Assembly (NCBI GenBank): GCA_029855935.1
Contig: JAGSHN010000017.1
Span: 1-64,000 of the forward strand
Reading direction: 5' to 3'
DNA: 64,000 bases
Source: Candidatus Thorarchaeota archaeon
Lineage (GTDB): Archaea; Asgardarchaeota; Thorarchaeia; Thorarchaeales; Thorarchaeaceae
Within the stretch, counting starts at the first letter, position 1. The number at the start of each line of letters is the position of its first letter. Both the position numbers and the translations under genes were made by a program. The notes below the pieces were generated by a model. The model did no database searches. It saw nothing but the letters and a program-made list of their open reading frames with translations, and had not been told where the DNA came from. Below are positions 1 through 64,000 of this stretch, in pieces.

Positions 1-1393
1 GAGACAGCCCTCCCTCTGACTCAGCGCCCTCTCCGGCCGGGGCCTCGATTGGGGCCTCAAGAAGAGCGGCCTCGCCCTCAGCCCGAATCTTCTCGATCTG
101 CATCTTACGGGCCAAGTAGAGAGCGATGATTACAGCGATAGAGAACGCGGCACCCACGATGGTGAGCGTCGTCTGCCACTGGCTGGATGCTCCTCCGAGA
201 AGCTGCTGCCACGTGATGATCAGAAACGCCAGCCCGGCCATGTTCGTGGCGAAGCTCCGGATGGGTGTCTCCACCTTTGTGACCTCGACAAGTCCTACGT
301 CGACCATCGCAGCACCGATGACGCCCGCGTTGTACTGCGACGACTTTGTCTTCTTCGCGATCTTCCGTACCGACAGCGACTTCTTCTTCCCGAGGACCTT
401 TATCGCCTTCGGTACCTTAGACACCAGGAGGTCGGCGTAGGCCTGTCGTGCCTCCTCCTCTCCAATATTGCACTTCTTGCACATGTTCAGCTTCTTGTTC
501 CACGGTCGGCGACACTTTGGACACTTGTCCATTGGCCACGCTGCGGGTGCAACCTCTCTGAGGCGCTGCTTGAGCCGATACTCCTGGACCGACTCTGACA
601 CCTTTTCGGTCTTCTTCTTTCTTCGCATCTTGATACTGGCAAGGACGGTCATCAGCATTGGTAGGGCACCCAGCACCGCGAGATTGGGCAATGATTTTAT
701 CTCCGATGCCTTCTTCTGGATGCTCCTGAGCTTGTGAGCCGTCTGAAGGCCGTCAAGAATTGACCATATCTGACCGCCGAGGCCGGTGACGGCGCCGACC
801 GTCGCGACTGTGGTAGCAACCCCTGCGGCCGACGTGAGGACCTGCATTGGATCCTCCACTGGCATCAGTACGTAGAACTCGGTGGCAATGTGATGAGTCG
901 GTGGGCCCGAGTAGTCGTCTCCGGCAAGATAATAGCCGATGTCGACGGAGGTCTGGAACAGCCCTGTTGCCAAGTCAAGACCCAGGCCACCAGCGTTCAG
1001 TGCCAAGGCCTGTGCGAGATTTATCTCGTAGGTCTGCGGGGGCATCTCGACGCCCGGCGGAACCTCCGCTATCACCTCTTGTTCAATCAGAAGGGTGAAG
1101 ATCTTTATCCCCTGATAGTAGAACCCGATTCCACCACTGATATTGTAGATTGCTCTAGACCCAATGACCTTGAGAGCAAGGACAAAGGTCTGGTTTTGCT
1201 CCTTGTGGATGACTATGGGATTCGTCTCGGTTGCCTGTGTTATGTTCACACCGTCGATACTGACGAACAGTTGCAGATTGTCGTCACCAAACCAGCCACT
1301 CTCATCCTGAGCCGCGACAGGGCGTGGTGAGAGCACGAGCATTATGACCATCATCACAGAGATACCCAGCAGCAGTATAGTCCTCGGTCGCAT
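1..1393 (-). CDS. Membrane protein with extracellular domain, zinc ribbon and winged-helix-like segment (3' end outside window)
   Basis: An uninterrupted minus-strand frame runs from ATG at 1391-1393 off the left edge (464 codons visible). Reading it gives an N-terminal signal peptide/TM (about residues 5-28, ending in PVAAQ), an extracellular domain of about 160 residues with N-glycosylation-type NIT/NQT/NIS sites, a hydrophobic stretch near residues 185-210, a TM near 235-255 followed by a KMRRKKK stop-transfer, then a cytoplasmic-type zinc ribbon (CPKC...CKKC), a segment resembling a winged helix (KIAKKTKSSQYNAGVIG), and two further TM helices before an Ala/Glu-rich tail. No named family is recognised. 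The layout, a surface domain joined through the membrane to a possible nucleic-acid-binding module, suggests sensing or assembly, but this is speculation. Several shorter frames on the plus strand are its antisense shadows. Confidence 0.8.
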   Translation of the reverse strand, partial: MRPRTILLLGISVMMVIMLVLSPRPVAAQDESGWFGDDNLQLFVSIDGVNITQATETNPIVIHKEQNQTFVLALKVIGSRAIYNISGGIGFYYQGIKIFTLLIEQEVIAEVPPGVEMPPQTYEINLAQALALNAGGLGLDLATGLFQTSVDIGYYLAGDDYSGPPTHHIATEFYVLMPVEDPMQVLTSAAGVATTVATVGAVTGLGGQIWSILDGLQTAHKLRSIQKKASEIKSLPNLAVLGALPMLMTVLASIKMRRKKKTEKVSESVQEYRLKQRLREVAPAAWPMDKCPKCRRPWNKKLNMCKKCNIGEEEARQAYADLLVSKVPKAIKVLGKKKSLSVRKIAKKTKSSQYNAGVIGAAMVDVGLVEVTKVETPIRSFATNMAGLAFLIITWQQLLGGASSQWQTTLTIVGAAFSIAVIIALYLARKMQIEKIRAEGEAALLEAPIEAPAGEGAESEGGLS

Positions 1394-1612
1394 TGAAATA
1401 CACACCTTCCACATCGCATCTCGGAGGGCGCGAGACCCACATACAGGACCCACTAATGGCTTTTCCGCGTATCGGTCCCACATCGTCTGTGGTCAGCCAA
1501 TCAGCCGGTCACAGGATCCAGGTCTGCCAATCCAACGCCCTTCACGCAGTCCACCACTCCTGACCGAAACACCCACAACACACCACCTGTTTCGTGGCTC
1601 AGACGTGAGCAT

Positions 1613-2047
1613 TCATCGCTTCTCTGCGTGTCCAAGCGATGACTCGGTCTCGAGCGCCTCGACCATCGCAACGAGGGCCAGTGCCAGCTGCCTTGGGCCA
1701 AGACTCTTCTTGAACACCGTGTCGGCACCTGCAGAAACGGCCTTCGGGACAAGGTCGGGGTCCAGGAACGACGACATGATCACGATATTCTTGATACCCT
1801 TGTCAGAGAGTGTCTCGGCGCACTTGAATCCATCCATCAGTGGGAGACGGGCATCAATCAGCGAGACGAGCGGGCGGACCTTCTTCCTGCGCCACCGCCT
1901 CCGGCCCACCTTGTCAATCGCCTGCATGCAGTCGCTGGCCAGAATCACTGGGATATCTTCTCTCAGCTGGTGTATGATTGTGGCAATGACCTCCCTTATC
2001 GCTGGGTCATCGTCGACTATCAATACTGCAGGGGGCTCACCGCTCAT
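1613..2047 (-). CDS. Stand-alone response regulator receiver domain protein
   Basis: The 144-residue product is a single CheY-like receiver domain. The acidic pocket (D12-D14 in IVDDDP), the phospho-acceptor D65 (SLIDARLPLMDG), the switch Ser at 92/93 (IVIMSS) and K113 (VFKK) are all visible, so it should accept phosphate from a histidine kinase; none is encoded in the window. An odd feature is a very basic insertion, GRRRWRRKKVRP (residues 49-60), between the second helix and the phospho-acceptor strand, which could bind nucleic acid or acidic partners. There is no output domain. I chose ATG at 2045-2047 because homology begins a few residues after it; the frame is open to 2260, and an ATG at 2168-2170 lies about 22 bases from a TATA-like CTAATAAG (2188-2195), so a longer 185-residue form is possible. 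Confidence 0.85.
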   Translation of the reverse strand: MSGEPPAVLIVDDDPAIREVIATIIHQLREDIPVILASDCMQAIDKVGRRRWRRKKVRPLVSLIDARLPLMDGFKCAETLSDKGIKNIVIMSSFLDPDLVPKAVSAGADTVFKKSLGPRQLALALVAMVEALETESSLGHAEKR

Positions 2048-2265
2048 CGTCAGACGGCCTCTGTCGTAAGTGCATTCGGTTGGTGCGGTTCCTGACGTGA
2101 AGTCCACAGGCTCGTGCGCATCACCGCTTATGAAAGAATCTGCGACGGAGAGCGGCCGCGGGATAGACATCGCTGCGGTCAAGGGGCGCTTATTAGGGGT
2201 CTCCAGACACACAATCTGAGTGTGGAAGACCATCAAGACGCGACCCATACAGGTGGCCAACGATA

Positions 2266-2793
2266 GTGTGCGGACATAATGATGACAGGCAGGACAGGAC
2301 TGTCAGCATCTCGGACCTGAGGCCAGAGATGCGCGACTTCAGCATCATCTTCACGGTAGTGTCCAAGAGCAAGCCAAGACTGGTGACAGCCAGACGTTCT
2401 GGTCGACGACTACTTGTCACGGAGTGCGTGGTGGCTGACAGTTCGGGAAGAATAGGACTGGTCCTGTGGAACGATGAGCACGATCTGGTCGAGTGCGGGG
2501 AGTCTTACCTGCTCAGGAACGCACGCGTACGCCTCAACGACCACAGTATGTATCTCGTCCGAGGACCGAGAGGCGTCTTTGTGAAGACGGATGCGCCCTC
2601 CACCGTCAGCACGGGGGGCAAGGATATGAGTCTGCCATTCGCATGGATGAAACAAGAAGAGGACAGTGTTGCCGATGGTACATCAAGCGATGGTAGCGTC
2701 AAGAAGAGGAGAAGGAGGAGGCACATCATCATACCAGTAGGAGGACCTCCAGTGCATAGAATCCGCGGGATCCACGACCAGCACGAGTTCTGA
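2266..2793 (+). CDS. OB-fold single-stranded nucleic-acid-binding protein (RPA/SSB-like)
   Basis: The N-terminal 110 residues match the archaeal single-OB-fold SSB/RPA pattern: ISDLRPEMRDFSI opens the barrel, then a V-x-K-S-K-P-R strand, ADSSGRIGLVLWND as the diagnostic G-x-x-x-x-x-x-W strand, and YLLRNARVRL closing it. Residues about 110-175 are a low-complexity acidic/serine tail containing a KKRRRRR cluster. Proteins of this type bind single-stranded DNA or RNA in replication, repair or RNA handling; which one is not visible. The start is GTG at 2266; no better in-frame start precedes the OB fold. It is divergent from the response regulator, with about 220 bases between their starts. Confidence 0.75.
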   Translation: MCGHNDDRQDRTVSISDLRPEMRDFSIIFTVVSKSKPRLVTARRSGRRLLVTECVVADSSGRIGLVLWNDEHDLVECGESYLLRNARVRLNDHSMYLVRGPRGVFVKTDAPSTVSTGGKDMSLPFAWMKQEEDSVADGTSSDGSVKKRRRRRHIIIPVGGPPVHRIRGIHDQHEF

Positions 2794-2851
2794 GAGACTG
2801 GCCCACAGCAGAAGTTTTCAGGGGGTTTCTTGGCGCTCGTATCGGTGGAAG

Positions 2852-3745
2852 TTGACAGGTACCAAACGCGGTCAAGGCCCTAGGGTCCCCTATCCACAGG
2901 TGCTTCTCACGGGTAGACTCCGTCTTGCCGGACTGCCACCGGCACTCGCCTGCGAACTCTCAGAGAAGATACGGGACTCTGCTACGCGTGGCGACGGCGA
3001 TGTCCTGAGTCAGGATGGAGTGGATAGGGCCGCTCTTCAGGCAGTACAAGAGCTGTCATCCAATCTCGTGCCAGACTTGAGAACTGTCCTGAGATACTAC
3101 AGCATGCTCTCCAGAGGCGAGGCTCCGCCCCTCATTCTGGCCATTGAGGGGGCGTCTGCCACTGGCAAGTCAATGCTCTTTCTTGACCTTGTGCAGATGC
3201 TCGGTGCGACAAGAGTCATCTCGACAGACAGTGTTAGACAGGTGGTCAGGGCGTCCACAGACAGAGATGAAGCGCCAGAACTGTTCTGCCACACGTATCA
3301 GGCACACAGATATCGTCAGGCCGGTCCTGAGGGACTCGAGCCCGCGGTGAGGGGATTCCTCGCGCAGCGCAGCCTGCTGCTACCACTCATCCGCCAGTCC
3401 GTGAAGAGGGTGATTGACGAGGGGGCAGTGTGCATAGTGGAGGGTGTGCATCTTGTTCCGGGCGACTTCATCGACGAGACCCAGGTGATGGAGGTGCTCA
3501 TCAACCCAGACTGCGACACGCACAGAGCCATGTTCCTTGACAAGCAGAGGAGCAGCGGGCTGACGACCATCACCGATGACCCAAAACAGCGGGCACAGGA
3601 GTTTGAGGCCGCTCGAGCGATTCAGAGGTATATGCGTGCCCGGGCTGAGGAGTTCCAGACAGTGATCATCGACTTGGTGGATTACGAGCAGGCACTTGAG
3701 GACATCCGGCAGGCCATTGTTGACTGGATGAGGTATGTCACGTGA
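2852..3745 (+). CDS. 2-phosphoglycerate kinase
   Basis: The family makes 2,3-bisphosphoglycerate from 2-phosphoglycerate and ATP, the first step to cyclic 2,3-diphosphoglycerate in some archaea. The N-terminal 90 residues (PYPQVLLTGRLRLAGLPP onward) look like the ATP-cone-type regulatory domain found in this family. The kinase domain follows with a P-loop GASATGKS at about residues 99-106, then STDSVRQVVR and the VEGVHLVPG block typical of Pgk2. Length (297) is normal. The start used is TTG at 2852; no ATG or GTG in this frame precedes the conserved region. The 3' end is near the reductive-dehalogenase-like gene, but that gene has its own promoter-like element. Confidence 0.8.
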   Translation: MTGTKRGQGPRVPYPQVLLTGRLRLAGLPPALACELSEKIRDSATRGDGDVLSQDGVDRAALQAVQELSSNLVPDLRTVLRYYSMLSRGEAPPLILAIEGASATGKSMLFLDLVQMLGATRVISTDSVRQVVRASTDRDEAPELFCHTYQAHRYRQAGPEGLEPAVRGFLAQRSLLLPLIRQSVKRVIDEGAVCIVEGVHLVPGDFIDETQVMEVLINPDCDTHRAMFLDKQRSSGLTTITDDPKQRAQEFEAARAIQRYMRARAEEFQTVIIDLVDYEQALEDIRQAIVDWMRYVT

Positions 3746-3805
3746 TGCAATGCGCTCGGGAGGACACGCAAGAGAATTCGGCAATCAGGCTACCGACATA
3801 GAATG

Positions 3806-3814
3806 CCTATTTAC
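3806..3814 (+). promoter_or_regulatory. TATA-like element of the reductive-dehalogenase-like gene
   Basis: CCTATTTAC is centred about 29 bases before ATG 3840, the spacing expected for a leaderless archaeal transcript. The same nine bases occur at 22999-23007 ahead of the CCG-domain gene. Read by eye; not tested. Confidence 0.45.
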
Positions 3815-3839
3815 TCAGATTATCAGCACTGTCCGTGCA

Positions 3840-5237
3840 ATGAGGCCCCCGTCCGTTCTGGTAGACGTGAAGTTGTGTGCGAGTGCAGACTGTATCAACG
3901 AGTGTTTCGAAGTCTGTCGCTCGGTGCGTGGCGCCGATGCACCACTCTCCATCGTAGAAGACACGAAGAGACCTGTCATCGACACCGCTAGATGCACTGG
4001 ATGCCTTCTGTGCGTAAGGGCCTGCCCTGCTGGTGCCCTGAGGGTCTCCAACGTCGAGGACACCAGACGTGGCACAAGAACGGAGCAGGGTCGTACAGCC
4101 AGTGAAGACACGCCTGGGACCGACTACCGCCCCTATGAGGTGGCCTCAGACTATGCGCCATTTGACGAGAGCAGGACGATATTCGCCCGTGTCTACAACG
4201 ACGAGACGTTCCCTTTCTTCGGTATGAATGAGTTTGCCGGCGCTGAACAAGCACTGGCGAGACATATGACCGGATACGACAGATTCACTCACGAACTCGC
4301 CATGGCAGCCTGGAAGATCCACAACCTGCTACGCGACCCCCACAGCGACATCGACCGTGCCAGAAGGGAGATGAGCGCTCCCCGCAGACGCGCGCGAGCA
4401 ACACCCGATGAGCTCACAAGAATGGTCAAACGTGCTGCGCTGTTTCTGGGCGGAGCTCTTGTCGGTGTGGCAAGGGTCGACAGGAGATGGCTGTATACGG
4501 GGGACAGAAGGGGCAGAAGCTATGGTGTCCCGAAGAGTATCAATCGCGTGGTGGTCGTCGCAGTCGAGATGGACTATGATGCCATCAGTACCTCCCCATC
4601 ATTCGCTGCCTCAGCCGAGACCGGGCGTTGCTACTCTGTCATGACGTTCATCGAGGTCGAGCTGGCAGCGTTCATCAGAAGACTCGGGTATGTGGCCATT
4701 CCCTGTGGAAACGAGATTGCGCTGAGCGTGCCTGTTGCCATCGACGCCGGGCTGGGACAGTACGGGCGACACGGCCTTCTAATCACCAAGGAGTTCGGTT
4801 CTCGCGTGCATATCGCCAACGTGCTCACCGACGCGCCTCTGGTGCCGGACTCTCCAGACAGACGATTCTGTGAGTCGGTGACACGCTTCTGTGAGGTATG
4901 CGAAAAGTGCGCGCGGTTGTGTCCCTCGCAGTCGATAGCCTATGGTAGAGAGAGGTCTTGGACTGGCAAGACTGTCTCCAACAACTCCGGTGTCAAGAAG
5001 TGGTACATCAACCCCGAGACCTGCTACGGTTTCTGGATACGCAACGGCTCAGACTGCGCGAACTGCATACGTTCGTGCCCCTACAACAAGCCGAACAACG
5101 TACTCCACAGGGTCGTTCTGTGGGTCACCCAGCATCTGCCTTGGCTGGACCGAGTGATCGTCAAGATGGACGACATCGTCGGATTTGGCAGACAGAGACC
5201 GTCTAGTGCACTCTGGAAACGACTCAGACCGCGCTGA
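3840..5237 (+). CDS. Reductive-dehalogenase-like Fe-S protein, cytoplasmic, with extra N-terminal ferredoxin domain
   Basis: The C-terminal half matches the RdhA/epoxyqueuosine-reductase superfamily and, within it, reductive dehalogenases: a corrinoid-domain core containing GLGQYGRHGLLITKEFG, then two 4Fe-4S motifs, CEVCEKCARLCP (from residue 351) and the split C-x11-C-x2-C-x3-CP in CYGFW...CANCIRSCP. RdhA enzymes use a corrinoid to remove halide from organohalides. There is no Tat signal and no membrane segment, so it should be cytoplasmic. Unusually, the N terminus adds a Cys-rich stretch (C13, C18, C22, C26) and a standard CTGCLLCVRACP site (C52-C62). I chose ATG 3840 because of the TATA-like element 29 bases upstream; the frame extends to ATG 3735, overlapping the kinase gene by 11 bases. 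No RdhB-type anchor is nearby. A non-dehalogenating corrinoid oxidoreductase is an alternative. Confidence 0.75.
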   Translation: MRPPSVLVDVKLCASADCINECFEVCRSVRGADAPLSIVEDTKRPVIDTARCTGCLLCVRACPAGALRVSNVEDTRRGTRTEQGRTASEDTPGTDYRPYEVASDYAPFDESRTIFARVYNDETFPFFGMNEFAGAEQALARHMTGYDRFTHELAMAAWKIHNLLRDPHSDIDRARREMSAPRRRARATPDELTRMVKRAALFLGGALVGVARVDRRWLYTGDRRGRSYGVPKSINRVVVVAVEMDYDAISTSPSFAASAETGRCYSVMTFIEVELAAFIRRLGYVAIPCGNEIALSVPVAIDAGLGQYGRHGLLITKEFGSRVHIANVLTDAPLVPDSPDRRFCESVTRFCEVCEKCARLCPSQSIAYGRERSWTGKTVSNNSGVKKWYINPETCYGFWIRNGSDCANCIRSCPYNKPNNVLHRVVLWVTQHLPWLDRVIVKMDDIVGFGRQRPSSALWKRLRPR

Positions 5238-5282
5238 CTGGTGTCTGGCCATCGAGAGAGAGCCAGTGGTGACAACAACAAC

Positions 5283-5291
5283 CGTTAATTG
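5283..5291 (+). promoter_or_regulatory. TATA-like element of the DDAH-family gene
   Basis: CGTTAATTG precedes ATG 5387 by about 100 bases, implying a leader of roughly 70 bases; the start itself has a good ribosome-binding sequence (AGAGGT, 8 bases before ATG). Confidence 0.35.
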
Positions 5292-5386
5292 ACGCGGCCG
5301 GAACAGGCGTCTCCGCGGGGCATCGGCCTCTGATGACTGAAGCGTATCTCGGAGAATGGATGAGCTGAGCAAGAGAGGTCAACAAG

Positions 5387-6139
5387 ATGTACAGGAGAGC
5401 CTTGGTCAGACCACCCTCGGCGTCGATGGGGGGTTGCATCTCAGATCATCCGATGAGAGAGCAGTTCAGCCTTGAGCTGGCAAGACGACAACACGCAGCG
5501 TACGTCGAAGCCCTCAGAGAGATTGGACTCGATGTAGTCGAACTGACACCGGAGCCGACGCTACCCGACTCGTGCTTCGTCGAGGACACGGCCGTTGTTC
5601 ACGAAAGTAGGGCATTGATCTGCAGACCAAGGCCTCCCAGCCGCAGAGCAGAGGTCGACGCCGTTGAAGAGGTCCTCGCTGAACACCTGCACATCAGAAG
5701 GGCCACCCCTCCGGCCACAATAGAGGGAGGGGATGTCATCCATTTCACGGAGAGACTCGTCTGCGGAGTCTCAAGCCGGACCACGCTTGACGGAGTGAGA
5801 CAGATGGAGGAGTGGCTGTGTGTCCGTGTCGACACCGTTCGGGATCCCGCGATGTTCCATCTTAAGTCGGATGTGACTGCTGTCAGCGATGAGCTTGTCA
5901 TCGGAACAAGACCGAGGATAGATGACGCGGTATTCGACGGACTGGAGAAGATAGTAGTTCCACCCGAGGAGGCCTATGCCGCCAACACGCTTGCCATCAA
6001 CGGACGGGTGCTAGTGGCAAGTGGCCATCCGGTGACTGCTGCCCGCCTGCGTGATGCCGGCCTGGATGTGATCGAGCTAGACATGTCGGAGTTCGAGAAG
6101 TGCAGTGGCGCACTGACCTGTCTGTCGATACTCTTCTGA
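5387..6139 (+). CDS. Dimethylarginine dimethylaminohydrolase (DDAH)-family amidinohydrolase
   Basis: The protein matches the guanidino-group-modifying superfamily of the DDAH type, which hydrolyses methylated arginines to citrulline and methylamines. Visible landmarks are the substrate-gripping PDSCFVEDTAVV, the TIEGGDV loop, the catalytic His in MFHLKSDVTAV and the nucleophilic Cys in the C-terminal SGALTCLSILF. Length (250) is normal. An arginine deiminase or an N-succinylarginine dihydrolase-like role cannot be excluded, because the fold is shared. AGAGGT eight bases before ATG 5387 supports the start. It converges with nuoN, with only 36 bases between the stops. Confidence 0.85.
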   Translation: MYRRALVRPPSASMGGCISDHPMREQFSLELARRQHAAYVEALREIGLDVVELTPEPTLPDSCFVEDTAVVHESRALICRPRPPSRRAEVDAVEEVLAEHLHIRRATPPATIEGGDVIHFTERLVCGVSSRTTLDGVRQMEEWLCVRVDTVRDPAMFHLKSDVTAVSDELVIGTRPRIDDAVFDGLEKIVVPPEEAYAANTLAINGRVLVASGHPVTAARLRDAGLDVIELDMSEFEKCSGALTCLSILF

Positions 6140-6175
6140 CCAGCGCGCCGGCTGTTGAAACCCCGAACCGCACAC

Positions 6176-7675
6176 TCAGCCAAACAGCTGGCTTGCCGCT
6201 ATGTTGGCATAGTCGAGGACGATGCTGGGATTGATGAAGAGGACTAGGACACCAATGACACCAAGCGTGGCGGCAACAAGCGGTCCACGCGCAAGGCGCA
6301 GTCGCTCCGCGTCCTCAGGAGGGGCCATATAGCACACCCTAAGGACACGCAAGTAGTAGCCGAGCGACAGGACGGAGTTCAGAGTACCTATCAGCGCGAG
6401 CCACCACATCCCGACCTCGATTGCACTTCCGAAGAGGAATATCTTCGATAGCAGCCCAGCAGTCGGAGGCATCCCTGCGAGCGAGAGCATCAACACCGCA
6501 AGCAAGCCAGAGGCGAATGGGGCTCGTGAGGACAGCCCCACAAGCTCGTCATACGTGACCTGACGTCTGAGGCGAACCGTCAGCGCCCAGACGAGTATGA
6601 AGGCTGAGGTCTTCATCAGCGCGTGAACGAACGCGTGAAACATCGCGGCTGCAGCGCCGAACTGCGTACCGACAGCAAGACCGATGAACAGATAGCCCAT
6701 CATCGCGATGCTGGAGTACGCAAGCATGCGCATGATGTTCTGCTGACGAAGTGCCAGAATGTTGCCTATCAGCATCGTCAGGATTGACACAAGGACGATG
6801 AGGGGCATCCACTGCAGTCGCACGACGATGAACCCGACGATCATTATCCGCATCAGCGCACCCACACCAGCCTTCTTCGTGCCGCCCGCCAGGAATGCTG
6901 CGAGACTCCCGTCCGCGGAGCTGTACGTGTCCGGCACCCACATCCAGCCCGGAAAGGCTCCTATCTTGAAGCCAAAGGCGATGACAAAGAGCACCATTGC
7001 CAAGAGGGATGTGGCCACTGCAGACAGCTCGAGCGTGGGCGAGGAGAAGTACGACTGGAGCGCCGCTCCGATGGCCGCTATGTCCGTCGTCCCGGTGAGT
7101 CCGTAGAGCAAGGCGATACCGAACAGCATCAGCACCGTGGCGAGCAACCCCATCACGAAGTACTTCACCGCACCATCGACGGCAGCCCGACTCGGACCAA
7201 GCGCGGCAAGGACATAGGTCGGCATCGACATCAGCTCCCAAGCGAGGAACAGTGCCACAAGGTCGGTCGCCATCACGGTCCACATCGTGCCACCAATCGA
7301 GATCAGCAGCAACGAGTGAAACGTGGCCCGGTCGCCATAGAAGGTCGTGCTTGAGAGCAGCACAAGGAAACCGACAACCAGGATTATCCAGATGAACAGG
7401 TCGGCAAAGTGACTGCGCGCGAAGAGCCCGCCAAAAGAGGACCCGTAGACATCATTGTCGATGAGGACGGTCTCCAGCCCTGTGAGCAACAGGCCAATGG
7501 CACTGACAGGCAGTGGATTTGTTCGCTGACCGACAGCGAGAGCAATCACGCCAAAGGCGATAATGGTGAAGACGGGCACCGACCCGAGCCAGTCGGCAGG
7601 GATGTTACCTACAAGCCACTGTGTAAACGGAGAGAACACTGTTCTGACGAGTTGAGCAAGGACCGACAGTATCAC
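6176..7675 (-). CDS. nuoN: Complex I antiporter-like subunit NuoN
   Basis: Membrane subunit of the proton-pumping arm, about 14 TM helices and 499 residues (E. coli NuoN is 485). The pump residues are present: Glu in LAWELMSMPTYV on TM5 and Lys in GFKIGAFPGWMWVPD on TM7, with the central Lys pair in GGTKKAGVGALMR. It is the last gene of the operon. The start is GTG at 7675 overlapping the nuoM stop (GTGA), with GGAGGTG eight bases upstream. The overlap implies translational coupling. Confidence 0.93.
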   Translation of the reverse strand: MILSVLAQLVRTVFSPFTQWLVGNIPADWLGSVPVFTIIAFGVIALAVGQRTNPLPVSAIGLLLTGLETVLIDNDVYGSSFGGLFARSHFADLFIWIILVVGFLVLLSSTTFYGDRATFHSLLLISIGGTMWTVMATDLVALFLAWELMSMPTYVLAALGPSRAAVDGAVKYFVMGLLATVLMLFGIALLYGLTGTTDIAAIGAALQSYFSSPTLELSAVATSLLAMVLFVIAFGFKIGAFPGWMWVPDTYSSADGSLAAFLAGGTKKAGVGALMRIMIVGFIVVRLQWMPLIVLVSILTMLIGNILALRQQNIMRMLAYSSIAMMGYLFIGLAVGTQFGAAAAMFHAFVHALMKTSAFILVWALTVRLRRQVTYDELVGLSSRAPFASGLLAVLMLSLAGMPPTAGLLSKIFLFGSAIEVGMWWLALIGTLNSVLSLGYYLRVLRVCYMAPPEDAERLRLARGPLVAATLGVIGVLVLFINPSIVLDYANIAASQLFG

Positions 7676-9192
7676 GGGGTTGCACCTCCAGTCACGAGAG
7701 TCACAAAGGGCGCGGTCATCGACAGTATCAGGTCAGGCCAGAGGCCCAGCAGGATCACCGGTACCAGCAGGAGGACTGGTGCGATGAGGTCACGCAGCGG
7801 GGCATCGTGAACCTCGGCCTCAGGATCGGGGTCGGAGAAGACCATCCTGTTGAGGGTCCACAGCATATAGCCGACCGTCAGGAATACTCCCAGAGTGATG
7901 AACGCCGTCCAAATGTACACTGGCACAGAACCGAGCAGTGTGAAGAACTCTGCGAGGAAACCACTGAAGCCAGGCAGACCGAATGCCGCAAGCGCACCGA
8001 GGATGAACACTGTCGAGAGGCGGGGCGCAGTACGACCGAGCCCCTTCACCTCAGGGATCTGTCTGGTGCCTGCAAGATGCTTGACCTCGCCAGCCACGAT
8101 GAACAATACTGAGATGATGACACCGTGGGAAAACATCATGTAGATGGCTCCCTGCAGGGCGAGAGCAGACCCGACAGCGACACCCAGGAGCACCCATGCC
8201 ATGTGGTTGATTGAGGTGTACGCCACCATGCTCTTGAGATCCGACTGGGCCATTGCGACGAAGGCCGCGTAGATGCAGGTGAAGATTGCCAGCACGGCGA
8301 ACACGACGCTGAAGACAGAGAAACCCTCTGGGACCATCCACACACCAAGCCTCAGAAAGCCATAGCCGCCCATCTTCAGCAGAATACCGGCGAGTATCAC
8401 GGATCCGGGTGTAGGCGCCTTGACGTGTGCCCACGGGAGCCAGTTGTGCAGAGGCCAGACAGGGAGCTTGACGCCCGCGCCGAAGAACACGGCTATGGAG
8501 AACCACATCTGAATGTCGATTGGCAGGCCGGAGGCACGAAGGACAAGCATGTCAAAGGTGTACAGTCCGGACGCGAAGTACAGGACAAAGAAGCCGATCA
8601 GCATGATGGCCGAGCCGAAGTGCGTGTAGATGAAGAACTTGATTCCAGCGTGCTGGCAGCCCTCCTCGCCCCACCTGCCGATGATGAAAAACATCGGGAT
8701 GAGCACGAGCTCCCAGAAGATGAAGAAGCTGAGCAGGTCAATCGAGAAGAACACACCGAGCAGGCCGGTCTGAAGCATCAGAAGGAGCATATAGTACAGA
8801 TTCCGGGACCGTTCAATGTGATTGGAACTCAGTGCAGCAGCAAAGACCACTATGTTGGACAAGAGAGCCATCACAACGGAGAGGCCGTCTGCACCGAGAT
8901 AGACCTGCACGGGAGTTGTGTGACTGTCTATCTGCATCGTGCCTAGAACAAAGTTCCACAGTAGGCGCATGCCAGCATTCGGCTCGCTCGGGTCAAACGT
9001 GGGAGAGAAGGTCGCCATCAGAGCAAGAGCTAGGACCAGTTCGATGAGGGTCACGAGTAGGGCGACCGCCCGAGAGCCTCGCTCTCCAGCGAGGAACGCG
9101 ACAACCGCTCCGAAAAGGGGGAACAGTGTGAGGAACGCAAGGGGATTACCGGGGATCATTGACATCAGCATTGAGGCGAGTTCTTCGAACAT
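7672..9192 (-). CDS. nuoM: Complex I antiporter-like subunit NuoM
   Basis: 506 residues with about 14 TM helices. The NuoM signature is visible: FFIFWELVLIPMFFIIG with the TM5 Glu, and GVKLPVWPLHNWLPWAH with the TM7 Lys. The KAPTPGSVILAG and LKSMVAYTSINHMAW blocks are the usual TM8 and TM10 contacts. Its ATG follows the nuoL stop by one base, so the genes are translationally linked. It is one of four antiporter-like proteins in this operon; by its motifs this is the more ordinary NuoM. Confidence 0.93.
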   Translation of the reverse strand: MFEELASMLMSMIPGNPLAFLTLFPLFGAVVAFLAGERGSRAVALLVTLIELVLALALMATFSPTFDPSEPNAGMRLLWNFVLGTMQIDSHTTPVQVYLGADGLSVVMALLSNIVVFAAALSSNHIERSRNLYYMLLLMLQTGLLGVFFSIDLLSFFIFWELVLIPMFFIIGRWGEEGCQHAGIKFFIYTHFGSAIMLIGFFVLYFASGLYTFDMLVLRASGLPIDIQMWFSIAVFFGAGVKLPVWPLHNWLPWAHVKAPTPGSVILAGILLKMGGYGFLRLGVWMVPEGFSVFSVVFAVLAIFTCIYAAFVAMAQSDLKSMVAYTSINHMAWVLLGVAVGSALALQGAIYMMFSHGVIISVLFIVAGEVKHLAGTRQIPEVKGLGRTAPRLSTVFILGALAAFGLPGFSGFLAEFFTLLGSVPVYIWTAFITLGVFLTVGYMLWTLNRMVFSDPDPEAEVHDAPLRDLIAPVLLLVPVILLGLWPDLILSMTAPFVTLVTGGATP

Positions 9193-9193
9193 C

Positions 9194-11422
9194 TCAGATC
9201 ACCCCCAGGGAGACGAACAGCATAATCAGGAACAGCACGAGGCCGAATATGACGACGGCCACGTAGTCGTTGATGCGGCCTGTCTGAATCTCCTGACTCT
9301 CATCAGATACTCGGTAGCCGGCAGTGCCAATACCCTCAGCGAGCCCGTCAACCACGTGGTCATCGAACCACCGGAGCCTTGTGGAGGCGCCCTTGGCCGC
9401 ATCTGCCGACTTGAAGTCGATGCCGTCGATGATGTGGTCATCAATACGCGCTCTGTACCAGTTGACGAAACGCAGGAACTGATAGAGAATCCAGTAGTAC
9501 AGCTCGTTGATGTACCACCTGTGGCGGAGGAACGTGTGGACCCTGCGCAACAGACCTCTCTCACCGACAACGTTGTTCGGCCGGTCAGCATTCTTGATGT
9601 AGAGTACGTAGCTGGGAACAGCACCAAGGAAGAGCGCGCCGACGGTGAGCGCAAACGGGAACAGCCCCGTGGTGAACTTCGCGACAATCATCTCGGTGAG
9701 GACCTCGGTCCACATCTCCATCGTCAGCGGACCCTCCTCTGCCAGTATCGCCTGCACGAACGGGTAGACCAGAAAGGCGACCACAGTGAAGGCCGCAAGG
9801 AGATACAGCGGGACCATCATGGCAGGACCGGGGTCGTGGGGTACTGCGTGATGATGTCCGGCCTCCTCATCTAGCGGACCGGTCTCCTCCTCACTGTGCT
9901 CTGTAGAGTGCGCAGCCTCAAACTTCGGCGGACCATAGAATGTCAGGCCCATCAGTCGGATACTGTAGAAGATGGTGCAGGCGGCGGCGAGGACCGCAAA
10001 GGCGAACAAGATCCACCCGAGAGTCTCGTGTAGGGCCAGCTCGTACGAGTACTCAATGATCGAGTCCTTCGACCAGAAGCCTGAGAACGGAGGAATACCG
10101 GAGAGGGCGAGGACACCGACCCACATCACCTTGAATGTCTTGGGCATGTACTCTTTCAGACCGCCCATCTTGGTGACGTATTTTGAGTGGATGGCGTGAA
10201 TGACTCCTCCCGAGGCGAGGAACAGCAGCGCCTTGAACGCACCGTGGCTGATGACGTGGAGTATTCCGGCCGCGAAGGCTGGCTCATAGTGTGAGAGGAG
10301 ACCGCCAGTGCCTATCGCCAGCATCATGTAGCCGAGCTGACTCAATGTTGAGAACGCGAGGATCTGCTTCAGCTCGTTGGAGACCATTCCCATCGTGGCT
10401 GTCATCAGAGCAGTGATTGCACCAATGATTGCAACGATCGTAAAGAATGACGACGCAGCCTCAATGCCTACGAGCTGAAGTGGTGAGAGGAGAGCCTCAC
10501 TGTGGGAGACCTCCGAGGCCGAGGCGATCGTGACGAGAAACCGTGCAGTGATGTAGACACCTGCCTTGACCATAGTCGCCGCGTGGATGAGCGCGGAAAC
10601 CGATGTCGGGCCAGCCATCGCCTCGGGGAGCCAGACCTGCAGCGGAAACTGACCGGACTTTCCGATGGCCCCTGCAAAGATCAGCAGGAATGTGGGCAGG
10701 ACAAGTCCCGTGGCGGCCAGCACCTGCCACCAGTTCTGATAGTTCTCGGCCATCAATGAGAACGAGAAGGTGCCGGTGAAGGCGTAGAGGACCAGAATGC
10801 CACCGAGCATAAAGGCGTCACCGATGCGCGTGACAATGAAGGCCTTCGTACCGCACTGCGTGTTGTATTCGCCCTCGGTCTCATATTGGAGCAGTGGATT
10901 GGAGTATTCAATGCCGTCAGGCTCCCTCTCCGGTGGATTTCTCTTGTCATTCCAGAAGCCGATCAGTCCGTAGGAACAGAAGCCCATTATCTCCCAGCCG
11001 ATAAAGGCGATGAGGAGGTTGTTGCTGATGACGAGTGTGAGCATCCCACCGCCAAAGACGAGCATCAGGAAGAAGAACCTGTCACGGTCCTCCTCACCAG
11101 CCATGTACTCTGTGGAGTAGACGTAGATGAGGAAGCACAGCGTGCTCGCGAGGACCGTCATGATGACGGACAGTGGGTCTAGGAGAACCTCGAAGTTCAG
11201 CCCGAGCGACGGAATCCACGGCCAGCTGGTGGGACCCTTAGGAGAACCTATGTCGTAGAGCAGCGACCACGCGAGGATCATTGTGACGCCCATGAACAGC
11301 GCTGGTGTCCAGTCTCGAAGACGGTCGCTGAAACGTCCAAATACGGGGACGAGCAGCGCACCCACGAAGGGCAGCACGAGGAGGAGATAATATGGTAGTC
11401 CGAACAGCATCTCTTGGCTCAC
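9194..11422 (-). CDS. nuoL: Complex I distal antiporter-like subunit NuoL with extended lateral helix
   Basis: 742 residues, clearly longer than E. coli NuoL (613). TM5 Glu (FIGWEIMGFCSYG), TM7 Lys (GKSGQFPLQVWLPEAM) and the TM8 MVKAGVY block are intact. Extra length lies in loops (for example an acidic/His-rich EEETGPLDEEAGHHHA loop) and in the C-terminal lateral-helix region, where IDDHIIDGI and FDDHVVDGL repeat 26 residues apart (about 9335-9450). Canonical NuoL has one such motif in the helix that runs along NuoM and NuoN. The start listed is GTG 11422, directly after the upstream stop; ATG 11410 with GAGGTG nine bases upstream is an equally good start and would remove four residues. Confidence 0.93.
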   Translation of the reverse strand: MSQEMLFGLPYYLLLVLPFVGALLVPVFGRFSDRLRDWTPALFMGVTMILAWSLLYDIGSPKGPTSWPWIPSLGLNFEVLLDPLSVIMTVLASTLCFLIYVYSTEYMAGEEDRDRFFFLMLVFGGGMLTLVISNNLLIAFIGWEIMGFCSYGLIGFWNDKRNPPEREPDGIEYSNPLLQYETEGEYNTQCGTKAFIVTRIGDAFMLGGILVLYAFTGTFSFSLMAENYQNWWQVLAATGLVLPTFLLIFAGAIGKSGQFPLQVWLPEAMAGPTSVSALIHAATMVKAGVYITARFLVTIASASEVSHSEALLSPLQLVGIEAASSFFTIVAIIGAITALMTATMGMVSNELKQILAFSTLSQLGYMMLAIGTGGLLSHYEPAFAAGILHVISHGAFKALLFLASGGVIHAIHSKYVTKMGGLKEYMPKTFKVMWVGVLALSGIPPFSGFWSKDSIIEYSYELALHETLGWILFAFAVLAAACTIFYSIRLMGLTFYGPPKFEAAHSTEHSEEETGPLDEEAGHHHAVPHDPGPAMMVPLYLLAAFTVVAFLVYPFVQAILAEEGPLTMEMWTEVLTEMIVAKFTTGLFPFALTVGALFLGAVPSYVLYIKNADRPNNVVGERGLLRRVHTFLRHRWYINELYYWILYQFLRFVNWYRARIDDHIIDGIDFKSADAAKGASTRLRWFDDHVVDGLAEGIGTAGYRVSDESQEIQTGRINDYVAVVIFGLVLFLIMLFVSLGVI

Positions 11423-11423
11423 C

Positions 11424-12935
11424 TCACGGAACTATGTTCAACAGGCCCTGCGTGGCCCCGGCGATGACGTGTACGGCGACATCTGGAAAGACACCGAAGA
11501 ACACAATCAGCGCACCGAGCAACACCATTGGAATTGTCATCGACCTCGGCGCGTCCCTCACCGACTCAAGGTTGGTCGGCAGCGGGCCAAGGAACACCTT
11601 CATCACGAAACGCAGCATATAGCCAGCACTGACGATTGTGCTGGATACGGCAAGAATAGACAGCACGAAGAACGGCATACTGCCAATTCCTGCAGGCCCG
11701 AGAAGAGCAGCCTGAAAGCCGCCATTGAACATCATCCACTCACTGGCAAATCCTGAGAGCGGTGGCACTCCAGCGATGCTGAACGCCCCAACAGCCGCTG
11801 TGAATGCAGTTACCGGCATCCTGTTGGAGAGACCTCCCATCTCTTCGATGTTTCGAGTCCCGGTCTCGTGAATCACCGCGCCGGCGGTCATGAAGAGCAG
11901 CCCCTTTGAGAAGGCGTGATTGATGAGATGGAACAGACCGCCCTGCAGGCCGTACGAGGCCATTACACCGAGAGCGAACAGGACGTATCCCATCTGCGAG
12001 ACAGACGAATACGCCAGCAGCCTCTTGATGTCCTTCTGTGCAAGCGCCATCAGACCGCCATAGAACATCGTGAGAACACCCAGCACGCTCACCCAGAACG
12101 ACAGGGCCTGCGCTGCGGCACCGAGCATGATCACTCCGAACCTGACGAGGGCGTATGCACCAGTCTCAATCATCGCACCTGACAGGAGTACGGACACTGG
12201 TGTCGGGGCCTCGGCGTGGACTGGCGGGAGCCACCAATGGATTGGAAACACCGCCATCTTGACGAGAAAGCCAGCTGCCAGGAGTATGAATATCAGCTTC
12301 ATAGTGCTCAGAGCCATTTCTGATGTGAGGATCACACCGATGTCGGTCATTACAAAGGAGCCGGTGATGGCGTACAGTAGAGCGAATCCCGCAAGGATGG
12401 CCAGCGCACCTGACTGAGTGTAGAGCCAGAACTTCATCGCCGTGCGCTTGCGGGTCTCTGGAATGCCCCAGAACAGAATCAGGAAGTACGACGGGACGAG
12501 CATCAGCTCCCAAGCCATGAAGAACTCCACAAGGTTGGTCGCCAGTGTGACCCACTGCATACCCATTATGAAGAACAGAAGGTTGGAGAAGAATGTCCCT
12601 CTGTTCTCTGTGTGGCTCGTGTAGCCGATGGCATAGATCACGGAGAGAAAACCCAGGATAACAACTGCAAACGTGATTGGGAACGCAACGCCGTCGAGTA
12701 GAAGACCAAAGCTGCCCAGCACTGAGGACCACTCGACGACCTCCATTATGGGCTCATTGAAGACGACTATGTGGTAGAATGACGGCAACATCAAGAGCAT
12801 TGACAGGCCGGAGAAGACGGCGGCTGCAGTGCCAGCACGTTGCTCCAATGCTCCACGAAAGATGTAGATGAACAGTGCGCCGAGGAACATCACTATCAGT
12901 GATAGTGACATCAATGAGAATCCACTCAACAGCAT
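11424..12935 (-). CDS. Additional antiporter-like subunit of complex I (second NuoM, MrpD-like)
   Basis: 503 residues, about 14 TM helices. It carries the complete proton-channel set: FFMAWELMLVPSYF (TM5 Glu), KMAVFPIHWWLPPVHAEAP (TM7 Lys) and RLLAYSSVSQMGYV. The TRNIEEMGGLSNRMP segment is typical of NuoM/MrpD/HyfB-type proteins. Standard complex I has one each of L, M and N; this is a fourth member, located between nuoI and nuoL. ATG 12935 follows the nuoI stop directly and has AGGAGG nine bases upstream. Placement inside the operon and tight coupling argue that it is a structural subunit rather than an independent Mrp antiporter. Confidence 0.88.
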   Translation of the reverse strand: MLLSGFSLMSLSLIVMFLGALFIYIFRGALEQRAGTAAAVFSGLSMLLMLPSFYHIVVFNEPIMEVVEWSSVLGSFGLLLDGVAFPITFAVVILGFLSVIYAIGYTSHTENRGTFFSNLLFFIMGMQWVTLATNLVEFFMAWELMLVPSYFLILFWGIPETRKRTAMKFWLYTQSGALAILAGFALLYAITGSFVMTDIGVILTSEMALSTMKLIFILLAAGFLVKMAVFPIHWWLPPVHAEAPTPVSVLLSGAMIETGAYALVRFGVIMLGAAAQALSFWVSVLGVLTMFYGGLMALAQKDIKRLLAYSSVSQMGYVLFALGVMASYGLQGGLFHLINHAFSKGLLFMTAGAVIHETGTRNIEEMGGLSNRMPVTAFTAAVGAFSIAGVPPLSGFASEWMMFNGGFQAALLGPAGIGSMPFFVLSILAVSSTIVSAGYMLRFVMKVFLGPLPTNLESVRDAPRSMTIPMVLLGALIVFFGVFPDVAVHVIAGATQGLLNIVP

Positions 12936-13367
12936 TCAACGAAACCTCCTGCCTCGCCATTCAAGCGGCTCGCGTTCCAGTGTCTCGATTCTCTCTGGGT
13001 CGTAGTGCAAGGCCTCACGTGACGGCTCGCTCAGGTCGACCACTGGAGTGTGGAACAGGGCATTGAACCGGCACGCCTCCACGCACAGGCCACAGAAGAT
13101 GCACCTCGTGTAGTCGAAGTAAAGGGCGGCGTCCTTCTCGTACTTGCGGTCGCTCTTGTCGATGCGGATGGCCACGACCGGGCACGCGCGGACGCACTGA
13201 CCGCACGCCGTACAGTTCTCTCGAATGTGTATGTGGCGGCCACGTGTGCGCTCCGGGTACTCGCGGTCCTCAAAGGGATAGAAGTACGTGAAGGGTCGTG
13301 AGAACGTCTGACGCACGATGTGTTTCAGCACGCGAAAGATATCGCCCAGAACTCTAATCATTCCCAT
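12936..13367 (-). CDS. nuoI: Complex I Fe-S subunit NuoI
   Basis: 143 residues with two 4Fe-4S motifs, CTACGQCVRACP and CIFCGLCVEAC, that hold clusters N6a and N6b between the input module and N2. The N-terminal amphipathic stretch (LKHIVRQTFSRPFTYFYPFE) is the usual membrane-surface anchor. I use ATG 13367, preceded by GGAGGATAGAG, instead of the in-frame start at 13412, which would overlap nuoH. With no NuoE/F/G encoded here, NuoI would be the natural port for ferredoxin-type electrons. Confidence 0.92.
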   Translation of the reverse strand: MGMIRVLGDIFRVLKHIVRQTFSRPFTYFYPFEDREYPERTRGRHIHIRENCTACGQCVRACPVVAIRIDKSDRKYEKDAALYFDYTRCIFCGLCVEACRFNALFHTPVVDLSEPSREALHYDPERIETLEREPLEWRGRRFR

Positions 13368-13371
13368 CTCT

Positions 13372-14553
13372 CTATCCTCCTCCTGCGAGAATGCCAGCGA
13401 GCCCCGGCACATACGCCAGCACGAGCAGCGCGACTATGATGTTCAGCATTGACAGCGGGAGGAGATACCTCCAGCTGTACTTTACTATCTGGTCCTGTCG
13501 AATCCTGTAGAAGGACGACGTAACGATGATCATCCCGAAGAGGACAACAAGGAACTTGAGGAAGAAGTTCAGGAACGGCGGAAAGCCGGGAACGCCGTAC
13601 TCGCCGCCGAAGAAGAGCGCCACGATAAGCGCGGAGTAGAGGACCTGCTTGGCGAACTCGGCAAAGTAGGTGAGCGTGAAGTAGACTCCCGAGAGCTCGG
13701 TCCTCCAGCCGAATATGACCTCCGAGTCCGCCACAGGGGCGTCAAAGGGCACCAACCCTATGCTGATGACTGCGGAGACGAGGAAGGTGACAAAGCAGAC
13801 GGGCAGCAGAACGACGTACCAGAGGTGCGTCTGGGCCTGCGATATCTGCAGCACGCTGAGCGAGCCTGCAAGAAGAGCGGGACCAACTGAGGACACTATG
13901 AGCGGTATCTCGGCCGCGAACTGGTTACTTGCCGCCCGAAATCCACCGACTAGGGTGTACTTCGAGCCGCTTATCCAGCCCGTCAGCAAAGAGATGACAG
14001 GCACGGCCGTCAGGAACGCGAACACGAGCACGAGGCTGACGGAGAGGTCGGTTATCACCCACTCGCTGGTCCACGGTACAAAGGCGAAGGGCGTGAGCAC
14101 GACTAGCAGTAGGAAGGACGGGAGAAGCCGATACATCCACCGCTTCGCTCCACGCGGGATGATTATCTCCTTCGAAATGAGCTTGATTGCGTCGGCGAAG
14201 ATCTGAAGGCCTCCGTACTTTCCGATGTGGAAAGGACCACGACGAGCCTGTACACGGCCCCACACCTTTCGTGTGAACCACACGTCAAAGATTATGAGCA
14301 TCAGGACGAAGACGAGACCGGGGAAGACTATTGCCTTGAACAGCAGCAGCCAGTTGTCTAGCGCGAGATTCCACGCCCAGACAAAGACACCCCAAGCCCA
14401 GTTGAACACGCCTACTGCCAGCGTGTATACCCAGACAATGATACCATGGATCCAGTCCGGGATTCCACGCAGCCAGCCAATGATGTCAATGTTGTCGAAC
14501 AGTTGCAACAGCAAGGCGTTCAATGTCATCCCTCCGTTCACCGGTCCCACCAT
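13372..14553 (-). CDS. nuoH: Complex I membrane subunit NuoH
   Basis: 393 residues, longer than E. coli NuoH (325) because of an N-terminal extension of about 60 residues rich in Trp and hydrophobics. The family blocks are present: RRGPFHIGKYGGLQIFADAIK and SKEIIIP at the quinone-chamber entrance, and GLVPFDAPVADSEVIFGW with ELSGVYFTLTYFAEF. NuoH links the peripheral arm to the pumping arm. Its start (ATG 14553) overlaps the nuoD end by 16 bases; ATG 14529 is an alternative. Confidence 0.92.
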   Translation of the reverse strand: MVGPVNGGMTLNALLLQLFDNIDIIGWLRGIPDWIHGIIVWVYTLAVGVFNWAWGVFVWAWNLALDNWLLLFKAIVFPGLVFVLMLIIFDVWFTRKVWGRVQARRGPFHIGKYGGLQIFADAIKLISKEIIIPRGAKRWMYRLLPSFLLLVVLTPFAFVPWTSEWVITDLSVSLVLVFAFLTAVPVISLLTGWISGSKYTLVGGFRAASNQFAAEIPLIVSSVGPALLAGSLSVLQISQAQTHLWYVVLLPVCFVTFLVSAVISIGLVPFDAPVADSEVIFGWRTELSGVYFTLTYFAEFAKQVLYSALIVALFFGGEYGVPGFPPFLNFFLKFLVVLFGMIIVTSSFYRIRQDQIVKYSWRYLLPLSMLNIIVALLVLAYVPGLAGILAGGG

Positions 14554-15674
14554 CCTGGGTACGGGTCCAGACTGCCGAACACGACAATGAAGTCAGCAAA
14601 CGTCGACCCGGGGACCAGATGCTTCAGGCTGTAGTAGGAGGCGAAGCACGGCCCGCGAATCTTCGCTCGGTACGGTGTCTGCGCCTTCTCTGTCGTCTTG
14701 AGCCAGACGGTCGTCACTCCCCGTGTCCCCTCGACCCGGCCATAGGCCTCTCCGGCCGGGAGACGGTTCGTCTTGGCCCGCGCCTTGGGGTCGACGATAG
14801 GCCCCTCAGGTATCTGCGGCAGCAGCTGCCGGATTATGTTGATGGATGTCTCGACCTCAAGGAATCTCTGGACCATCCTGTCGTACGCATCGCTCTGACC
14901 GGGATGGTCCGGATTATCAACAACGGGCACCTCCCAGTCGACAAGGTCATACGCCAAGTTGAGGTCAGGCCAGTCCTTGCGAAGATCCATAGGCACGCCA
15001 CAGGCCTTGATGTTCGGTCCACTGAGGCCCCACCTGAGAGCATCCTCGTAGCTGAATAGTGCAATGCCCTTGGTCCGCATTCTGAAGGTCGGGCTGCGGA
15101 GAAGCATGTCTTTGAACTTTGGCAGATGCTGTTCCAGTCGCTGTAGCGCCCTGTCAAGCTTCTTGAGGACCTTCTCATTGAAGTCGTACCTGACGCCACC
15201 GGGAGTGCTGAAGGAGACTGCGTGCCGTGAGCCGGTCAGCTCCTCGAACGTGTCCAGGAAGAACTCTCGGTCCACCCATGGCCATAGTGTCATAGCAAAC
15301 AGACCGAGCTCTGCCGAGAACTGACCCCACCAGAACTGTAGCGAGTGTATCCTGCTGGCCTCCATCATTATCGTTCTGAGGACCTTCGCACGTTCGGGCA
15401 CCTCCACGCCCGCGATCTGCTCCACTGCGCTGATGTACGGGTACTCGGCAAGAAACGCCTCAAGCATACACATCCTCTCAAGTACGAGAGGACCCTGTTT
15501 GAACGTACGAAACTCAAGGACCTTCTCTGCGGAACGATGGAAATAGCCAGCGTGAGGGTCACACTCCACAATGAAGTCGCCCACCACCGTGAGCTTGGCG
15601 GCCCAACCGTGGGCCGACACATGCTGGGGCCCGAACCACATCTCAACAGCTTCGTCGCGTATGTCGGGGCTCAT
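14538..15674 (-). CDS. nuoD: Complex I 49-kDa-type subunit NuoD with altered quinone-site residues
   Basis: 378 residues. WFGPQHVSAHG near the N terminus keeps the histidine (H22) equivalent to Thermus Nqo4 His38. Gapless alignment of the following 40 residues (PHAGYFHRSAEK, EFRTFKQ, LERMCMLEAF) against the Thermus sequence I know places Cys69 and Met70 where Asp86 and Tyr87 stand; Tyr87 is the residue that hydrogen-bonds the quinone head group. The C terminus ends LDPYPGWWDR, as in the family. There are no NiFe-ligating CxxC pairs, so it is not a hydrogenase large subunit. ATG overlaps the nuoC stop (ATGA). Confidence 0.93.
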   Translation of the reverse strand: MSPDIRDEAVEMWFGPQHVSAHGWAAKLTVVGDFIVECDPHAGYFHRSAEKVLEFRTFKQGPLVLERMCMLEAFLAEYPYISAVEQIAGVEVPERAKVLRTIMMEASRIHSLQFWWGQFSAELGLFAMTLWPWVDREFFLDTFEELTGSRHAVSFSTPGGVRYDFNEKVLKKLDRALQRLEQHLPKFKDMLLRSPTFRMRTKGIALFSYEDALRWGLSGPNIKACGVPMDLRKDWPDLNLAYDLVDWEVPVVDNPDHPGQSDAYDRMVQRFLEVETSINIIRQLLPQIPEGPIVDPKARAKTNRLPAGEAYGRVEGTRGVTTVWLKTTEKAQTPYRAKIRGPCFASYYSLKHLVPGSTFADFIVVFGSLDPYPGWWDR

Positions 15675-16195
15675 TCCTTGTTCGCCTCCTGTCTGCGTGG
15701 TCTTGGCTGCGGTAGTCCAGACTCGGCCAGCCTCCTCCGGTCTGGCTGGAAGCTCTTCCTGAGCGGATACTTCCCGACCAGCTCATCAGGCAGAAGCAGT
15801 GGTCTCAGGTCGGGATGGCCTCTGAAGCCGATCCCGAACATCTCGTGAGTCTCCCGTTCGTGCCACTCAAGGCCTGGGAATATGTCACAGACCGAGTCAA
15901 TCTCCGGCTCCTCACCCTCCAGCTCGACCCTGAGCTGCACAAGTACTCTGATATCGTGTGACCAGAAGTAGTAGATAAGCTGATAGCGATCATCCTGTAG
16001 GTCGACGCCGAACATAGACTCAGGTAGAGCGTGAGGGAGCAGCTCATCGACGGACTTGACGACATCACGAATCATCCCTGCAGGTACTGTGAGTTCTGCG
16101 GTCTGGCCCTCGATCTTGTGGGCCTCAACACCGGGATGACGACGCATCAGCTCGGCCGCTACCTCAGACGGTGTAGTCGGTGGCGCCAACCTCAC
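15671..16195 (-). CDS. nuoC: Complex I 30-kDa-type subunit NuoC
   Basis: 174 residues, a stand-alone NuoC not fused to NuoD. The diagnostic block FPGLEWHERETHEMFG followed by FRGHPDLRPLLLPDE is present. NuoC scaffolds NuoD and NuoB in the peripheral arm. It overlaps nuoK at its start (ATGA) and nuoD at its end. In a canonical operon nuoB would stand immediately upstream; here nuoK does. Confidence 0.92.
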   Translation of the reverse strand: MRLAPPTTPSEVAAELMRRHPGVEAHKIEGQTAELTVPAGMIRDVVKSVDELLPHALPESMFGVDLQDDRYQLIYYFWSHDIRVLVQLRVELEGEEPEIDSVCDIFPGLEWHERETHEMFGIGFRGHPDLRPLLLPDELVGKYPLRKSFQPDRRRLAESGLPQPRPRRQEANKE

Positions 16196-16509
16196 GACAC
16201 CTCCTCCGTTCTAGTGACCGGGATCCCCAGGTCCACGGTCCTGTATCTGCGATGGTAGAGAAGCATCAGGACCATTGCAAGGGCGGTCTCGGCTGCGGCC
16301 ACTGCGATGACTAGGATGACAAGCGCCTGGGCCGTGAATGTGAAGAATGGTCCGTACAACGCCAGCGCAATGAGGGCGATGTTGACCCCATTGGCCATGA
16401 TCTCGGCACTGATCAGTATCCTGATGAGATTGCGCTTGGAGACCATCCCGTAGGCACCCATACCAATCAGTATGAGGGCCAGCACCATGTACCAGCTCAG
16501 CGGAACCAT
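16192..16509 (-). CDS. nuoK: Complex I membrane subunit NuoK
   Basis: 105 residues, three TM helices (about 5-25, 30-50, 60-85). The helix-2 glutamate is visible in ILISAEIMANGVN and the helix-3 glutamate in VAAAETALAMVL; both belong to the fourth proton path. Placed upstream of nuoC rather than after nuoJ near the operon end, it shows the gene order is rearranged. Confidence 0.92.
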   Translation of the reverse strand: MVPLSWYMVLALILIGMGAYGMVSKRNLIRILISAEIMANGVNIALIALALYGPFFTFTAQALVILVIAVAAAETALAMVLMLLYHRRYRTVDLGIPVTRTEEVS

Positions 16510-17163
16510 CTACTCAACCTCCTTCTCCTCCTTAACGTCACGTGCCTCAAGGACTGGCATCCCAGATGTGGCGCTCTCGGGCTCACTCTCCTCAGGGATC
16601 GGGAGGGAGAAGTCTTCCGTTCTCGGACGAAGCTGTTCCTCCTTCTCCATCCTTATGATCGCGACAGAACCGACTAGCCCAACGAAGAGAAGCATAGCAA
16701 TTATCTCGAGATAGACAGCGTGCGTTCCCCAGAGCCACTCAGCAAGTCCCTCGAGACTCTGCGACAACGGGATGTGTTCAGGCGGGATGCTCTCCTGCCA
16801 TGGAAACAGCAGCGCGATGAGCGCTGATATGACTACAACCGAGATGGAGAGCACCAAGCCCACCTTCCGCATTCGGGGTGAATGTAGCACTTCCAGTGTC
16901 GAGTCCTGTGCCCTTGGGATGAGTAGTACACCAAAGATGATCAGTGCTGTTATGCCACCAGTGTAGATGGCTATCTGGAGCCCTGCGACGAACGGGGCTT
17001 CTAGCAGGATGAATATCCCTGCAACCCCCGTGGCCATAAAGCCGAAGAAGAACGCAGCATAGACGATGTCCCTATGCTCGAGCGCCAAGTAGGCAAGGAC
17101 TATCACCACACCCGCGATGAGCAGGAACTCGATATTCTCGAAGAGTATCTCAGCCTCTTGCAT
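16510..17163 (-). CDS. nuoJ: Complex I membrane subunit NuoJ
   Basis: 217 residues with five TM helices; IYTGGITALIIFGVLLI is the conserved TM3 with the pi-bulge region (usually YxGAIMVLFLFV), here with Gly-Gly in place of Gly-Ala. A charged tail of about 45 residues follows the last TM. I use ATG 17163, which has GGAGGG about 11 bases upstream and sits just after the nuoA stop; the frame is open further to 17217 inside nuoA. Confidence 0.9.
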   Translation of the reverse strand: MQEAEILFENIEFLLIAGVVIVLAYLALEHRDIVYAAFFFGFMATGVAGIFILLEAPFVAGLQIAIYTGGITALIIFGVLLIPRAQDSTLEVLHSPRMRKVGLVLSISVVVISALIALLFPWQESIPPEHIPLSQSLEGLAEWLWGTHAVYLEIIAMLLFVGLVGSVAIIRMEKEEQLRPRTEDFSLPIPEESEPESATSGMPVLEARDVKEEKEVE

Positions 17164-17170
17164 CGTGAAC

Positions 17171-17605
17171 TCATCCCTCCGAATGCAACCCCGTGGCCTG
17201 CTCCTTGGCAGCCTCATAGAGGGCTACCACCTCGGGACCCGTCATCTGCGCCTTTGGTAGAATCTTCAGAACAAACATCACAGCAGCCATTATGACCGCA
17301 GCAAAGACTACGACCTGCCACACAACGAACACCGAGGTCCTCAGTGCTGAGACCGCATACAGCCACATGAAAGCGCCCATCACGTCCACTACGAGAAACA
17401 GTACCGTGTAGATGATGTAGCTGTACGGAAAGCTGATCCGAGCCGGACCGAGAGGCTCCTCGCCACATTCGTAGGTGGATGTCTTCTCCGAGTTCTGGAG
17501 GACATGCGGACGCAGGACCCACGATGCAAGCAGCATCACGATTACGAGTGCTGTGACAAGGCCCATCCATAAGAGTAGAGGCACAAAGTCGATGAACAGT
17601 CGCAC
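17171..17605 (-). CDS. nuoA: Complex I membrane subunit NuoA
   Basis: 144 residues, three TM helices. STYECGEEPLGPARISF is the conserved first loop with the Cys used to follow the active/deactive state in homologues, and VVDVMGAFMWLYA is TM2 with its acidic residue. GTG 17605 is preceded by GGAG about ten bases upstream. It is the first gene of the complex I operon; no nuoB follows it. Confidence 0.93.
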   Translation of the reverse strand: MRLFIDFVPLLLWMGLVTALVIVMLLASWVLRPHVLQNSEKTSTYECGEEPLGPARISFPYSYIIYTVLFLVVDVMGAFMWLYAVSALRTSVFVVWQVVVFAAVIMAAVMFVLKILPKAQMTGPEVVALYEAAKEQATGLHSEG

Positions 17606-17743
17606 TACAGTCCAGCTCCGTTGCAGGTCACAGGCGGTCAGTCAATTGCGGCCAACCCGGTACCCGACTCGTTGGGCGCCCAGGCTGCCGTGTAAGAAGG
17701 TCATCCAAGCCTGGTTCTTGGTCTCCGTCGTGGCTCTATGGGT

Positions 17744-17751
17744 GATAAAAA
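17744..17751 (-). promoter_or_regulatory. Candidate TATA element of the complex I operon
   Basis: On the minus strand GTTTTTATC (complement of 17744-17752) is the strongest A/T block upstream of nuoA; it would start transcription near 17724 and leave a leader of about 120 bases. Low confidence because other weak A/T stretches are present. Confidence 0.3.
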
Positions 17752-17752
17752 C

Positions 17753-18429
17753 GCTTCGCCATGTGACTATGACCTTTTGTCGACCCACGCACTGGCCCCA
17801 CTGACCTTGCGGAAGAAGAAAACAGGAAGGAGTGCTACCACGGCAATAGGTGCGAGGGCTGGCCGCGAATTTGATCCGTGTACTGGTTCTTGCCAACAAC
17901 GATTCTGATTGCAAAGATCACTATGGCCGCCCGATCTTGTCGCAGTTGAAGTGTGCCCGCCTAGGTCTACTACCACATTGATGTCGTGACCTCACATCCC
18001 CACCGGAATTCCGACAATAGTACTGGTGATTCAGAATCACGATGCGCCTGATGACTCCTCGACGCACTGTGTCAATCCGCTACCGAGTCTTGTGTTTTTC
18101 CACATCTAGATTCAGAAGTGCTCCAATCGAGCCGTCTATGGTTGCTGGTACTATGATGGAGTGAAGGGACTGCCATGCCTATGAAAGGCCAGACTTTCTC
18201 TTTTCGACAGGCAATTGACAGTGCAGAATGACACATGCTGGACCGGCATCAAGAAGCGTCCCCATCACGGCAATGAGAAACCAAGTCCTTGCACCCAACC
18301 ACACAATGACCTTATGCAACAACAGGGTAGGGATTTGCAAGGTGATTCGATATCGGTCTAGGGACCCCGAGCCGTTCTGAGGCGCCTGACAAGAGGACGC
18401 GAACAAGATATTCCCTCGCAGAGAACCAC
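17753..18429. other. Long non-coding gap upstream of the complex I operon
   Basis: No frame with convincing codon structure. A minus-strand frame at 17767-17976 ends in a hydrophobic helix plus basic residues (ALAPIAVVALLPVFFF, then RKV), like the C-terminal anchor of a surface protein, so a decayed gene remnant is possible. No tRNA-like fold was noticed. Confidence 0.3.
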
Positions 18430-18439
18430 GCTTAAATGC
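18430..18439 (+). promoter_or_regulatory. TATA-like element of the DUF3782-type gene
   Basis: GCTTAAATGC is centred about 30 bases before ATG 18464, consistent with a leaderless or nearly leaderless message. Confidence 0.45.
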
Positions 18440-18463
18440 TCTTGAGATGATAGTATCACGAGA

Positions 18464-19216
18464 ATGACACAAGCAGAACGCAATGAGGATCCGGTGAAGA
18501 TCGCCAAGAGGATACTGGATGCGCTGAGGAGAGAACCGTCTCTCCGAGAGGAGTTCCTTGAGATCATAGCCCCATCGACGTACGTCAGGCGTGACGAGCT
18601 GACACAGGTCCTTGAGGAGATTCGACAACTCCGTATAGAGAGCAACAAACGCTTCGAGGCAATGGACAGACGATTCGAGGCAATGGACAGACGATTCGAG
18701 GCGATGCAGAGACAGATGGACGAACGCTTCGAGGCAATGGACAGACGATTCGAGGCAATGCAGGAAGTCCTAGTTGTGATGCAGGCTGACATTGCGGACC
18801 TGTCGGGCAAGTACGGCAAGCGGGCTGAGGACGCTGTCCGGAGACTTCTCTCAAGAGTACTGGAGGCGGAGGGAATCGAGACTGCAAGGATTGAGCACAT
18901 CCAGGTCAAGGACAGGGATGGCTCTGTCTTGGGCAAGGGCTACACGACGGACATCGACATCTACTACAAGGGCAGGGAGACATGGATAATAGAGTACAAG
19001 GCCCGTGCGAAGAGGGAGGACATCATTCATCTGCACCTGGTGGCGAGGCTTCTGAGGGAGCAGTACAGAATCAATCCCGACAGGGTGCTGATGGTCACTC
19101 TGAACATAGCAGATGAGGCGCGAGTGCTGGCTGAGGACATGGACATAGAGGTGCTTCAGGGGAGGAGCACGAATCCCACACCACTACCGCCGCCTGCAAC
19201 GGACGGCCCAGCGTGA
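18464..19216 (+). CDS. DUF3782-like protein: coiled coil plus PD-(D/E)XK nuclease-like domain
   Basis: 250 residues. Residues 1-50 are helical (REPSLREEFLEIIAP), 60-105 are a heptad coiled coil built from RFEAMDR repeats, and 115-235 form a restriction-endonuclease-like core: GYTTDIDIYYKGR then WIIEYKAR gives the D-x(n)-E-x-K catalytic set. Proteins of this DUF3782/PD-(D/E)XK group are common in archaea and cyanobacteria; their substrate is unknown. The C-terminal 15 residues are Pro/Thr-rich. It stands alone with its own promoter, and no methyltransferase is near, so a restriction system is not indicated. Confidence 0.8.
   Translation: MTQAERNEDPVKIAKRILDALRREPSLREEFLEIIAPSTYVRRDELTQVLEEIRQLRIESNKRFEAMDRRFEAMDRRFEAMQRQMDERFEAMDRRFEAMQEVLVVMQADIADLSGKYGKRAEDAVRRLLSRVLEAEGIETARIEHIQVKDRDGSVLGKGYTTDIDIYYKGRETWIIEYKARAKREDIIHLHLVARLLREQYRINPDRVLMVTLNIADEARVLAEDMDIEVLQGRSTNPTPLPPPATDGPA
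18650..18763 (+). repeat. 21-base tandem repeats encoding coiled-coil heptads
   Basis: Five near-identical copies of a 21-base unit (core TTCGAGGCAATGGACAGA; the last copy is cut short at 18 bases), three in a row at 18650-18712, then a 12-base interruption and two more at 18725-18763. Each full unit encodes one RFEAMDR heptad, so copy number can change without shifting frame. Confidence 0.85.
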
Positions 19217-19800
19217 ATGTCCGCTCGTTTTCTTGCTGATGTAGGCTGCTGTTTCTCGGAGATGGGAGGACCCAGCCGCAAGAGGAATGTGGAAACCTGG
19301 GCCATTCCCCGAGGAGCCACAGGTTGTCCATATTGTATATGGAAGAGTCGCGTTTATTGGTTGTGTAGAGTGCGGATGACATGCGGCTAGTGTGCCATTG
19401 CCAGGGGCTGAAGCACAGCAGATACAATCATGGGTAGCACGTACCCCTGCGTCCCCGCATCCGGCGGTCCAGACAATGGCTCCGAAACACCTGTCCCTCT
19501 GATGCCAGCCACTCAGACGCAAGGTCCTGCCGCGCGGAGTAGTGACCTTATAGCGGAATGCCTCCCGCTAGCGCAGGACCATTTCCATTTCCATTTCCCT
19601 CAGTTGTCCTCCCAAATGCTCTAAGCAGGCTATCGACTGTTCTCGCAGTTCCCATCCGCTGCTGGCCGCCAGCACTGGAATCGGTGCAGTTCGCTATGGG
19701 ACCCGTGGTCGCCATTGTGTTATGGGGCGCACTCAGCCACATCGCTTGGAGAAAGTACTGTGCAGGACGTCCCAATAATAGGGGGACCACAACGACGGAC
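19217..19800. other. Gap without a recognisable gene
   Basis: Frames here are short and of poor codon quality. Seen: an A/T block CGTTTATTGG near 19347 that could be a promoter for a small RNA, and hexamer repeats TTTCCATTTCCATTTCCC near 19582-19600. No tRNA or CRISPR structure noticed. Confidence 0.3.
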
Positions 19801-19810
19801 AGATTAAATA
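19801..19810 (+). promoter_or_regulatory. TATA-like element of the small membrane protein gene
   Basis: AGATTAAATA is centred about 52 bases before ATG 19858, implying a leader of about 25 bases. Confidence 0.4.
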
Positions 19811-19857
19811 GGTGCATCAATCTTCGACTGTCCAGTGGTGACCGAGAAGTGTCGTCG

Positions 19858-20199
19858 ATGGACAGAAGGCGCTACACCTACTACGTCATATTGTTTCTCG
19901 GACTTGTCCTAGTGAGCCTCTATTTTCTAGTACTCTATCAATGGGTGGGACTGAGCAGTCTTGCCTCGCTATTGCTTGTTGGCAGTGGTGGCCTGTTCAT
20001 CCTGCTCGCACTCGTTGCCCCCTTTGGCCGCTCTAGACCTGCAAGACTCGGACTCACTGCCTTGTGCGGTCTCATTGCTGGAACTCACGCATATCTCGAT
20101 ATCATATTGCTGCAGGGTCAGATGGGGACTGTGATGTTCATATGGATTGGCCTGGGCACAATGCTCGTCACTGCACCACTGCGATGGCTCAAAGAGTGA
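19858..20199 (+). CDS. Small four-helix membrane protein of unknown function
   Basis: 113 residues with four predicted TM helices (about 8-28, 33-55, 62-80, 88-105) and little else. Positive residues at the N terminus (MDRRR) and between helices 2 and 3 suggest N-in topology. The frame opens at 19558, but the upstream part is unlike protein and the TATA-like element lies inside it, so I use ATG 19858; GTG 19849 is an alternative. It converges with the membrane gene at 20251. No family recognised. Confidence 0.65.
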   Translation: MDRRRYTYYVILFLGLVLVSLYFLVLYQWVGLSSLASLLLVGSGGLFILLALVAPFGRSRPARLGLTALCGLIAGTHAYLDIILLQGQMGTVMFIWIGLGTMLVTAPLRWLKE

Positions 20200-20250
20200 T
20201 TCGATCTCATATTCCATTTCGCGGCAGTCAGCACGGCACGGGCCCAACCA

Positions 20251-20820
20251 CTACTCGGATTCGTCCCTCTTGCCCGTCTCGGCAGTCGACTCCTCAGTCC
20301 TCTCTATAGGCTCTCTCGCTTCTCCCTCTTTCTCACTGCCTCTCGTCTCCTCCGGCTCCTCCACGAACACCTCAACAGCCGAACGCACTGCTGGGCGTCC
20401 AGCGTACGAGAGTCTTGAGTAGTCAAGTAGGCCTGGCGTGACCGCATCCTCAAGAGGTGGTATCATTGCCAGACCGCCTGCCGTGACCAGAGCGCCGATG
20501 ATCCCCCAGAAGACGAGTCCAAGGCCACCGCCCCACTCGGCCGGCACAGACATAGAAAAGATTGCGTAGAACAGTGATGCCACAACGGAGAAGCCGAACA
20601 TCGTCGTCTTGGCCTTGCCGCGAACTGGTCGAAGGTATCCCACGTAGAGGAAGACCATCACCGGTGGCAGACCCAGCACGGGGAGGAGCACTGCGGTCAG
20701 GATGTTGAGCGTGATCGTACCAGTCAGCCACAGATAGCCAAAGCTGAAGTAGAACGCGCCCAGTATGGCCATTCCAAGCCAGACCATGCAGTAGTAGTCG
20801 GTGTCCTCTCGTAGATGCAT
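20251..20820 (-). CDS. Membrane protein cotranscribed with the GlcD-NuoB fusion
   Basis: 189 residues: an N-terminal TM (WLGMAILGAFYFSFGYLWL), three more hydrophobic helices to about residue 115, and a C-terminal cytoplasmic-type tail rich in Glu/Arg/Thr (EEPEETRGSEKEG onward). It starts 22 bases after the fusion gene, with GGGAGGAG ahead of its ATG, so the two should share a message. No heme or quinone motif is visible and I do not recognise the family. Its position suggests it anchors or stabilises the fused FAD-NuoB protein at the membrane; this is inference. Confidence 0.7.
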   Translation of the reverse strand: MHLREDTDYYCMVWLGMAILGAFYFSFGYLWLTGTITLNILTAVLLPVLGLPPVMVFLYVGYLRPVRGKAKTTMFGFSVVASLFYAIFSMSVPAEWGGGLGLVFWGIIGALVTAGGLAMIPPLEDAVTPGLLDYSRLSYAGRPAVRSAVEVFVEEPEETRGSEKEGEAREPIERTEESTAETGKRDESE

Positions 20821-20842
20821 CTCTCTATCTCCTCCCTGTGGT

Positions 20843-22783
20843 CTATCTCAGGAAGCCCATGGCATCCTGGTTCTCGTATTTCATCTGCCAGTGCGTCGTG
20901 CCAGCACGGATCTTGTTCTGAAGTATCAGATGGGCTCGTATGAAGTCTGACGGCTTCGGCGGGCACCCCGGTAGATAGACATCCACAGGAACGACCTCCT
21001 CGGGGTCCTTGACAAGAGAGTAGCCGTCCCAGAACATGCCGCCGCTCGCAGCACACTGACCGAACGATATCACAAACTTTGGCTCAGGCATCTGCTCGTA
21101 GATTCGGCGCAGCCTGGGCGCCATCTTCTTCGTCAGCGAACCGGATATCCACAGCACATCAGTCTGACGAGGACCAAACAGCGGAAGCATACCGAACCGC
21201 TCAGTGTCCCACCGTGGAGCCACAGCGGCGGACCCCTCGACCATGCAGCAGCCCAGACCGAACTGTACTGGCCAGGGACTGTGAGCACGACCCCATCGGA
21301 GAAGCCACTTGATCGGTGGCAGGTTCTGCAGCCACTTCAACACGATTGGCCCCATCCGGCCGAAGCCGTTCCTCAGCAGATCGTAGCCAAGCCACATGAA
21401 GTACTTGCCGACTCTGAGTACAAGAGGCAGCCAGTAGGCAAACACCTTCCCCGGGTTCGCCACCTCATTGGGGTCGAACTTGAGCTTGGCGGCACGAATC
21501 CGTGCAAGGCGCCTCTTGCCGAAGTACTGTGGAGCATAGTTCGCCAGCCAGATGCCGGTCGAATGAACGTGACCCCCGTGCCTCTGTGCAATCTTGAAGA
21601 CCACGAAGCTCTGAACCCAAGATAGCATGAAGCCGAACCGCCGCTCGTCCTCAAGGAAGTAGCCCATTAGCGTGACCCCGTTCTTCGATGTCACGTAGCC
21701 GTCCATGCCTGCCCGCGCTGAGGCCTGCTCGAACTGAAAGTCGTCGAGGATGAGCATCAGATTCTCCAATGGCGCAAAGGCCTGTCCGACGACCAGCGAC
21801 GGGCCGAGCTTCTTGATCTTCATTGGATAGAAGCGCTGCTCCCACTCGTGTTCCGCAACGTGCTCGTCGTAGACTTTGCCCTTCAGCTCCTTCGCCACCC
21901 TGCGTACAACCTCGAGGCCCTCCTCGGTCTCCTCATCGGAACCATCGTACGCAAAGAGCGCGACACAGTGATGAACGGGATAGGGATAGGGGCCCGGGCC
22001 CTCCCAGATCTCCTTCTTGAGGTCGACGTACTTGCTCTCCTTGAACTTGATTGTGTGTGGGAGCGGACCCTCCTCCAGAATCTTCTCGATTGCAAATGTC
22101 ATCAGGTAGTTCTCAGGAAAGCTGACGACGATGCACTTGATGGGGGTGAGAGCTTTGACCTTGAGCGTGACCTTGGTGATTATCCCCAGAATGCCCTCGG
22201 TGTCGCAGAACAGGTCGGTATCGCGGCTGCGCACAATTCGCCCATTGGGGAGGACCACCTCGACCTCCTCGACGTTCTCGTTGATGTTGCCGTACTTCAG
22301 CGAGCCGATACCGTCACCACCCTGAGCCACCCAACCTCCAACCGTGGCCGAGATTCCCGATGAGGGATAGGTGCGCAGGTCCAGTCCCTGACGATTGAGC
22401 TCAAACTGCAGGTGCGCCCAGGAGATTCCGGGCTCCACTGTGACCGTCAGGCCCTCGGGGTCGACACTCAACACGCGATCCATCCTACGCATATCAACAA
22501 TGATGCCGCCCTTTCTGGGAATCGCACCGCCGTAGCCTGAGGTGCCAGCGCCACGTGGGACAATTGGCACGCGCTCCTCATTGGCGAACTTGAAGAGCGC
22601 GACAATCTCGTCCACCGACTCGGGCTGCACAAGTGCATCAGGTTTGTTGTTCATCAGCCAGCCGACCTGCTTGGGCAGTGAACCTACATCCATACTGTGG
22701 ATGTGAAGCTCGTACTTCTCTGTGATCAGCCGGTCACCGAATATCGCTTTCAGGCGCTCCAATTGATCCTTCTTCAGTCCCAT
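20843..22783 (-). CDS. GlcD-type FAD oxidase fused to complex I subunit NuoB
   Basis: One uninterrupted frame of 646 codons. Residues about 35-225 are an FAD-binding type 4 domain (VPIVPRGAGTSGYGGAIPRKGG, the PSSGISATVGGWVAQGGDG block); about 230-450 are the FAD-oxidase C domain ending FDPNEVANPGKVF, as in glycolate oxidase GlcD and D-lactate dehydrogenases. A hydrophobic/amphipathic linker (about 450-490) leads to a complete NuoB: FGLGCCMVEG (C512, C513), ISFGQCAASGGMF (C577) and YLPGCPPKP (C607), the four ligands of cluster N2, plus the SLTKKMAPRLRRIYEQMP helix. The complex I operon lacks nuoB, so this must be its NuoB if the complex assembles. FAD would sit near N2, offering direct input from a 2-hydroxyacid or similar donor. 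Start is ATG 22783. Confidence 0.93.
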   Translation of the reverse strand: MGLKKDQLERLKAIFGDRLITEKYELHIHSMDVGSLPKQVGWLMNNKPDALVQPESVDEIVALFKFANEERVPIVPRGAGTSGYGGAIPRKGGIIVDMRRMDRVLSVDPEGLTVTVEPGISWAHLQFELNRQGLDLRTYPSSGISATVGGWVAQGGDGIGSLKYGNINENVEEVEVVLPNGRIVRSRDTDLFCDTEGILGIITKVTLKVKALTPIKCIVVSFPENYLMTFAIEKILEEGPLPHTIKFKESKYVDLKKEIWEGPGPYPYPVHHCVALFAYDGSDEETEEGLEVVRRVAKELKGKVYDEHVAEHEWEQRFYPMKIKKLGPSLVVGQAFAPLENLMLILDDFQFEQASARAGMDGYVTSKNGVTLMGYFLEDERRFGFMLSWVQSFVVFKIAQRHGGHVHSTGIWLANYAPQYFGKRRLARIRAAKLKFDPNEVANPGKVFAYWLPLVLRVGKYFMWLGYDLLRNGFGRMGPIVLKWLQNLPPIKWLLRWGRAHSPWPVQFGLGCCMVEGSAAVAPRWDTERFGMLPLFGPRQTDVLWISGSLTKKMAPRLRRIYEQMPEPKFVISFGQCAASGGMFWDGYSLVKDPEEVVPVDVYLPGCPPKPSDFIRAHLILQNKIRAGTTHWQMKYENQDAMGFLR

Positions 22784-22850
22784 ACGGTATCACGCCCGAG
22801 GTCAATGTGGGAGCCTTCGAAGACTCAGTTCCTGTCAGGCCTAGACCGTG

Positions 22851-22859
22851 AATAAAAAG
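22851..22859 (-). promoter_or_regulatory. TATA-like element of the GlcD-NuoB gene
   Basis: On the minus strand CTTTTTATT is centred about 72 bases before ATG 22783, implying a leader near 45 bases. It forms half of a divergent control region shared with the CCG-domain gene. Confidence 0.4.
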
Positions 22860-22998
22860 ATAGCGAGTCGGCAATAGTCGTCCGATTGTGCAGATACTCA
22901 GCAGGGTCATCCCCTCAGATGGGGCCCTGTCATAGGACACGATATTCAAACAAGTGGTTGAATAAAGATATAATGGAGCAGTCGTCGCATTAGGAAAA

Positions 22999-23007
22999 CC
23001 TATTTAC
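22999..23007 (+). promoter_or_regulatory. TATA-like element of the CCG-domain gene
   Basis: CCTATTTAC is identical to the element at 3806-3814. It predicts transcription from about 23029 and so argues against the upstream GTG at 23008 as start. A second A/T block (AATAAAGATATAATGG, 22963-22978) may be an alternative. Confidence 0.4.
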
Positions 23008-23067
23008 GTGGGCAAGGGCCGCTTTCCCCGGTCAAAGAACGACAACAGGTCAAAGAGGCAGGCCCCA

Positions 23068-24294
23068 ATGCACTTCGAGATGCTTGAACAGTACAACCTT
23101 CAGGACATGGCCTTCATCTGTGCCCAGTGCAGCTTCTGTCAGGTGGGTCACGGTGCGTGCCCGACCTACAAGGTCAAGCGCCGGGACAGCTACTCAGGCA
23201 AGGGCAAGATGATCATCGCACGAGCGCTACTTCAGGGTAGGCTCTCACCCAGCGAGGCACTGGAGGGTCTTCGCGATGCCGTGTTCGGATGCACCCTCTG
23301 TGGCGGATGTGAGGAGGTGTGTCAAGTAGACATACCCTTTGTCCAGATCTACCAACTTCTGCGTGGTGAGTTCCTCAAGCTGAACCTCTGGCCGGAGCAG
23401 CTAAAGATGATGAAGAAGACCCTGATCAAGACACGGAACGTGCAGGGCCAGCCGAACATCGACCGTGTGGAGGGATGGTCATACTGGCATCCCGATGAGG
23501 ATGCGCTCTTGGAGAAAGTGGGGCAGCCTGCGGAGACCGGGTTCTTCGTCGGATGCGGTTCATCATTCCGCGGTATTGCCATTCAGGCGACGATTGCCAC
23601 AACTCTGATTCTCGATGACGCCGGCATCGAATACACGCTTCTTGGAGAGGACGAGTGGTGTTGCGGAGCCCCGCTGATCATGACTGGCGACTTCGAGGGC
23701 GCGAAGGAGTTCGCTCTACACAACATCGAGGAGTTCCGCAAGCTCGGTGTGAAGCGGATTGTGACAAATTGTCCAGGCTGCTACAAGATGTGGCATCACG
23801 AGTATCACCAGCTTCTCGGCATTGATCACGAATTTGAGATCGTGTACGGTCCCGTACTCTACGCCAAGCTAGTAGAGGAGGGCAAGCTGGAGGGCAAGAT
23901 TAAGGACCTCCCGGTCTCGGTCACATTCCACGACCCGTGCGATGCTGGGCGCAACAGTGGCATCTATGAGGAGCCCAGAGTTGTACTGAAGAACATACCC
24001 GGACTCAGATTTGAGGAGCTTCCTCACAACCGGGAGAACTCGTACTGCTGCGGTTCAGGAGGTGTTCTGAGAGCACAGGACGAGGAGTTCTGTCTGAAGA
24101 TAAACGAGCTGAAAGTACGCGACATCGAGCAGACGGATGCGGACTGGGTGATCTCCGCCTGCCCGTCATGTGTGGACTTCATCAACACAGGACTACCAGA
24201 GGCCGGGTCTGAGAAGAAGTCCAAGGACCTCGCCGTGCTGCTTGCAGAGGCTCTCGGACATACCTGGGACGGACTCGACGACGTCTACGGCTGA
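23068..24294 (+). CDS. CCG-domain Fe-S oxidoreductase (GlcF/HdrD-like), likely partner of the GlcD-NuoB fusion
   Basis: 408 residues. The N-terminal part has two Fe-S sites: C18-x2-C21-x2-C24 with C31 after a longer-than-usual six-residue gap, and CTLCGGCEEVC. Two CCG domains follow: DEWCCGAP with NCPGCYKMW, and HDPCDAGR, YCCGSGG, SACPSC. This is the plan of GlcF, LldE/LutA-related proteins and HdrD, which pair with GlcD-like flavoproteins or reduce heterodisulfides via a noncubane cluster. It is divergent from the fusion gene, and the pair resembles a glcD-glcF couple. ATG 23068 is chosen because of the TATA-like element at 22999; the frame opens at GTG 23008. No TM helices. Confidence 0.85.
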   Translation: MHFEMLEQYNLQDMAFICAQCSFCQVGHGACPTYKVKRRDSYSGKGKMIIARALLQGRLSPSEALEGLRDAVFGCTLCGGCEEVCQVDIPFVQIYQLLRGEFLKLNLWPEQLKMMKKTLIKTRNVQGQPNIDRVEGWSYWHPDEDALLEKVGQPAETGFFVGCGSSFRGIAIQATIATTLILDDAGIEYTLLGEDEWCCGAPLIMTGDFEGAKEFALHNIEEFRKLGVKRIVTNCPGCYKMWHHEYHQLLGIDHEFEIVYGPVLYAKLVEEGKLEGKIKDLPVSVTFHDPCDAGRNSGIYEEPRVVLKNIPGLRFEELPHNRENSYCCGSGGVLRAQDEEFCLKINELKVRDIEQTDADWVISACPSCVDFINTGLPEAGSEKKSKDLAVLLAEALGHTWDGLDDVYG

Positions 24295-25331
24295 GGCGCC
24301 GGGGGAGGTCGCAGCAGAGTCCTGACTGCCAGCCCTACAAAGACGAGTAGCATCACAGCAACGAGAACGTATACCAGTAGTGGCGTCCTCATGTCAATCA
24401 CAACATAGCCAACCGTCAGGTACAGTCCCGTCAACAGATGGGTCATAATCGTCCCGGCGTTCGCAGGTATCATTCTCAGGGGCTCATCGTAATGTCGTCG
24501 TGCAGTCCTGATTGCAATGGCCGCGATAGGAACCGTGAGCAGACCATAGAGCTGCGTCCACGGAACAAGGCCAACGAACGTGAACAACACTATGACAGCA
24601 TAGGTGACGATCATCAGACCCGCATACACAGCTGATGCTCGCCTCCTACCCAGACGCACTACAGCCGTGTACTTGCCAGCAGCCCTGTCGCCCTCCATAT
24701 CTGGAAACTCATTGATGAACAACACCAGAGAGATGAGTAGTGCCACCGGGAGCGAGGCGAAGACTGGTTCCCAGTCAAGGGCCTGTGTCTGCACGAAGAA
24801 GGCTCCAAGCGTCATCAGGATGCCAAAGTTCAGCCCGATGAATATCTCTCCAATCCCCCGACTCACAAGCCTGACTGGGGGTGCTGTGTAGAAGAAACCA
24901 GATGCTGCACCAATCAGCCCAAGGACAACTATCACCCAACCGAGGTGGAGATAGAGGTAGAAGCCGATTGCCACGGCAATGCCGAAGAAGACGAATGACC
25001 CCGCGAGGACCTCGCCGGGACTCAACAGGCCCTCCTGTATCACCCGGCTGCCTCCACTGAAGGGTCGAATGAAACCCTCGTTGACGTTATCGGCGCCACT
25101 CTTGTAGTCGAAGTAGTCATTGGCGATGTTTGCGCCGAGATGCAGACAGGCGGCCGCCACAAGAGTGAGGAAGAAAAACCAGAGGTTCAGGCCGTGCGTC
25201 CGCTCCCAAGCAATTGCGGTTCCTAGCAGCACGGGAACGAGTGACGCCGTCAAGAAACTCAACCTCATCTCACGTATCCAGATTCGAAGCCTCCCGGGCT
25301 TCGGCTCTACTGGGGCTCTCTCGCCAGTCAT
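24285..25331 (-). CDS. UbiA-family prenyltransferase, MenA-like
   Basis: 348 residues with about nine TM helices. The first Asp-rich motif NDYFDYKSGAD and the following NEGFIRPFSGGSRVIQEG are typical of MenA, which prenylates 1,4-dihydroxy-2-naphthoate in menaquinone synthesis; the second motif is NEFPDMEGD. Other archaeal UbiA members make ether lipids (DGGGPS), and that role cannot be excluded, but the FSGGSR block favours MenA. ATG 25331 lies about eight bases after the start predicted from the minus-strand element CTTTTATTC. Its 3' end overlaps the CCG gene by ten bases, convergently. Confidence 0.82.
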   Translation of the reverse strand: MTGERAPVEPKPGRLRIWIREMRLSFLTASLVPVLLGTAIAWERTHGLNLWFFFLTLVAAACLHLGANIANDYFDYKSGADNVNEGFIRPFSGGSRVIQEGLLSPGEVLAGSFVFFGIAVAIGFYLYLHLGWVIVVLGLIGAASGFFYTAPPVRLVSRGIGEIFIGLNFGILMTLGAFFVQTQALDWEPVFASLPVALLISLVLFINEFPDMEGDRAAGKYTAVVRLGRRRASAVYAGLMIVTYAVIVLFTFVGLVPWTQLYGLLTVPIAAIAIRTARRHYDEPLRMIPANAGTIMTHLLTGLYLTVGYVVIDMRTPLLVYVLVAVMLLVFVGLAVRTLLRPPPAPQP

Positions 25332-25359
25332 TGTGGGTCGACGGAGCAGCAGGCGGGAA

Positions 25360-25369
25360 GAATAAAAGA
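25360..25369 (-). promoter_or_regulatory. TATA-like element of the prenyltransferase gene
   Basis: Minus-strand TCTTTTATTC centred about 34 bases before ATG 25331; this decides the start over the upstream in-frame ATG at 25400. Confidence 0.5.
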
Positions 25370-25486
25370 TTGATGGAACAGGGCCGGCATAGTAACGCAT
25401 TCGGGGTCACACCGCGCACGATCCCCTGGGCCTACACCAAGAGACAATGCCCTTCAGGGCGGATTCCACATTGTCCTCAGGACAAG

Positions 25487-25496
25487 TACTTTAAGA
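25487..25496 (+). promoter_or_regulatory. TATA-like element of the polyprenyl synthase gene
   Basis: TACTTTAAGA centred about 54 bases before ATG 25545; the start has GAGAGGT seven bases upstream. Confidence 0.45.
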
Positions 25497-25544
25497 GGCG
25501 GTCGTCACGTAGCACTGTCGCCTGTTATCCGGAGAGGTAGCGTC

Positions 25545-26612
25545 ATGTCCGGCAGAGAGATGTCGACAGACAGGGATTCTCGCACCGAGTGCGACCAGCG
25601 CGACACGAGTCTCGCTGCCGGTTCCACAGGCCTGCTCACAATCGATGATCTCACCGCCGACGAGGAGTTCGGAGCAATAATATCGGCTATCAACACGGCG
25701 ATGGACGAGTTTGTTCAGAACCTATACGGAGAGCCTGCCTCACTCTATGAGGCGGCCAGACACCTGCTTGTTGCCGGGGGCAAGAGGCTCCGCTCTCTGA
25801 TTGTCCTCTTGGCGACACAGGCGGTCGGAGGTGACATTGAGGACGCATTGCCGTTCGCTGTAGCAATGGAGCTGGTGCAGACCGCCAGCCTTCTTCACGA
25901 TGACGTGATTGACGACGACGTCCTACGGCGAGGTGTCGAGACCGCACACAGAAAGTTCGGGACCAGAATTGCAATCCTCGCGGGAGACCTTCTCGTTGCA
26001 GAGGCGATGAGCCTGATTGGAGAGAGGGCGACTCCAGAGCTCCTCGCCATGATAGGAAAGGCGGGGATAATGCTGTGTGAGGGCGAGGCATCCGACTTGC
26101 TGATGGAGATCACTGATAGCGAGTCGGTCAGTGTGAGACGCTATCTGGCAATGGCGGAGAGAAAGACCGCATCACTTCTGCGGGTAGCGGCAGGTGTCGG
26201 GGCAGTGGTCGGAGGTGGTACGACAGAGCAGCGCGACGCTCTGATGGAGTACGCTCGGAAGATTGGTCTGGCATTCCAGATTCGTGACGATGTTCTGAAT
26301 CTGACATCAACTCCCGATGTGACAGGCAAGTCGGTCCTCTCAGACCTGAAGTGGAAGACCAGCAACTACGTGGTGATCCACTGCCTCGAACACTGCAGTC
26401 AGCCTGTTCGCGAGGAGTGCCTGAGGGCACTCGGATCCAACTCGTATGAGGACGTTCTCCGTGTCCTGGAGGAGTCCGGTTCCATAGCGCACGCGAATGA
26501 GGTGGCGTGGCGCTTGGCACGTGAGGCAAAGGCCGTCCTGAGAGGCGCAGACCTGCAGAAGAAACATCTTCTTGAGAGGCTCGCTGACTTTGTCGTCCTC
26601 AGGGCGCACTAG
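25545..26612 (+). CDS. Polyprenyl diphosphate synthase (trans-isoprenyl type)
   Basis: 355 residues. The conserved GGKRLRSLIVLL and the first Asp-rich motif LLHDDVIDDDVLRRG are intact. The second Asp-rich motif reads QIRDDVLNLT, so its last Asp is Asn (DDxxN). The residues before the first motif (QTASL) are small or medium-sized, which argues for a medium or long chain product, but chain length cannot be fixed by eye. About 35 N-terminal residues precede the fold. Together with the MenA-like gene and the reductase it forms an isoprenoid set that could supply the side chain of a quinone or membrane lipids. Confidence 0.88.
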   Translation: MSGREMSTDRDSRTECDQRDTSLAAGSTGLLTIDDLTADEEFGAIISAINTAMDEFVQNLYGEPASLYEAARHLLVAGGKRLRSLIVLLATQAVGGDIEDALPFAVAMELVQTASLLHDDVIDDDVLRRGVETAHRKFGTRIAILAGDLLVAEAMSLIGERATPELLAMIGKAGIMLCEGEASDLLMEITDSESVSVRRYLAMAERKTASLLRVAAGVGAVVGGGTTEQRDALMEYARKIGLAFQIRDDVLNLTSTPDVTGKSVLSDLKWKTSNYVVIHCLEHCSQPVREECLRALGSNSYEDVLRVLEESGSIAHANEVAWRLAREAKAVLRGADLQKKHLLERLADFVVLRAH

Positions 26613-26627
26613 GAACGGGACATGGTC

Positions 26628-27827
26628 TCAGAGAAGAAACATCAAAGCGCGGAGAAGAGTGCGGGAGGCAATGTCGACCGGTAGCGGGAGCCGGCAACGT
26701 ATAAGTTGTTCCAGCAGCCTGGTCCCAGCCAGACGCATGGTGACCTCCGTGACCGCATCCGTCGTCATCGCCTTGTCGGCAATGTGTCTGATGGACAGGG
26801 CTGTGTAGAGCTCACGGCCGAACTCCTGTTTCCACCCCTTCTCGTAGGCGCTCAGTGGGGTCCCGAACTCAAGATGGTTGACGATACTCTCGGCGGCTAT
26901 CTCACCGCCAATCAGCGCTGTGGGGATGCCACCGCCATTGGAGGCCATCACGTGACCTGCGGCGTCGCCGACAAGCAGTACACCTTCGTCCGAGTATGTT
27001 CGCTCGACGGGTCCATCAACAGGGATGAGTGCACCAATCTGTCGGACTACACGACCGCCCCTCAGACGTCGGGCCACAAAGGTATGGCTCAGGATGAACC
27101 GGTGCAGGTAGCGACGGGGTGGAACGCCCGGAGCGGCAAAGGCGGGGCGCAGCCCAAGTCCCACATTGGCCTCAGAGGGGCCCCTCGGAATCACCCAAGC
27201 GTACCCGCCTGGGGCCACAGAAGAGCCAAAGAACATTTCGACGACAGAGACGTCTGTGTCGACATCCGCAAGAGTCACCGAGGCGGATTGGCTCAGTTGG
27301 CTTGAGGGGTCTTTGTACTCCACCCCGATTGAGCGTGCCACCACTGAGACCGGTCCATCAGCGCCCACGACTACGCGTCCTCTTATCTCGCTGATACCGT
27401 CGGGTGTACGCACCAGGACAGTATTGTCCCTGTTCCTCCTGACAACCGTGTTGCACAGTCTCAGCTCGGCACCAGCATCCTCAGCAACCGTGACGAGAAA
27501 TGGGTCGAACCTCGCGCGGTCGATGATATTGGCGGAGAACCGGAACTCGTAGCGTCGGCCTCGAGGCGAGATGAGTCGGATCGTGCGCGTCCTGTCGAGA
27601 ATAAGGTGGCGTGGGACATCCGTCAGTCTGACGCCTCTTGGCGAGCGGGGGAACAGGTCCCCCATCTCAGATGGAGTGGGTAGCAGCTCGCCACAAAGGA
27701 CAGGCTCGCCGAGGGCTCTCCTTCGCTCAAGAAGGATCGTAGAGAGACCACGTCCTGCTGTACCAGCAGCCACAGTGGCGCCTGCTGGCCCTGCTCCAAC
27801 AACAACGACATCAAACGTCTCAGTCAC
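26628..27827 (-). CDS. Geranylgeranyl reductase family flavoprotein
   Basis: 399 residues. N-terminal FAD site VVVVGAGPAGATVAAG, ribityl-binding VLLVGDAAGHVMASNGGG, and the PRGPSEANVGLGL block of the family. Archaeal members saturate geranylgeranyl chains of ether lipids; related ones saturate menaquinone or dolichol chains. The LCGELLP segment near residue 45 corresponds to the CxGE region seen in archaeal GGRs. The start is GTG 27827 with GGAGG eight bases upstream. It converges with the synthase gene, 15 bases apart. Confidence 0.88.
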   Translation of the reverse strand: MTETFDVVVVGAGPAGATVAAGTAGRGLSTILLERRRALGEPVLCGELLPTPSEMGDLFPRSPRGVRLTDVPRHLILDRTRTIRLISPRGRRYEFRFSANIIDRARFDPFLVTVAEDAGAELRLCNTVVRRNRDNTVLVRTPDGISEIRGRVVVGADGPVSVVARSIGVEYKDPSSQLSQSASVTLADVDTDVSVVEMFFGSSVAPGGYAWVIPRGPSEANVGLGLRPAFAAPGVPPRRYLHRFILSHTFVARRLRGGRVVRQIGALIPVDGPVERTYSDEGVLLVGDAAGHVMASNGGGIPTALIGGEIAAESIVNHLEFGTPLSAYEKGWKQEFGRELYTALSIRHIADKAMTTDAVTEVTMRLAGTRLLEQLIRCRLPLPVDIASRTLLRALMFLL

Positions 27828-27870
27828 CCGGCATGCCTCCGGTCCCTGTGCGAGTCGTCAAAGAGCAGGT

Positions 27871-27880
27871 CAATATTAGT
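27871..27880 (+). promoter_or_regulatory. TATA-like element of the first NosD-like gene
   Basis: CAATATTAGT lies about 53 bases before ATG 27929 and inside the longer frame opening at 27833, so it supports the internal start. Confidence 0.45.
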
Positions 27881-27928
27881 TATGCTGATTGGGATACGGC
27901 CGCCCAACCGTCGGCGAAGCTCGCCAAC

Positions 27929-30046
27929 ATGAGCACGCAAAGACTAAATGTTCCGACAGGGCACTCCGCTCGGGTCTTCCCTGTGGGGCTGCGGTCGGAG
28001 GCAATACTTTTCGCGCTCCTTGCACTGATTCTCTCATTGGCGGCCGCCAGTCCAATCGTTACGGATGATGCGGTACAGCCGACAACGCCACAGACAGCGG
28101 TCATCGGGGCACAGTCGACACACAGTCCGATAGTGATCTCTTCGGACGAGGACTTCAAGACACAGGGCTGGCCAGGGAACGGCACACGAATGAATCCCTA
28201 TGTCATTGGCAATCTCACAATCTCCTCGAACGATGTCGCACTGTCTGTGAGCGGTACGAGCGTCCATTTCATCATCGCGAACTGCATGTTCCTCAACGAC
28301 GTAGACCCCTCGCTCAGTGGAACGGGAGTCCGCATTGAAAAGGCATCATTCGGCACCATAAGGAACTGTACCTTCGTTGGGTTCGCCACGGCCGTGATGC
28401 TCTCCGAGGCTCGCAGCATTCTCGTTGAGATGGTGGAGGTCACGGGGTGCCTGCTCGCCACGGACATCAGCTTCAGCAGTGACGCCATTGTCAGCGCTTG
28501 CGAGTTCGCCTCAGTCAAGATGGGCGTGTACGTGCTGGCATCAGTGAACGTCACGGTCGATGGATGCAGGGGGGATGCCCCGGCCTCGTTCATCACATCC
28601 TTCTTGTCCGACGACTGTAGCGTCACGAGAAATGTCGTGACCGACCCTAGGGGCGGTATGATTGCGGTCTTCAGCGGCACAGACTGGTTCATCTCGGACA
28701 ATGTCCTCGGGAGAGGAGGACTGTATTTCGCCGGGGGCTCGGACGGCTGGCTGCACACAGTGGTCAACAACACTGTCCTGGGCCGACCAATATTGTTCCT
28801 GACTGACGTGTCTGACACCAGCGTGCCGACAGGAGAGTACGGTCAGGTCATAATGCACAACTCGACGGATGTGAGCCTGATCGGTCTGTCGTTTCAGGAC
28901 ATCAGTGTTCCCGTTGAGATAGGGTTCTGCCACGGTGTGACCATAGACAGAATCAAGATGGACCGCTGTGGCAAGGGACTGTATGTCGAGATGACAACGA
29001 ACATCTCGGTCGTGGACTCTACGTTCGGCGACTGCCTCTTTGCTCTTGATGTTCAGAGCACGATAGGGCTCACGGTAAGCGATACTGTCTTCGCGAGGAA
29101 TGTGAGAAGCATCTTTCTCTCCGTAGTTGACGATGTAGACATAGAGAACTGCGAGTTCGTTGGTAAGTACGATGCCGCAGACGCACTTCAAGACTCTGCC
29201 TCGCAGGGCCGCCCGTTCGCCCTCTCAGCGGTCCAAAGTACTCCTGCGATCGACACTCCACACTTGTACCCCGTCCTGCAGAGCTTCCTGACCAACGCCT
29301 CAATAGGCGCAAACCACTGTTCCGGCCTCTCACTGAGGTACAACAGGATCGTCAACGCGTCGGCAGGAGTCTTGGGTGTAGCTCTGACGAACTTTGAGGT
29401 GCGGAACAACACAATAGTCGGATGCGGTGGCGATGGGGTCCTCCTGAACTACTCGAGCCAGGGCGTCATCGTCTACAACACAATCACTGACAACCAGGGA
29501 TATGGTGTCGTGCTGGACTTCAATAGCGACGGCATCAGAACGTGGGGTAACGTGTTTGCCAGGAACATGAGGGGAAACGCTCGAGATGACCACCAGTACA
29601 ACTCCTGGGATGACGGGGACAAGATGGGAAACTACTGGGACGACTATGATGGTAAGGGACCCTATCTTGTCGACGGTCTCGCAGGAAACATAGACCAGTA
29701 TCCCAGAGCTCTTGACAGTGACGGCGACGGGTTGAGCGACTACGAGGAGAACCACGTGTATGGCACAGACAGCCTCAATCCAGACACAGACGGCGGGGGC
29801 GAAGACGACCTCTCTGAGATAGAGGCCGGAAGAGATCCGTTGGATCCCTCAGACGACTTCCAGTCGTTCTCAATCGAGATTCCTCTGCTACCGCTAGTCG
29901 CTGTCGTGTGTGCCGTGGTGGTCTTGGGGATTGTTGGAGAGTGCATCGCGCTGAGAAGAGCCGCCAATTCGGCTGAGCGCATCAGCCCGTCAGAGCCAGT
30001 CCAGAGTGGGCGTATGAGCAGCGCCTCGGGGAAACAAAAATCCTAA
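27929..30046 (+). CDS. NosD-like parallel-beta-helix surface protein 1
   Basis: 705 residues: signal peptide (LRSEAILFALLALILSL), a short linker ending in the sequence DEDFKTQGWPGNGTRMNPYVI that typically opens archaeal right-handed beta-helix domains, about 480 residues of parallel-beta-helix (PbH1) repeats with many Asn-X-Ser/Thr sites, a thrombospondin-type-3-like calcium loop region (DSDGDGLSDYEENHVYG and PDTDGGGEDDLSEIEAG), then one C-terminal TM helix and a short tail. It is anchored at the outer face. NosD-like domains bind polysaccharides or act in copper handling; substrate unknown. It is followed within 35 bases by a paralogue. Confidence 0.85.
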   Translation: MSTQRLNVPTGHSARVFPVGLRSEAILFALLALILSLAAASPIVTDDAVQPTTPQTAVIGAQSTHSPIVISSDEDFKTQGWPGNGTRMNPYVIGNLTISSNDVALSVSGTSVHFIIANCMFLNDVDPSLSGTGVRIEKASFGTIRNCTFVGFATAVMLSEARSILVEMVEVTGCLLATDISFSSDAIVSACEFASVKMGVYVLASVNVTVDGCRGDAPASFITSFLSDDCSVTRNVVTDPRGGMIAVFSGTDWFISDNVLGRGGLYFAGGSDGWLHTVVNNTVLGRPILFLTDVSDTSVPTGEYGQVIMHNSTDVSLIGLSFQDISVPVEIGFCHGVTIDRIKMDRCGKGLYVEMTTNISVVDSTFGDCLFALDVQSTIGLTVSDTVFARNVRSIFLSVVDDVDIENCEFVGKYDAADALQDSASQGRPFALSAVQSTPAIDTPHLYPVLQSFLTNASIGANHCSGLSLRYNRIVNASAGVLGVALTNFEVRNNTIVGCGGDGVLLNYSSQGVIVYNTITDNQGYGVVLDFNSDGIRTWGNVFARNMRGNARDDHQYNSWDDGDKMGNYWDDYDGKGPYLVDGLAGNIDQYPRALDSDGDGLSDYEENHVYGTDSLNPDTDGGGEDDLSEIEAGRDPLDPSDDFQSFSIEIPLLPLVAVVCAVVVLGIVGECIALRRAANSAERISPSEPVQSGRMSSASGKQKS

Positions 30047-30081
30047 AAGGTCAAGGCCGAAGGTGCGCGGGGGTTTTCTCA

Positions 30082-32058
30082 GTGAGCGGGTGGCGGTTGA
30101 AACTCGTTCTCATAATGCTTCTTACCCTGAGCCTCTCACTGGCGACCGCCATTTCTCAGGACGGCGTCACCACCGTAGAGAGGACGAGCTACAGACCAAG
30201 CGATGCGATGGAGACTGCACAATCGACGCACGCCCCGATACTGATAACGTCTAACGAAGACTTTGAGGCGCAGGGCTGGCCGGGCAACGGGACGGCAAGC
30301 AACCCCTATGTGATCAGTGGCCTCCACATCGGGACGAGTGAGGTTGCAATCAACATCACCAACACTGATGCCCATTTTGTCATCGAGGACTGTGTCCTCG
30401 TCAATCAGGTCGACAGAACGGACTTGGTCACGGGGATAGGCCTTACGAACATCACCTCGGGCACTATCCGTAACTGCACAACGATAGGATTCACGTGGTC
30501 GATTCTGGCCACAGAGGTGACCGACCTCCTCTGCGGGAACATCGATGCGAGGGACTGCATGCTCCCAGTGGCAATCACATCTGGCAATGACATAGTAGTG
30601 AGGGAGAGCGAATTCACTTCCTGCGACATGGGCGTGTACCTCCTCCAGTCAACCAATGTCACAGTCGAGGAATGCCGAGGTGATGCTCAGTACTTCTTCT
30701 TTGGGTCGAGCCTCTGCAAGGACTGTAACGTCTCAAGAAACGTGGCAACCATTTCTGACAGTGGCCCTATGTTCGACTGTGGCGGCAGGAATGTCCGCTT
30801 TTCCAACAATGCATTGGGCAGGGGTGGGATCATCGTCGGCTTCCAGCAGGACAGCTGGCCGTACGAGATGGTCAACAACACCGTTCTGGGGCGCCCTATT
30901 CTCTACTTGGATGACGCATTGCACGTCAGTGTTCCTCAGGGGGAGTATGGCCAAGTGATAGTTGCGGACTCAGAGTATGTCGAGATTACGGACCTCTCCT
31001 TCTCAGATGTGGACATACCCATCCTGATAGGGCACAGCTATGGCGTGGCTGTGAGCGGAGTCCAAGTCGGCGGGGCGGCTCGCGGCATATACGTTGAAAC
31101 AACAAGAAACCTTTCAATTGTGAACTCCACGTTCGACAGGTGTTTCGTTGGGATTGATATGAGCAACCCGATGATCGCGACAGTCTCTGGGTGCGTCTTC
31201 ATAGACGACTTCACGGGCATCTCAACGAGGTATGACTACCAGAACACCATAGAGCAATGCAACTTCACAGGAGGGTACCCCCTGAGTGAGGGCCCGGAGA
31301 AGTACGAGGACATCGTACCACCCGTCACATCGGGGCCTGCGGCCATCTGGGCCCAGCAGTCGGAACAGCTCGCGGTGAGGTACAACAGGATGAGCAATGC
31401 CTCTGCTGGGCTTGTCGGCGTGAGTCTCAGAGATTTCAACATCCAGGAAAACACAATCTTCGGGTGCAATGGCAGCGGCATTATGTTGAAGTACTCAACT
31501 CAAGGCCTCATTAGATTCAACAACATCACTGACAACAAGGCGTACGGTGTCACCCTCGACAACTTCTGTACCTACGTCAGAATCTGGGGGAACGTCTTCG
31601 CTCGGAACACAATGGGCAACGGGCACGATGACGGAACGTACAACTCATGGGATGATGGAAGGGAGGTAGGCAACAGCTGGGACGACTATGGTGGCGAGGG
31701 GTCCTATCGGGTCCCAGGTACGGGAGCAAGTATTGACTCATACCCGTTCCCAGTCGACAGCGATGGCGACGGGCTGATAGACTATCTCGAGAACAACGTC
31801 TACGGGACGGACCCCCTCAATCCCGACACTGATGGCGGCGGCGAGAACGATCTGGCAGAGATTCAAGCAGGGAAGGACCCGCTGGACCCGTCGGATGACC
31901 TGTTGTCGTACTCCGTGGAGATACCTCTGCTGGAGATGGTCGCCCTCGCGGGCATTGTGGTGACTGTGGTCGTCGCCTTCAGATGGTTCCTCGCGAGCAG
32001 AAGAGCCAGTGGCATAAGCGCCCCTGAGATTGTCGATGGGGCACTGTGGAGCGGTTGA
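30082..32058 (+). CDS. NosD-like parallel-beta-helix surface protein 2
   Basis: 658 residues, a tandem paralogue of the preceding gene with the same order: signal peptide (LKLVLIMLLTLSLSLA), EDFEAQGWPGNGTASNPYVI entry, beta-helix, DSDGDGLIDYLENNVYG and PDTDGGGENDLAEIQAG calcium loops, C-terminal TM. The paired blocks SSQGVIVYNTITDN (copy 1) and STQGLIRFNNITDN (copy 2), and the shared GNYWDDY/GNSWDDY box, show recent duplication. The start is GTG 30082; short spacing from the upstream gene suggests a shared transcript. Confidence 0.85.
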   Translation: MSGWRLKLVLIMLLTLSLSLATAISQDGVTTVERTSYRPSDAMETAQSTHAPILITSNEDFEAQGWPGNGTASNPYVISGLHIGTSEVAINITNTDAHFVIEDCVLVNQVDRTDLVTGIGLTNITSGTIRNCTTIGFTWSILATEVTDLLCGNIDARDCMLPVAITSGNDIVVRESEFTSCDMGVYLLQSTNVTVEECRGDAQYFFFGSSLCKDCNVSRNVATISDSGPMFDCGGRNVRFSNNALGRGGIIVGFQQDSWPYEMVNNTVLGRPILYLDDALHVSVPQGEYGQVIVADSEYVEITDLSFSDVDIPILIGHSYGVAVSGVQVGGAARGIYVETTRNLSIVNSTFDRCFVGIDMSNPMIATVSGCVFIDDFTGISTRYDYQNTIEQCNFTGGYPLSEGPEKYEDIVPPVTSGPAAIWAQQSEQLAVRYNRMSNASAGLVGVSLRDFNIQENTIFGCNGSGIMLKYSTQGLIRFNNITDNKAYGVTLDNFCTYVRIWGNVFARNTMGNGHDDGTYNSWDDGREVGNSWDDYGGEGSYRVPGTGASIDSYPFPVDSDGDGLIDYLENNVYGTDPLNPDTDGGGENDLAEIQAGKDPLDPSDDLLSYSVEIPLLEMVALAGIVVTVVVAFRWFLASRRASGISAPEIVDGALWSG

Positions 32059-32118
32059 CACAGCGCCCTCGGGCACGGGGATGTCAGGCAGTGTCCCCCG
32101 TGCCACGTCTCAGGACTT

Positions 32119-32370
32119 TCACACAAGGTAGACCTTGTCGTGAGGCCTGACGCGCTCCATGACCTTGATGGCAATCTCCTGCCCGGGCTCCGCAGACTCG
32201 ATGGGCTTGCGGTCGATCTGCATCGAGGCCACCTGCTGCTCAAAGTTGGTGGTGGCCCCCTCAAATCTCACTCTGTCACCCACCTTTATGGGCTCGACTA
32301 GCTTTATCGCTGCAACGCCAATCTTTCCGAAGTAGTTAGTCACTTCTCCTACAAGCTTCTTCTCCGCCAT
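32119..32370 (-). CDS. Small EF-Tu domain 2-like beta-barrel protein
   Basis: 83 residues from ATG 32370 (MAEKKLVGEVTNYF). The pattern VGEVTNYFGKIGVAAIKL, then IKVGDRVRFEG and IESAEPGQEIAIKV, HDKVYLV is that of translation-factor domain 2, as in small archaeal translation-elongation-factor-like proteins. These may accompany U32 peptidases or RNA modification; the role is unknown. The frame is open upstream to 32607, but that extension is not protein-like. Confidence 0.75.
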   Translation of the reverse strand: MAEKKLVGEVTNYFGKIGVAAIKLVEPIKVGDRVRFEGATTNFEQQVASMQIDRKPIESAEPGQEIAIKVMERVRPHDKVYLV

Positions 32371-32463
32371 CTGCCACACCATCCTGTCGTCTTGGTCAGG
32401 CACGGAACATGTGCAGTTCCGGGTCCTGCGTCGACGATGGTCACAGTAGAGAGTCACAACGGG

Positions 32464-32473
32464 GATATAAAAC
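32464..32473. promoter_or_regulatory. TATA box between divergent genes
   Basis: GATATAAAAC could serve the zinc-ribbon gene on the plus strand or, read in reverse, the EF-Tu-like gene on the minus strand; leaders would be about 100 and 70 bases. Confidence 0.4.
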
Positions 32474-32598
32474 AATGCGCCCCCTTGCACAATGTCACCA
32501 CAACCCATATCAATCTTCGACATCAATAGGCGTCGTTGACCTCTCGATGTGACTGCCTGGCATCTTGTCCTGAGGCAGAAAGGGTGGTTGGATTGTCT

Positions 32599-33537
32599 GT
32601 GTCCCAAAAGGCTCTGATGAAGTTCTCACAGGAGATTGAGAAGGCCGAGAACGCAGCAAGAATTCGTCTGTTCTCAAAGGCATCCAAACAGTATGAGAAG
32701 CTGGCGGAGAAGGCCAGAGAGCTGCAACCGGAGATTGCCATCGAACTCCAGTTCTACTCGATTCTCTACAGGCTTCTCGACGAGATTGAGGATGGCAAGG
32801 ACCCGATGAAGACCGGGACCGTGAGCGCTCTTCTCAGGCTCACACCGCAGATAGGCGACAGGAGGCTGGTCATGGCCCTTCCGGGCGGCAGATTTGGTGA
32901 GTTCTCCACATTCAGGATACTCAGAGAGCTCAAGGCCATCGAGACCATGGCGATTGGGCTGTCGAGGAATGACCACAATATGCTCAGGCAGGCTGTGGAC
33001 CTGTTTATGAACATCGGAGACGAGATGCTCATCTTCTCAATGTATCTCTCGCCGCTGAAGCGGAGAATCACGGGTCGCAGAGCGGCACTAGAGTGTGAGG
33101 GCTACGCGCAAGTCATAGAGGGAGCTAGGTTTGTCGACGAGGATCCCTCTGCCGCAGCCGAGTACTATATGATGGCAGTGAGAGCGTTCCGCTCAGCCCG
33201 CCTCCATGACAAAGAGGCAATCTACCAGAACACGCTCATCGGTCTGAGAGTGGAGCTCACATGCTGGATCTGCGGCCGCCGCGTGAAGGGAGCCTCTCAC
33301 CTTGTGTGGATGCCGGCACAGGTGAGCAACTACTTTGTGAAGCTGCTGGAGGAGAACAAGGAGGATGTCAGGAGTGTCAAGCCGAACAGGCTCGTGGTGT
33401 GCAAACCGTGCTACACTGCCATATCCAACGAGGCCCTCGCTCAGGCGAGAAAGGAGGCCGCGAGGGTGATGGCAAGAGTGCAGGAGCTAGAACGTCGCCT
33501 GAGACGCTTGGAGTCCACCGTGCACACAATGGGGTGA
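32599..33537 (+). CDS. Helical protein with C-terminal zinc-binding site and coiled coil, unknown function (1 of a pair)
   Basis: 312 residues from GTG 32599; ATG 32617 and an upstream TTG 32536 are alternatives. Residues 1-200 are nearly all helix and look TPR-like (FSKASKQYEKLAEKA). A four-Cys site follows: CWICGRR and VCKPCY about 45 residues apart, with conserved-looking HLVWMPAQVSNYF between. The last 35 residues form a charged coiled coil (ARVMARVQELERRLRRLE). Neither nuclease nor kinase motifs are visible and I do not recognise a family. It ends 9 bases before the next gene and is surely cotranscribed with it. Confidence 0.75.
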   Translation: MSQKALMKFSQEIEKAENAARIRLFSKASKQYEKLAEKARELQPEIAIELQFYSILYRLLDEIEDGKDPMKTGTVSALLRLTPQIGDRRLVMALPGGRFGEFSTFRILRELKAIETMAIGLSRNDHNMLRQAVDLFMNIGDEMLIFSMYLSPLKRRITGRRAALECEGYAQVIEGARFVDEDPSAAAEYYMMAVRAFRSARLHDKEAIYQNTLIGLRVELTCWICGRRVKGASHLVWMPAQVSNYFVKLLEENKEDVRSVKPNRLVVCKPCYTAISNEALAQARKEAARVMARVQELERRLRRLESTVHTMG

Positions 33538-33546
33538 GAGTGAGAG

Positions 33547-35226
33547 ATGGCCGAGGCATACGCATGTGCGGTCTGTGGAGGACCGCTTGAGGTGAAGGCT
33601 AGTGATGATGTCGTCGAGTGTCCCTACTGTGGGTACGTCAACAACGTCTCAAGTCTGAACCAAGACCTGGAGGAGTTCAAGAGAGAGGTACGCTCCTGGC
33701 TTATGGAGATCGGCGTCGCAGGACAGTCAGGCGCTGATCTTGGGATGAGAAGGCTCTACTTCAAGAGAGAGCTCTACCCCGAACTTCTCACTCAGTTCGC
33801 CAACATCGTTGGCAACACCGATGACCTGATGGACTATCCGTTGGTGTATCTCAGCATCTATGCCAAGTTCCCCGACCTGGCGATAAGAAAGAGATGGTCC
33901 ACCGAGCAGGGGAAGCCAATCAAGGACTTTGCACGGAAGCTGGGCTCACCTGAACTCCTCGGCTTCGTGCCAGAGCCGCAGGCCCAGATACAGATCATCC
34001 AGCTAAGGCTTCAGGCCATGATGATACCGATGTTGATGGACATTGTACGTCTCACCGAGGTTCCGACAAAACAGAGTCTTATGAGATGCGCCAACACCCT
34101 CAGGGCTCTCGCCGACGAGATAGGCTCTGCAATGTTGATCGTGTCAACCGACAGGAGCCTGAGTGAGAGGGTTGAGTACTACAACGTTATGGAGGAGCGG
34201 TTCCGTCTTGCCGCCGAGGTGTACGAGAACATTGCGAGATCCGTTGAGACAGGCGAGCCGTTCGAGGAGGACTGGGTCAAGGACACGATGACAAAGCTCA
34301 ACAATCTGAAGAGCAGGCTGGCAGAGTTGAGCGAAGTATCGGTCATCGACAGGGTGCCGATGGAGGCCGGACTGGACGATGATATGGCATCACTGATGAC
34401 GTGGAACGGTATCGTTGCGACGTTCATCAAGCTTGGTGCAAAAGACCTGCCGTCATTCATCCGTGCTCTAGAGAACTTTGCGAATGCGACCTTCTTCAGA
34501 CGTATCGAGCCCAGACCGGGCATTGACCAGACGTGGTACTACGACTTCATTGACAGCAAGAAATTTGCATGGTTTGTGGACTCGCTGAGGATGGCGGTCC
34601 TGGCAAGGGAGATAAAGATCATCGACCCACGAGGAGTCGCGACCGCGGCGCCCTTTATGTATCCATTCTACCTGCTTCACGTGGATGCGATTTTGAAGAC
34701 CGGTATGCTGTGGTGGAAGAAAGGGACTATGGAGAGCTTCTATGTTCTCGTGGACGCGGGCTTCACGGTCTACAGAGGCTTCCCGGCTGGAGACTACCCA
34801 GCCTGTATGACGCCGATAGGAAAGAAGCTGATAGACAAGCCTCTTGAGAAGTCGCTCGAAGCAGTATCGAGAATAGGACCCGTTTCTGTACCTCCGAGGA
34901 CAATTGTCCTGCCTCCTATGGTGAGCCCTCAGGATGCTGTCAACTTTTTCACTGCAGCATACAACTTCCGCGAGGAGGCCGAGTCCGCCAGAGTGGAACA
35001 GGGGCGTATCATCGAGGTCCCCTCTTCTTACAAGAGAAAGGGATTCGACCCGGGAAGAATCAAGGCGGTGATGCCGGAGGTCGTCGGCCTCTACTGGGCC
35101 CCCCTGATGTTCATAAAGGGACACCCGGAGCTGGCGCTCTCGGAGCTCGGCATGGATTCCAAGCTCAAACACAGAGGCGAGCTTGCCAAGATGTTCACCG
35201 CATTTCTGTCACAGGTGAAACAATAG
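33547..35226 (+). CDS. Large protein with N-terminal zinc ribbon, unknown function (2 of a pair)
   Basis: 559 residues. CAVCGGPL and CPYCGY at the N terminus make a compact zinc ribbon; a helix-rich region (about 35-290) follows, then a mixed alpha/beta region (about 300-540) with aromatic-rich YPFYLLHVDAILKTGMLWWKK and a hydrophobic VSVPPRTIVLPPMVSP turn. No TM helix, signal peptide or nucleotide-binding loop. The zinc ribbon and pairing with the preceding Cys-rich helical protein suggest a two-protein cytoplasmic complex. ATG 33547 has GAGAG just upstream. Not recognised as any described family. Confidence 0.75.
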   Translation: MAEAYACAVCGGPLEVKASDDVVECPYCGYVNNVSSLNQDLEEFKREVRSWLMEIGVAGQSGADLGMRRLYFKRELYPELLTQFANIVGNTDDLMDYPLVYLSIYAKFPDLAIRKRWSTEQGKPIKDFARKLGSPELLGFVPEPQAQIQIIQLRLQAMMIPMLMDIVRLTEVPTKQSLMRCANTLRALADEIGSAMLIVSTDRSLSERVEYYNVMEERFRLAAEVYENIARSVETGEPFEEDWVKDTMTKLNNLKSRLAELSEVSVIDRVPMEAGLDDDMASLMTWNGIVATFIKLGAKDLPSFIRALENFANATFFRRIEPRPGIDQTWYYDFIDSKKFAWFVDSLRMAVLAREIKIIDPRGVATAAPFMYPFYLLHVDAILKTGMLWWKKGTMESFYVLVDAGFTVYRGFPAGDYPACMTPIGKKLIDKPLEKSLEAVSRIGPVSVPPRTIVLPPMVSPQDAVNFFTAAYNFREEAESARVEQGRIIEVPSSYKRKGFDPGRIKAVMPEVVGLYWAPLMFIKGHPELALSELGMDSKLKHRGELAKMFTAFLSQVKQ

Positions 35227-35429
35227 GCTCTGCGGCTCTGAGCCAAGTCCGAGGCGCACACAACCACAAAGGTGGTCCACACGCACGCTCTCGGCTCGGA
35301 TTGTTCGCTTCCGAGTATGCAACAGAAAGAGGCTTATCTCACTGTGTCAGAAATAGGATTGGTGCCGCATGTAGGCTGCCCCTCGGCGTCACCCTCGGCA
35401 CCAAGACCACAGGAACGGAGGTCTACGCA

Positions 35430-35780
35430 ATGAGAATAATGACCTTCAGCGGATCGACTGTCGCGTACATCGAGAGTGGCACAATCTTGAGTTCCTCAAG
35501 GAGCACACTTGGTAGAATCTCTGGCGGAACGGTCACTAATTCCTCAGGCAACACGCTCGGCCGCGTGAGAGACGGCTATGTGACCGATTTCTCGGGCAGC
35601 ACCATTGCACGGTACACCGACTCCGGGCTGATGACATACGGTGGTTCTACTCAGTTCCGGTTCAGCGACGATAGCATAATGAGGTTCAGCGGCTCGACGC
35701 TCTACAGGACAGATGACGACATCTCCAGACACCTTGAGGCCGTGGTCGCGTGGCTGGTGTTCTTCTCAGGTGAGTGGTAG
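35430..35780 (+). CDS. Small repeat protein with short SGSTxxR-type beta repeats
   Basis: 116 residues made almost wholly of a 13-14-residue repeat whose core reads F/S-S-G-S-T-x-x-R-x-x-x-G-x (for example FSGSTVAYIESG, SSGNTLGRVRDG, FSGSTIARYTDSG, FSGSTLYRTDDD). Such spacing suits a small beta-helix or beta-solenoid. A hydrophobic C terminus (VVAWLVFFSG) may touch the membrane or cap the solenoid. GGAGGT eight bases before ATG 35430 decides the start; the frame is open to 35301. No enzyme motif. Confidence 0.75.
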   Translation: MRIMTFSGSTVAYIESGTILSSSRSTLGRISGGTVTNSSGNTLGRVRDGYVTDFSGSTIARYTDSGLMTYGGSTQFRFSDDSIMRFSGSTLYRTDDDISRHLEAVVAWLVFFSGEW

Positions 35781-35957
35781 CCCGTACGGCTGCATAGTAG
35801 CCTCGCACAGAGCGGCGTGACCCCGCGACCCCAGCTGAGAAAAACAAGACAACGCACGCCACTGTGAAAAAGGCGAGGCTCACAGGTCGAGCGCTGAGAA
35901 GTCCAGTGCGCTGTTGACGGCCTGCTCAATCCTCTCGATGTTCCTTCTGTCCTTGGG

Positions 35958-36194
35958 GTGCACAGAGCCGATGAGCCCATCGACATCGAGAATCGGCCCG
36001 AGCAAGACCACGTCGTCACAGTGCTATCCGAGAGAATCTCGCTCATCCTCGCTCGGTCAACTGAGATGTTCACGGACATGGTCGTGGAGAAACTTGGCGG
36101 AAGGAGCGCCCTCGATGCCATTGAAACTCTCAACTACGACGAGATGGATGCTCTTGTCCACAAGGCGTTCCCATTTCTGAGAGCAAGAACGTGA
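35958..36194 (+). CDS. Possible small helical protein
   Basis: 78 codons from GTG 35958. The product is plausibly helical (VVTVLSERISLILARSTEMF, then DAIETLNYDEMDALVHKAF) and its codons look protein-like. The complementary frame at 35880-36022 is also open and could be the tail of a decayed gene, so strand assignment is uncertain. No family recognised. The rest of 35781-36421 holds nothing I can support. Confidence 0.35.
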   Translation: MHRADEPIDIENRPEQDHVVTVLSERISLILARSTEMFTDMVVEKLGGRSALDAIETLNYDEMDALVHKAFPFLRART

Positions 36195-36421
36195 CCACAG
36201 CACCGGAAGGCATTCACACTCCAGAATCACTGCCCTTCTCTTCCATAGCGATTTGGGCTATGGTCAATCGCGATCCCTACCGTGGTTCAGGCGCTTCAGA
36301 CGATACAGAGTCGGCCAGTCTTCGAACGGCAAATCGACAGAAAGAAAAGCTGAGTTCTCTCTATTCACGCCAACAGACGAGAAGAGCCACAGAGAAAGAA
36401 CAGGAGAATGAGTAGGTCCCA

Positions 36422-39031
36422 ATGGTCAAGAAACTAACGCCGATGCAGAGGCAGTATCTTGAGCTCAAGCGCCAGTATCCTGACAGCATACTGATGTTCA
36501 GGCTTGGGGACTTCTATGAGATGTTCAATGAGGATGCCAAGATAGCAAGCAAGATACTGAACATTGTGCTGACCGCCCGTGGGGAGGGCGTGGAGAGATG
36601 GCCGATGTGCGGCGTCCCCTATCACTCAGTCGACACATATGTTGCAAAGCTGATACGTGCGGGCTACACTGTAGCCATTGCGGACCAGGTCGAGGACGCC
36701 TCCCAGGCAAGGGGGCTGGTCAGAAGAGAGATCGTCCGGCTGGTCACACCGGGGACCGTGCTGGAGTCGTCGATGCTTGAGGACTCTACCAACAACTATC
36801 TCGTTGCCATAGTCGCGCACGAGAGACGGGTTGGTGTGGCCGCAGTCGACGTGTCCACTGGTGAGTTCATTGCCACGGAGTTCGAGGGCGACCTTGAGGG
36901 AGAGAGGCTCTTCAACGAACTCAGCAGGTTGAGCCCAGCCGAGGTGCTTGTCCCAAGCAGCGAGACCAAACGGGCGCCTCTGATCAAGTTTCTTGAGGAG
37001 ATAGGAGCCCGTGTAACAGCTAGGAACGACTACGAGTTCTCCGCCCGTTCGGCCGAACAGAGGCTCAAGGACCACTTTGGCGTGGCCACACTGGACGGGT
37101 TCGGTGTGAGCGACTGGCCAGCAGCACTGGGCGCAGCGGGAGCCATCCTCGCATACGTGCAGGAGGTCCACAAGACAGGCCCGGTCACACTGAGCGGCCT
37201 GCGGACCTATTCGATTGAGCGTCATATAGTTCTAGATGCCACGACACAGCGCAATCTTGAGCTCCTCAGAAATGCGAGGGACGGTAGCACAAGGGGTACC
37301 CTGCTGAGCGTGTTGAACAGAACTGTCACGCCAATGGGCAAGAGACTGCTCAAGCGGTGGATTCTACAACCACTGTTGGACATTGACGAGATCAACAAGC
37401 GGCTGGACGCGGTCGAGGACCTTGCGAGGTCGGCTGTTCTAAGACGCAACGTGATGGACACACTCCGACCTCTGGGGGACCTTGAACGTGTCACGAGCAG
37501 GATACTCTTTGGCACGACAAATGCCAGAGAGCTTGCAGCCCTCCGAGATGCCCTCAAGCGTCTTCCTCCGATACGCGATGCTCTAGCTGGCTGCAAATCG
37601 GGCTTGCTGCGCGAGGCCGCAGAGACGATAGACCCTCTTGAGAAACTATACGACACCTTGAAGCGAGCCGTTGTGGATGACCCCCCCGCCACCGTCCGAG
37701 AGGGTGGGATGATCAGGGAGGGCTTCTCCCAAGAGCTAGATGAGCTGAAGAAGACAATAGCTGATGACAAGAAGTGGATAGCGTCGCTTCAGGCAAGAGA
37801 ACGGGCCCGAACCGGTATCAAGTCGCTCAAGGTCGGCTACAACAAGGTCTTCGGATACTACATCGAGGTGACGAAGGCCAACCTGCATATGGTCCCGGAC
37901 GACTACGAACGCAAGCAGACGCTCGCAAATGTGGAGAGATTCATCACTCCAGAGCTCAAGAGACGAGAGGAGGCTGTTCTGGCGGGAGAGGAGCGTATCA
38001 ACAGGCTTGAGTACGAGATCTTCGAGCAGCTGCGCTCAAGGGTCAGAGAGAATGCACAGGCACTTCGAAACGATGCTGCTGCAGTGGCCCTCGTCGATGT
38101 CATCGCCTCTCTGGCAGACGTTGCCGTTTCGCGCAAGTACGTCCGCCCGAACGTTACGGAGGGCACTGCAATCCGCATCGTCGATGGCCGTCATCCGGCG
38201 CTTGAGATGATACTCGGCCCCAATGAGTTCGTTCCAAACAGCCTGGAGATAGGCGACGGCGGCATCACTCTCCTGATAGTGACTGGCCCGAACATGGCAG
38301 GAAAGAGCACCTACATGCGTCAAGCGGCTCTCATCGTCATCATGGCTCAGATGGGGTCATTCGTCCCAGCCAAGTCAGCCGAGATAGGTCTGGTGGACCG
38401 TATCTTCACGAGAGTCGGCGCATTTGATGATCTGACGGCAAGGCAGAGCACGTTCATGGTCGAGATGATCGAGACGGCCAACATCCTCAACAGTGCCACA
38501 AGGCGGAGCCTTGTCATCCTTGATGAGATAGGGAGGGGGACGTCGACATTCGATGGGATGGCGTTGGCCTGGGCCGTTGCTGAGCGGATCGTACAGATGA
38601 AGACGAGGACGCTGTTCGCAACACACTTCCATCAGCTGACCGAGATGGCCCGACTGTATCACGGCGTGAAGAATGTCCACACTCTCGCAAGAGAAACTGG
38701 CAACACCATCGTCTTCCTGCACAAGGTCGTCGAGGGAGGAACTGACAAGAGCTACGGCATCCACGTCGCAGCCCTCGCTGGTGTCCCGGAGCCAGTGGTG
38801 CAGAGAGCTCGCGAGATACTGTCGCGTATCGAGAGGGAGAATGTTGTCGATCTGGGCTCCGCTGCAGGTTCCGACGGGCAGGAGCTGCAGCAGACGACCC
38901 TAGAGGCGCTGGTCATAGATGACCCCATAGTAGAACGGATCCGCCACTTGGACCTCGACAGGACCACGCCGATTGACGCGCTGCTAACACTGAAGGAGCT
39001 ACAAGACGAGATACGCTCTCGCGAGAAATGA
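36422..39031 (+). CDS. mutS: DNA mismatch repair protein MutS
   Basis: 869 residues, normal MutS1 length. The mismatch-reading Phe-x-Glu is F31-x-E33 in RLGDFYEMF. The ATPase has Walker A TGPNMAGKS (621-629), the Walker B Asp-Glu at 701-702 (VILDEIGRGTSTFDG) and the TLFATHFHQLTE signature. With MutL encoded 5 kb downstream on the same strand, it makes a classical mismatch-repair pair, which is patchily distributed in archaea and generally attributed to transfer from bacteria. Start ATG 36422. Confidence 0.96.
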   Translation: MVKKLTPMQRQYLELKRQYPDSILMFRLGDFYEMFNEDAKIASKILNIVLTARGEGVERWPMCGVPYHSVDTYVAKLIRAGYTVAIADQVEDASQARGLVRREIVRLVTPGTVLESSMLEDSTNNYLVAIVAHERRVGVAAVDVSTGEFIATEFEGDLEGERLFNELSRLSPAEVLVPSSETKRAPLIKFLEEIGARVTARNDYEFSARSAEQRLKDHFGVATLDGFGVSDWPAALGAAGAILAYVQEVHKTGPVTLSGLRTYSIERHIVLDATTQRNLELLRNARDGSTRGTLLSVLNRTVTPMGKRLLKRWILQPLLDIDEINKRLDAVEDLARSAVLRRNVMDTLRPLGDLERVTSRILFGTTNARELAALRDALKRLPPIRDALAGCKSGLLREAAETIDPLEKLYDTLKRAVVDDPPATVREGGMIREGFSQELDELKKTIADDKKWIASLQARERARTGIKSLKVGYNKVFGYYIEVTKANLHMVPDDYERKQTLANVERFITPELKRREEAVLAGEERINRLEYEIFEQLRSRVRENAQALRNDAAAVALVDVIASLADVAVSRKYVRPNVTEGTAIRIVDGRHPALEMILGPNEFVPNSLEIGDGGITLLIVTGPNMAGKSTYMRQAALIVIMAQMGSFVPAKSAEIGLVDRIFTRVGAFDDLTARQSTFMVEMIETANILNSATRRSLVILDEIGRGTSTFDGMALAWAVAERIVQMKTRTLFATHFHQLTEMARLYHGVKNVHTLARETGNTIVFLHKVVEGGTDKSYGIHVAALAGVPEPVVQRAREILSRIERENVVDLGSAAGSDGQELQQTTLEALVIDDPIVERIRHLDLDRTTPIDALLTLKELQDEIRSREK

Positions 39032-39106
39032 GGGGAGAAGCCGTGCATAGAGCGTCTGGTTGACGGTCCTGCCTAGTCGCGAAACTTCGACGTGACTTTT
39101 CACAAC

Positions 39107-39116
39107 GCTTAATTGC
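39107..39116 (+). promoter_or_regulatory. TATA-like element of rpe
   Basis: GCTTAATTGC is centred about 54 bases before GTG 39165 and lies right at the upstream GTG of the longest frame (39120), so it rules that start out. Confidence 0.5.
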
Positions 39117-39164
39117 CGGGTGGTAGAGCCGTCAATCAGGACAGCCCCATCGGAGATCCCTTCA

Positions 39165-39830
39165 GTGAAGCCAATAATCGCCCCGTCGATACTCTCTGCG
39201 GACTTTGCGAATCTGAGAGAGGATGTCCTAGCCGCTGTGAGGGGTGGCGCTGATGCCCTGCACTGTGACATAATGGACGGCAGCTTTGTGCCCAACATCT
39301 CGTTTGGGCCGATGATCGTCCGCACGGTGAACGAGATGACGGATGTGATGCTGGACGTCCATCTGATGATTGTCAACCCCGACAAGTATGTGCCGGAGTT
39401 TGTCAAGGCTGGCGCCGACCTGATCTATCCGCACGTGGAGGCACCCTATGACATCTATAGGACTGTACAGCTGATCAGGGACCACGGGATACGAGCTGGC
39501 ATCACGCTGAATCCCGGGACGCCGCTTGAGACCGTCATTCCACTACTCGACCACGTTGACACCGTGCTGATAATGAGCGTGTGTCCGGGATTTGGCGGAC
39601 AGAAGTTCATCCCATCCGCGCTACAGCGCATCAGGAGGCTGAGAAGACTGCTCGACGAGGAGAAGCCCAGCGTCACTATTGCAGTCGATGGCGGAGTGTC
39701 GCGGGACAATGTCGCAGAGCTGTACAGAGCAGGGGCGAGACACTTCATCGCGGGGTCATCGGTATTCAAGGCCGAGGACATCGAGGGTGCTGTCCGGGAG
39801 CTGAGAACGATCGTCGAGGCACTGGAGTGA
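39165..39830 (+). CDS. rpe: Ribulose-phosphate 3-epimerase
   Basis: 221 residues beginning [14 protein letters not shown], the standard family start. Metal-binding and catalytic blocks are present: [30 protein letters not shown], and [10 protein letters not shown]. It interconverts ribulose 5-phosphate and xylulose 5-phosphate in the non-oxidative pentose phosphate route. GTG 39165 is chosen because the TATA-like element overlaps the alternative start at 39120. It is followed after five bases by a transaldolase-type gene in the same pathway. Confidence 0.93.
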
Positions 39831-39835
39831 TTGAG

Positions 39836-40495
39836 ATGAAGTTCTTCATAGACACAGCCAACGTAGAGGCAATTCGAAGGTTCCACGAGAGAGGAATGGT
39901 CGACGGAGTGACGACCAACCCCACACTCGTGGCGAGAGAGGGTCGTGACCTCAGACAGATAGTCACGGAGATTGCGTCCTTCGTCAAGGGCCCCATCAGC
40001 CTTGAGGTTGTGAGCGAGGACGCAGACAAGATGGTGAATGATGCCCAAAGGATGAGTGGCTGGATTGACAACGCAGCCATCAAGATACCGATGACTTGGG
40101 AGGGACTCAAGGCGGTGAGAAAACTCGCAGAAGAGGGCATAAAGACCAACGTGACCCTCGTGTTCAGTGCCAACCAGGCGCTTCTGGCCGCAAAGGCAGG
40201 AGCGACATTTGTCTCGCCGTTCATTGGCAGGCTGGACGATGTCGGTCACACCGGAATGCAGCTGATCGCCGATGTGGTGCAGATCTATTCCAACTACGGC
40301 TATGACACCGAGGTCATCGTGGCCAGTGTCCGCCATCCGATTCACGTGTATGAGGCCGCCCTGATTGGTGCTGATATCGCCACGATACCACCCACCGTCA
40401 TGGAGAAGATGGTCAACCATCCGCTCACGGACGTGGGCATCAAGAGATTCCTCGACGACTCGAGGAAGGTCCAAGAGACAAAGGACGGACAGTGA
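39836..40495 (+). CDS. Transaldolase / fructose-6-phosphate aldolase (TalC/Fsa type)
   Basis: 219 residues, the short single-domain type. [16 protein letters not shown] and [13 protein letters not shown] open the barrel; the Schiff-base Lys is in [19 protein letters not shown] context preceded by AIKIPMT, and [10 protein letters not shown] follows. The short class includes both transaldolases and fructose-6-phosphate aldolases, and sequence alone does not separate them. It shares an operon with rpe, favouring pentose-phosphate carbon shuffling. ATG 39836, five bases after the rpe stop. Confidence 0.92.
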
Positions 40496-40520
40496 GAGGG
40501 ACTCCCTACGTCCGAGAACG

Positions 40521-40530
40521 TATTATTAGC
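40521..40530 (+). promoter_or_regulatory. TATA-like element of the amidohydrolase gene
   Basis: TATTATTAGC is centred about 38 bases before ATG 40563, leaving a leader of roughly 13 bases; it sits too close to ATG 40542 for that to be used. Confidence 0.5.
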
Positions 40531-40562
40531 GTCCGTATGGCATGTCAGGAGTTGTGGTCCGA

Positions 40563-42125
40563 ATGAGGTTGGAGCCGGACCTTGTGGTCTTCAACGGCCG
40601 GATAATCACAATGGACCCTGAGAACCCCGAGGCAACGGCGATAGCGGTCAAGAACTACAAGTTCCTCCTGGTGGGCAGTGATACCGACATCCTCGACCTC
40701 GTTCAGTCAGCACGTAGGGTCATCGACCTGGGCGGCAAGACTGTTGTGCCGGGATTCGTCGACGCCCACGCTCACGTCACCAGTACCGGCATCAGACGCG
40801 GATATGTTGACCTCAGCGATGCAAAGTCGCTGCAGGAACTCAAAGCGACCCTCAGACAGGCTGCCCAAGAGCGCCCACCGGGGGAGTGGATTCGAGGACA
40901 CAGGTGGGACGAGAGCCGATGGCCCGAGAGGAGATATCCGACGGCGAGGGACCTTGATGAGGTCTCCACCGAACATCCAATCGCCATAGAACGCGTGGAC
41001 CTTCACCTCGCCTCGATGAACACTCTCGCGATGGAGAAGCTGAAGGTGCCGCTGGACCACGAGGGTACGTTGAAGGACTCCAAGGGACAGCCCATCGGAG
41101 TATTCAGGGACATCCCCGACCTGTTTGCCAGGCTCCGCCCGGATCTTGACACAATAAAGGCAGGAGTCGTGGCGGGGAGCAAGCTCGTCAATCAGTACGG
41201 CATCACTACCTGCGTCGACAACATCAGAGCCGAGTATCTACGCGCCATTCTTGAGTGCGAGAGGGAGAAGCGACTCACTGCGAGGTTTATCGTCAACCCC
41301 CCGGGCAACCAGATGAAGCATCTTGTTGCTCTAGGCCTCACCTCAGGGCTGGGCGGACCTATGTTCAGACTGGCTGGCGTGAAGAGCTTTATGGACGGCT
41401 CGATTGGCGCCCGTACCGCCGCACTGAGCGAGCCCTATGCTGATGACCCTGGCAACATAGGTAGACTATTGATCAATGAAAAGGCGATGACGAGGTTTCT
41501 CAGAAAGGCGGTTCGGGGCGGCATCCAGACAGTCACCCACGCAATCGGCGACCGCGCGATTGAGATACTGCTAAGAGCATTCGAGTCTCTGAACGAGCGA
41601 GAACTCGCCCTCGCTCGTAGGCAACGCCATCGCATTGAACACGCTGAGATGATGAGCAGGGAGCAGATACGAAGGGCGGCAGCTCTGGGGCTCATCCTGT
41701 CAATGCAGCCAAACTTTATTGGCGAGTGGCAGACAGAGGGCGGGATGTACGAACAACGCCTCGGTCCCGAGAGAGCCAAGATGATGAACATGTTCAGGGT
41801 GGCACTGGACAACGGCGCAAGAGTCTGCTTCGGCTCTGACGGCATGCCCTTTGGCCCACTCTACGGCATCTGGTGCGCCACAACCCACAGCAATCCCAAT
41901 GTGCAGATAACCGTCGAAGAGGCCCTCCGTTGCTACACCCTTGAGGGTGCCTACGCGTCGTTCGTAGAGAACATCGTGGGCAGCATCACCGTTGGCAAGC
42001 GCGCAGACTTTGTCGTACTCTCAGAGGACATAACACGCGTGCCCCCTGAGAGGATAAGAGAGGTTCAAGTGGAGAGCACGTTCGTCGGGGGAATCGAGGA
42101 GTTCTCTAGGGCGAGGAACAGGTGA
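40563..42125 (+). CDS. YtcJ-like metal-dependent amidohydrolase
   Basis: 520 residues. MRLEPDLVVFNGRIITMD is the family's usual opening strand pair, FVDAHAHVTSTG supplies the first metal ligands, and HRIEHAEMMS, LSMQPNFIGEW and GSDGMPFGPLYG the later ones. The YtcJ-like clade hydrolyses varied C-N bonds, and no substrate can be assigned. The C-terminal strand GSITVGKRADFVVL is intact. ATG 40563 is preferred over 40542 on promoter spacing. The 165 bases after the stop contain no gene. Confidence 0.88.
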   Translation: MRLEPDLVVFNGRIITMDPENPEATAIAVKNYKFLLVGSDTDILDLVQSARRVIDLGGKTVVPGFVDAHAHVTSTGIRRGYVDLSDAKSLQELKATLRQAAQERPPGEWIRGHRWDESRWPERRYPTARDLDEVSTEHPIAIERVDLHLASMNTLAMEKLKVPLDHEGTLKDSKGQPIGVFRDIPDLFARLRPDLDTIKAGVVAGSKLVNQYGITTCVDNIRAEYLRAILECEREKRLTARFIVNPPGNQMKHLVALGLTSGLGGPMFRLAGVKSFMDGSIGARTAALSEPYADDPGNIGRLLINEKAMTRFLRKAVRGGIQTVTHAIGDRAIEILLRAFESLNERELALARRQRHRIEHAEMMSREQIRRAAALGLILSMQPNFIGEWQTEGGMYEQRLGPERAKMMNMFRVALDNGARVCFGSDGMPFGPLYGIWCATTHSNPNVQITVEEALRCYTLEGAYASFVENIVGSITVGKRADFVVLSEDITRVPPERIREVQVESTFVGGIEEFSRARNR

Positions 42126-42290
42126 TTATGATTGCGTCTCTTCACACGGAACATAACAGATGTTGGGCCCAGGAGAGCTCGACCCGCACTCTCTGAAAAT
42201 GCCGTGATATCCCGGCACCGCACTGCTGTCTGGAAAAGACTCACATAGGACTGCTAGATAGGTGAAACATACGCAGAGAAGGAAGTTCGA

Positions 42291-44237
42291 ATGGAGGAGT
42301 ACCAATCCATAACGAGGTATTACACATTCCTCTCTGATGAGTCTCGTGACTTGGTCGAGAACATCGTGCGAGAGTCCACGAACGTCTCGGACCTGGCCAG
42401 CAGGATTACTGACTATGTCTGCAAGAACAATGTGCCCAAGGAGCTGGTGATCTTCGCCCTGCGTGTCGGATATCTAGCAAAGAGCCCTACCACATTGCGC
42501 AGACTGGCTGACCGATACGGGGACTTCCCGGAGATACGTGCTTGGGTTCTATGGGGGCGTAATGTAATGGGCCTCCATCCCAGTACGCAGGATGTCATCG
42601 ACGCAATGGACGCTGTCATTCAGAACCCGTTTGATGAGGCAATCAAGGTCGAGGCGCAAGTGCTCAAGGCAAGCATAGCTCCTAGAGAGGCTGCAGCAAG
42701 TGCCCTCGATGAGGCCTTGAACCTCTGTGAGACTAGTCCACATCTGAGACCGTTCTTGGGAGATATCATATCCCAGCGTGCCTCACTCAGGTACCAATGG
42801 GAAGAATATGAAATGGGGAGGCGTGATGCAGAGACAGCATTAGAAATGGCGGTCAAGAGCGGAGACATCATACTGCAGCTAAGCGCGCTTGTTAGCCTGG
42901 GACTCAACCTTGACGATCCACGACAAGCCGTGGCTGTGTACCTCAGAGTGGCTGACCTCGTGAACATAACAGGAGCGGAGTCTTACAAGAGTACTCTGTA
43001 CAACAACCTTGGTTTCAACTACGCCGCTCTCGGAGAGTACGACAATGCGATTCGTTCCTACGAAGCGGCAATAGAGTTCAACAGGGCAATGGGAATGAGG
43101 TCCCATACGCCTCTGATGAATCTCGCAGTTCTCTATGGGGCTGTAGGAGAACCTGAAAAGGCACTGGAGTACGCCGCGGAGGCGGTGAGGGCCATTGGTA
43201 CAGAAGACGGTAGCCATCCGGCACCTTACATTGAGATGGCCCGGGCTCTGATTCTCAATGGCCGGGTGGACGAGGCGTTCGACTATCTTGAGAGAGGCGG
43301 CCAGTACGCTATCAGGATCGACTCAAAGAAGGAGCAGGGAAGATACTACCTTGTCAGGGGGATCCTCGCTCGTGAGACCGGCAACTATTCCGAGGCTATA
43401 CGCGTCTTCAACCGCGGACTTGAGCTGGCGGAGAGCATCGGTAACCTCTATCACATCCTCCAAATCTTGTTTAACCTTGCCGAGGCCGAGCTCGCACAAT
43501 GTGCAGACAACCCCAGCGAGGAGGCAATCCTCAGGTCAGAGGGTGCGCTCTCTCGGATAGAGCAGATTGCTAGAGAGCAGGACCTCCCGGCCCTCCTGAT
43601 TCAAGTGAACCTCCTGAGGGCAGAGTTGAGCAGACTGAATGGCAACAGAGAACAGGCAAGGAGCTACCTCACTGATGCACTGGCTCTCTGCAACAGGTAC
43701 GATGTCGGTGTCCTCCGTGCAAGGGTCGAGGAGCGGCTCGGGGCTCTCGACATCAGAGAGTCCACGCCCACAATAATAGCTCGCTTCCGGTCCTTTGTCC
43801 GTCAGATTGTCGTACCCTCAGCAAGGCGGAAGAGAATCCATTTCGATGTATATGGCTGTATTGTGATGATGCGTGATACAGGACTTGAAGTGTTCTCAAG
43901 CTACGTCGACTCACGCCTGACCAGCAACCCGACGCTGGTCGCTGGTCTGATCACGGCAGTCTCAGCCTTTGCGCAAGAGCTCAGGCAGGACACAAGTGGC
44001 TCGCTGCAGTCCATCGTCCACGAAGACATCGCCGTGCTTCTCGAACACGGAGACTATGTCACGTGTGCGCTGCTGTGCAGTAGGGATGCCTCAGAGGCCA
44101 GAGTCCTCGAGCGCATCTTTCTGAAGAGATTCGAGAGGACCCACGCGGAGCGTCTGCGCACCTACGCAGACGGCGGCGTGAGCCCAATCGATGCAGGCAA
44201 GATGTTCGATGAGATTGTCGTGCAACGTGCAGGGTAG
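42291..44237 (+). CDS. TPR protein with C-terminal longin-like domain
   Basis: 648 residues. Residues 1-220 are helical; about 225-400 hold at least four TPRs (YNNLGFNYAALGEYDNAI, MNLAVLYGAVGEPEKAL, RGILARETGNYSEAI); more helices run to 500. The last 130 residues differ: a beta-hairpin (GCIVMMRDTGLEVFSSYVD), a long helix (TLVAGLITAVSAFAQEL), three strands (SLQSIVHEDIAVLLEHGDY, then VTCALLCSRD) and a terminal helix. That order resembles the longin/roadblock class and matches C-terminal domains I recall from Asgard proteins. Longins in eukaryotes act in vesicle traffic and GTPase regulation. ATG 42291 is the only good start. Function unknown; likely a scaffold. Confidence 0.75.
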   Translation: MEEYQSITRYYTFLSDESRDLVENIVRESTNVSDLASRITDYVCKNNVPKELVIFALRVGYLAKSPTTLRRLADRYGDFPEIRAWVLWGRNVMGLHPSTQDVIDAMDAVIQNPFDEAIKVEAQVLKASIAPREAAASALDEALNLCETSPHLRPFLGDIISQRASLRYQWEEYEMGRRDAETALEMAVKSGDIILQLSALVSLGLNLDDPRQAVAVYLRVADLVNITGAESYKSTLYNNLGFNYAALGEYDNAIRSYEAAIEFNRAMGMRSHTPLMNLAVLYGAVGEPEKALEYAAEAVRAIGTEDGSHPAPYIEMARALILNGRVDEAFDYLERGGQYAIRIDSKKEQGRYYLVRGILARETGNYSEAIRVFNRGLELAESIGNLYHILQILFNLAEAELAQCADNPSEEAILRSEGALSRIEQIAREQDLPALLIQVNLLRAELSRLNGNREQARSYLTDALALCNRYDVGVLRARVEERLGALDIRESTPTIIARFRSFVRQIVVPSARRKRIHFDVYGCIVMMRDTGLEVFSSYVDSRLTSNPTLVAGLITAVSAFAQELRQDTSGSLQSIVHEDIAVLLEHGDYVTCALLCSRDASEARVLERIFLKRFERTHAERLRTYADGGVSPIDAGKMFDEIVVQRAG

Positions 44238-44345
44238 GACCGACACGTGTGCAGTGGCATCTACCCTGCAGACAGTCAGCATCCCTGTGTGCTGGCCGGC
44301 TTCACCTGATGCGGAGTGCTTCGTTGAACAGCATCTTTGAGAGCA

Positions 44346-44355
44346 CTTTTTATGG
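44346..44355 (+). promoter_or_regulatory. TATA-like element of mutL
   Basis: CTTTTTATGG is centred about 56 bases before ATG 44407, implying a leader of about 30 bases; the longest-frame start at 44362 would lie too close. Confidence 0.5.
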
Positions 44356-44406
44356 AGGGCCGTGACTCGTGACCAGTGGTACAGACCAGAGGCCCGAGGT
44401 GAGAGA

Positions 44407-46209
44407 ATGGGTCGCGTTGTCAAACTCCCCAGAGATGTCGTGGCACTGATTGCTGCAGGCGAGGTGATTGAGAGACCCGCCTCGGTGGTCAAGGAGTTGA
44501 TAGAGAACTCGTTGGACGCAGACGCAACAACTATCGACATAGTCATAGAGAACGGGGGGTTCGACCTCATCTCGGTCTCTGACGACGGTCACGGAATCCT
44601 GCGCGAGGACTGCCCGACGTGCGTGAAGCGTCACTCAACATCAAAGATTCGCACGCGCGAGGACGTAGAGGCAATTCGGACCTACGGCTTCCGCGGTGAG
44701 GCGCTGGCCAGCATAGCCGCGGTGGCCACGCTGCGAATCGTCACACGGGCACGCGAGGAGGACATCGGCACAGAGCTTGTAGTCCTGAGCGGGACTGAAC
44801 AAGTGATTCGACCCGCTTCCCGGGCCGTCGGTACTACCGTCGAGGTCACGGGGCTGTTCGAACGGGTCCCTGCAAGAAGACACAGCCTGATGGGCCCAGT
44901 CGCGGAGGCGGGTAGAGTGACAGATCTCGTCCGGCGATACGCCGCCGCACGGCCTGACGTTGGTCTTAGGCTCACACGTGACGGCGAAACCCTGATGGAC
45001 TGTCCAGCGGGTCAGAAACTGAGCGAGCGCATCGTATATCTATGGGGCCACACGACAGCTGCTGCTCTTGCGCCTGTCAATCATTCGGTTGACAATATCC
45101 GGGTGACTGGCTATGTTGTCAGGCCGCCACTCTCACGTGGTAACCGGTCCCGCGAGTACGTCTCTGTCCGGGGCAGACCGATAGAGGATCTCCGGCTGAG
45201 CCGTGCCGCAGAGGCGGCATATGCCACGCTCCTGATGAGGGGGAGGTACCCGGCCTTTGTGATCGACATTCAACTACCTCCGGAGGACGTCGATGTTAAT
45301 GTACATCCGTCAAAGAGAGAGGTCCTATTCGCTAACGTTGGTAGGGTCGTCGAGGCTGTGCATCACGCCATCAGACGAGCGCTGGCCGAGGAACCAGATG
45401 CCGGCCATAAGGAGGACCTGAGCGGGTATGTCACCTCGGCCCCGCCTGAGGTGCAGCATGACACTCCGATGGCAATATCGGCAGGAGAGGCAGAGGCTGA
45501 ACCTGAGAGATCTGATACAGGACGAACAGGTCGGCTCGCCGATACCAGGACCTTTCCGACGACCATCGTGTCAGAGAGCTTGGAGGACCCCGAACAGCAC
45601 GGCCCGGAGGTGATTGACGGGCTCTTTGAGGGCGGTCTGAGAATCGTCGGACAGATACATGGTCTGTACATCCTGCTTGAAGCCTCTGACGGACTCGTGA
45701 TAGTCGACCAGCACGCCGCCCACGAGCGAGTCGTCTACGAGAGGCTGAGGCGAGAGGTGAACGAGGGCAACGTTGCCGTTCAGGAGCTCCTTGAGCCTGT
45801 TGTCCTGCAGCTGAGCCCCGATGAGATAGAACAGATACAGTCCGTGTCGGATGTCCTGCACCAACTCGGTTTCGATGTAGAGAGATTCGGGGAACGCGAG
45901 GTCATTGTGAGAACGCTTCCAGAGATCCTCGGAAAACATGCCTCTGAGACTGACCTCGTATCGCTCGTTGATGAGATTCTTGAGGTCGGAAAGTCCACGC
46001 CCGTAGAGCACTTTATGGACGAGGTTGTCAAAGTGACGGCGTGCCACAGCGCAATTAGAGCAGGGAGAACGCTCAATCACAATGAGATTGCAAGGTTGCT
46101 TGAGGAGATGGCGAAGACACCAGACTGGGACCTCTGTCCGCACGGACGACCGACCGTCATACGTGTGACAGGCAGCGAACTCGAACGACGCTTTGGCCGT
46201 ACTGGCTAA
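44407..46209 (+). CDS. mutL: DNA mismatch repair protein MutL, endonuclease type
   Basis: 600 residues. GHKL ATPase: AAGEVIERPASVVKELIENS, DDGHGI, GFRGEALASIA. The C-terminal domain keeps the latent nicking site DQHAAHERVVYE (434-445), the ACHSAIRAG block and LCPHGRP (C577), so this is an endonuclease-competent MutL like those of bacteria without MutH. It works with the MutS encoded upstream. GGTGAGAG before ATG 44407 and the TATA-like element support this start over 44362. Confidence 0.95.
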   Translation: MGRVVKLPRDVVALIAAGEVIERPASVVKELIENSLDADATTIDIVIENGGFDLISVSDDGHGILREDCPTCVKRHSTSKIRTREDVEAIRTYGFRGEALASIAAVATLRIVTRAREEDIGTELVVLSGTEQVIRPASRAVGTTVEVTGLFERVPARRHSLMGPVAEAGRVTDLVRRYAAARPDVGLRLTRDGETLMDCPAGQKLSERIVYLWGHTTAAALAPVNHSVDNIRVTGYVVRPPLSRGNRSREYVSVRGRPIEDLRLSRAAEAAYATLLMRGRYPAFVIDIQLPPEDVDVNVHPSKREVLFANVGRVVEAVHHAIRRALAEEPDAGHKEDLSGYVTSAPPEVQHDTPMAISAGEAEAEPERSDTGRTGRLADTRTFPTTIVSESLEDPEQHGPEVIDGLFEGGLRIVGQIHGLYILLEASDGLVIVDQHAAHERVVYERLRREVNEGNVAVQELLEPVVLQLSPDEIEQIQSVSDVLHQLGFDVERFGEREVIVRTLPEILGKHASETDLVSLVDEILEVGKSTPVEHFMDEVVKVTACHSAIRAGRTLNHNEIARLLEEMAKTPDWDLCPHGRPTVIRVTGSELERRFGRTG

Positions 46210-46637
46210 CCCACATGGCAATCAGGAATCAGTATGTCACAATCGACTACCGCAGCGGAGTCCGTGGGGGCCTAGGCGGAGCTGCAATCTATGTCGCAGA
46301 CTGCTTGTTGTAGAACGAATACTTTGTGAGGTTCACTGCAATAGATGCGCTTCACGCCCTGACAGCCCTGACACAGGTAGGATCCCGAGGTAAATTCGGA
46401 AGCATTGTGCGTGCAACACTGGTATCTGCGCCGATTGAAAAGACTTCTATGGTCCCCTTCTCCATTCGGAGATGGTGCAAAGATGAAAATATGATTGCTG
46501 GTCAAGTTCTGTCCTTCGCACAAGACTTGGTACTCATGTGCAGAACCCTTTTTCCCAAGTCCCTCGCAATCCCTGTGCGAAGTAGTCCATTGGAAGGTCT
46601 TCTTTGATTGCCTTCTACGAACGTGAGGATGCCAGGG
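46210..46637. other. A/T-richer gap after mutL
   Basis: Contains a few short frames, none protein-like. The base composition turns visibly richer in A+T from about here to 48,520. No repeat or RNA structure recognised. Confidence 0.35.
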
Positions 46638-46862
46638 TCATCTCTTTCCTTGGAATCGAAGTTTCTTCACAATCCACGCCTCGGCTGACTTCTTGGCCTC
46701 AGCAGTATTCCGTCCGTGGGTACTGTAGGAACGAGGTTTCTTGTGGCATTCAATCTTGCGGGCTTGGATGTAGATAGTTTCGCCTCGAATCATGTCGCCG
46801 TGGCCCAGACCTATGAATCGATCTTTGTCACTCTGGCCCATCGGCGCGAAGAACCCCCTCAC
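46638..46862 (-). CDS. Small basic protein, third gene of a three-gene cassette
   Basis: 74 residues, strongly basic, ending in a helix (TAEAKKSAEAWIVKKLRF). GETIYIQARKIEC forms a beta-type stretch. It overlaps the preceding gene by 35 bases, which with the common strand suggests coexpression, but short length and no recognised family keep confidence low. It may bind nucleic acid. Confidence 0.45.
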   Translation of the reverse strand: MRGFFAPMGQSDKDRFIGLGHGDMIRGETIYIQARKIECHKKPRSYSTHGRNTAEAKKSAEAWIVKKLRFQGKR

Positions 46863-47355
46863 TCACTAGTGTCCTTGTAATACGCATAACTTGGGCGAAG
46901 TCCAATCGTAGGTCTCGGGAAATATCCTGTGGCCATGCCTCCTGATGTTCCCGCATATACTCAATAATCATCTCTCGGGCTTGTTCGTCTTCGACGTCGA
47001 GCATATCCTCGGTGTCTTGGTCTTCGTGTCCTGTATGGCCCGTGTTGGTCAGTATCGTCAGTTGCTCTGCAATCTTCTTGACAATCTCAGTTTGTTCAGC
47101 CATCATCTTCTCGATGCGCTCCATCCTTTCTAGTATGCCTCGGTAAAGCGCACTGTTCTGCTCCATCTTCTGATGAGCCATTGCCATATCTGCCCGAATC
47201 ACCACAATCGGTCTACCAGGCCCGTACTCAGGTGCAAGTTCGTGGTCTGAGTCGTCGCTTGGCGTCCATACTCTCATTCCGGCCCACTCGTCTGTAGAAC
47301 CATAAGTCTCAATGCTGTCGATATCCTCTTCACTCAGTGGATTCTGAAACATCAT
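46828..47355 (-). CDS. Coiled-coil protein with C-terminal winged-helix-like domain
   Basis: 175 residues: an acidic N terminus, a long coiled coil (about 60-100; ILERMERIEKMMAEQTEIV), an acidic linker (DQDTEDMLDVEDEQ), and a C-terminal winged-helix-like segment (EAWPQDISRDLRLDFAQVMR followed by ITRTLVSEGVLR), of the type used to bind DNA. It overlaps the first gene of the cassette by 26 bases. A cassette regulator is a reasonable guess. Confidence 0.6.
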   Translation of the reverse strand: MMFQNPLSEEDIDSIETYGSTDEWAGMRVWTPSDDSDHELAPEYGPGRPIVVIRADMAMAHQKMEQNSALYRGILERMERIEKMMAEQTEIVKKIAEQLTILTNTGHTGHEDQDTEDMLDVEDEQAREMIIEYMREHQEAWPQDISRDLRLDFAQVMRITRTLVSEGVLRADGPE

Positions 47356-47716
47356 CAGTCACCTCATTCCGTTGTTTTTGTTCCTGCTCTTCAATTTCCC
47401 TTGCTACCTGACCAAGTATCCGTGCAATTCTCCGTACAGCTCCAAACGGCAATATGATGGTTGTATGAATCGTCCTCTTGATCCGTGGGGGCCCCTCGAA
47501 CGCAGTCTTTGAAACTCTCGGTTGAAGGCCAGTGCCGGCTGCAACAATCTCCTCCTCTTTGACTTGTTCTACAGGGACATCGTTGTAGAATGCAATCTTC
47601 AGGTGATGCGGCCATTGGATGTACGTCCTTACACCATTGGCATAGACCTCTCTATGATCCTCAGTTTGCTCATAGTCGATTATGGCGACTATTTTCTCGG
47701 CCTTCTCCTTCTCCAT
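47330..47716 (-). CDS. DUF3467-like small protein, first gene of the cassette
   Basis: 128 residues. VYANGVRTYIQWPHHLKIAF followed by a C-terminal TIILPFGAVRRIARILGQV resembles the DUF3467 plan (YANxVxVxxxPxDFxLxF, later strand plus helix). The family has no assigned function. ATG 47716 has a TATA-like block about 42 bases upstream. It heads a set of three overlapping genes in an A/T-richer segment. Confidence 0.6.
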   Translation of the reverse strand: MEKEKAEKIVAIIDYEQTEDHREVYANGVRTYIQWPHHLKIAFYNDVPVEQVKEEEIVAAGTGLQPRVSKTAFEGPPRIKRTIHTTIILPFGAVRRIARILGQVAREIEEQEQKQRNEVTDDVSESTE

Positions 47717-47753
47717 TCCGCGTGCCTCTAGAGAAACTCTTTGCGATTGGACT

Positions 47754-47763
47754 GTCTTAAGTC
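47754..47763 (-). promoter_or_regulatory. TATA-like element of the three-gene cassette
   Basis: Minus-strand GACTTAAGAC, centred about 42 bases before ATG 47716. Confidence 0.35.
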
Positions 47764-48520
47764 TTGTTCATAGGATACTGTCGCATCAATGCGTGCCAAT
47801 CATTCTCGCTGTTGGTGGCCCCTCATAACCACCATTGCAGAATAGTTTGCTTGGTTGACAAGCCAAGGTGAGAATTCTGCTACCTCAACTCGCGTACCAT
47901 TGACTCGGCACGCGAAACGCTCCTGACAGAATGAGAGAAACTCTGACGGAACCATCCGCCAAGGCCAGCAGAAGAACAGTGGGACCAACTCGTGCAATTG
48001 ATGGTCACATCATTTCCATCAAAGTCAGGATTCGGGATGAGAGAGCCAGGTAGGTATTCCAGATTCAGAGTTCCCTATGGGGACTGTTCAAATCATACTT
48101 CCAGAAGAGTTCAATGTATGAATGGACGGAGAATCTCAGCACAGCCCTGTGCTCAGGCTCGCACGTACTCAGGGGTCGTGAGCTGGTCGCTCTCGCGTTG
48201 TGAGAAGATTGTTTGCTGCGCCCTAGTACGTTTCTATGTCCTTCATACTCTGAGGAACGTTCTCGCGGCACTCTTGCCAATGTCAGTCGGTCTGGTAGAA
48301 CAGATTGCAAGGACTTGAGACTCAACCTCGGGAGAATCCCGAAATAGGAGAAATACTGTGACTGGGCATGCTCCGAGAATATGTTCATCCAGACGGTGGG
48401 AATCTCCACTAGCATTGGTGCTCGGCACAAGAATGGTTCACTCAGAGTATGCGAAGACTTTTACCTAACTATGAGAAGGAATAGTATTGTGCTGTTTCAG
48501 CAGAGAGGAGAAGTGGTGAC
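47764..48520. other. Gap with possible gene remnants
   Basis: Minus-strand frames at 47800-47997 and 48065-48430 have some protein-like stretches (for example VLPDRLTLARVPRERSSEYE) broken by stops and frame changes, as in decayed genes. None can be assigned. An AGAGGAG sequence at about 48503-48509 serves the next gene. Confidence 0.3.
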
Positions 48521-48925
48521 GTGAGCACCACATGGTTCATTGCAAAAGAGTATCTGAAACGACTGGATGTGTCCTTTGAGGAGAGAGGGAAAAAGACGTT
48601 CACACTGTATCCCGTGGGAAAGACTGAGACCAAGGAGATTGAGGTATTTCCGGGCGCAAACTGGATCACCCTCACCACGCGATTGATCGACCTGAGCCAG
48701 CTGCCAGCCAAGAAGCGACGCGAGCTCTGTGACAAGGTACTGCGTGTGAACGCGGCACTTGCAGAGGTGAGCTTCGGCATTGACAGAAAGGACTACCTCG
48801 TCATCCGCAACGCAATCCCGGTCACCGGAATAAGCTACGATGCTTTCAGCTCAATCTATGAGGCGCATCTCAACGGCATTCGGTTTTTCCAGAAGAAGCT
48901 CTTGCCACAGGTCGTCAAGGAATAG
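48521..48925 (+). CDS. YbjN / type III secretion chaperone-like small protein
   Basis: 134 residues. An N-terminal helix, a beta-meander (KTFTLYPVGKTETKEIEVFP, then WITLTTRLIDL), a helix (KKRRELCDKVLRVNAALA), two strands (EVSFGIDRKDYLVIRNAIPV) and a long last helix. This order is that of the YbjN/T3S-chaperone-like fold; archaeal members have no known role. The GTG start is preceded by AGAGGAG about 11 bases upstream. It converges with the giant surface-protein gene. Confidence 0.65.
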   Translation: MSTTWFIAKEYLKRLDVSFEERGKKTFTLYPVGKTETKEIEVFPGANWITLTTRLIDLSQLPAKKRRELCDKVLRVNAALAEVSFGIDRKDYLVIRNAIPVTGISYDAFSSIYEAHLNGIRFFQKKLLPQVVKE

Positions 48926-48957
48926 GAACGCCCCTCAGTCGCAGAAGGAACAGAGAG

Positions 48958-48963
48958 AAAAAA
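48958..48963 (-). terminator. Oligo-T terminator of the first giant surface-protein gene
   Basis: Minus-strand T6 about 50 bases past the stop at 49015, the usual archaeal form of intrinsic terminator. Confidence 0.4.
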
Positions 48964-49014
48964 TAGCAAGAGAGGGGGAGCAGAAGGACTGGCCCTCAAC
49001 TCCCATCCGCTCTA

Positions 49015-52000
49015 TTACCTTCTTCTGCGTAGGACGAGCACGACTATGATCACCAAGACGGCTCCCACACCAAGGAGGAGTACCGTCGTCTCTCCGCCGA
49101 AGGCGATACCTGATCCTCCAGTCGTGGGTATGGATGTCTCGGTAGTCATAAGGCCACCCCTACCGACGGTGTACGAGTAGGTCTGTGACTCGTAGTAGCC
49201 GCTGGCAGTCGACACGCCGACCTTGAGGTAGACGGTCGTGCCATCCGGAAACGGTGGTACCGAACCAGTGTAGGTGGATGGCCCGGCTGATGACATCTCT
49301 ACCGCCTGCCAGTTCTCCCCGTCAGTGCTGTAGTACAGTGTGACCGAGTCGACCAGCTCAGTGGAGTATATCTCAATGTATACTGTGACCGTGTCGCCCT
49401 CGGTGGGCAACGCCGGGTCAATGCTCAGGGCACCGAACGTGACAGGCGATGGTCCGACTACAGATGTGCCACGAGAGGAGACGTAGCTGATGAACACCGG
49501 GTCCTGATAGACACTGTAGCCGTCCCACTCCGGGAACCCGATGCTCACCATATACATGCTGCTGCTGAAGCTCCACGCGGTGGCAGACATTCCGTTGTCG
49601 GACTCGTATGCGTGCTCGAAGGTGCCCAGCGGGGTGGTGTAGCTCACGACATCATACGGGGCGGAGAGGTTCTTGCCCCAGTCGTACGTCGTTCCGCCCA
49701 TTATCATCTCCGCGAAGCGGGCACCTGCAGTCTCAAGCTGGAAGGTGTCAGCGGCGACAGTGCTCTCAGTGTCGGTAAAGCTACCGTTGGCCTTGAACGC
49801 AAAGTCCGCAAGGTTCACCTCGGAGAAGTAGTTCAGTGCAAGGCTGCGATTCTCAAGGTTCCTGCGTCCGCCAAGGAGGTCAACGTCCCAGTTGCCGACG
49901 TAGTTGTCGACCTTGATCCTCGCATGGTTGTTGATGTCCTCTGTCACGTTGGCGCAGAAGTGGACGAGAAACGACAGCTCATCAATCGTGACCCGAGTTG
50001 GTCGCTCGTCAAAGGTCCGCAGATCGCTGCCAGTCACCACACCAGCGTACCAGTCCCAGTAGCCGTACTGGGAGAACGGGAATACTGTGCCCGTGACGTT
50101 GAAGAAGGTGACACCCCACGTCACCTCGTCTGTCAGGTTGAGATGCAGGTGGCCCGTGTCATTGTAGTCACCGTAGCCATAACCCGGAGTGACGAAGTCA
50201 ACAGCGTCAACGGAGTCCGGAATGAGGTAGTGCGTTAGCTCGCTGCTGGACGGGTTGTTCAGGTCAACCTGCATCAGCCCGTCGTTGTTGTCGTCCTCCC
50301 AGATCATCAGGCCTGAGAACTCATAGTGGACGCCGACGCCAAGCCAGTGCTCCACCTCACCCTCAGTATAGGACGTGCCGTAGCTCTGATCAATGCCGAA
50401 GCTCAGCCAAGTCCAGGTCTGGTTCTCCTCTGAGATCCAGTCCCAGCCCTGCTCCTGGGCCTCAGCGAGGATGTCGTCCCAAGTCACATTATTCACCATC
50501 CACGCAATGCCCCAGTAGCCAGGTGCGGGCTCACCGTCAGGTGACAACACCGTGTTGCGGATCTCAGTCATCTCGGTAGAGTTGACCGGGCTCATATCGC
50601 TGGCGTGGTACCAGTAGAACGTCTCATTCCACTTGTACGACCACGCGAACATGTCGACACCCATCCACGAGTTGACGAACATCTCGTCGCCAAACTGTGA
50701 GCCATTGACATCCCACATCAAGTTGATGTCCATATACTCCCACTCGTGCGACCACGTGTTCGTTGATGAGTAGACCTCAAGGACATAGTACTGGTCACCC
50801 TGCGTATTGAGGTCGCCATCAAGGTCGAGAGCTCCCGTCTCCGGATCCGTGGTCCAGAGTGACAGACCCCACAGACCGTAGTCGGGAGCACCGTATACGA
50901 GGGTATCCACGTTCTTGTAGAGGGTGCTCCGTATGGGCTCCGGGCCATACACGACGGGGTGACCCCACACTGGTACCCTCCGGTAGATCGCCTCCCACTT
51001 GGCGGTGGCATTCACGGGTGTGCCCATGTAGGTGAAGTTGTAGATGGTCTTTGCGTCGAAAGTATTCACCATGTAGAGACGGTCACCGGAGTACGTCGCG
51101 TTCAGGACTACGTAGGTGGCTATCGTACCCTGATGGACCTCATGCAGATAGTATCTCGTGGAGTTCAGGTCAAAGTAGTAGAACGTATCGTTGGTTGTAT
51201 GGTAGAGCTCGACCTTGTACGTGTTCACGACGTCGAGGTCATAGCCGCCGCTCTTGTACTCCCTGCCGTCGAGTGACCACCACACATAGTAGGAGATGTT
51301 GTTCTCCTTGAATACGGTCGGCCACTCATCGGTGGACAGGAAGGTCGTACCGTTTGGTGCGAGGTACTCGAAGACGACCATCAGCTGGGTCGAATTGACG
51401 ACCCAGACGGTACCGTTGAGCAACTTGAGCAGGTTCGTCTTGTTGTCATACGGCTCAAGGTACGCATCGTAGGCCACCGTATCCACATGCGTGAAGGTCA
51501 GAGTGTCATCATAGGTGCCAAACTTTGAGGTCTTGCCAATCTCCTGTGGATCCCAGATGTCGGTGCCATTGGCCGTCGCATGGGTCAGCAAGAGCTCGGT
51601 GACCGTATAGTTGATGGCATCGATGGTGACATAGTTGTTCGCCCCGTCCCAGTGGACTGGATAGAGAGTGTCATTGTACATCAACGACTTCTTGGTCGGA
51701 ACAACTCCGCCCTGTGACTGGAAATGGTTGAGATCCCAGTCCGACTGTCCGCCTGCACCGGGGTACGGCATCTCGTACTTGATACCATCCTTCTCGTAGT
51801 ACCAGAAGTTGTGCTGATACGCATCGACGAGGCGAATCCACTGGGAGTTGTACTCTCTGTACCAGTAGTATTCTGGCGCGCTGATCCGGTAGCGTGTGCC
51901 ATCGATTGTTGCATAGTACTCCTTGGTGTCAGTGTCGTAGTCCACGCGGTAAAGTGTGCCATTCGTGTCCGTCATATAGTAGCACTCGTCACGGCTGGAC

Positions 52001-54852
52001 CACCACCACCGGGAGATGTCAAGGACACTATCAAGACCGTAGCGCACGAACTGATGCTCTGTGTGCTCCCACGGAGAGATCACAATCTTGTCGTACAGTG
52101 TGAAGTTGTAGACGTGATCTCTCTGGTAGGACGTGTCGGTACTCTGATGCACGTTGCCGTAGATGTCAATCCATGAGTAGTATTCCTGACCGCCGTACTC
52201 CCACACATACTCGTACTCCTGGCCTGTCAGGAACGACTCGCCGGGAGTGACGGTGACGTTGTAGATGTGTAGTGATGTGGTGTAGGTCGCAGGAATCTTC
52301 GTGCCGTTGAGGAGTTCGTAGTAGTAGACAGGCGTGTCGCTCTCGTGGTCCCAGTGATCATAGAAGAAGATCGTGGTGATAGGCTCATGGGTCCAGAAGT
52401 CCTCACTCTGAACAGTCTTGACGAGATACTCCTGACCGTCGATGACTATGTACGGTTGTTCGTAGCCAGTGACTATCTCCGACGTGGGAACTCCACCATC
52501 GAAGACGTAGGCCAGCTTGTTGTACTCGACTGGGGTCATATATACCCGGTCGCCGCCGTAGTCAAAGCTGTACACCCAAGCCTCTTCCCAGGAGTACACC
52601 TCGTGCAGTCCCCACTCGCCCGTCTCATCCTCGTACCAGGTGAGATTCACGAAGGAGAAGTCCCACCAGTACTCGGATTCAGGCATCGTGTCGCTGAGGT
52701 TCACCTCGAAAGACGCGTAGAGGTCACCAAGGATGACCTGTTTCGTGAAGTTGCTCACGGTGGCGAAGACGGCTCCCTGTATCTCGGTCTCACGAGAGTG
52801 GCGGGCAGGGAAGTAGCTAACCCACTCGCCGGTCAGCTGGTTGTAGAACCACTCGGCCCAGTACCAGTCCTCTACCTGTTTCCAATTCCACATGGTGTAG
52901 TTGCCGTAGACCCACTGCCACGCGTCAGCGCTCTCATTGTACTCGTAGTGCCAGCCAGTGGCGTTCTCCTCCACCCAGTCCCAGTGGAGACCGTACGTAA
53001 GGTTCCACTTGGTGGTGTAGTTGAAGAGCTTCATGCGGACTGTGCCATTGAAGTAGCAGAGTATGACGTAGTCAAGATCAGTCCAGACGGACTCGTTCTC
53101 GGACCACTCTCCCGTGCTGGCCTGCAGCGTGAACTTGACGCCATCAATATCATCCGCGACCTCACCGCCACCCTGCAGTGTCCCTTCAACGATGAAGTCT
53201 GACCCCTTGTTCACGTGCATCATCCAGCCCTCAGGCGGAGTGCCGTCGGGGTTGAGGATGTTTGCGATAGTCACAGGGGTCTCGATGGCCACCTTCCGCG
53301 CCATCTCAAAGCTCGTGAACGTGCCAAAGACGGGGTCGTTGTCCATCGCCACTTGAAATGGCATACCGTCGGCGGCCGTCACCTGGACATTAAGGTATAT
53401 TGGATAGTCCTCAGTCTTGGGCATTGCATCTGTGAAGTGACCCACGAAGTCAACGACGTAGTATCGTCCGTTGTCGCTGTACGAACACAGCGACTCGTTC
53501 AGCTCGTAGAACACGGGCAGGTCAGCGGGATATGGCTCACGAACCGTGATGAGCTCGTTCCACGTTCCCGGGACATAGTGATCGTACCGGTAGCCTTCGT
53601 ACGAGTACATTGTTCCTACTGACCATGTACCAGAGGTGTGATTGTACAGTACGTCAATCTGGTAGGAGACAGTCACGTTGATGGTCTCGACCCAGTAGTC
53701 CCAGTCATTGGTCTGGTTATTCCACTCCATCATAAGCCGATTGATCTGGATCTCCTTGTACGGGGAGAGATAGATCTTCTGGCGCTCGGGATGCGTCCCG
53801 TACTTCATTACGGGGACCTGATACGTCACAGTGCTGTTCCACACGTACGTCCCGAGAACAGGGTCGTAGACCCAGCCACCTGTACGGGCCTCTGTGGCCT
53901 CATACCAGTCCGTGACATTAGTCCAGACAACCATCGACTCCGGGATGGGAATCTCCACCTCGGTCGCGACTGGCTCCAGACCAGTTGAGTTCACGGTCAT
54001 GACGAAGTCGCTGTTTCGCTGCACTGAGTAGATCGGATTGCCGGCCATGTCGAGCTTGTCGAAGATGAAGAGCCCGCCGAAAGATGCCCCGCGGGCCTGA
54101 TAGGGATCGACACCGACAGCAAGCAGGAACCTCGACTGATAGTCACTCCAGACGCCGTTCCACTCGGTGTCATAAGCTCCTACAGAGAGCTCATACAGTC
54201 CGAGAATCGCGTCGCTCGTGAACCGCAGTACGAAGTCAAAGTAGAACGAGTACTGGTCGGAGTAGTTGGCGCAGGACGCTGCGTCAAGCTGTGCGAAGGT
54301 CCCTATTGGGGTGTCGGGTTGCTGTGTGTAGTTCCAGATGTTGCTCTCGACGGACCAAGTGGGAGACCACTCGTCCGTGGTGAATACCAGCCGAAAGTTC
54401 GCACTTATGTTGGTGGATACTGTCAACAGATTGCCATACACATCGACTTCCTTGATGGTGGCATTGCGACCCATCGCGTTGCGGGGAATGTTGACAGAGA
54501 CTCTGATCCATTCTCCAATGTTCACATAATCGTCAAACGTGACCTCGGTACCATTGGAGTAGTACACGTTGAACGTCGGTTTCGGGCCGAACATCCAGTT
54601 TCGGCTAGTCCACGACCACTCATCAGTTGTGCTGTTTCGGTCGATGTGCCAGTTGACATCAGTACCAGTTTCACCCGATGGAGGAGGTGGCGGCGGTGGT
54701 GGCTCCTGAGTCACCGCTCGCACGGGCTCGACCGGGCTCGCTCCAGACTTGGCAGTGGCAGGAGGAGCATACACCGCGACGGAATAGAACATCGACACGG
54801 TGAACAGCATCACAGTGATGAGTGACAGGATTCTCTTTGATTGCCCTATCAT
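49015..54852 (-). CDS. Giant cell-surface protein, aromatic-rich, C-terminally anchored (1,945 aa)
   Basis: Signal peptide (ILSLITVMLFTVSMFYSVAVY), then about 1,780 residues unusually rich in Trp, Tyr, Asp, Asn and Thr with many N-glycosylation-type sites, an Ig/FN3-like domain (about 1,800-1,895; FPDGTTVYLKVGVSTASGY), a Ser/Thr linker containing IPTTGG, and a C-terminal TM helix followed by RRRR. It is a full-length paralogue of the next gene: matching blocks include TGSDLRTFDERP, GYWGIAWM, AQEQGWDW, DLDGDLNT and DPVFISYVSSRG. Size, glycosylation sites and anchor suit an S-layer or sheath protein. ATG 54852 follows AGGTGATG. Several long plus-strand frames inside it are antisense shadows. 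Confidence 0.85.
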   Translation of the reverse strand: MIGQSKRILSLITVMLFTVSMFYSVAVYAPPATAKSGASPVEPVRAVTQEPPPPPPPPSGETGTDVNWHIDRNSTTDEWSWTSRNWMFGPKPTFNVYYSNGTEVTFDDYVNIGEWIRVSVNIPRNAMGRNATIKEVDVYGNLLTVSTNISANFRLVFTTDEWSPTWSVESNIWNYTQQPDTPIGTFAQLDAASCANYSDQYSFYFDFVLRFTSDAILGLYELSVGAYDTEWNGVWSDYQSRFLLAVGVDPYQARGASFGGLFIFDKLDMAGNPIYSVQRNSDFVMTVNSTGLEPVATEVEIPIPESMVVWTNVTDWYEATEARTGGWVYDPVLGTYVWNSTVTYQVPVMKYGTHPERQKIYLSPYKEIQINRLMMEWNNQTNDWDYWVETINVTVSYQIDVLYNHTSGTWSVGTMYSYEGYRYDHYVPGTWNELITVREPYPADLPVFYELNESLCSYSDNGRYYVVDFVGHFTDAMPKTEDYPIYLNVQVTAADGMPFQVAMDNDPVFGTFTSFEMARKVAIETPVTIANILNPDGTPPEGWMMHVNKGSDFIVEGTLQGGGEVADDIDGVKFTLQASTGEWSENESVWTDLDYVILCYFNGTVRMKLFNYTTKWNLTYGLHWDWVEENATGWHYEYNESADAWQWVYGNYTMWNWKQVEDWYWAEWFYNQLTGEWVSYFPARHSRETEIQGAVFATVSNFTKQVILGDLYASFEVNLSDTMPESEYWWDFSFVNLTWYEDETGEWGLHEVYSWEEAWVYSFDYGGDRVYMTPVEYNKLAYVFDGGVPTSEIVTGYEQPYIVIDGQEYLVKTVQSEDFWTHEPITTIFFYDHWDHESDTPVYYYELLNGTKIPATYTTSLHIYNVTVTPGESFLTGQEYEYVWEYGGQEYYSWIDIYGNVHQSTDTSYQRDHVYNFTLYDKIVISPWEHTEHQFVRYGLDSVLDISRWWWSSRDECYYMTDTNGTLYRVDYDTDTKEYYATIDGTRYRISAPEYYWYREYNSQWIRLVDAYQHNFWYYEKDGIKYEMPYPGAGGQSDWDLNHFQSQGGVVPTKKSLMYNDTLYPVHWDGANNYVTIDAINYTVTELLLTHATANGTDIWDPQEIGKTSKFGTYDDTLTFTHVDTVAYDAYLEPYDNKTNLLKLLNGTVWVVNSTQLMVVFEYLAPNGTTFLSTDEWPTVFKENNISYYVWWSLDGREYKSGGYDLDVVNTYKVELYHTTNDTFYYFDLNSTRYYLHEVHQGTIATYVVLNATYSGDRLYMVNTFDAKTIYNFTYMGTPVNATAKWEAIYRRVPVWGHPVVYGPEPIRSTLYKNVDTLVYGAPDYGLWGLSLWTTDPETGALDLDGDLNTQGDQYYVLEVYSSTNTWSHEWEYMDINLMWDVNGSQFGDEMFVNSWMGVDMFAWSYKWNETFYWYHASDMSPVNSTEMTEIRNTVLSPDGEPAPGYWGIAWMVNNVTWDDILAEAQEQGWDWISEENQTWTWLSFGIDQSYGTSYTEGEVEHWLGVGVHYEFSGLMIWEDDNNDGLMQVDLNNPSSSELTHYLIPDSVDAVDFVTPGYGYGDYNDTGHLHLNLTDEVTWGVTFFNVTGTVFPFSQYGYWDWYAGVVTGSDLRTFDERPTRVTIDELSFLVHFCANVTEDINNHARIKVDNYVGNWDVDLLGGRRNLENRSLALNYFSEVNLADFAFKANGSFTDTESTVAADTFQLETAGARFAEMIMGGTTYDWGKNLSAPYDVVSYTTPLGTFEHAYESDNGMSATAWSFSSSMYMVSIGFPEWDGYSVYQDPVFISYVSSRGTSVVGPSPVTFGALSIDPALPTEGDTVTVYIEIYSTELVDSVTLYYSTDGENWQAVEMSSAGPSTYTGSVPPFPDGTTVYLKVGVSTASGYYESQTYSYTVGRGGLMTTETSIPTTGGSGIAFGGETTVLLLGVGAVLVIIVVLVLRRRR

Positions 54853-54992
54853 TTTCCATCATCACCTGCTCTCGATTCACACGGATGCTGCCGTGACCCC
54901 CAGAGTGATGTTGGTGGCGGCTCCGGCAGGTCCAATGCATATCGACTAGTGAATACAGTATAATCTACTGGGAATTATTCGCGCAACCTGTG

Positions 54993-55002
54993 AATATAAG
55001 GA
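54993..55002 (-). promoter_or_regulatory. TATA-like element of the first giant surface-protein gene
   Basis: Minus-strand TCCTTATATT, about 145 bases before ATG 54852. The core CCTTATATT also precedes the second giant gene. A second A/T block, AGATTATACTG (54956-54966), is closer. Confidence 0.45.
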
Positions 55003-55096
55003 AATCCTGTATCATCCCTCATCAAGTTCTGAAATCACGTGCCACGGTAGAAGGACAGCAACACCAGTATTCAGGTCTGGCAGAAGAATACGGAGA

Positions 55097-55108
55097 GAAA
55101 AAGAAAGG
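55097..55108 (-). terminator. Pyrimidine/T-rich terminator of the second giant surface-protein gene
   Basis: Minus-strand CCTTTCTTTTTC about 40 bases beyond the stop at 55148. Confidence 0.35.
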
Positions 55109-55147
55109 GAAGGCAACGGGCCCCAAGAGGGACCCGTGAACATTGCC

Positions 55148-58100
55148 TCACTTCTTGCGTTTCACCATCAGAGCCATCAGCACAATGACGAGAGCCAGTA
55201 CTCCGACCACACCGAGTAGCCCAAAGTCGAGAGACACCCCCGGACCTGGCGTGAATCCCGTGGTCGTAGAGGTCGTCTCCGTAGTGGTGGTCTCTGTGGT
55301 CGTCACTGTCATGTCACTGACTGTGTAGCTCTGCTGCGCGGACTGTGATGACTTGCCCGCCGTGTCGTAGGCGACGACATAGTAGGTCACAACGGATCCA
55401 TCCGCCTGCGGAGGAATCGTGCCAGTGTACTGGTTGCTGCCGATTGAAGACATCGTCACAGCAATCCACGCGCCACCGTCGACACTGTAGTACAGCGTGA
55501 CATTGTACACACCCATATCGTCCGTGACCGTCGCAGTGACTGTCACACTGTCACTCGACGTGGGCGATGCCTTGTCAATGGACACACTGGAGATTGTTGG
55601 CGGCGACACATCGTCAGAGACCGTGTAGGATGCCTCCGCCGACTGCGATCTCTGCTCAAGGTTGTCATAGGCGACAACATAGAAGGTGACCACAGAGCCG
55701 TGTGGCTGCGCAGGGATGATGGCCCAGTAGGTGCTACCACTGGCCGTCATCAGGATACTGGTCCAGTTGCCGTCATCGACCTTGTAGTAGAGGGTCGCGT
55801 TCAGTATGGTGCCGTCGTCAAGGATAGTCACGCTGACGTTGACAGCATCCGAGGATGTCGGACTGGTGGGTGAGTAGCTCAGCGAGCCAATGCCCGGAGG
55901 CGTGTCACCCTCGGTGGAGAACCTGTACACGTACTGGTCGGTCGTGGCAACATTGCCCTGTCCGTCGGTCGCGCGTACACGATAGAAGACGTATGTACCA
56001 GGGGCTTGGTTTGGCACGGTGTAGCGCCACACATCCGCTCCCGAGTCGTATGTCATGTCCACGGTGGTGTCAGACCCGCTGATGGTGTAGATGAGTTGCA
56101 CTGAGGAGAGTCCGGAGCCTCCGTTGTCGAAGACAGAGACCTCTACCACGAGGACCTCCTGACCACTGACCTCACCCTTGGTGCCGCTCACGTCAGAGAT
56201 GACCGGAGCGAGATTGTCAGGAAAGTTGTAGTACATCGTTGACGACTCGATCATATTGCCGGCGGCGTCATAGACCCGGACCTTGTAGGCAGCAGTGTAG
56301 GCATAGTCACTGCTCCGGGTCAGATAGCCCTCCCACTGGCTGGTCGTGCTGTTGTAGTTCATTGAGATTGCCTCCTCGGTGTTCTGGATATATATCTCCA
56401 CCCGGTCGACACCAGAGTCGGTGTCCCTGGCCGATGCTGTGATCAGGACCGATGTCGATGTGGCGGTGCCTACGCCAATTGAGTCAATGGTCGGCGGTGT
56501 TGGGTCATTGTAGAAGGTATGGTCGATGGGTGAACTGGCAATGTAGTTGCCGGTGTAGTCCCGCACGTATACAACGAATGACGTACTGTACGGGTCCGTC
56601 CCGACCATCTCAACCGAGCCCTCCCATGTGTGCGTGTCGCCATTGTATTCGAGAGACACGTTCTGATGGAAGCCATCGGGATTGTAGACCCACACCTCTG
56701 CAACTCCTGAGCCACCAGTGTCGCTGGCAGCCACCTCGAAGCTGACTCGCTCCTTGCCGTCGACGAACCTCGTTGTTGCGGACAGCGAGTCGATGCTCGG
56801 GTCAGAATTGTCGGTCACCCCTCTTGAGGAGGAGTAGCTCACAAAGACCGGGTCCACCGACACCTTGTAGCCGTCCCACCACTTGTAGTTGATCAGTGTG
56901 TAGAACTGGCTCGTCGAGATCTCGAACGGAGTCGCCGTGACACCCATGTCTGACAGATACGCCTCCTCGAAGAGGTCGGCAGGTATGGTCTGAGCATCCA
57001 CCGTGGTGTACATGGCGCTCCTGTTCCGGTCCCACTGATAGTGTACACCGCCGAGGTCCATCGACGCCACCTGAGCAGCAGCCGCCGCGACGGCGTATCT
57101 CGAAGACACAACGGTCTGGTTGCCGCTGACCGGCTGACCGTGCTGGTCGAAATAGGTCGCATTGAGCGGCACACCGTTCTCAGACACCATCAGTACATCG
57201 GTGTAGAAGGCAATCCCAAGGCTACGGTTCTCCAACACACTGCGGCCTCCGGGAGCATCAGTGTCCCAGTTGCCAATGGTCACGTTGAACTTCACCGTGC
57301 CATTGTTTGAGCTGCCGCCCGTGAGGACACCTTGAAAAGCGGCGCCGAGCGAGATCTCGGAGACATTGGCGCGAACTGGTCGCTCATCGAAAGTCGAGAA
57401 GTCGCTGCCAGTCATCGCTCCTTGATACCAGTCCCAGTAGCTCTGAGTTCCGAACGGGTAGGCGGTTCCTGAGACGTTGTCGAAGGTCACACCAAATGGT
57501 ACCGATGCGTTAAGGGGCCAGTTCTCTGAGCCGGATGTCAAGGAGGCATTCGGGGTGAGGAACTGAACTCCGCTCACGTCATCAGGCAGCCAGTAATGCG
57601 TGACCTCGCTGTTCTCTGGGTCATCAGGAATGAAGTCCATCACGTCGTTCTGGTTGTCATCCTCCCAAGAGAACAGACCAGCGTACTCGTACCACGAATC
57701 AACAGACATGACGGAACCATTGCCCATATCCGACAGGTAGTGCTCGGAGAGCTCCCACCAGATCCAGCTCCACTCCTGCGAGTCCTGAATGGCCCAGTCC
57801 CAGCCTTCCTCCTCAGCCTCTTTCTTCAGGTCCTGCGAGGTGAAGTTCCGGGCCATCCACGCGACATCCCAGTAGCCCGGCCTCGGGTTGCCGGCATCGT
57901 CGAAGATTGTGGAGTTGATCTGCGCCCACTCTGCAGGGGTGACCACAGCACCACTGTCGGCCTTGTACCAAGTGTAGTTGTCAGACCAGAAGGTCGTCCA
58001 GTTCACGGTGACTAGGCCCATGTAGGAGTCGACGTGGAACTCGTCGCCCACCTTGGTCGCATTGGGCTCCCACAGGATGGAGACCCATAGATACTGCTCC

Positions 58101-61100
58101 GTCTGGTTGTAGGTGTCCGTTGACTGGAATGTGTTTCTCACGTAGTACTGGTCGTTCGTTGTCGAGAGGTCCCCGTCAAGGTCGATTGCACCTGTATTAG
58201 GATCCTCTGTCCACGTCCTCATGTCCCAGAGGCCGAACTTCGGCGCGCCCACAATCACAGACCACTGCTGTCGCACAATCGTGATTGGGAGCGGAGCATA
58301 GTCCAGCTTCTTCCCAAGGCCCCAGAACTTGTAGACCTTGTAGATCATCTCACGTCCGCCTGTGACATTGTACGTTGTCGCTCCCATTGTGAAGTTGAAC
58401 TGTGGGATGTCGTACCGGTGCTGTGAGTCATCGTGGTAGTCGACTATCTCGAACTCGTCTGTGGAGTTTACAAGCGCCGGATAAGACTCAACGATGAGGT
58501 TCTCATAGGGGCGCGACTCCCAAGAGTTCTTGTCAAAGTTGTACTGGTCGACGGTATAGGTCGTCTGGTTGCGCCAGACGCCCTGGAACAAGAACTGTGC
58601 GGGAGAGCCTGGCAGATAGTCGTCGGGTCTCATCGCCGTCACATTGACAATCTCCCCTGCCTCCCAAGTCAGCATCTGACCGTCGAGGTCCCAAGTGTAG
58701 AAGAACTCATGGACGTTGTGGCCCAGATCTTCATCATAGGGAGCGAAGTCGTATGCGTACGGTTCGGTCGTGTAGAAGACTGTCCCGTTCGAGAGAGTCA
58801 CCTTGTAGAACAGCGGCCGGTCAAAGTGAGTGTAGTTGAGAACACTCCCATCTGCAAGACGGGCAATCTCAGTGTCGCCTGTCCAGTCAGTGATACCCCC
58901 ATCACCCCAGTCATTGAGCCAGCCGCTCTTCACATCGAACCATCCCTCGACCACGAACTCACGGGTATTGAGGTCCGTGTGGCCATAGGCAACGCGCCAT
59001 CCGGCAAGGTTGATGGCCGGTACAGGTGTAGAGCCCCCAATATTAGTGCTCCACAGATAGTCGAATTCGTCCTTGGGCGCCCAGCTGTATGGTCTTCGTC
59101 CGAACTTGGTGAGATTGTAAGTCGTGCCATTGACAACTGCAGTGTAGAAGTCGTAGTCGTAGACATCTATGCCGTCGTCGTAGGTGTATGTACCATTGTA
59201 TTGTGTGGCGGCCCACGTTTCGTTGATGAGGACGAAGATGTCTCCAGGGGTCTTGCTCTCAAGATCCCACGGATCCCAAGCGCCTGCGCCGGGATAGGGT
59301 AGCTCGTACTCGGTCCCGTTGATTGTGGTGAACGAGTAGGAGTCAAGGTACTTGTCCAGGGCAATCACGTGCTTTCCACTGAAGTTGCCCTCGTAGACTT
59401 GGAATGGCCACACTCCGTCCCAGAGCCAGTAGGTCGCTCCGTCGGTATGATTGACGTAATAGTACGCACTCCGATTGTACTCAGGACAGTGGCCCTTCCA
59501 GACCTCAATCTGTTCCCAAGTGCTGTTGATGTATATCACGTAGTGGTCATTATGCCACTCGGGCTCAGTTGCGTAGTAGATGACGGAGGAACCGTTTGCG
59601 ATGACTCCCAGTCCGACAGGCTTCATCGGAATGGTGTCGAGGAGAACACTTGTGTAGTTCCATGGGTCTGGTCGGACAATCAGACTACCGTTGATGGCAG
59701 GCATATGTGAGTCCGTTCCGTTCCACCAGTGGTGATCCGTATAATTGCCAACTGATAGGAACGACTCACCAGTATCGAGGGTCGTGTTGTAGATCGGGGC
59801 GACCTTGCCGAACTCTGCATACACTCTCGTTCCATTGAGGAGTTCGTAGTAGTGGACCCAGTTGCCCGAGTACTCTTGCCTGTGAGGGTCATACGCGTGG
59901 GGGTCCCACTCCTCGAACAGGATGTGCCGCCTTGTAGTCCCATCAGGCAGTGTCTCGGTGAACTCCTTGACGAAGTGCTTTTGACCTCCTATCATTACGT
60001 AGTGGTCAATCCGTGTGGGGTATATCACGTCGGTGTCGTTATTCCGCATCAATAGTGCCTTGAAGGGTGTGTCGACGTAGGTCCTCGTCCCGTTGTCGAG
60101 ATAGCTGTACACCAGCTGGTTGGTCCATCCAAGGGCCACGTGCTCGCCCCAGCCAGCCTCATAGTCGACAACCCACGTGAGGTTGCCGTAGTAGTAGTCC
60201 CAGTTCCACTCGAGCTCTGGCATGTCCGCCGTCGGCGTCACATCGAATGAGACCCTCAGGTCGTCTCCCTGTACGTAGTAGCTGAGATTTCCAACAAGGA
60301 CGTAGGAGGCGGGCATCACTGTCTCATTACCGTGATAATGGACATACTCTGTTGTCCAGTTGTTAGTCTTGAAGTCCCAGACTAGGTCCTCCCAGTGCCA
60401 CGTCGTCTCGTGGACCTGCCGCCACTCCCAGTATCCCGGAAAGACCTCAACATACTTCCATTCCCACGTCTCGCCATAGACGTACTGGACACGGTGCGTG
60501 TAGTTATAGACCGTCACCTCAAATTGCCCAGCCGGGCTCGCCTTCATCCAGATCTCAACCTGTGCGTCTTGAGACCAGCTGGAGTTGTCAGTCTTGCCCC
60601 AGTCATAGGACCATCCAGTCAGCACAAAGGCGACACCGTCGATGTCGTCTGCATAGGCCGCACCGCCCTGAAGGCGCGATGTCACCTCAAACGTGTCCCC
60701 GTGATCGGTTAGAAACATCCAAGATGGCTCGAAGGGCTGTCCCTTGTGAAGAAGTTTCACCACGGACACGGGTGTGTCCACAGCCAGTTGGTTGAACATG
60801 TCAGCACTAAAGGTCTCGTGTGCAACGAAGGGCAGGTAATCGAATCGTGGCAGATAGCGCCCGAATATGTCCGCGACCGAGACGTCCACCCGCAGTGACT
60901 GGGTAACTTCATTGCTGGGGAGCGTGATGTTCTCCGACACGTGGCCTCTGAAGACCACCACCTCGTTGTCGCCGTCTGTGTAGTGCTCTGATGTTGTCCC
61001 GTTCAGCACGTATACAATGGGCAATGTGCCATTGGTGGGGTAGGGCTCGTAGTACCACTTCATTGTCTCGAACCAATGGCCTCTGTCATCCTGAACGTAC

Positions 61101-62383
61101 TCGGCCATCTGGTAGGCCAAGTAGGTGGACCACGTATCTGTACCAAACGAGTAGACGACGGCCTGAAAGAGGTTCGCCGTTCGATTCTCCGTCACACCCC
61201 TCTCGGGGTTGTACACCTGATACTCGAACCACGGGTCGGTGTACTTCTCCCGATTCTCCCAGTGGTAGCCCCAGCGTTCCTCGCTATACGTGACCACAAT
61301 GGAATCATTCCAGTAGTAGGTGCCTGTGGCGGTGTCATACACCCAGCCGCCAGTGACGTTGTGCTCGACAACGTAGGGACCGTCAACGTATTCCCTGACG
61401 CTGACCACACTGGGCACGCTGAAGTACACAGAGGCGTTGTCGAGGTTCGTGCCGTGTATAGTCACCGTCGTGTTGAAGTCAACGCCACGGGTGGCAGAAT
61501 ATACAAAGTTGCCATCGTCGTCCACCCTGTCGGGCATGAAGTACCCGCCTATGGACTGGGCAAGGGCCTGATCCACCGGCATCCCTACAGCACGGTAGGT
61601 CAGCTCGTCCTCCCTGCTCTCCGCGAGCATATTGAGATTGTTGTCGAAGGCAATGGCGTGAAAGCCCCATAGACCCAGCGGGGCAGATGTGTTGAACCGC
61701 AGCTGGAACTGAGCCCAGATATTCTCGGGGCCCACGTAGAAGGCACAGGCTGGTTCATCCATCTCCATGAACGGATCCACTGGAGGCCCGAAGTAGTCCT
61801 CGAATGTCCAACCCGGAGGCAGCTCCTGCGGAGGCTCCTCTATGGGAGTAAAGTTGTAGGTGGAATATATCTGCCATCGTGCAGTGGGAATCTCGTAGAA
61901 ACCGATGAACTCTGTGGTAGCCGTATCTGAACCGCCAGGCATCCACATCTCCGACAGATTCAGGTACATGCCCGAGAATGCGACGGCATAGGGGACCTGG
62001 CCGCCAACCGCGGTCTTAGGTATCTTGAGTATGTAGTTCGCCCACCCATTGATGGCAACCGTATCATTCTTCTCAATCAGCTGGTCGGTTGTGGCGTTTC
62101 TTATCGTCCACGTTATCCTCGGCCCGAACTGCCAATAGCTTGAGGAAAACGTGTCAGTCCACGCTTCGCTGTTTACTCCCTGCTCCCAGTCGACACGGGT
62201 ATAGTTCTGGGGATAGTCAGCAGGCGACATCGCACGCGGGCCAGTGTCCAGAGGCACTACGTCCGGTGTGGACTCGCTGGCTGTGGGTGAGGTGTCGCTC
62301 ATAATCGGTGAGGGGGAGAGGAACAACGAGAGCGCGAACAGAAATATGACTGACAGACCAATATGAGCAGCTCTCTTTTCCAT
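55148..62383 (-). CDS. Giant cell-surface protein with five Ig-like domains, C-terminally anchored (2,411 aa)
   Basis: Signal peptide (HIGLSVIFLFALSLFLSPSP), about 1,880 residues of aromatic- and Asn-rich sequence collinear with the first giant protein (TGSDFSTFDERP, GYWDVAWM, AEEEGWDW, DLDGDLST, DPVFVSYSSSRG), five Ig-like domains each starting near a PxIxS/D motif (about 1,880-2,355), a Thr/Glu-rich linker (TTTETTTTETTSTTT), a TM helix and KRKK. The Ig set is what it has beyond its paralogue. ATG 62383 has AGGAG nine bases upstream; the frame opens at 62413. Probably a structural cell-envelope protein; the extra domains may reach outward or bind partners. Confidence 0.85.
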   Translation of the reverse strand: MEKRAAHIGLSVIFLFALSLFLSPSPIMSDTSPTASESTPDVVPLDTGPRAMSPADYPQNYTRVDWEQGVNSEAWTDTFSSSYWQFGPRITWTIRNATTDQLIEKNDTVAINGWANYILKIPKTAVGGQVPYAVAFSGMYLNLSEMWMPGGSDTATTEFIGFYEIPTARWQIYSTYNFTPIEEPPQELPPGWTFEDYFGPPVDPFMEMDEPACAFYVGPENIWAQFQLRFNTSAPLGLWGFHAIAFDNNLNMLAESREDELTYRAVGMPVDQALAQSIGGYFMPDRVDDDGNFVYSATRGVDFNTTVTIHGTNLDNASVYFSVPSVVSVREYVDGPYVVEHNVTGGWVYDTATGTYYWNDSIVVTYSEERWGYHWENREKYTDPWFEYQVYNPERGVTENRTANLFQAVVYSFGTDTWSTYLAYQMAEYVQDDRGHWFETMKWYYEPYPTNGTLPIVYVLNGTTSEHYTDGDNEVVVFRGHVSENITLPSNEVTQSLRVDVSVADIFGRYLPRFDYLPFVAHETFSADMFNQLAVDTPVSVVKLLHKGQPFEPSWMFLTDHGDTFEVTSRLQGGAAYADDIDGVAFVLTGWSYDWGKTDNSSWSQDAQVEIWMKASPAGQFEVTVYNYTHRVQYVYGETWEWKYVEVFPGYWEWRQVHETTWHWEDLVWDFKTNNWTTEYVHYHGNETVMPASYVLVGNLSYYVQGDDLRVSFDVTPTADMPELEWNWDYYYGNLTWVVDYEAGWGEHVALGWTNQLVYSYLDNGTRTYVDTPFKALLMRNNDTDVIYPTRIDHYVMIGGQKHFVKEFTETLPDGTTRRHILFEEWDPHAYDPHRQEYSGNWVHYYELLNGTRVYAEFGKVAPIYNTTLDTGESFLSVGNYTDHHWWNGTDSHMPAINGSLIVRPDPWNYTSVLLDTIPMKPVGLGVIANGSSVIYYATEPEWHNDHYVIYINSTWEQIEVWKGHCPEYNRSAYYYVNHTDGATYWLWDGVWPFQVYEGNFSGKHVIALDKYLDSYSFTTINGTEYELPYPGAGAWDPWDLESKTPGDIFVLINETWAATQYNGTYTYDDGIDVYDYDFYTAVVNGTTYNLTKFGRRPYSWAPKDEFDYLWSTNIGGSTPVPAINLAGWRVAYGHTDLNTREFVVEGWFDVKSGWLNDWGDGGITDWTGDTEIARLADGSVLNYTHFDRPLFYKVTLSNGTVFYTTEPYAYDFAPYDEDLGHNVHEFFYTWDLDGQMLTWEAGEIVNVTAMRPDDYLPGSPAQFLFQGVWRNQTTYTVDQYNFDKNSWESRPYENLIVESYPALVNSTDEFEIVDYHDDSQHRYDIPQFNFTMGATTYNVTGGREMIYKVYKFWGLGKKLDYAPLPITIVRQQWSVIVGAPKFGLWDMRTWTEDPNTGAIDLDGDLSTTNDQYYVRNTFQSTDTYNQTEQYLWVSILWEPNATKVGDEFHVDSYMGLVTVNWTTFWSDNYTWYKADSGAVVTPAEWAQINSTIFDDAGNPRPGYWDVAWMARNFTSQDLKKEAEEEGWDWAIQDSQEWSWIWWELSEHYLSDMGNGSVMSVDSWYEYAGLFSWEDDNQNDVMDFIPDDPENSEVTHYWLPDDVSGVQFLTPNASLTSGSENWPLNASVPFGVTFDNVSGTAYPFGTQSYWDWYQGAMTGSDFSTFDERPVRANVSEISLGAAFQGVLTGGSSNNGTVKFNVTIGNWDTDAPGGRSVLENRSLGIAFYTDVLMVSENGVPLNATYFDQHGQPVSGNQTVVSSRYAVAAAAAQVASMDLGGVHYQWDRNRSAMYTTVDAQTIPADLFEEAYLSDMGVTATPFEISTSQFYTLINYKWWDGYKVSVDPVFVSYSSSRGVTDNSDPSIDSLSATTRFVDGKERVSFEVAASDTGGSGVAEVWVYNPDGFHQNVSLEYNGDTHTWEGSVEMVGTDPYSTSFVVYVRDYTGNYIASSPIDHTFYNDPTPPTIDSIGVGTATSTSVLITASARDTDSGVDRVEIYIQNTEEAISMNYNSTTSQWEGYLTRSSDYAYTAAYKVRVYDAAGNMIESSTMYYNFPDNLAPVISDVSGTKGEVSGQEVLVVEVSVFDNGGSGLSSVQLIYTISGSDTTVDMTYDSGADVWRYTVPNQAPGTYVFYRVRATDGQGNVATTDQYVYRFSTEGDTPPGIGSLSYSPTSPTSSDAVNVSVTILDDGTILNATLYYKVDDGNWTSILMTASGSTYWAIIPAQPHGSVVTFYVVAYDNLEQRSQSAEASYTVSDDVSPPTISSVSIDKASPTSSDSVTVTATVTDDMGVYNVTLYYSVDGGAWIAVTMSSIGSNQYTGTIPPQADGSVVTYYVVAYDTAGKSSQSAQQSYTVSDMTVTTTETTTTETTSTTTGFTPGPGVSLDFGLLGVVGVLALVIVLMALMVKRKK

Positions 62384-62560
62384 CGTAAAGACTCCTATAG
62401 ATTGTTCTCTCAAGTGACGCTATGATCAGTAGACCTGCAGCAGAAGAGACTCTCCGTGGCGTGCCAGACTCAGCACAGTATTCGACGCGTCCCAGTTCAG
62501 GGGACAGCAGGCGAAGAACTCCTCTGTGACAGCGCTAGCAACGCTCTTGAGTTTCAGAGA

Positions 62561-62570
62561 AATATAAGGG
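62561..62570 (-). promoter_or_regulatory. TATA-like element of the second giant surface-protein gene
   Basis: Minus-strand CCCTTATATT, about 180 bases before ATG 62383, sharing its nine-base core with the element of the paralogue. It would give a leader near 155 bases. Confidence 0.45.
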
Positions 62571-62656
62571 TTGGTCGGACATACTCCGGCGCTCTATATG
62601 TCATCTGAATTGATGGTGGGAAGGAACTGCCGGGTCCACCCCGGCCATTGGCAGCA

Positions 62657-64000
62657 TTACCAGATAGGCAATCCAGAGGCAACCATCTGCACCACCAGTT
62701 CGGTGATGTAAGCCTCGACAAGTGCAGCAATGACTAGGAAGAACAGAACGAGACCATACGTCCGCCATAGCCGGCCATCGGTGAGCACCTTCTTGGTGTG
62801 CTCGGGGACATCGTCCCATCGCTCCTCGACCACCACGGGCGCTATCTCACGTGCTATCCTGAAGGATGCAGCGGCCGCGAAGAGGAATGCTGGAATCTCC
62901 ACAACACCGTGAGGCAGCACGTAGGCAAGAAAGAGAGTCAGGTCGCCGATGAATGCGTGAAGTGTTGCCAGGCCAGCAAGCCACAGTGCGGTTGACAGGA
63001 CTTCCGCGATACCCACAGACATCAGGCTAAACCTGATGTATGTGATGAGCGGGTCCTCCGCCCGAACCTCAGGCCTACCCGAATACACGAGCTTGTATGG
63101 GCCCGCAATTATCATCGGTAGCACTACAAGGGCGATGAGCGTGAACTGATCATCGTAGACAAAGTACTCGATAGTGAAGGCCAGTATCAGCGGCGGGAAC
63201 CACCATGGGTTTGCCCGGCCCTCCGTGGCCTTACTTGCGAACGCGGCCACCAGCATCACAACGAACAGCGGTACGAGTATGACAGCCGCTCGATAACCCA
63301 GTGCCGCACTGAATGTCCACGGCCAGAACGCATCACCCTCCGCTTGACTCGGGCGGAGGACTCCTCTCTCGATATCAAGAATCGTCCAGATGTATGCCAC
63401 AGCAGCACCAATCGCAGCGAGCACAATTCCAAGGACGCCTACCCGGATATCACCTCCGCGCTTCTGAGCAGCCACGAGCCACAGAATGATCGACCAAAAC
63501 ACAGGACCCGCCACCAGCATCAGGAAGGTCCTGATGATGTTGTGTTCGAGCACTATGGTGAATCGCAAAGATGTTGAGGCCAGTACAAGCTCCAGACCGT
63601 CAGGCAGACCAATCTCTGCGATGAGAGCATCAAACCACGGGCCGACGAAGTAGGGGTCCGCCACAAAGGAGAGTGCCGCGACACCGATCACTGTCAGGAC
63701 AATCCCCCCGAAGAACATACCAACCGCATCGTAGATGTCGCGAGCGTGCACATTCAACAGCGGCCCCGAAGACTCGCCACTCTCCTCGCGCCACCTCTCC
63801 CTGTACTCGAAGTAGTACATCAGGAAGAGCGTCGCGCTGATGAAGATGGGCATATTGACCACGAACTGTGCGGCAAGCCTGTAGAGCCATTCCTCTGCTC
63901 CCGGAATCAGGATGAGCGGACGCAGGTGGTAGAAGGTGCCGAAGGTCTCGCTCTGAACAGGAGTGGTGGCAAGTTGGATCAAATAGTCAAGGCCGGGAAG
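62657..64000 (-). CDS. SpoIIM (DUF95)-family multi-spanning membrane protein (5' end outside window)
   Basis: 447 residues are visible; the frame is open to the window edge, so the N terminus is missing. About ten TM helices. The C-terminal half contains the family signature VLPHGVVEIPAFLFAAAASFRIA, typical of stage II sporulation protein M-like proteins, which in archaea have nothing to do with sporulation and are often paired with transporters or membrane-remodelling genes. The remaining helices have no recognised motif. The 240-base gap to the giant gene carries that gene's promoter. Confidence 0.8.
   Translation of the reverse strand, partial: LPGLDYLIQLATTPVQSETFGTFYHLRPLILIPGAEEWLYRLAAQFVVNMPIFISATLFLMYYFEYRERWREESGESSGPLLNVHARDIYDAVGMFFGGIVLTVIGVAALSFVADPYFVGPWFDALIAEIGLPDGLELVLASTSLRFTIVLEHNIIRTFLMLVAGPVFWSIILWLVAAQKRGGDIRVGVLGIVLAAIGAAVAYIWTILDIERGVLRPSQAEGDAFWPWTFSAALGYRAAVILVPLFVVMLVAAFASKATEGRANPWWFPPLILAFTIEYFVYDDQFTLIALVVLPMIIAGPYKLVYSGRPEVRAEDPLITYIRFSLMSVGIAEVLSTALWLAGLATLHAFIGDLTLFLAYVLPHGVVEIPAFLFAAAASFRIAREIAPVVVEERWDDVPEHTKKVLTDGRLWRTYGLVLFFLVIAALVEAYITELVVQMVASGLPIW

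Follow-up and report, generated by a model that had tools for sequence, protein, structure and literature searches.

Complex I is among the best-studied of enzymes, and N2, the last of its clusters, is normally coupled to quinone only. In a stretch of DNA of 64,000 nucleotides from a member of the Thorarchaeota (the window: positions 1 to 64,000 of contig JAGSHN010000017.1, assembly GCA_029855935.1), the subunit that holds N2, NuoB, shares one open reading frame with a flavoprotein of the GlcD type. Thorarchaeota belong to the Asgard archaea, relatives of the eukaryotic ancestor. The locus raises the question of whether such a fusion is genuine and, if so, by what route electrons might enter or leave the complex to which it belongs.

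A GlcD-type flavoprotein fused in frame to NuoB

A single uninterrupted frame on the minus strand (20843-22783) encodes 646 residues, in which a GlcD-type FAD domain is followed by a linker of about 50 residues and then by NuoB. The gene and its parts are as follows.

20843..22783, minus strand: GlcD-NuoB fusion gene, 646 aa (open frame; Pfam; 31/47 family genomes)
21443..22783, minus strand: GlcD-type FAD domain, residues 1-447 (FAD fold intact; motifs of hydroxyacid dehydrogenases missing)
21290..21442, minus strand: linker, residues 448-498 (constant in length, with amphipathic helices; under purifying selection)
20846..21289, minus strand: NuoB domain, residues 499-646 (N2 ligands C512, C513, C577 and C607)

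Pfam places FAD_binding_4 at residues 48-185 (E 3e-43), FAD-oxidase_C at 218-447 (2.6e-12) and Oxidored_q6 at 513-617 (5.6e-24), and NCBIfam models of NuoB score above their curated cut-offs (184.7 over 116, and 175.4 over 142.7). Moreover, the four N2 ligands show no variation in an alignment of 19 relatives. The original prediction, made from the window alone, of an FAD flavoprotein fused in frame to a NuoB whose four N2 ligands are all present is therefore borne out, both by this one frame and by the same architecture in the relatives.

When the two-domain architecture was searched for in archaeal genomes, a fusion frame without an internal stop was found in 31 of the 47 genomes of the Thorarchaeota family; 29 of these frames are essentially full length and two are cut at contig ends. 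The genomes concerned are many separately named assemblies, and one is closed, the fusion lying within a single chromosome of 3.16 Mb (CP070761). No stop or frameshift was found in the relatives at the junction (residues 450-490), and the protein measures 645 or 646 aa in 18 of the 19 relatives that were read through, the one exception having a longer C-terminal tail. Outside the family, no fusion was found among 227 Asgard genomes searched, nor in a GTDB-wide scan with two GlcD peptide patterns, which a diverged fusion would escape. Because 31 genomes from separate assemblies share a stop-free frame, with a junction of identical length in the 19 proteins aligned, chance and artefact are excluded, and the fusion is confirmed as a trait of the whole thorarchaeal family. 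The fused arrangement is real, and it is old.

The linker has a fixed length, with no insertions or deletions among the 19 aligned proteins. At a near-saturated synonymous divergence, its pN/pS (residues 448-490) is 0.135, compared to 0.21 and 0.19 for the flavin domains and 0.10 for NuoB. From the end of the flavin domain to the start of the NuoB core, no start codon is common to all genomes. (Internal initiation of NuoB was rejected, as Met463 is found in only 15 of the 19 proteins and Met477 is not conserved.) The low pN/pS of the linker relative to the flavin domains, the lack of indels and the lack of a universal internal start argue that the joint itself is under selection. They also bear on the idea that the frame is an assembly error, or that GlcD and NuoB are made as two separate proteins through an internal start or through cleavage. 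The majority of the genomes are metagenome-assembled, and post-translational cleavage would be compatible with the sequence data; against this stand an identical junction in 31 genomes, among them the single 3.16-Mb chromosome, and a junction that is gap-free, and we consider an artefact or a pair of separate proteins highly improbable.

A complex I operon without nuoB

The nuo operon lies 3.2 kb from the fusion and runs from 17605 down to 6176 in the order A J K C D H I M L M N. The prediction that a nearby operon holds the other core genes and no nuoB was correct: nuoB is absent from 17605-6176, and the membrane arm (A, H, J, K, L, M and N) is all present.

17171..17605, minus strand: nuoA (Pfam)
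16510..17217, minus strand: nuoJ (Pfam)
16192..16509, minus strand: nuoK (Pfam)
15671..16195, minus strand: nuoC (Pfam)
14538..15674, minus strand: nuoD (no Ni ligands; Met at the position of Thermus Tyr87)
13372..14553, minus strand: nuoH (Pfam)
12936..13412, minus strand: nuoI (both [4Fe-4S] sites kept)
11424..12935, minus strand: first nuoM-type subunit
9194..11422, minus strand: nuoL, 742 aa
7672..9192, minus strand: second nuoM
6176..7675, minus strand: nuoN

A separate nuoB of the complex-I type was looked for elsewhere in the source genome (2.97 Mb in 32 contigs). PF01058 matches this genome in six places, one of them the fusion and the other five on other contigs. The strongest of the five (C8) is the small subunit of a group-4 [NiFe] hydrogenase, with CNGC, and the large subunit beside it carries RICGIC and DPCYSC; a further match (L002) resembles a soluble hydrogenase and has hydrogenase-type neighbours. 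Both were rejected as candidates for these reasons. Thus, no separate complex-I nuoB was found in a genome that is 97.3% complete, the three weaker matches (C28 and two on C24, in frames of 308-439 aa) having been compared by score and frame length only. Note that in other Asgard families (G057:C6, G052:C2, G130:C9 and others) NuoB-like domains occur in frames of about 670 aa, which are perhaps B-C-D fusions.

NuoD lacks the RICGIC and DPCxxC motifs of hydrogenases, unlike the large subunit on C8. When compared to Nqo4 of Thermus it retains His38, and Tyr87 is replaced by Met in 35 of 35 thorarchaeal rows (where one genome can appear under more than one accession); among the complex-I sequences compared from other Asgard archaea, three have Leu at this position and one has Tyr. 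Tyr87 is central to quinone binding in complex I. On these alignments, the quinone pocket of NuoD is altered. Both NuoM-type subunits exceed the TIGR01972 cut-off, and together with NuoL and NuoN (6176-12935) they bring the antiporter-like subunits to four, as in the relatives. We found no mention of four such subunits for Asgard archaea in a limited literature search. Having four of them suggests that the pump is driven by a wide redox gap, such as ferredoxin would provide. PF01512 (NuoF) has no match in the source genome, which by this measure has no NADH module (NuoEFG); the same model matches once in each of 10 of the 47 family genomes, always off the contig of the fusion. The best reading of these genes is that the thorarchaeal complex I would be a ferredoxin-type, NuoEFG-less, Fpo-like ion pump. 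Just past nuoN, at 3735-5237 on the plus strand, lies a gene for a 500-aa protein, possibly a terminal reductase, which scores 212.9 against the reductive dehalogenase model TIGR02486 (cut-off 160.35).

The flavin domain keeps its fold and has lost the hydroxyacid motifs

The original prediction named lactate, glycolate or another 2-hydroxyacid as a possible donor. In a structure model built from an 80-row alignment (mean pLDDT 87.3; it supersedes a poor earlier model from 19 close relatives, pLDDT 52), the predicted fold of the flavin domain matches that of mouse D-lactate dehydrogenase LDHD with Z 39.6 and an rmsd of 2.5 Å over 429 residues, and that of LctD from the Ldh-EtfAB complex with Z 36.7, the fold matches listed covering about residues 1-455. 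A sequence search also matches the domain to LctD (E 1.5e-35), and the combined FAD_binding_4 and FAD-oxidase_C fold of the GlcD-type class is present. Missing from the fused domain, on the other hand, are the metal and catalytic motifs HxGDGNxH and GEHGxG. In a HMMER alignment, GHVGDGNFHC of wild-type mLDHD stands opposite GYVTSKNGVT of the fusion, so that the catalytic His405 of the mouse enzyme aligns with Val370 (the second His of the mLDHD stretch was numbered 405 by comparison with the H405A entries). The glcD equivalog TIGR00387 failed by a wide interval, at 154.1 bits against a cut-off of 567.9, and a paralogue elsewhere in the source genome retains His at both motif positions.

With the metal-binding and catalytic residues of these dehydrogenases gone, a 2-hydroxyacid donor is not supported, and by its sequence the fused domain does not appear to be a known hydroxyacid dehydrogenase. 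That it would nevertheless oxidize lactate, glycolate or another 2-hydroxyacid and feed complex I by the classical GlcD mechanism agrees with its D-lactate dehydrogenase fold, but given Val370, the lost motifs and the distance from the equivalog cut-off it is most improbable. The thorarchaeal fusion proteins have an invariant His405 and His407 of their own, and a different activity is therefore possible.

Other GlcD-like genes occur in these genomes. On contig 27 of the source genome, a GlcD paralogue (L098:8358-9782) with the His motifs HFSHMY and SHQHGVG, which we take to resemble those of alkyl-DHAP synthase, adjoins two GlcF-like genes. In a relative with a single contig (G022), four GlcD-like and four GlcF-like genes are arrayed after the fusion region (L036:824-15644); some of these GlcD-like proteins have C-terminal hydrophobic anchors, and HxGDGNxH is found in none.

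A putative GlcF partner and unfused relatives

Around the fusion lie the following further genes.

23008..24294, plus strand: GlcF/HdrD-like Fe-S protein, putative partner (two [4Fe-4S], two five-Cys CCG motifs)
20251..20820, minus strand: small membrane protein of no known family, next to the fusion in relatives
19558-20199, plus strand: small membrane protein of no known family, between fusion and nuoA in many relatives
24285..25400, minus strand: MenA-like prenyltransferase, a linked gene in many relatives (may act in making a lipid carrier)

The GlcF gene is transcribed divergently from the fusion. Its 18 cluster cysteines are all retained by every one of 23 relatives, and it scores below the curated equivalog cut-offs for GlcF (62 versus 333), TfrB (the best, 168.6 versus 385) and HdrB. 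Relatives have GlcF followed by GlcD-NuoB and by one or, often, two small membrane proteins (the second on the opposite strand), after which comes nuoA-J-K-C-D-H-I-M-L-M-N; in some genomes GlcF is 2-5 kb off the fusion. A GlcF orthologue (62% identity or more) is found in 33 of the 47 family genomes and a NuoD orthologue (73% or more, two being fragments) in 32; these genes and the fusion (31) co-occur, the mismatches being fragmented assemblies or the genome TEKIR_14.

TEKIR_14, of the same family, has no NuoD orthologue, and has GlcF together with an unfused GlcD of 498 aa whose tail matches the linker of the fusion up to residue 494. That it keeps both proteins without nuoD indicates that the module can work without complex I. 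In a tree of GlcD, the fused proteins and the unfused TEKIR_14 protein form one clade (100/98) within which the branching order lacks support, so TEKIR_14 could represent either the ancestral state or a truncated relic, the tree favouring neither. In two genomes of another Asgard family, unfused GlcD and GlcF lie beside nuoL-M-N, and the one such GlcD that was measured ends in a transmembrane segment. In a further Asgard family, GlcD and GlcF form one frame of 1070 aa (L076:1547-4759), which supports the view that the two are one functional unit. We infer that a membrane-anchored GlcD-GlcF module, previously linked with complex I, became locked onto NuoB.

Possible routes for electrons through the fused module

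We tentatively favour a reading in which a GlcD-GlcF module (HdrD/EtfD-like) is docked covalently to a complex I driven by ferredoxin, at its N2 end, with output as its likeliest role. Docking as such is well supported and probable; that electrons would flow outward, given docking, we regard as somewhat better than an even guess. In detail, GlcF would bind the fused GlcD domain, which would place the module permanently beside NuoB and N2 at the membrane surface, and the linker, which is amphipathic and not transmembrane, would stand in for the anchor by which unfused GlcD is held in the membrane. Ferredoxin, in its reduced form, would give electrons at NuoI, from where they would reach N2 and exit via the docked GlcD-GlcF to the module's own acceptor (the HdrD-like CCG sites might reduce a disulfide; ETF and a prenyl-lipid carrier are the other candidates). 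This exit would replace or accompany the ordinary reduction of quinone in the NuoD pocket, and the energy released would drive the four antiporter-like subunits. The reading as a whole is supported by the spread of the fusion, the indel-free and selected linker, the co-occurrence with nuoD and GlcF, and the retention of the 18 GlcF cysteines and of both NuoI clusters.

Output is preferred over input because driving four pump-like subunits takes a wide gap in redox potential, because the source genome is without an NADH module, because the quinone pocket of NuoD has Met for Tyr87, and because there is no recognised pathway for a menaquinone headgroup (MqnA/D were found in none of the 47 family genomes, and the MenD matches in the 47 are all below cut-off). 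Moreover, electron transfer from an Fpo-like complex to HdrD has been proposed before, in Methanomassiliicoccales and Bathyarchaeia (PMC6147122, PMC8407382). The original prediction had doubted that the step from lactate or glycolate to menaquinone could pay for the pumping of several protons and had hinted that the flavin could be an output; we judge it right on both points. Against the favoured reading count the position of GlcF 2-5 kb away in some genomes, the TEKIR_14 module without nuoD, and the presence of LctD, which exchanges electrons with EtfAB, among the nearest solved relatives, which makes input from ETF possible.

In such an input arrangement, acyl-CoA dehydrogenases would reduce ETF, the likeliest source, from which GlcD-GlcF would take electrons and pass them to N2 or to the pool of lipid carrier; complex I would then work either in the forward direction, with ferredoxin as co-donor (confurcation), or in reverse, producing reduced ferredoxin. 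Besides the kinship with LctD, EtfAB genes in 37 of the 47 family genomes speak for this, as does the mycobacterial CCG protein EtfD, which connects ETF to menaquinone (PMC13083937). The ETF genes are, however, also present in nuoD-less genomes (such as G013 and G023) and in the source genome lie on contig 21, away from the fusion, and electrons near the potential of quinone would not by themselves suffice to push a pump with four antiporter-like subunits forward. We consider input unlikely, if the most serious of the rivals.

Clustered near the fusion (24285-27827) are the MenA-like prenyltransferase (117.8 versus a cut-off of 102.15), a polyprenyl synthase and a geranylgeranyl reductase. They point to a lipid carrier, so that a quinone-like reduction may persist, which likewise counts against the favoured reading. 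These neighbours would also suit a fusion that is a tether only, keeping two enzymes that reduce or oxidize a lipid carrier together at the membrane with no direct transfer between FAD/GlcF and N2; given the transmembrane end of the unfused GlcD in another Asgard family, NuoB may simply substitute for a membrane anchor. The unusual constraint on linker and junction and the loss of the quinone-site tyrosine in NuoD argue against a mere tether, which we think rather improbable. Conversely, a stricter form of the favoured output reading, in which electrons bypass the quinone pocket altogether, entering from ferredoxin at NuoI and leaving N2 through the docked flavin/HdrD-like module to a disulfide, ETF or a new lipid carrier, is a doubtful proposition as it stands. 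If true, the pump would be a direct ferredoxin:acceptor oxidoreductase in place of a quinone reductase, and a new class of complex I.

Relation to known systems

By most of its core features the thorarchaeal system reads as a complex I in which one subunit is a new fusion. For Sifarchaeia and Jordarchaeia, a complex I of the Fpo-like type that lacks NuoEFG has been described, with ferredoxin as its proposed donor (PMC9723677); the thorarchaeal complex shares with it the core A-D and H-N, the NuoI clusters and, in the source genome, the lack of an NADH module, and differs in the N-terminal flavoprotein on NuoB, the two NuoM and the Met at the quinone tyrosine of NuoD. As in the Fpo-like and HdrD pairing mentioned above, a ferredoxin-type pump adjoins an HdrD-like CCG protein, here GlcF, although in Thorarchaeota the attachment is covalent via GlcD and nothing found here points to a CoM/CoB heterodisulfide as acceptor. 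The flavin domain is like mouse LDHD and LctD of the Acetobacterium Ldh-EtfAB in fold, and unlike them in lacking the metal-binding and catalytic His motifs and in being joined to NuoB. GlcF resembles mycobacterial EtfD in its two [4Fe-4S] and two CCG domains; EtfD, however, is one membrane protein with heme, whereas GlcF looks like a soluble protein, and both of its CCG motifs have the full five Cys. Finally, a 2M complex I with an extra NuoM has been described for Nitrospira (PMC9040806). It too has a second NuoM and four antiporter-like subunits, a likeness by NuoM count; the thorarchaeal complex differs in being archaeal, in having no NADH module and in its fused flavoprotein.

The accessible part of a survey of archaeal fusions names NuoB-C and B-C-D fusions for complex I and not GlcD-NuoB (PMC11237513), and a prokaryote-wide survey of complex I names fused CD and BCD (PMC12361115). 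Our search of the open literature (supplements and subscription papers lay outside it) found no description of a GlcD-NuoB fusion and no paper that joins Thorarchae* with NuoB. The arrangement thus seems unreported so far, as the original prediction had supposed.

An Asgard family has fixed a fusion that joins the N2 subunit to a flavoprotein from outside the complex, and along with it has a second NuoM and has lost the quinone tyrosine. This suggests that electrons enter or leave the thorarchaeal pump by an unusual route. The fusion is a natural test of whether N2 exchanges electrons with a partner other than quinone, and it bears on energy conservation in the archaeal relatives of eukaryotes.
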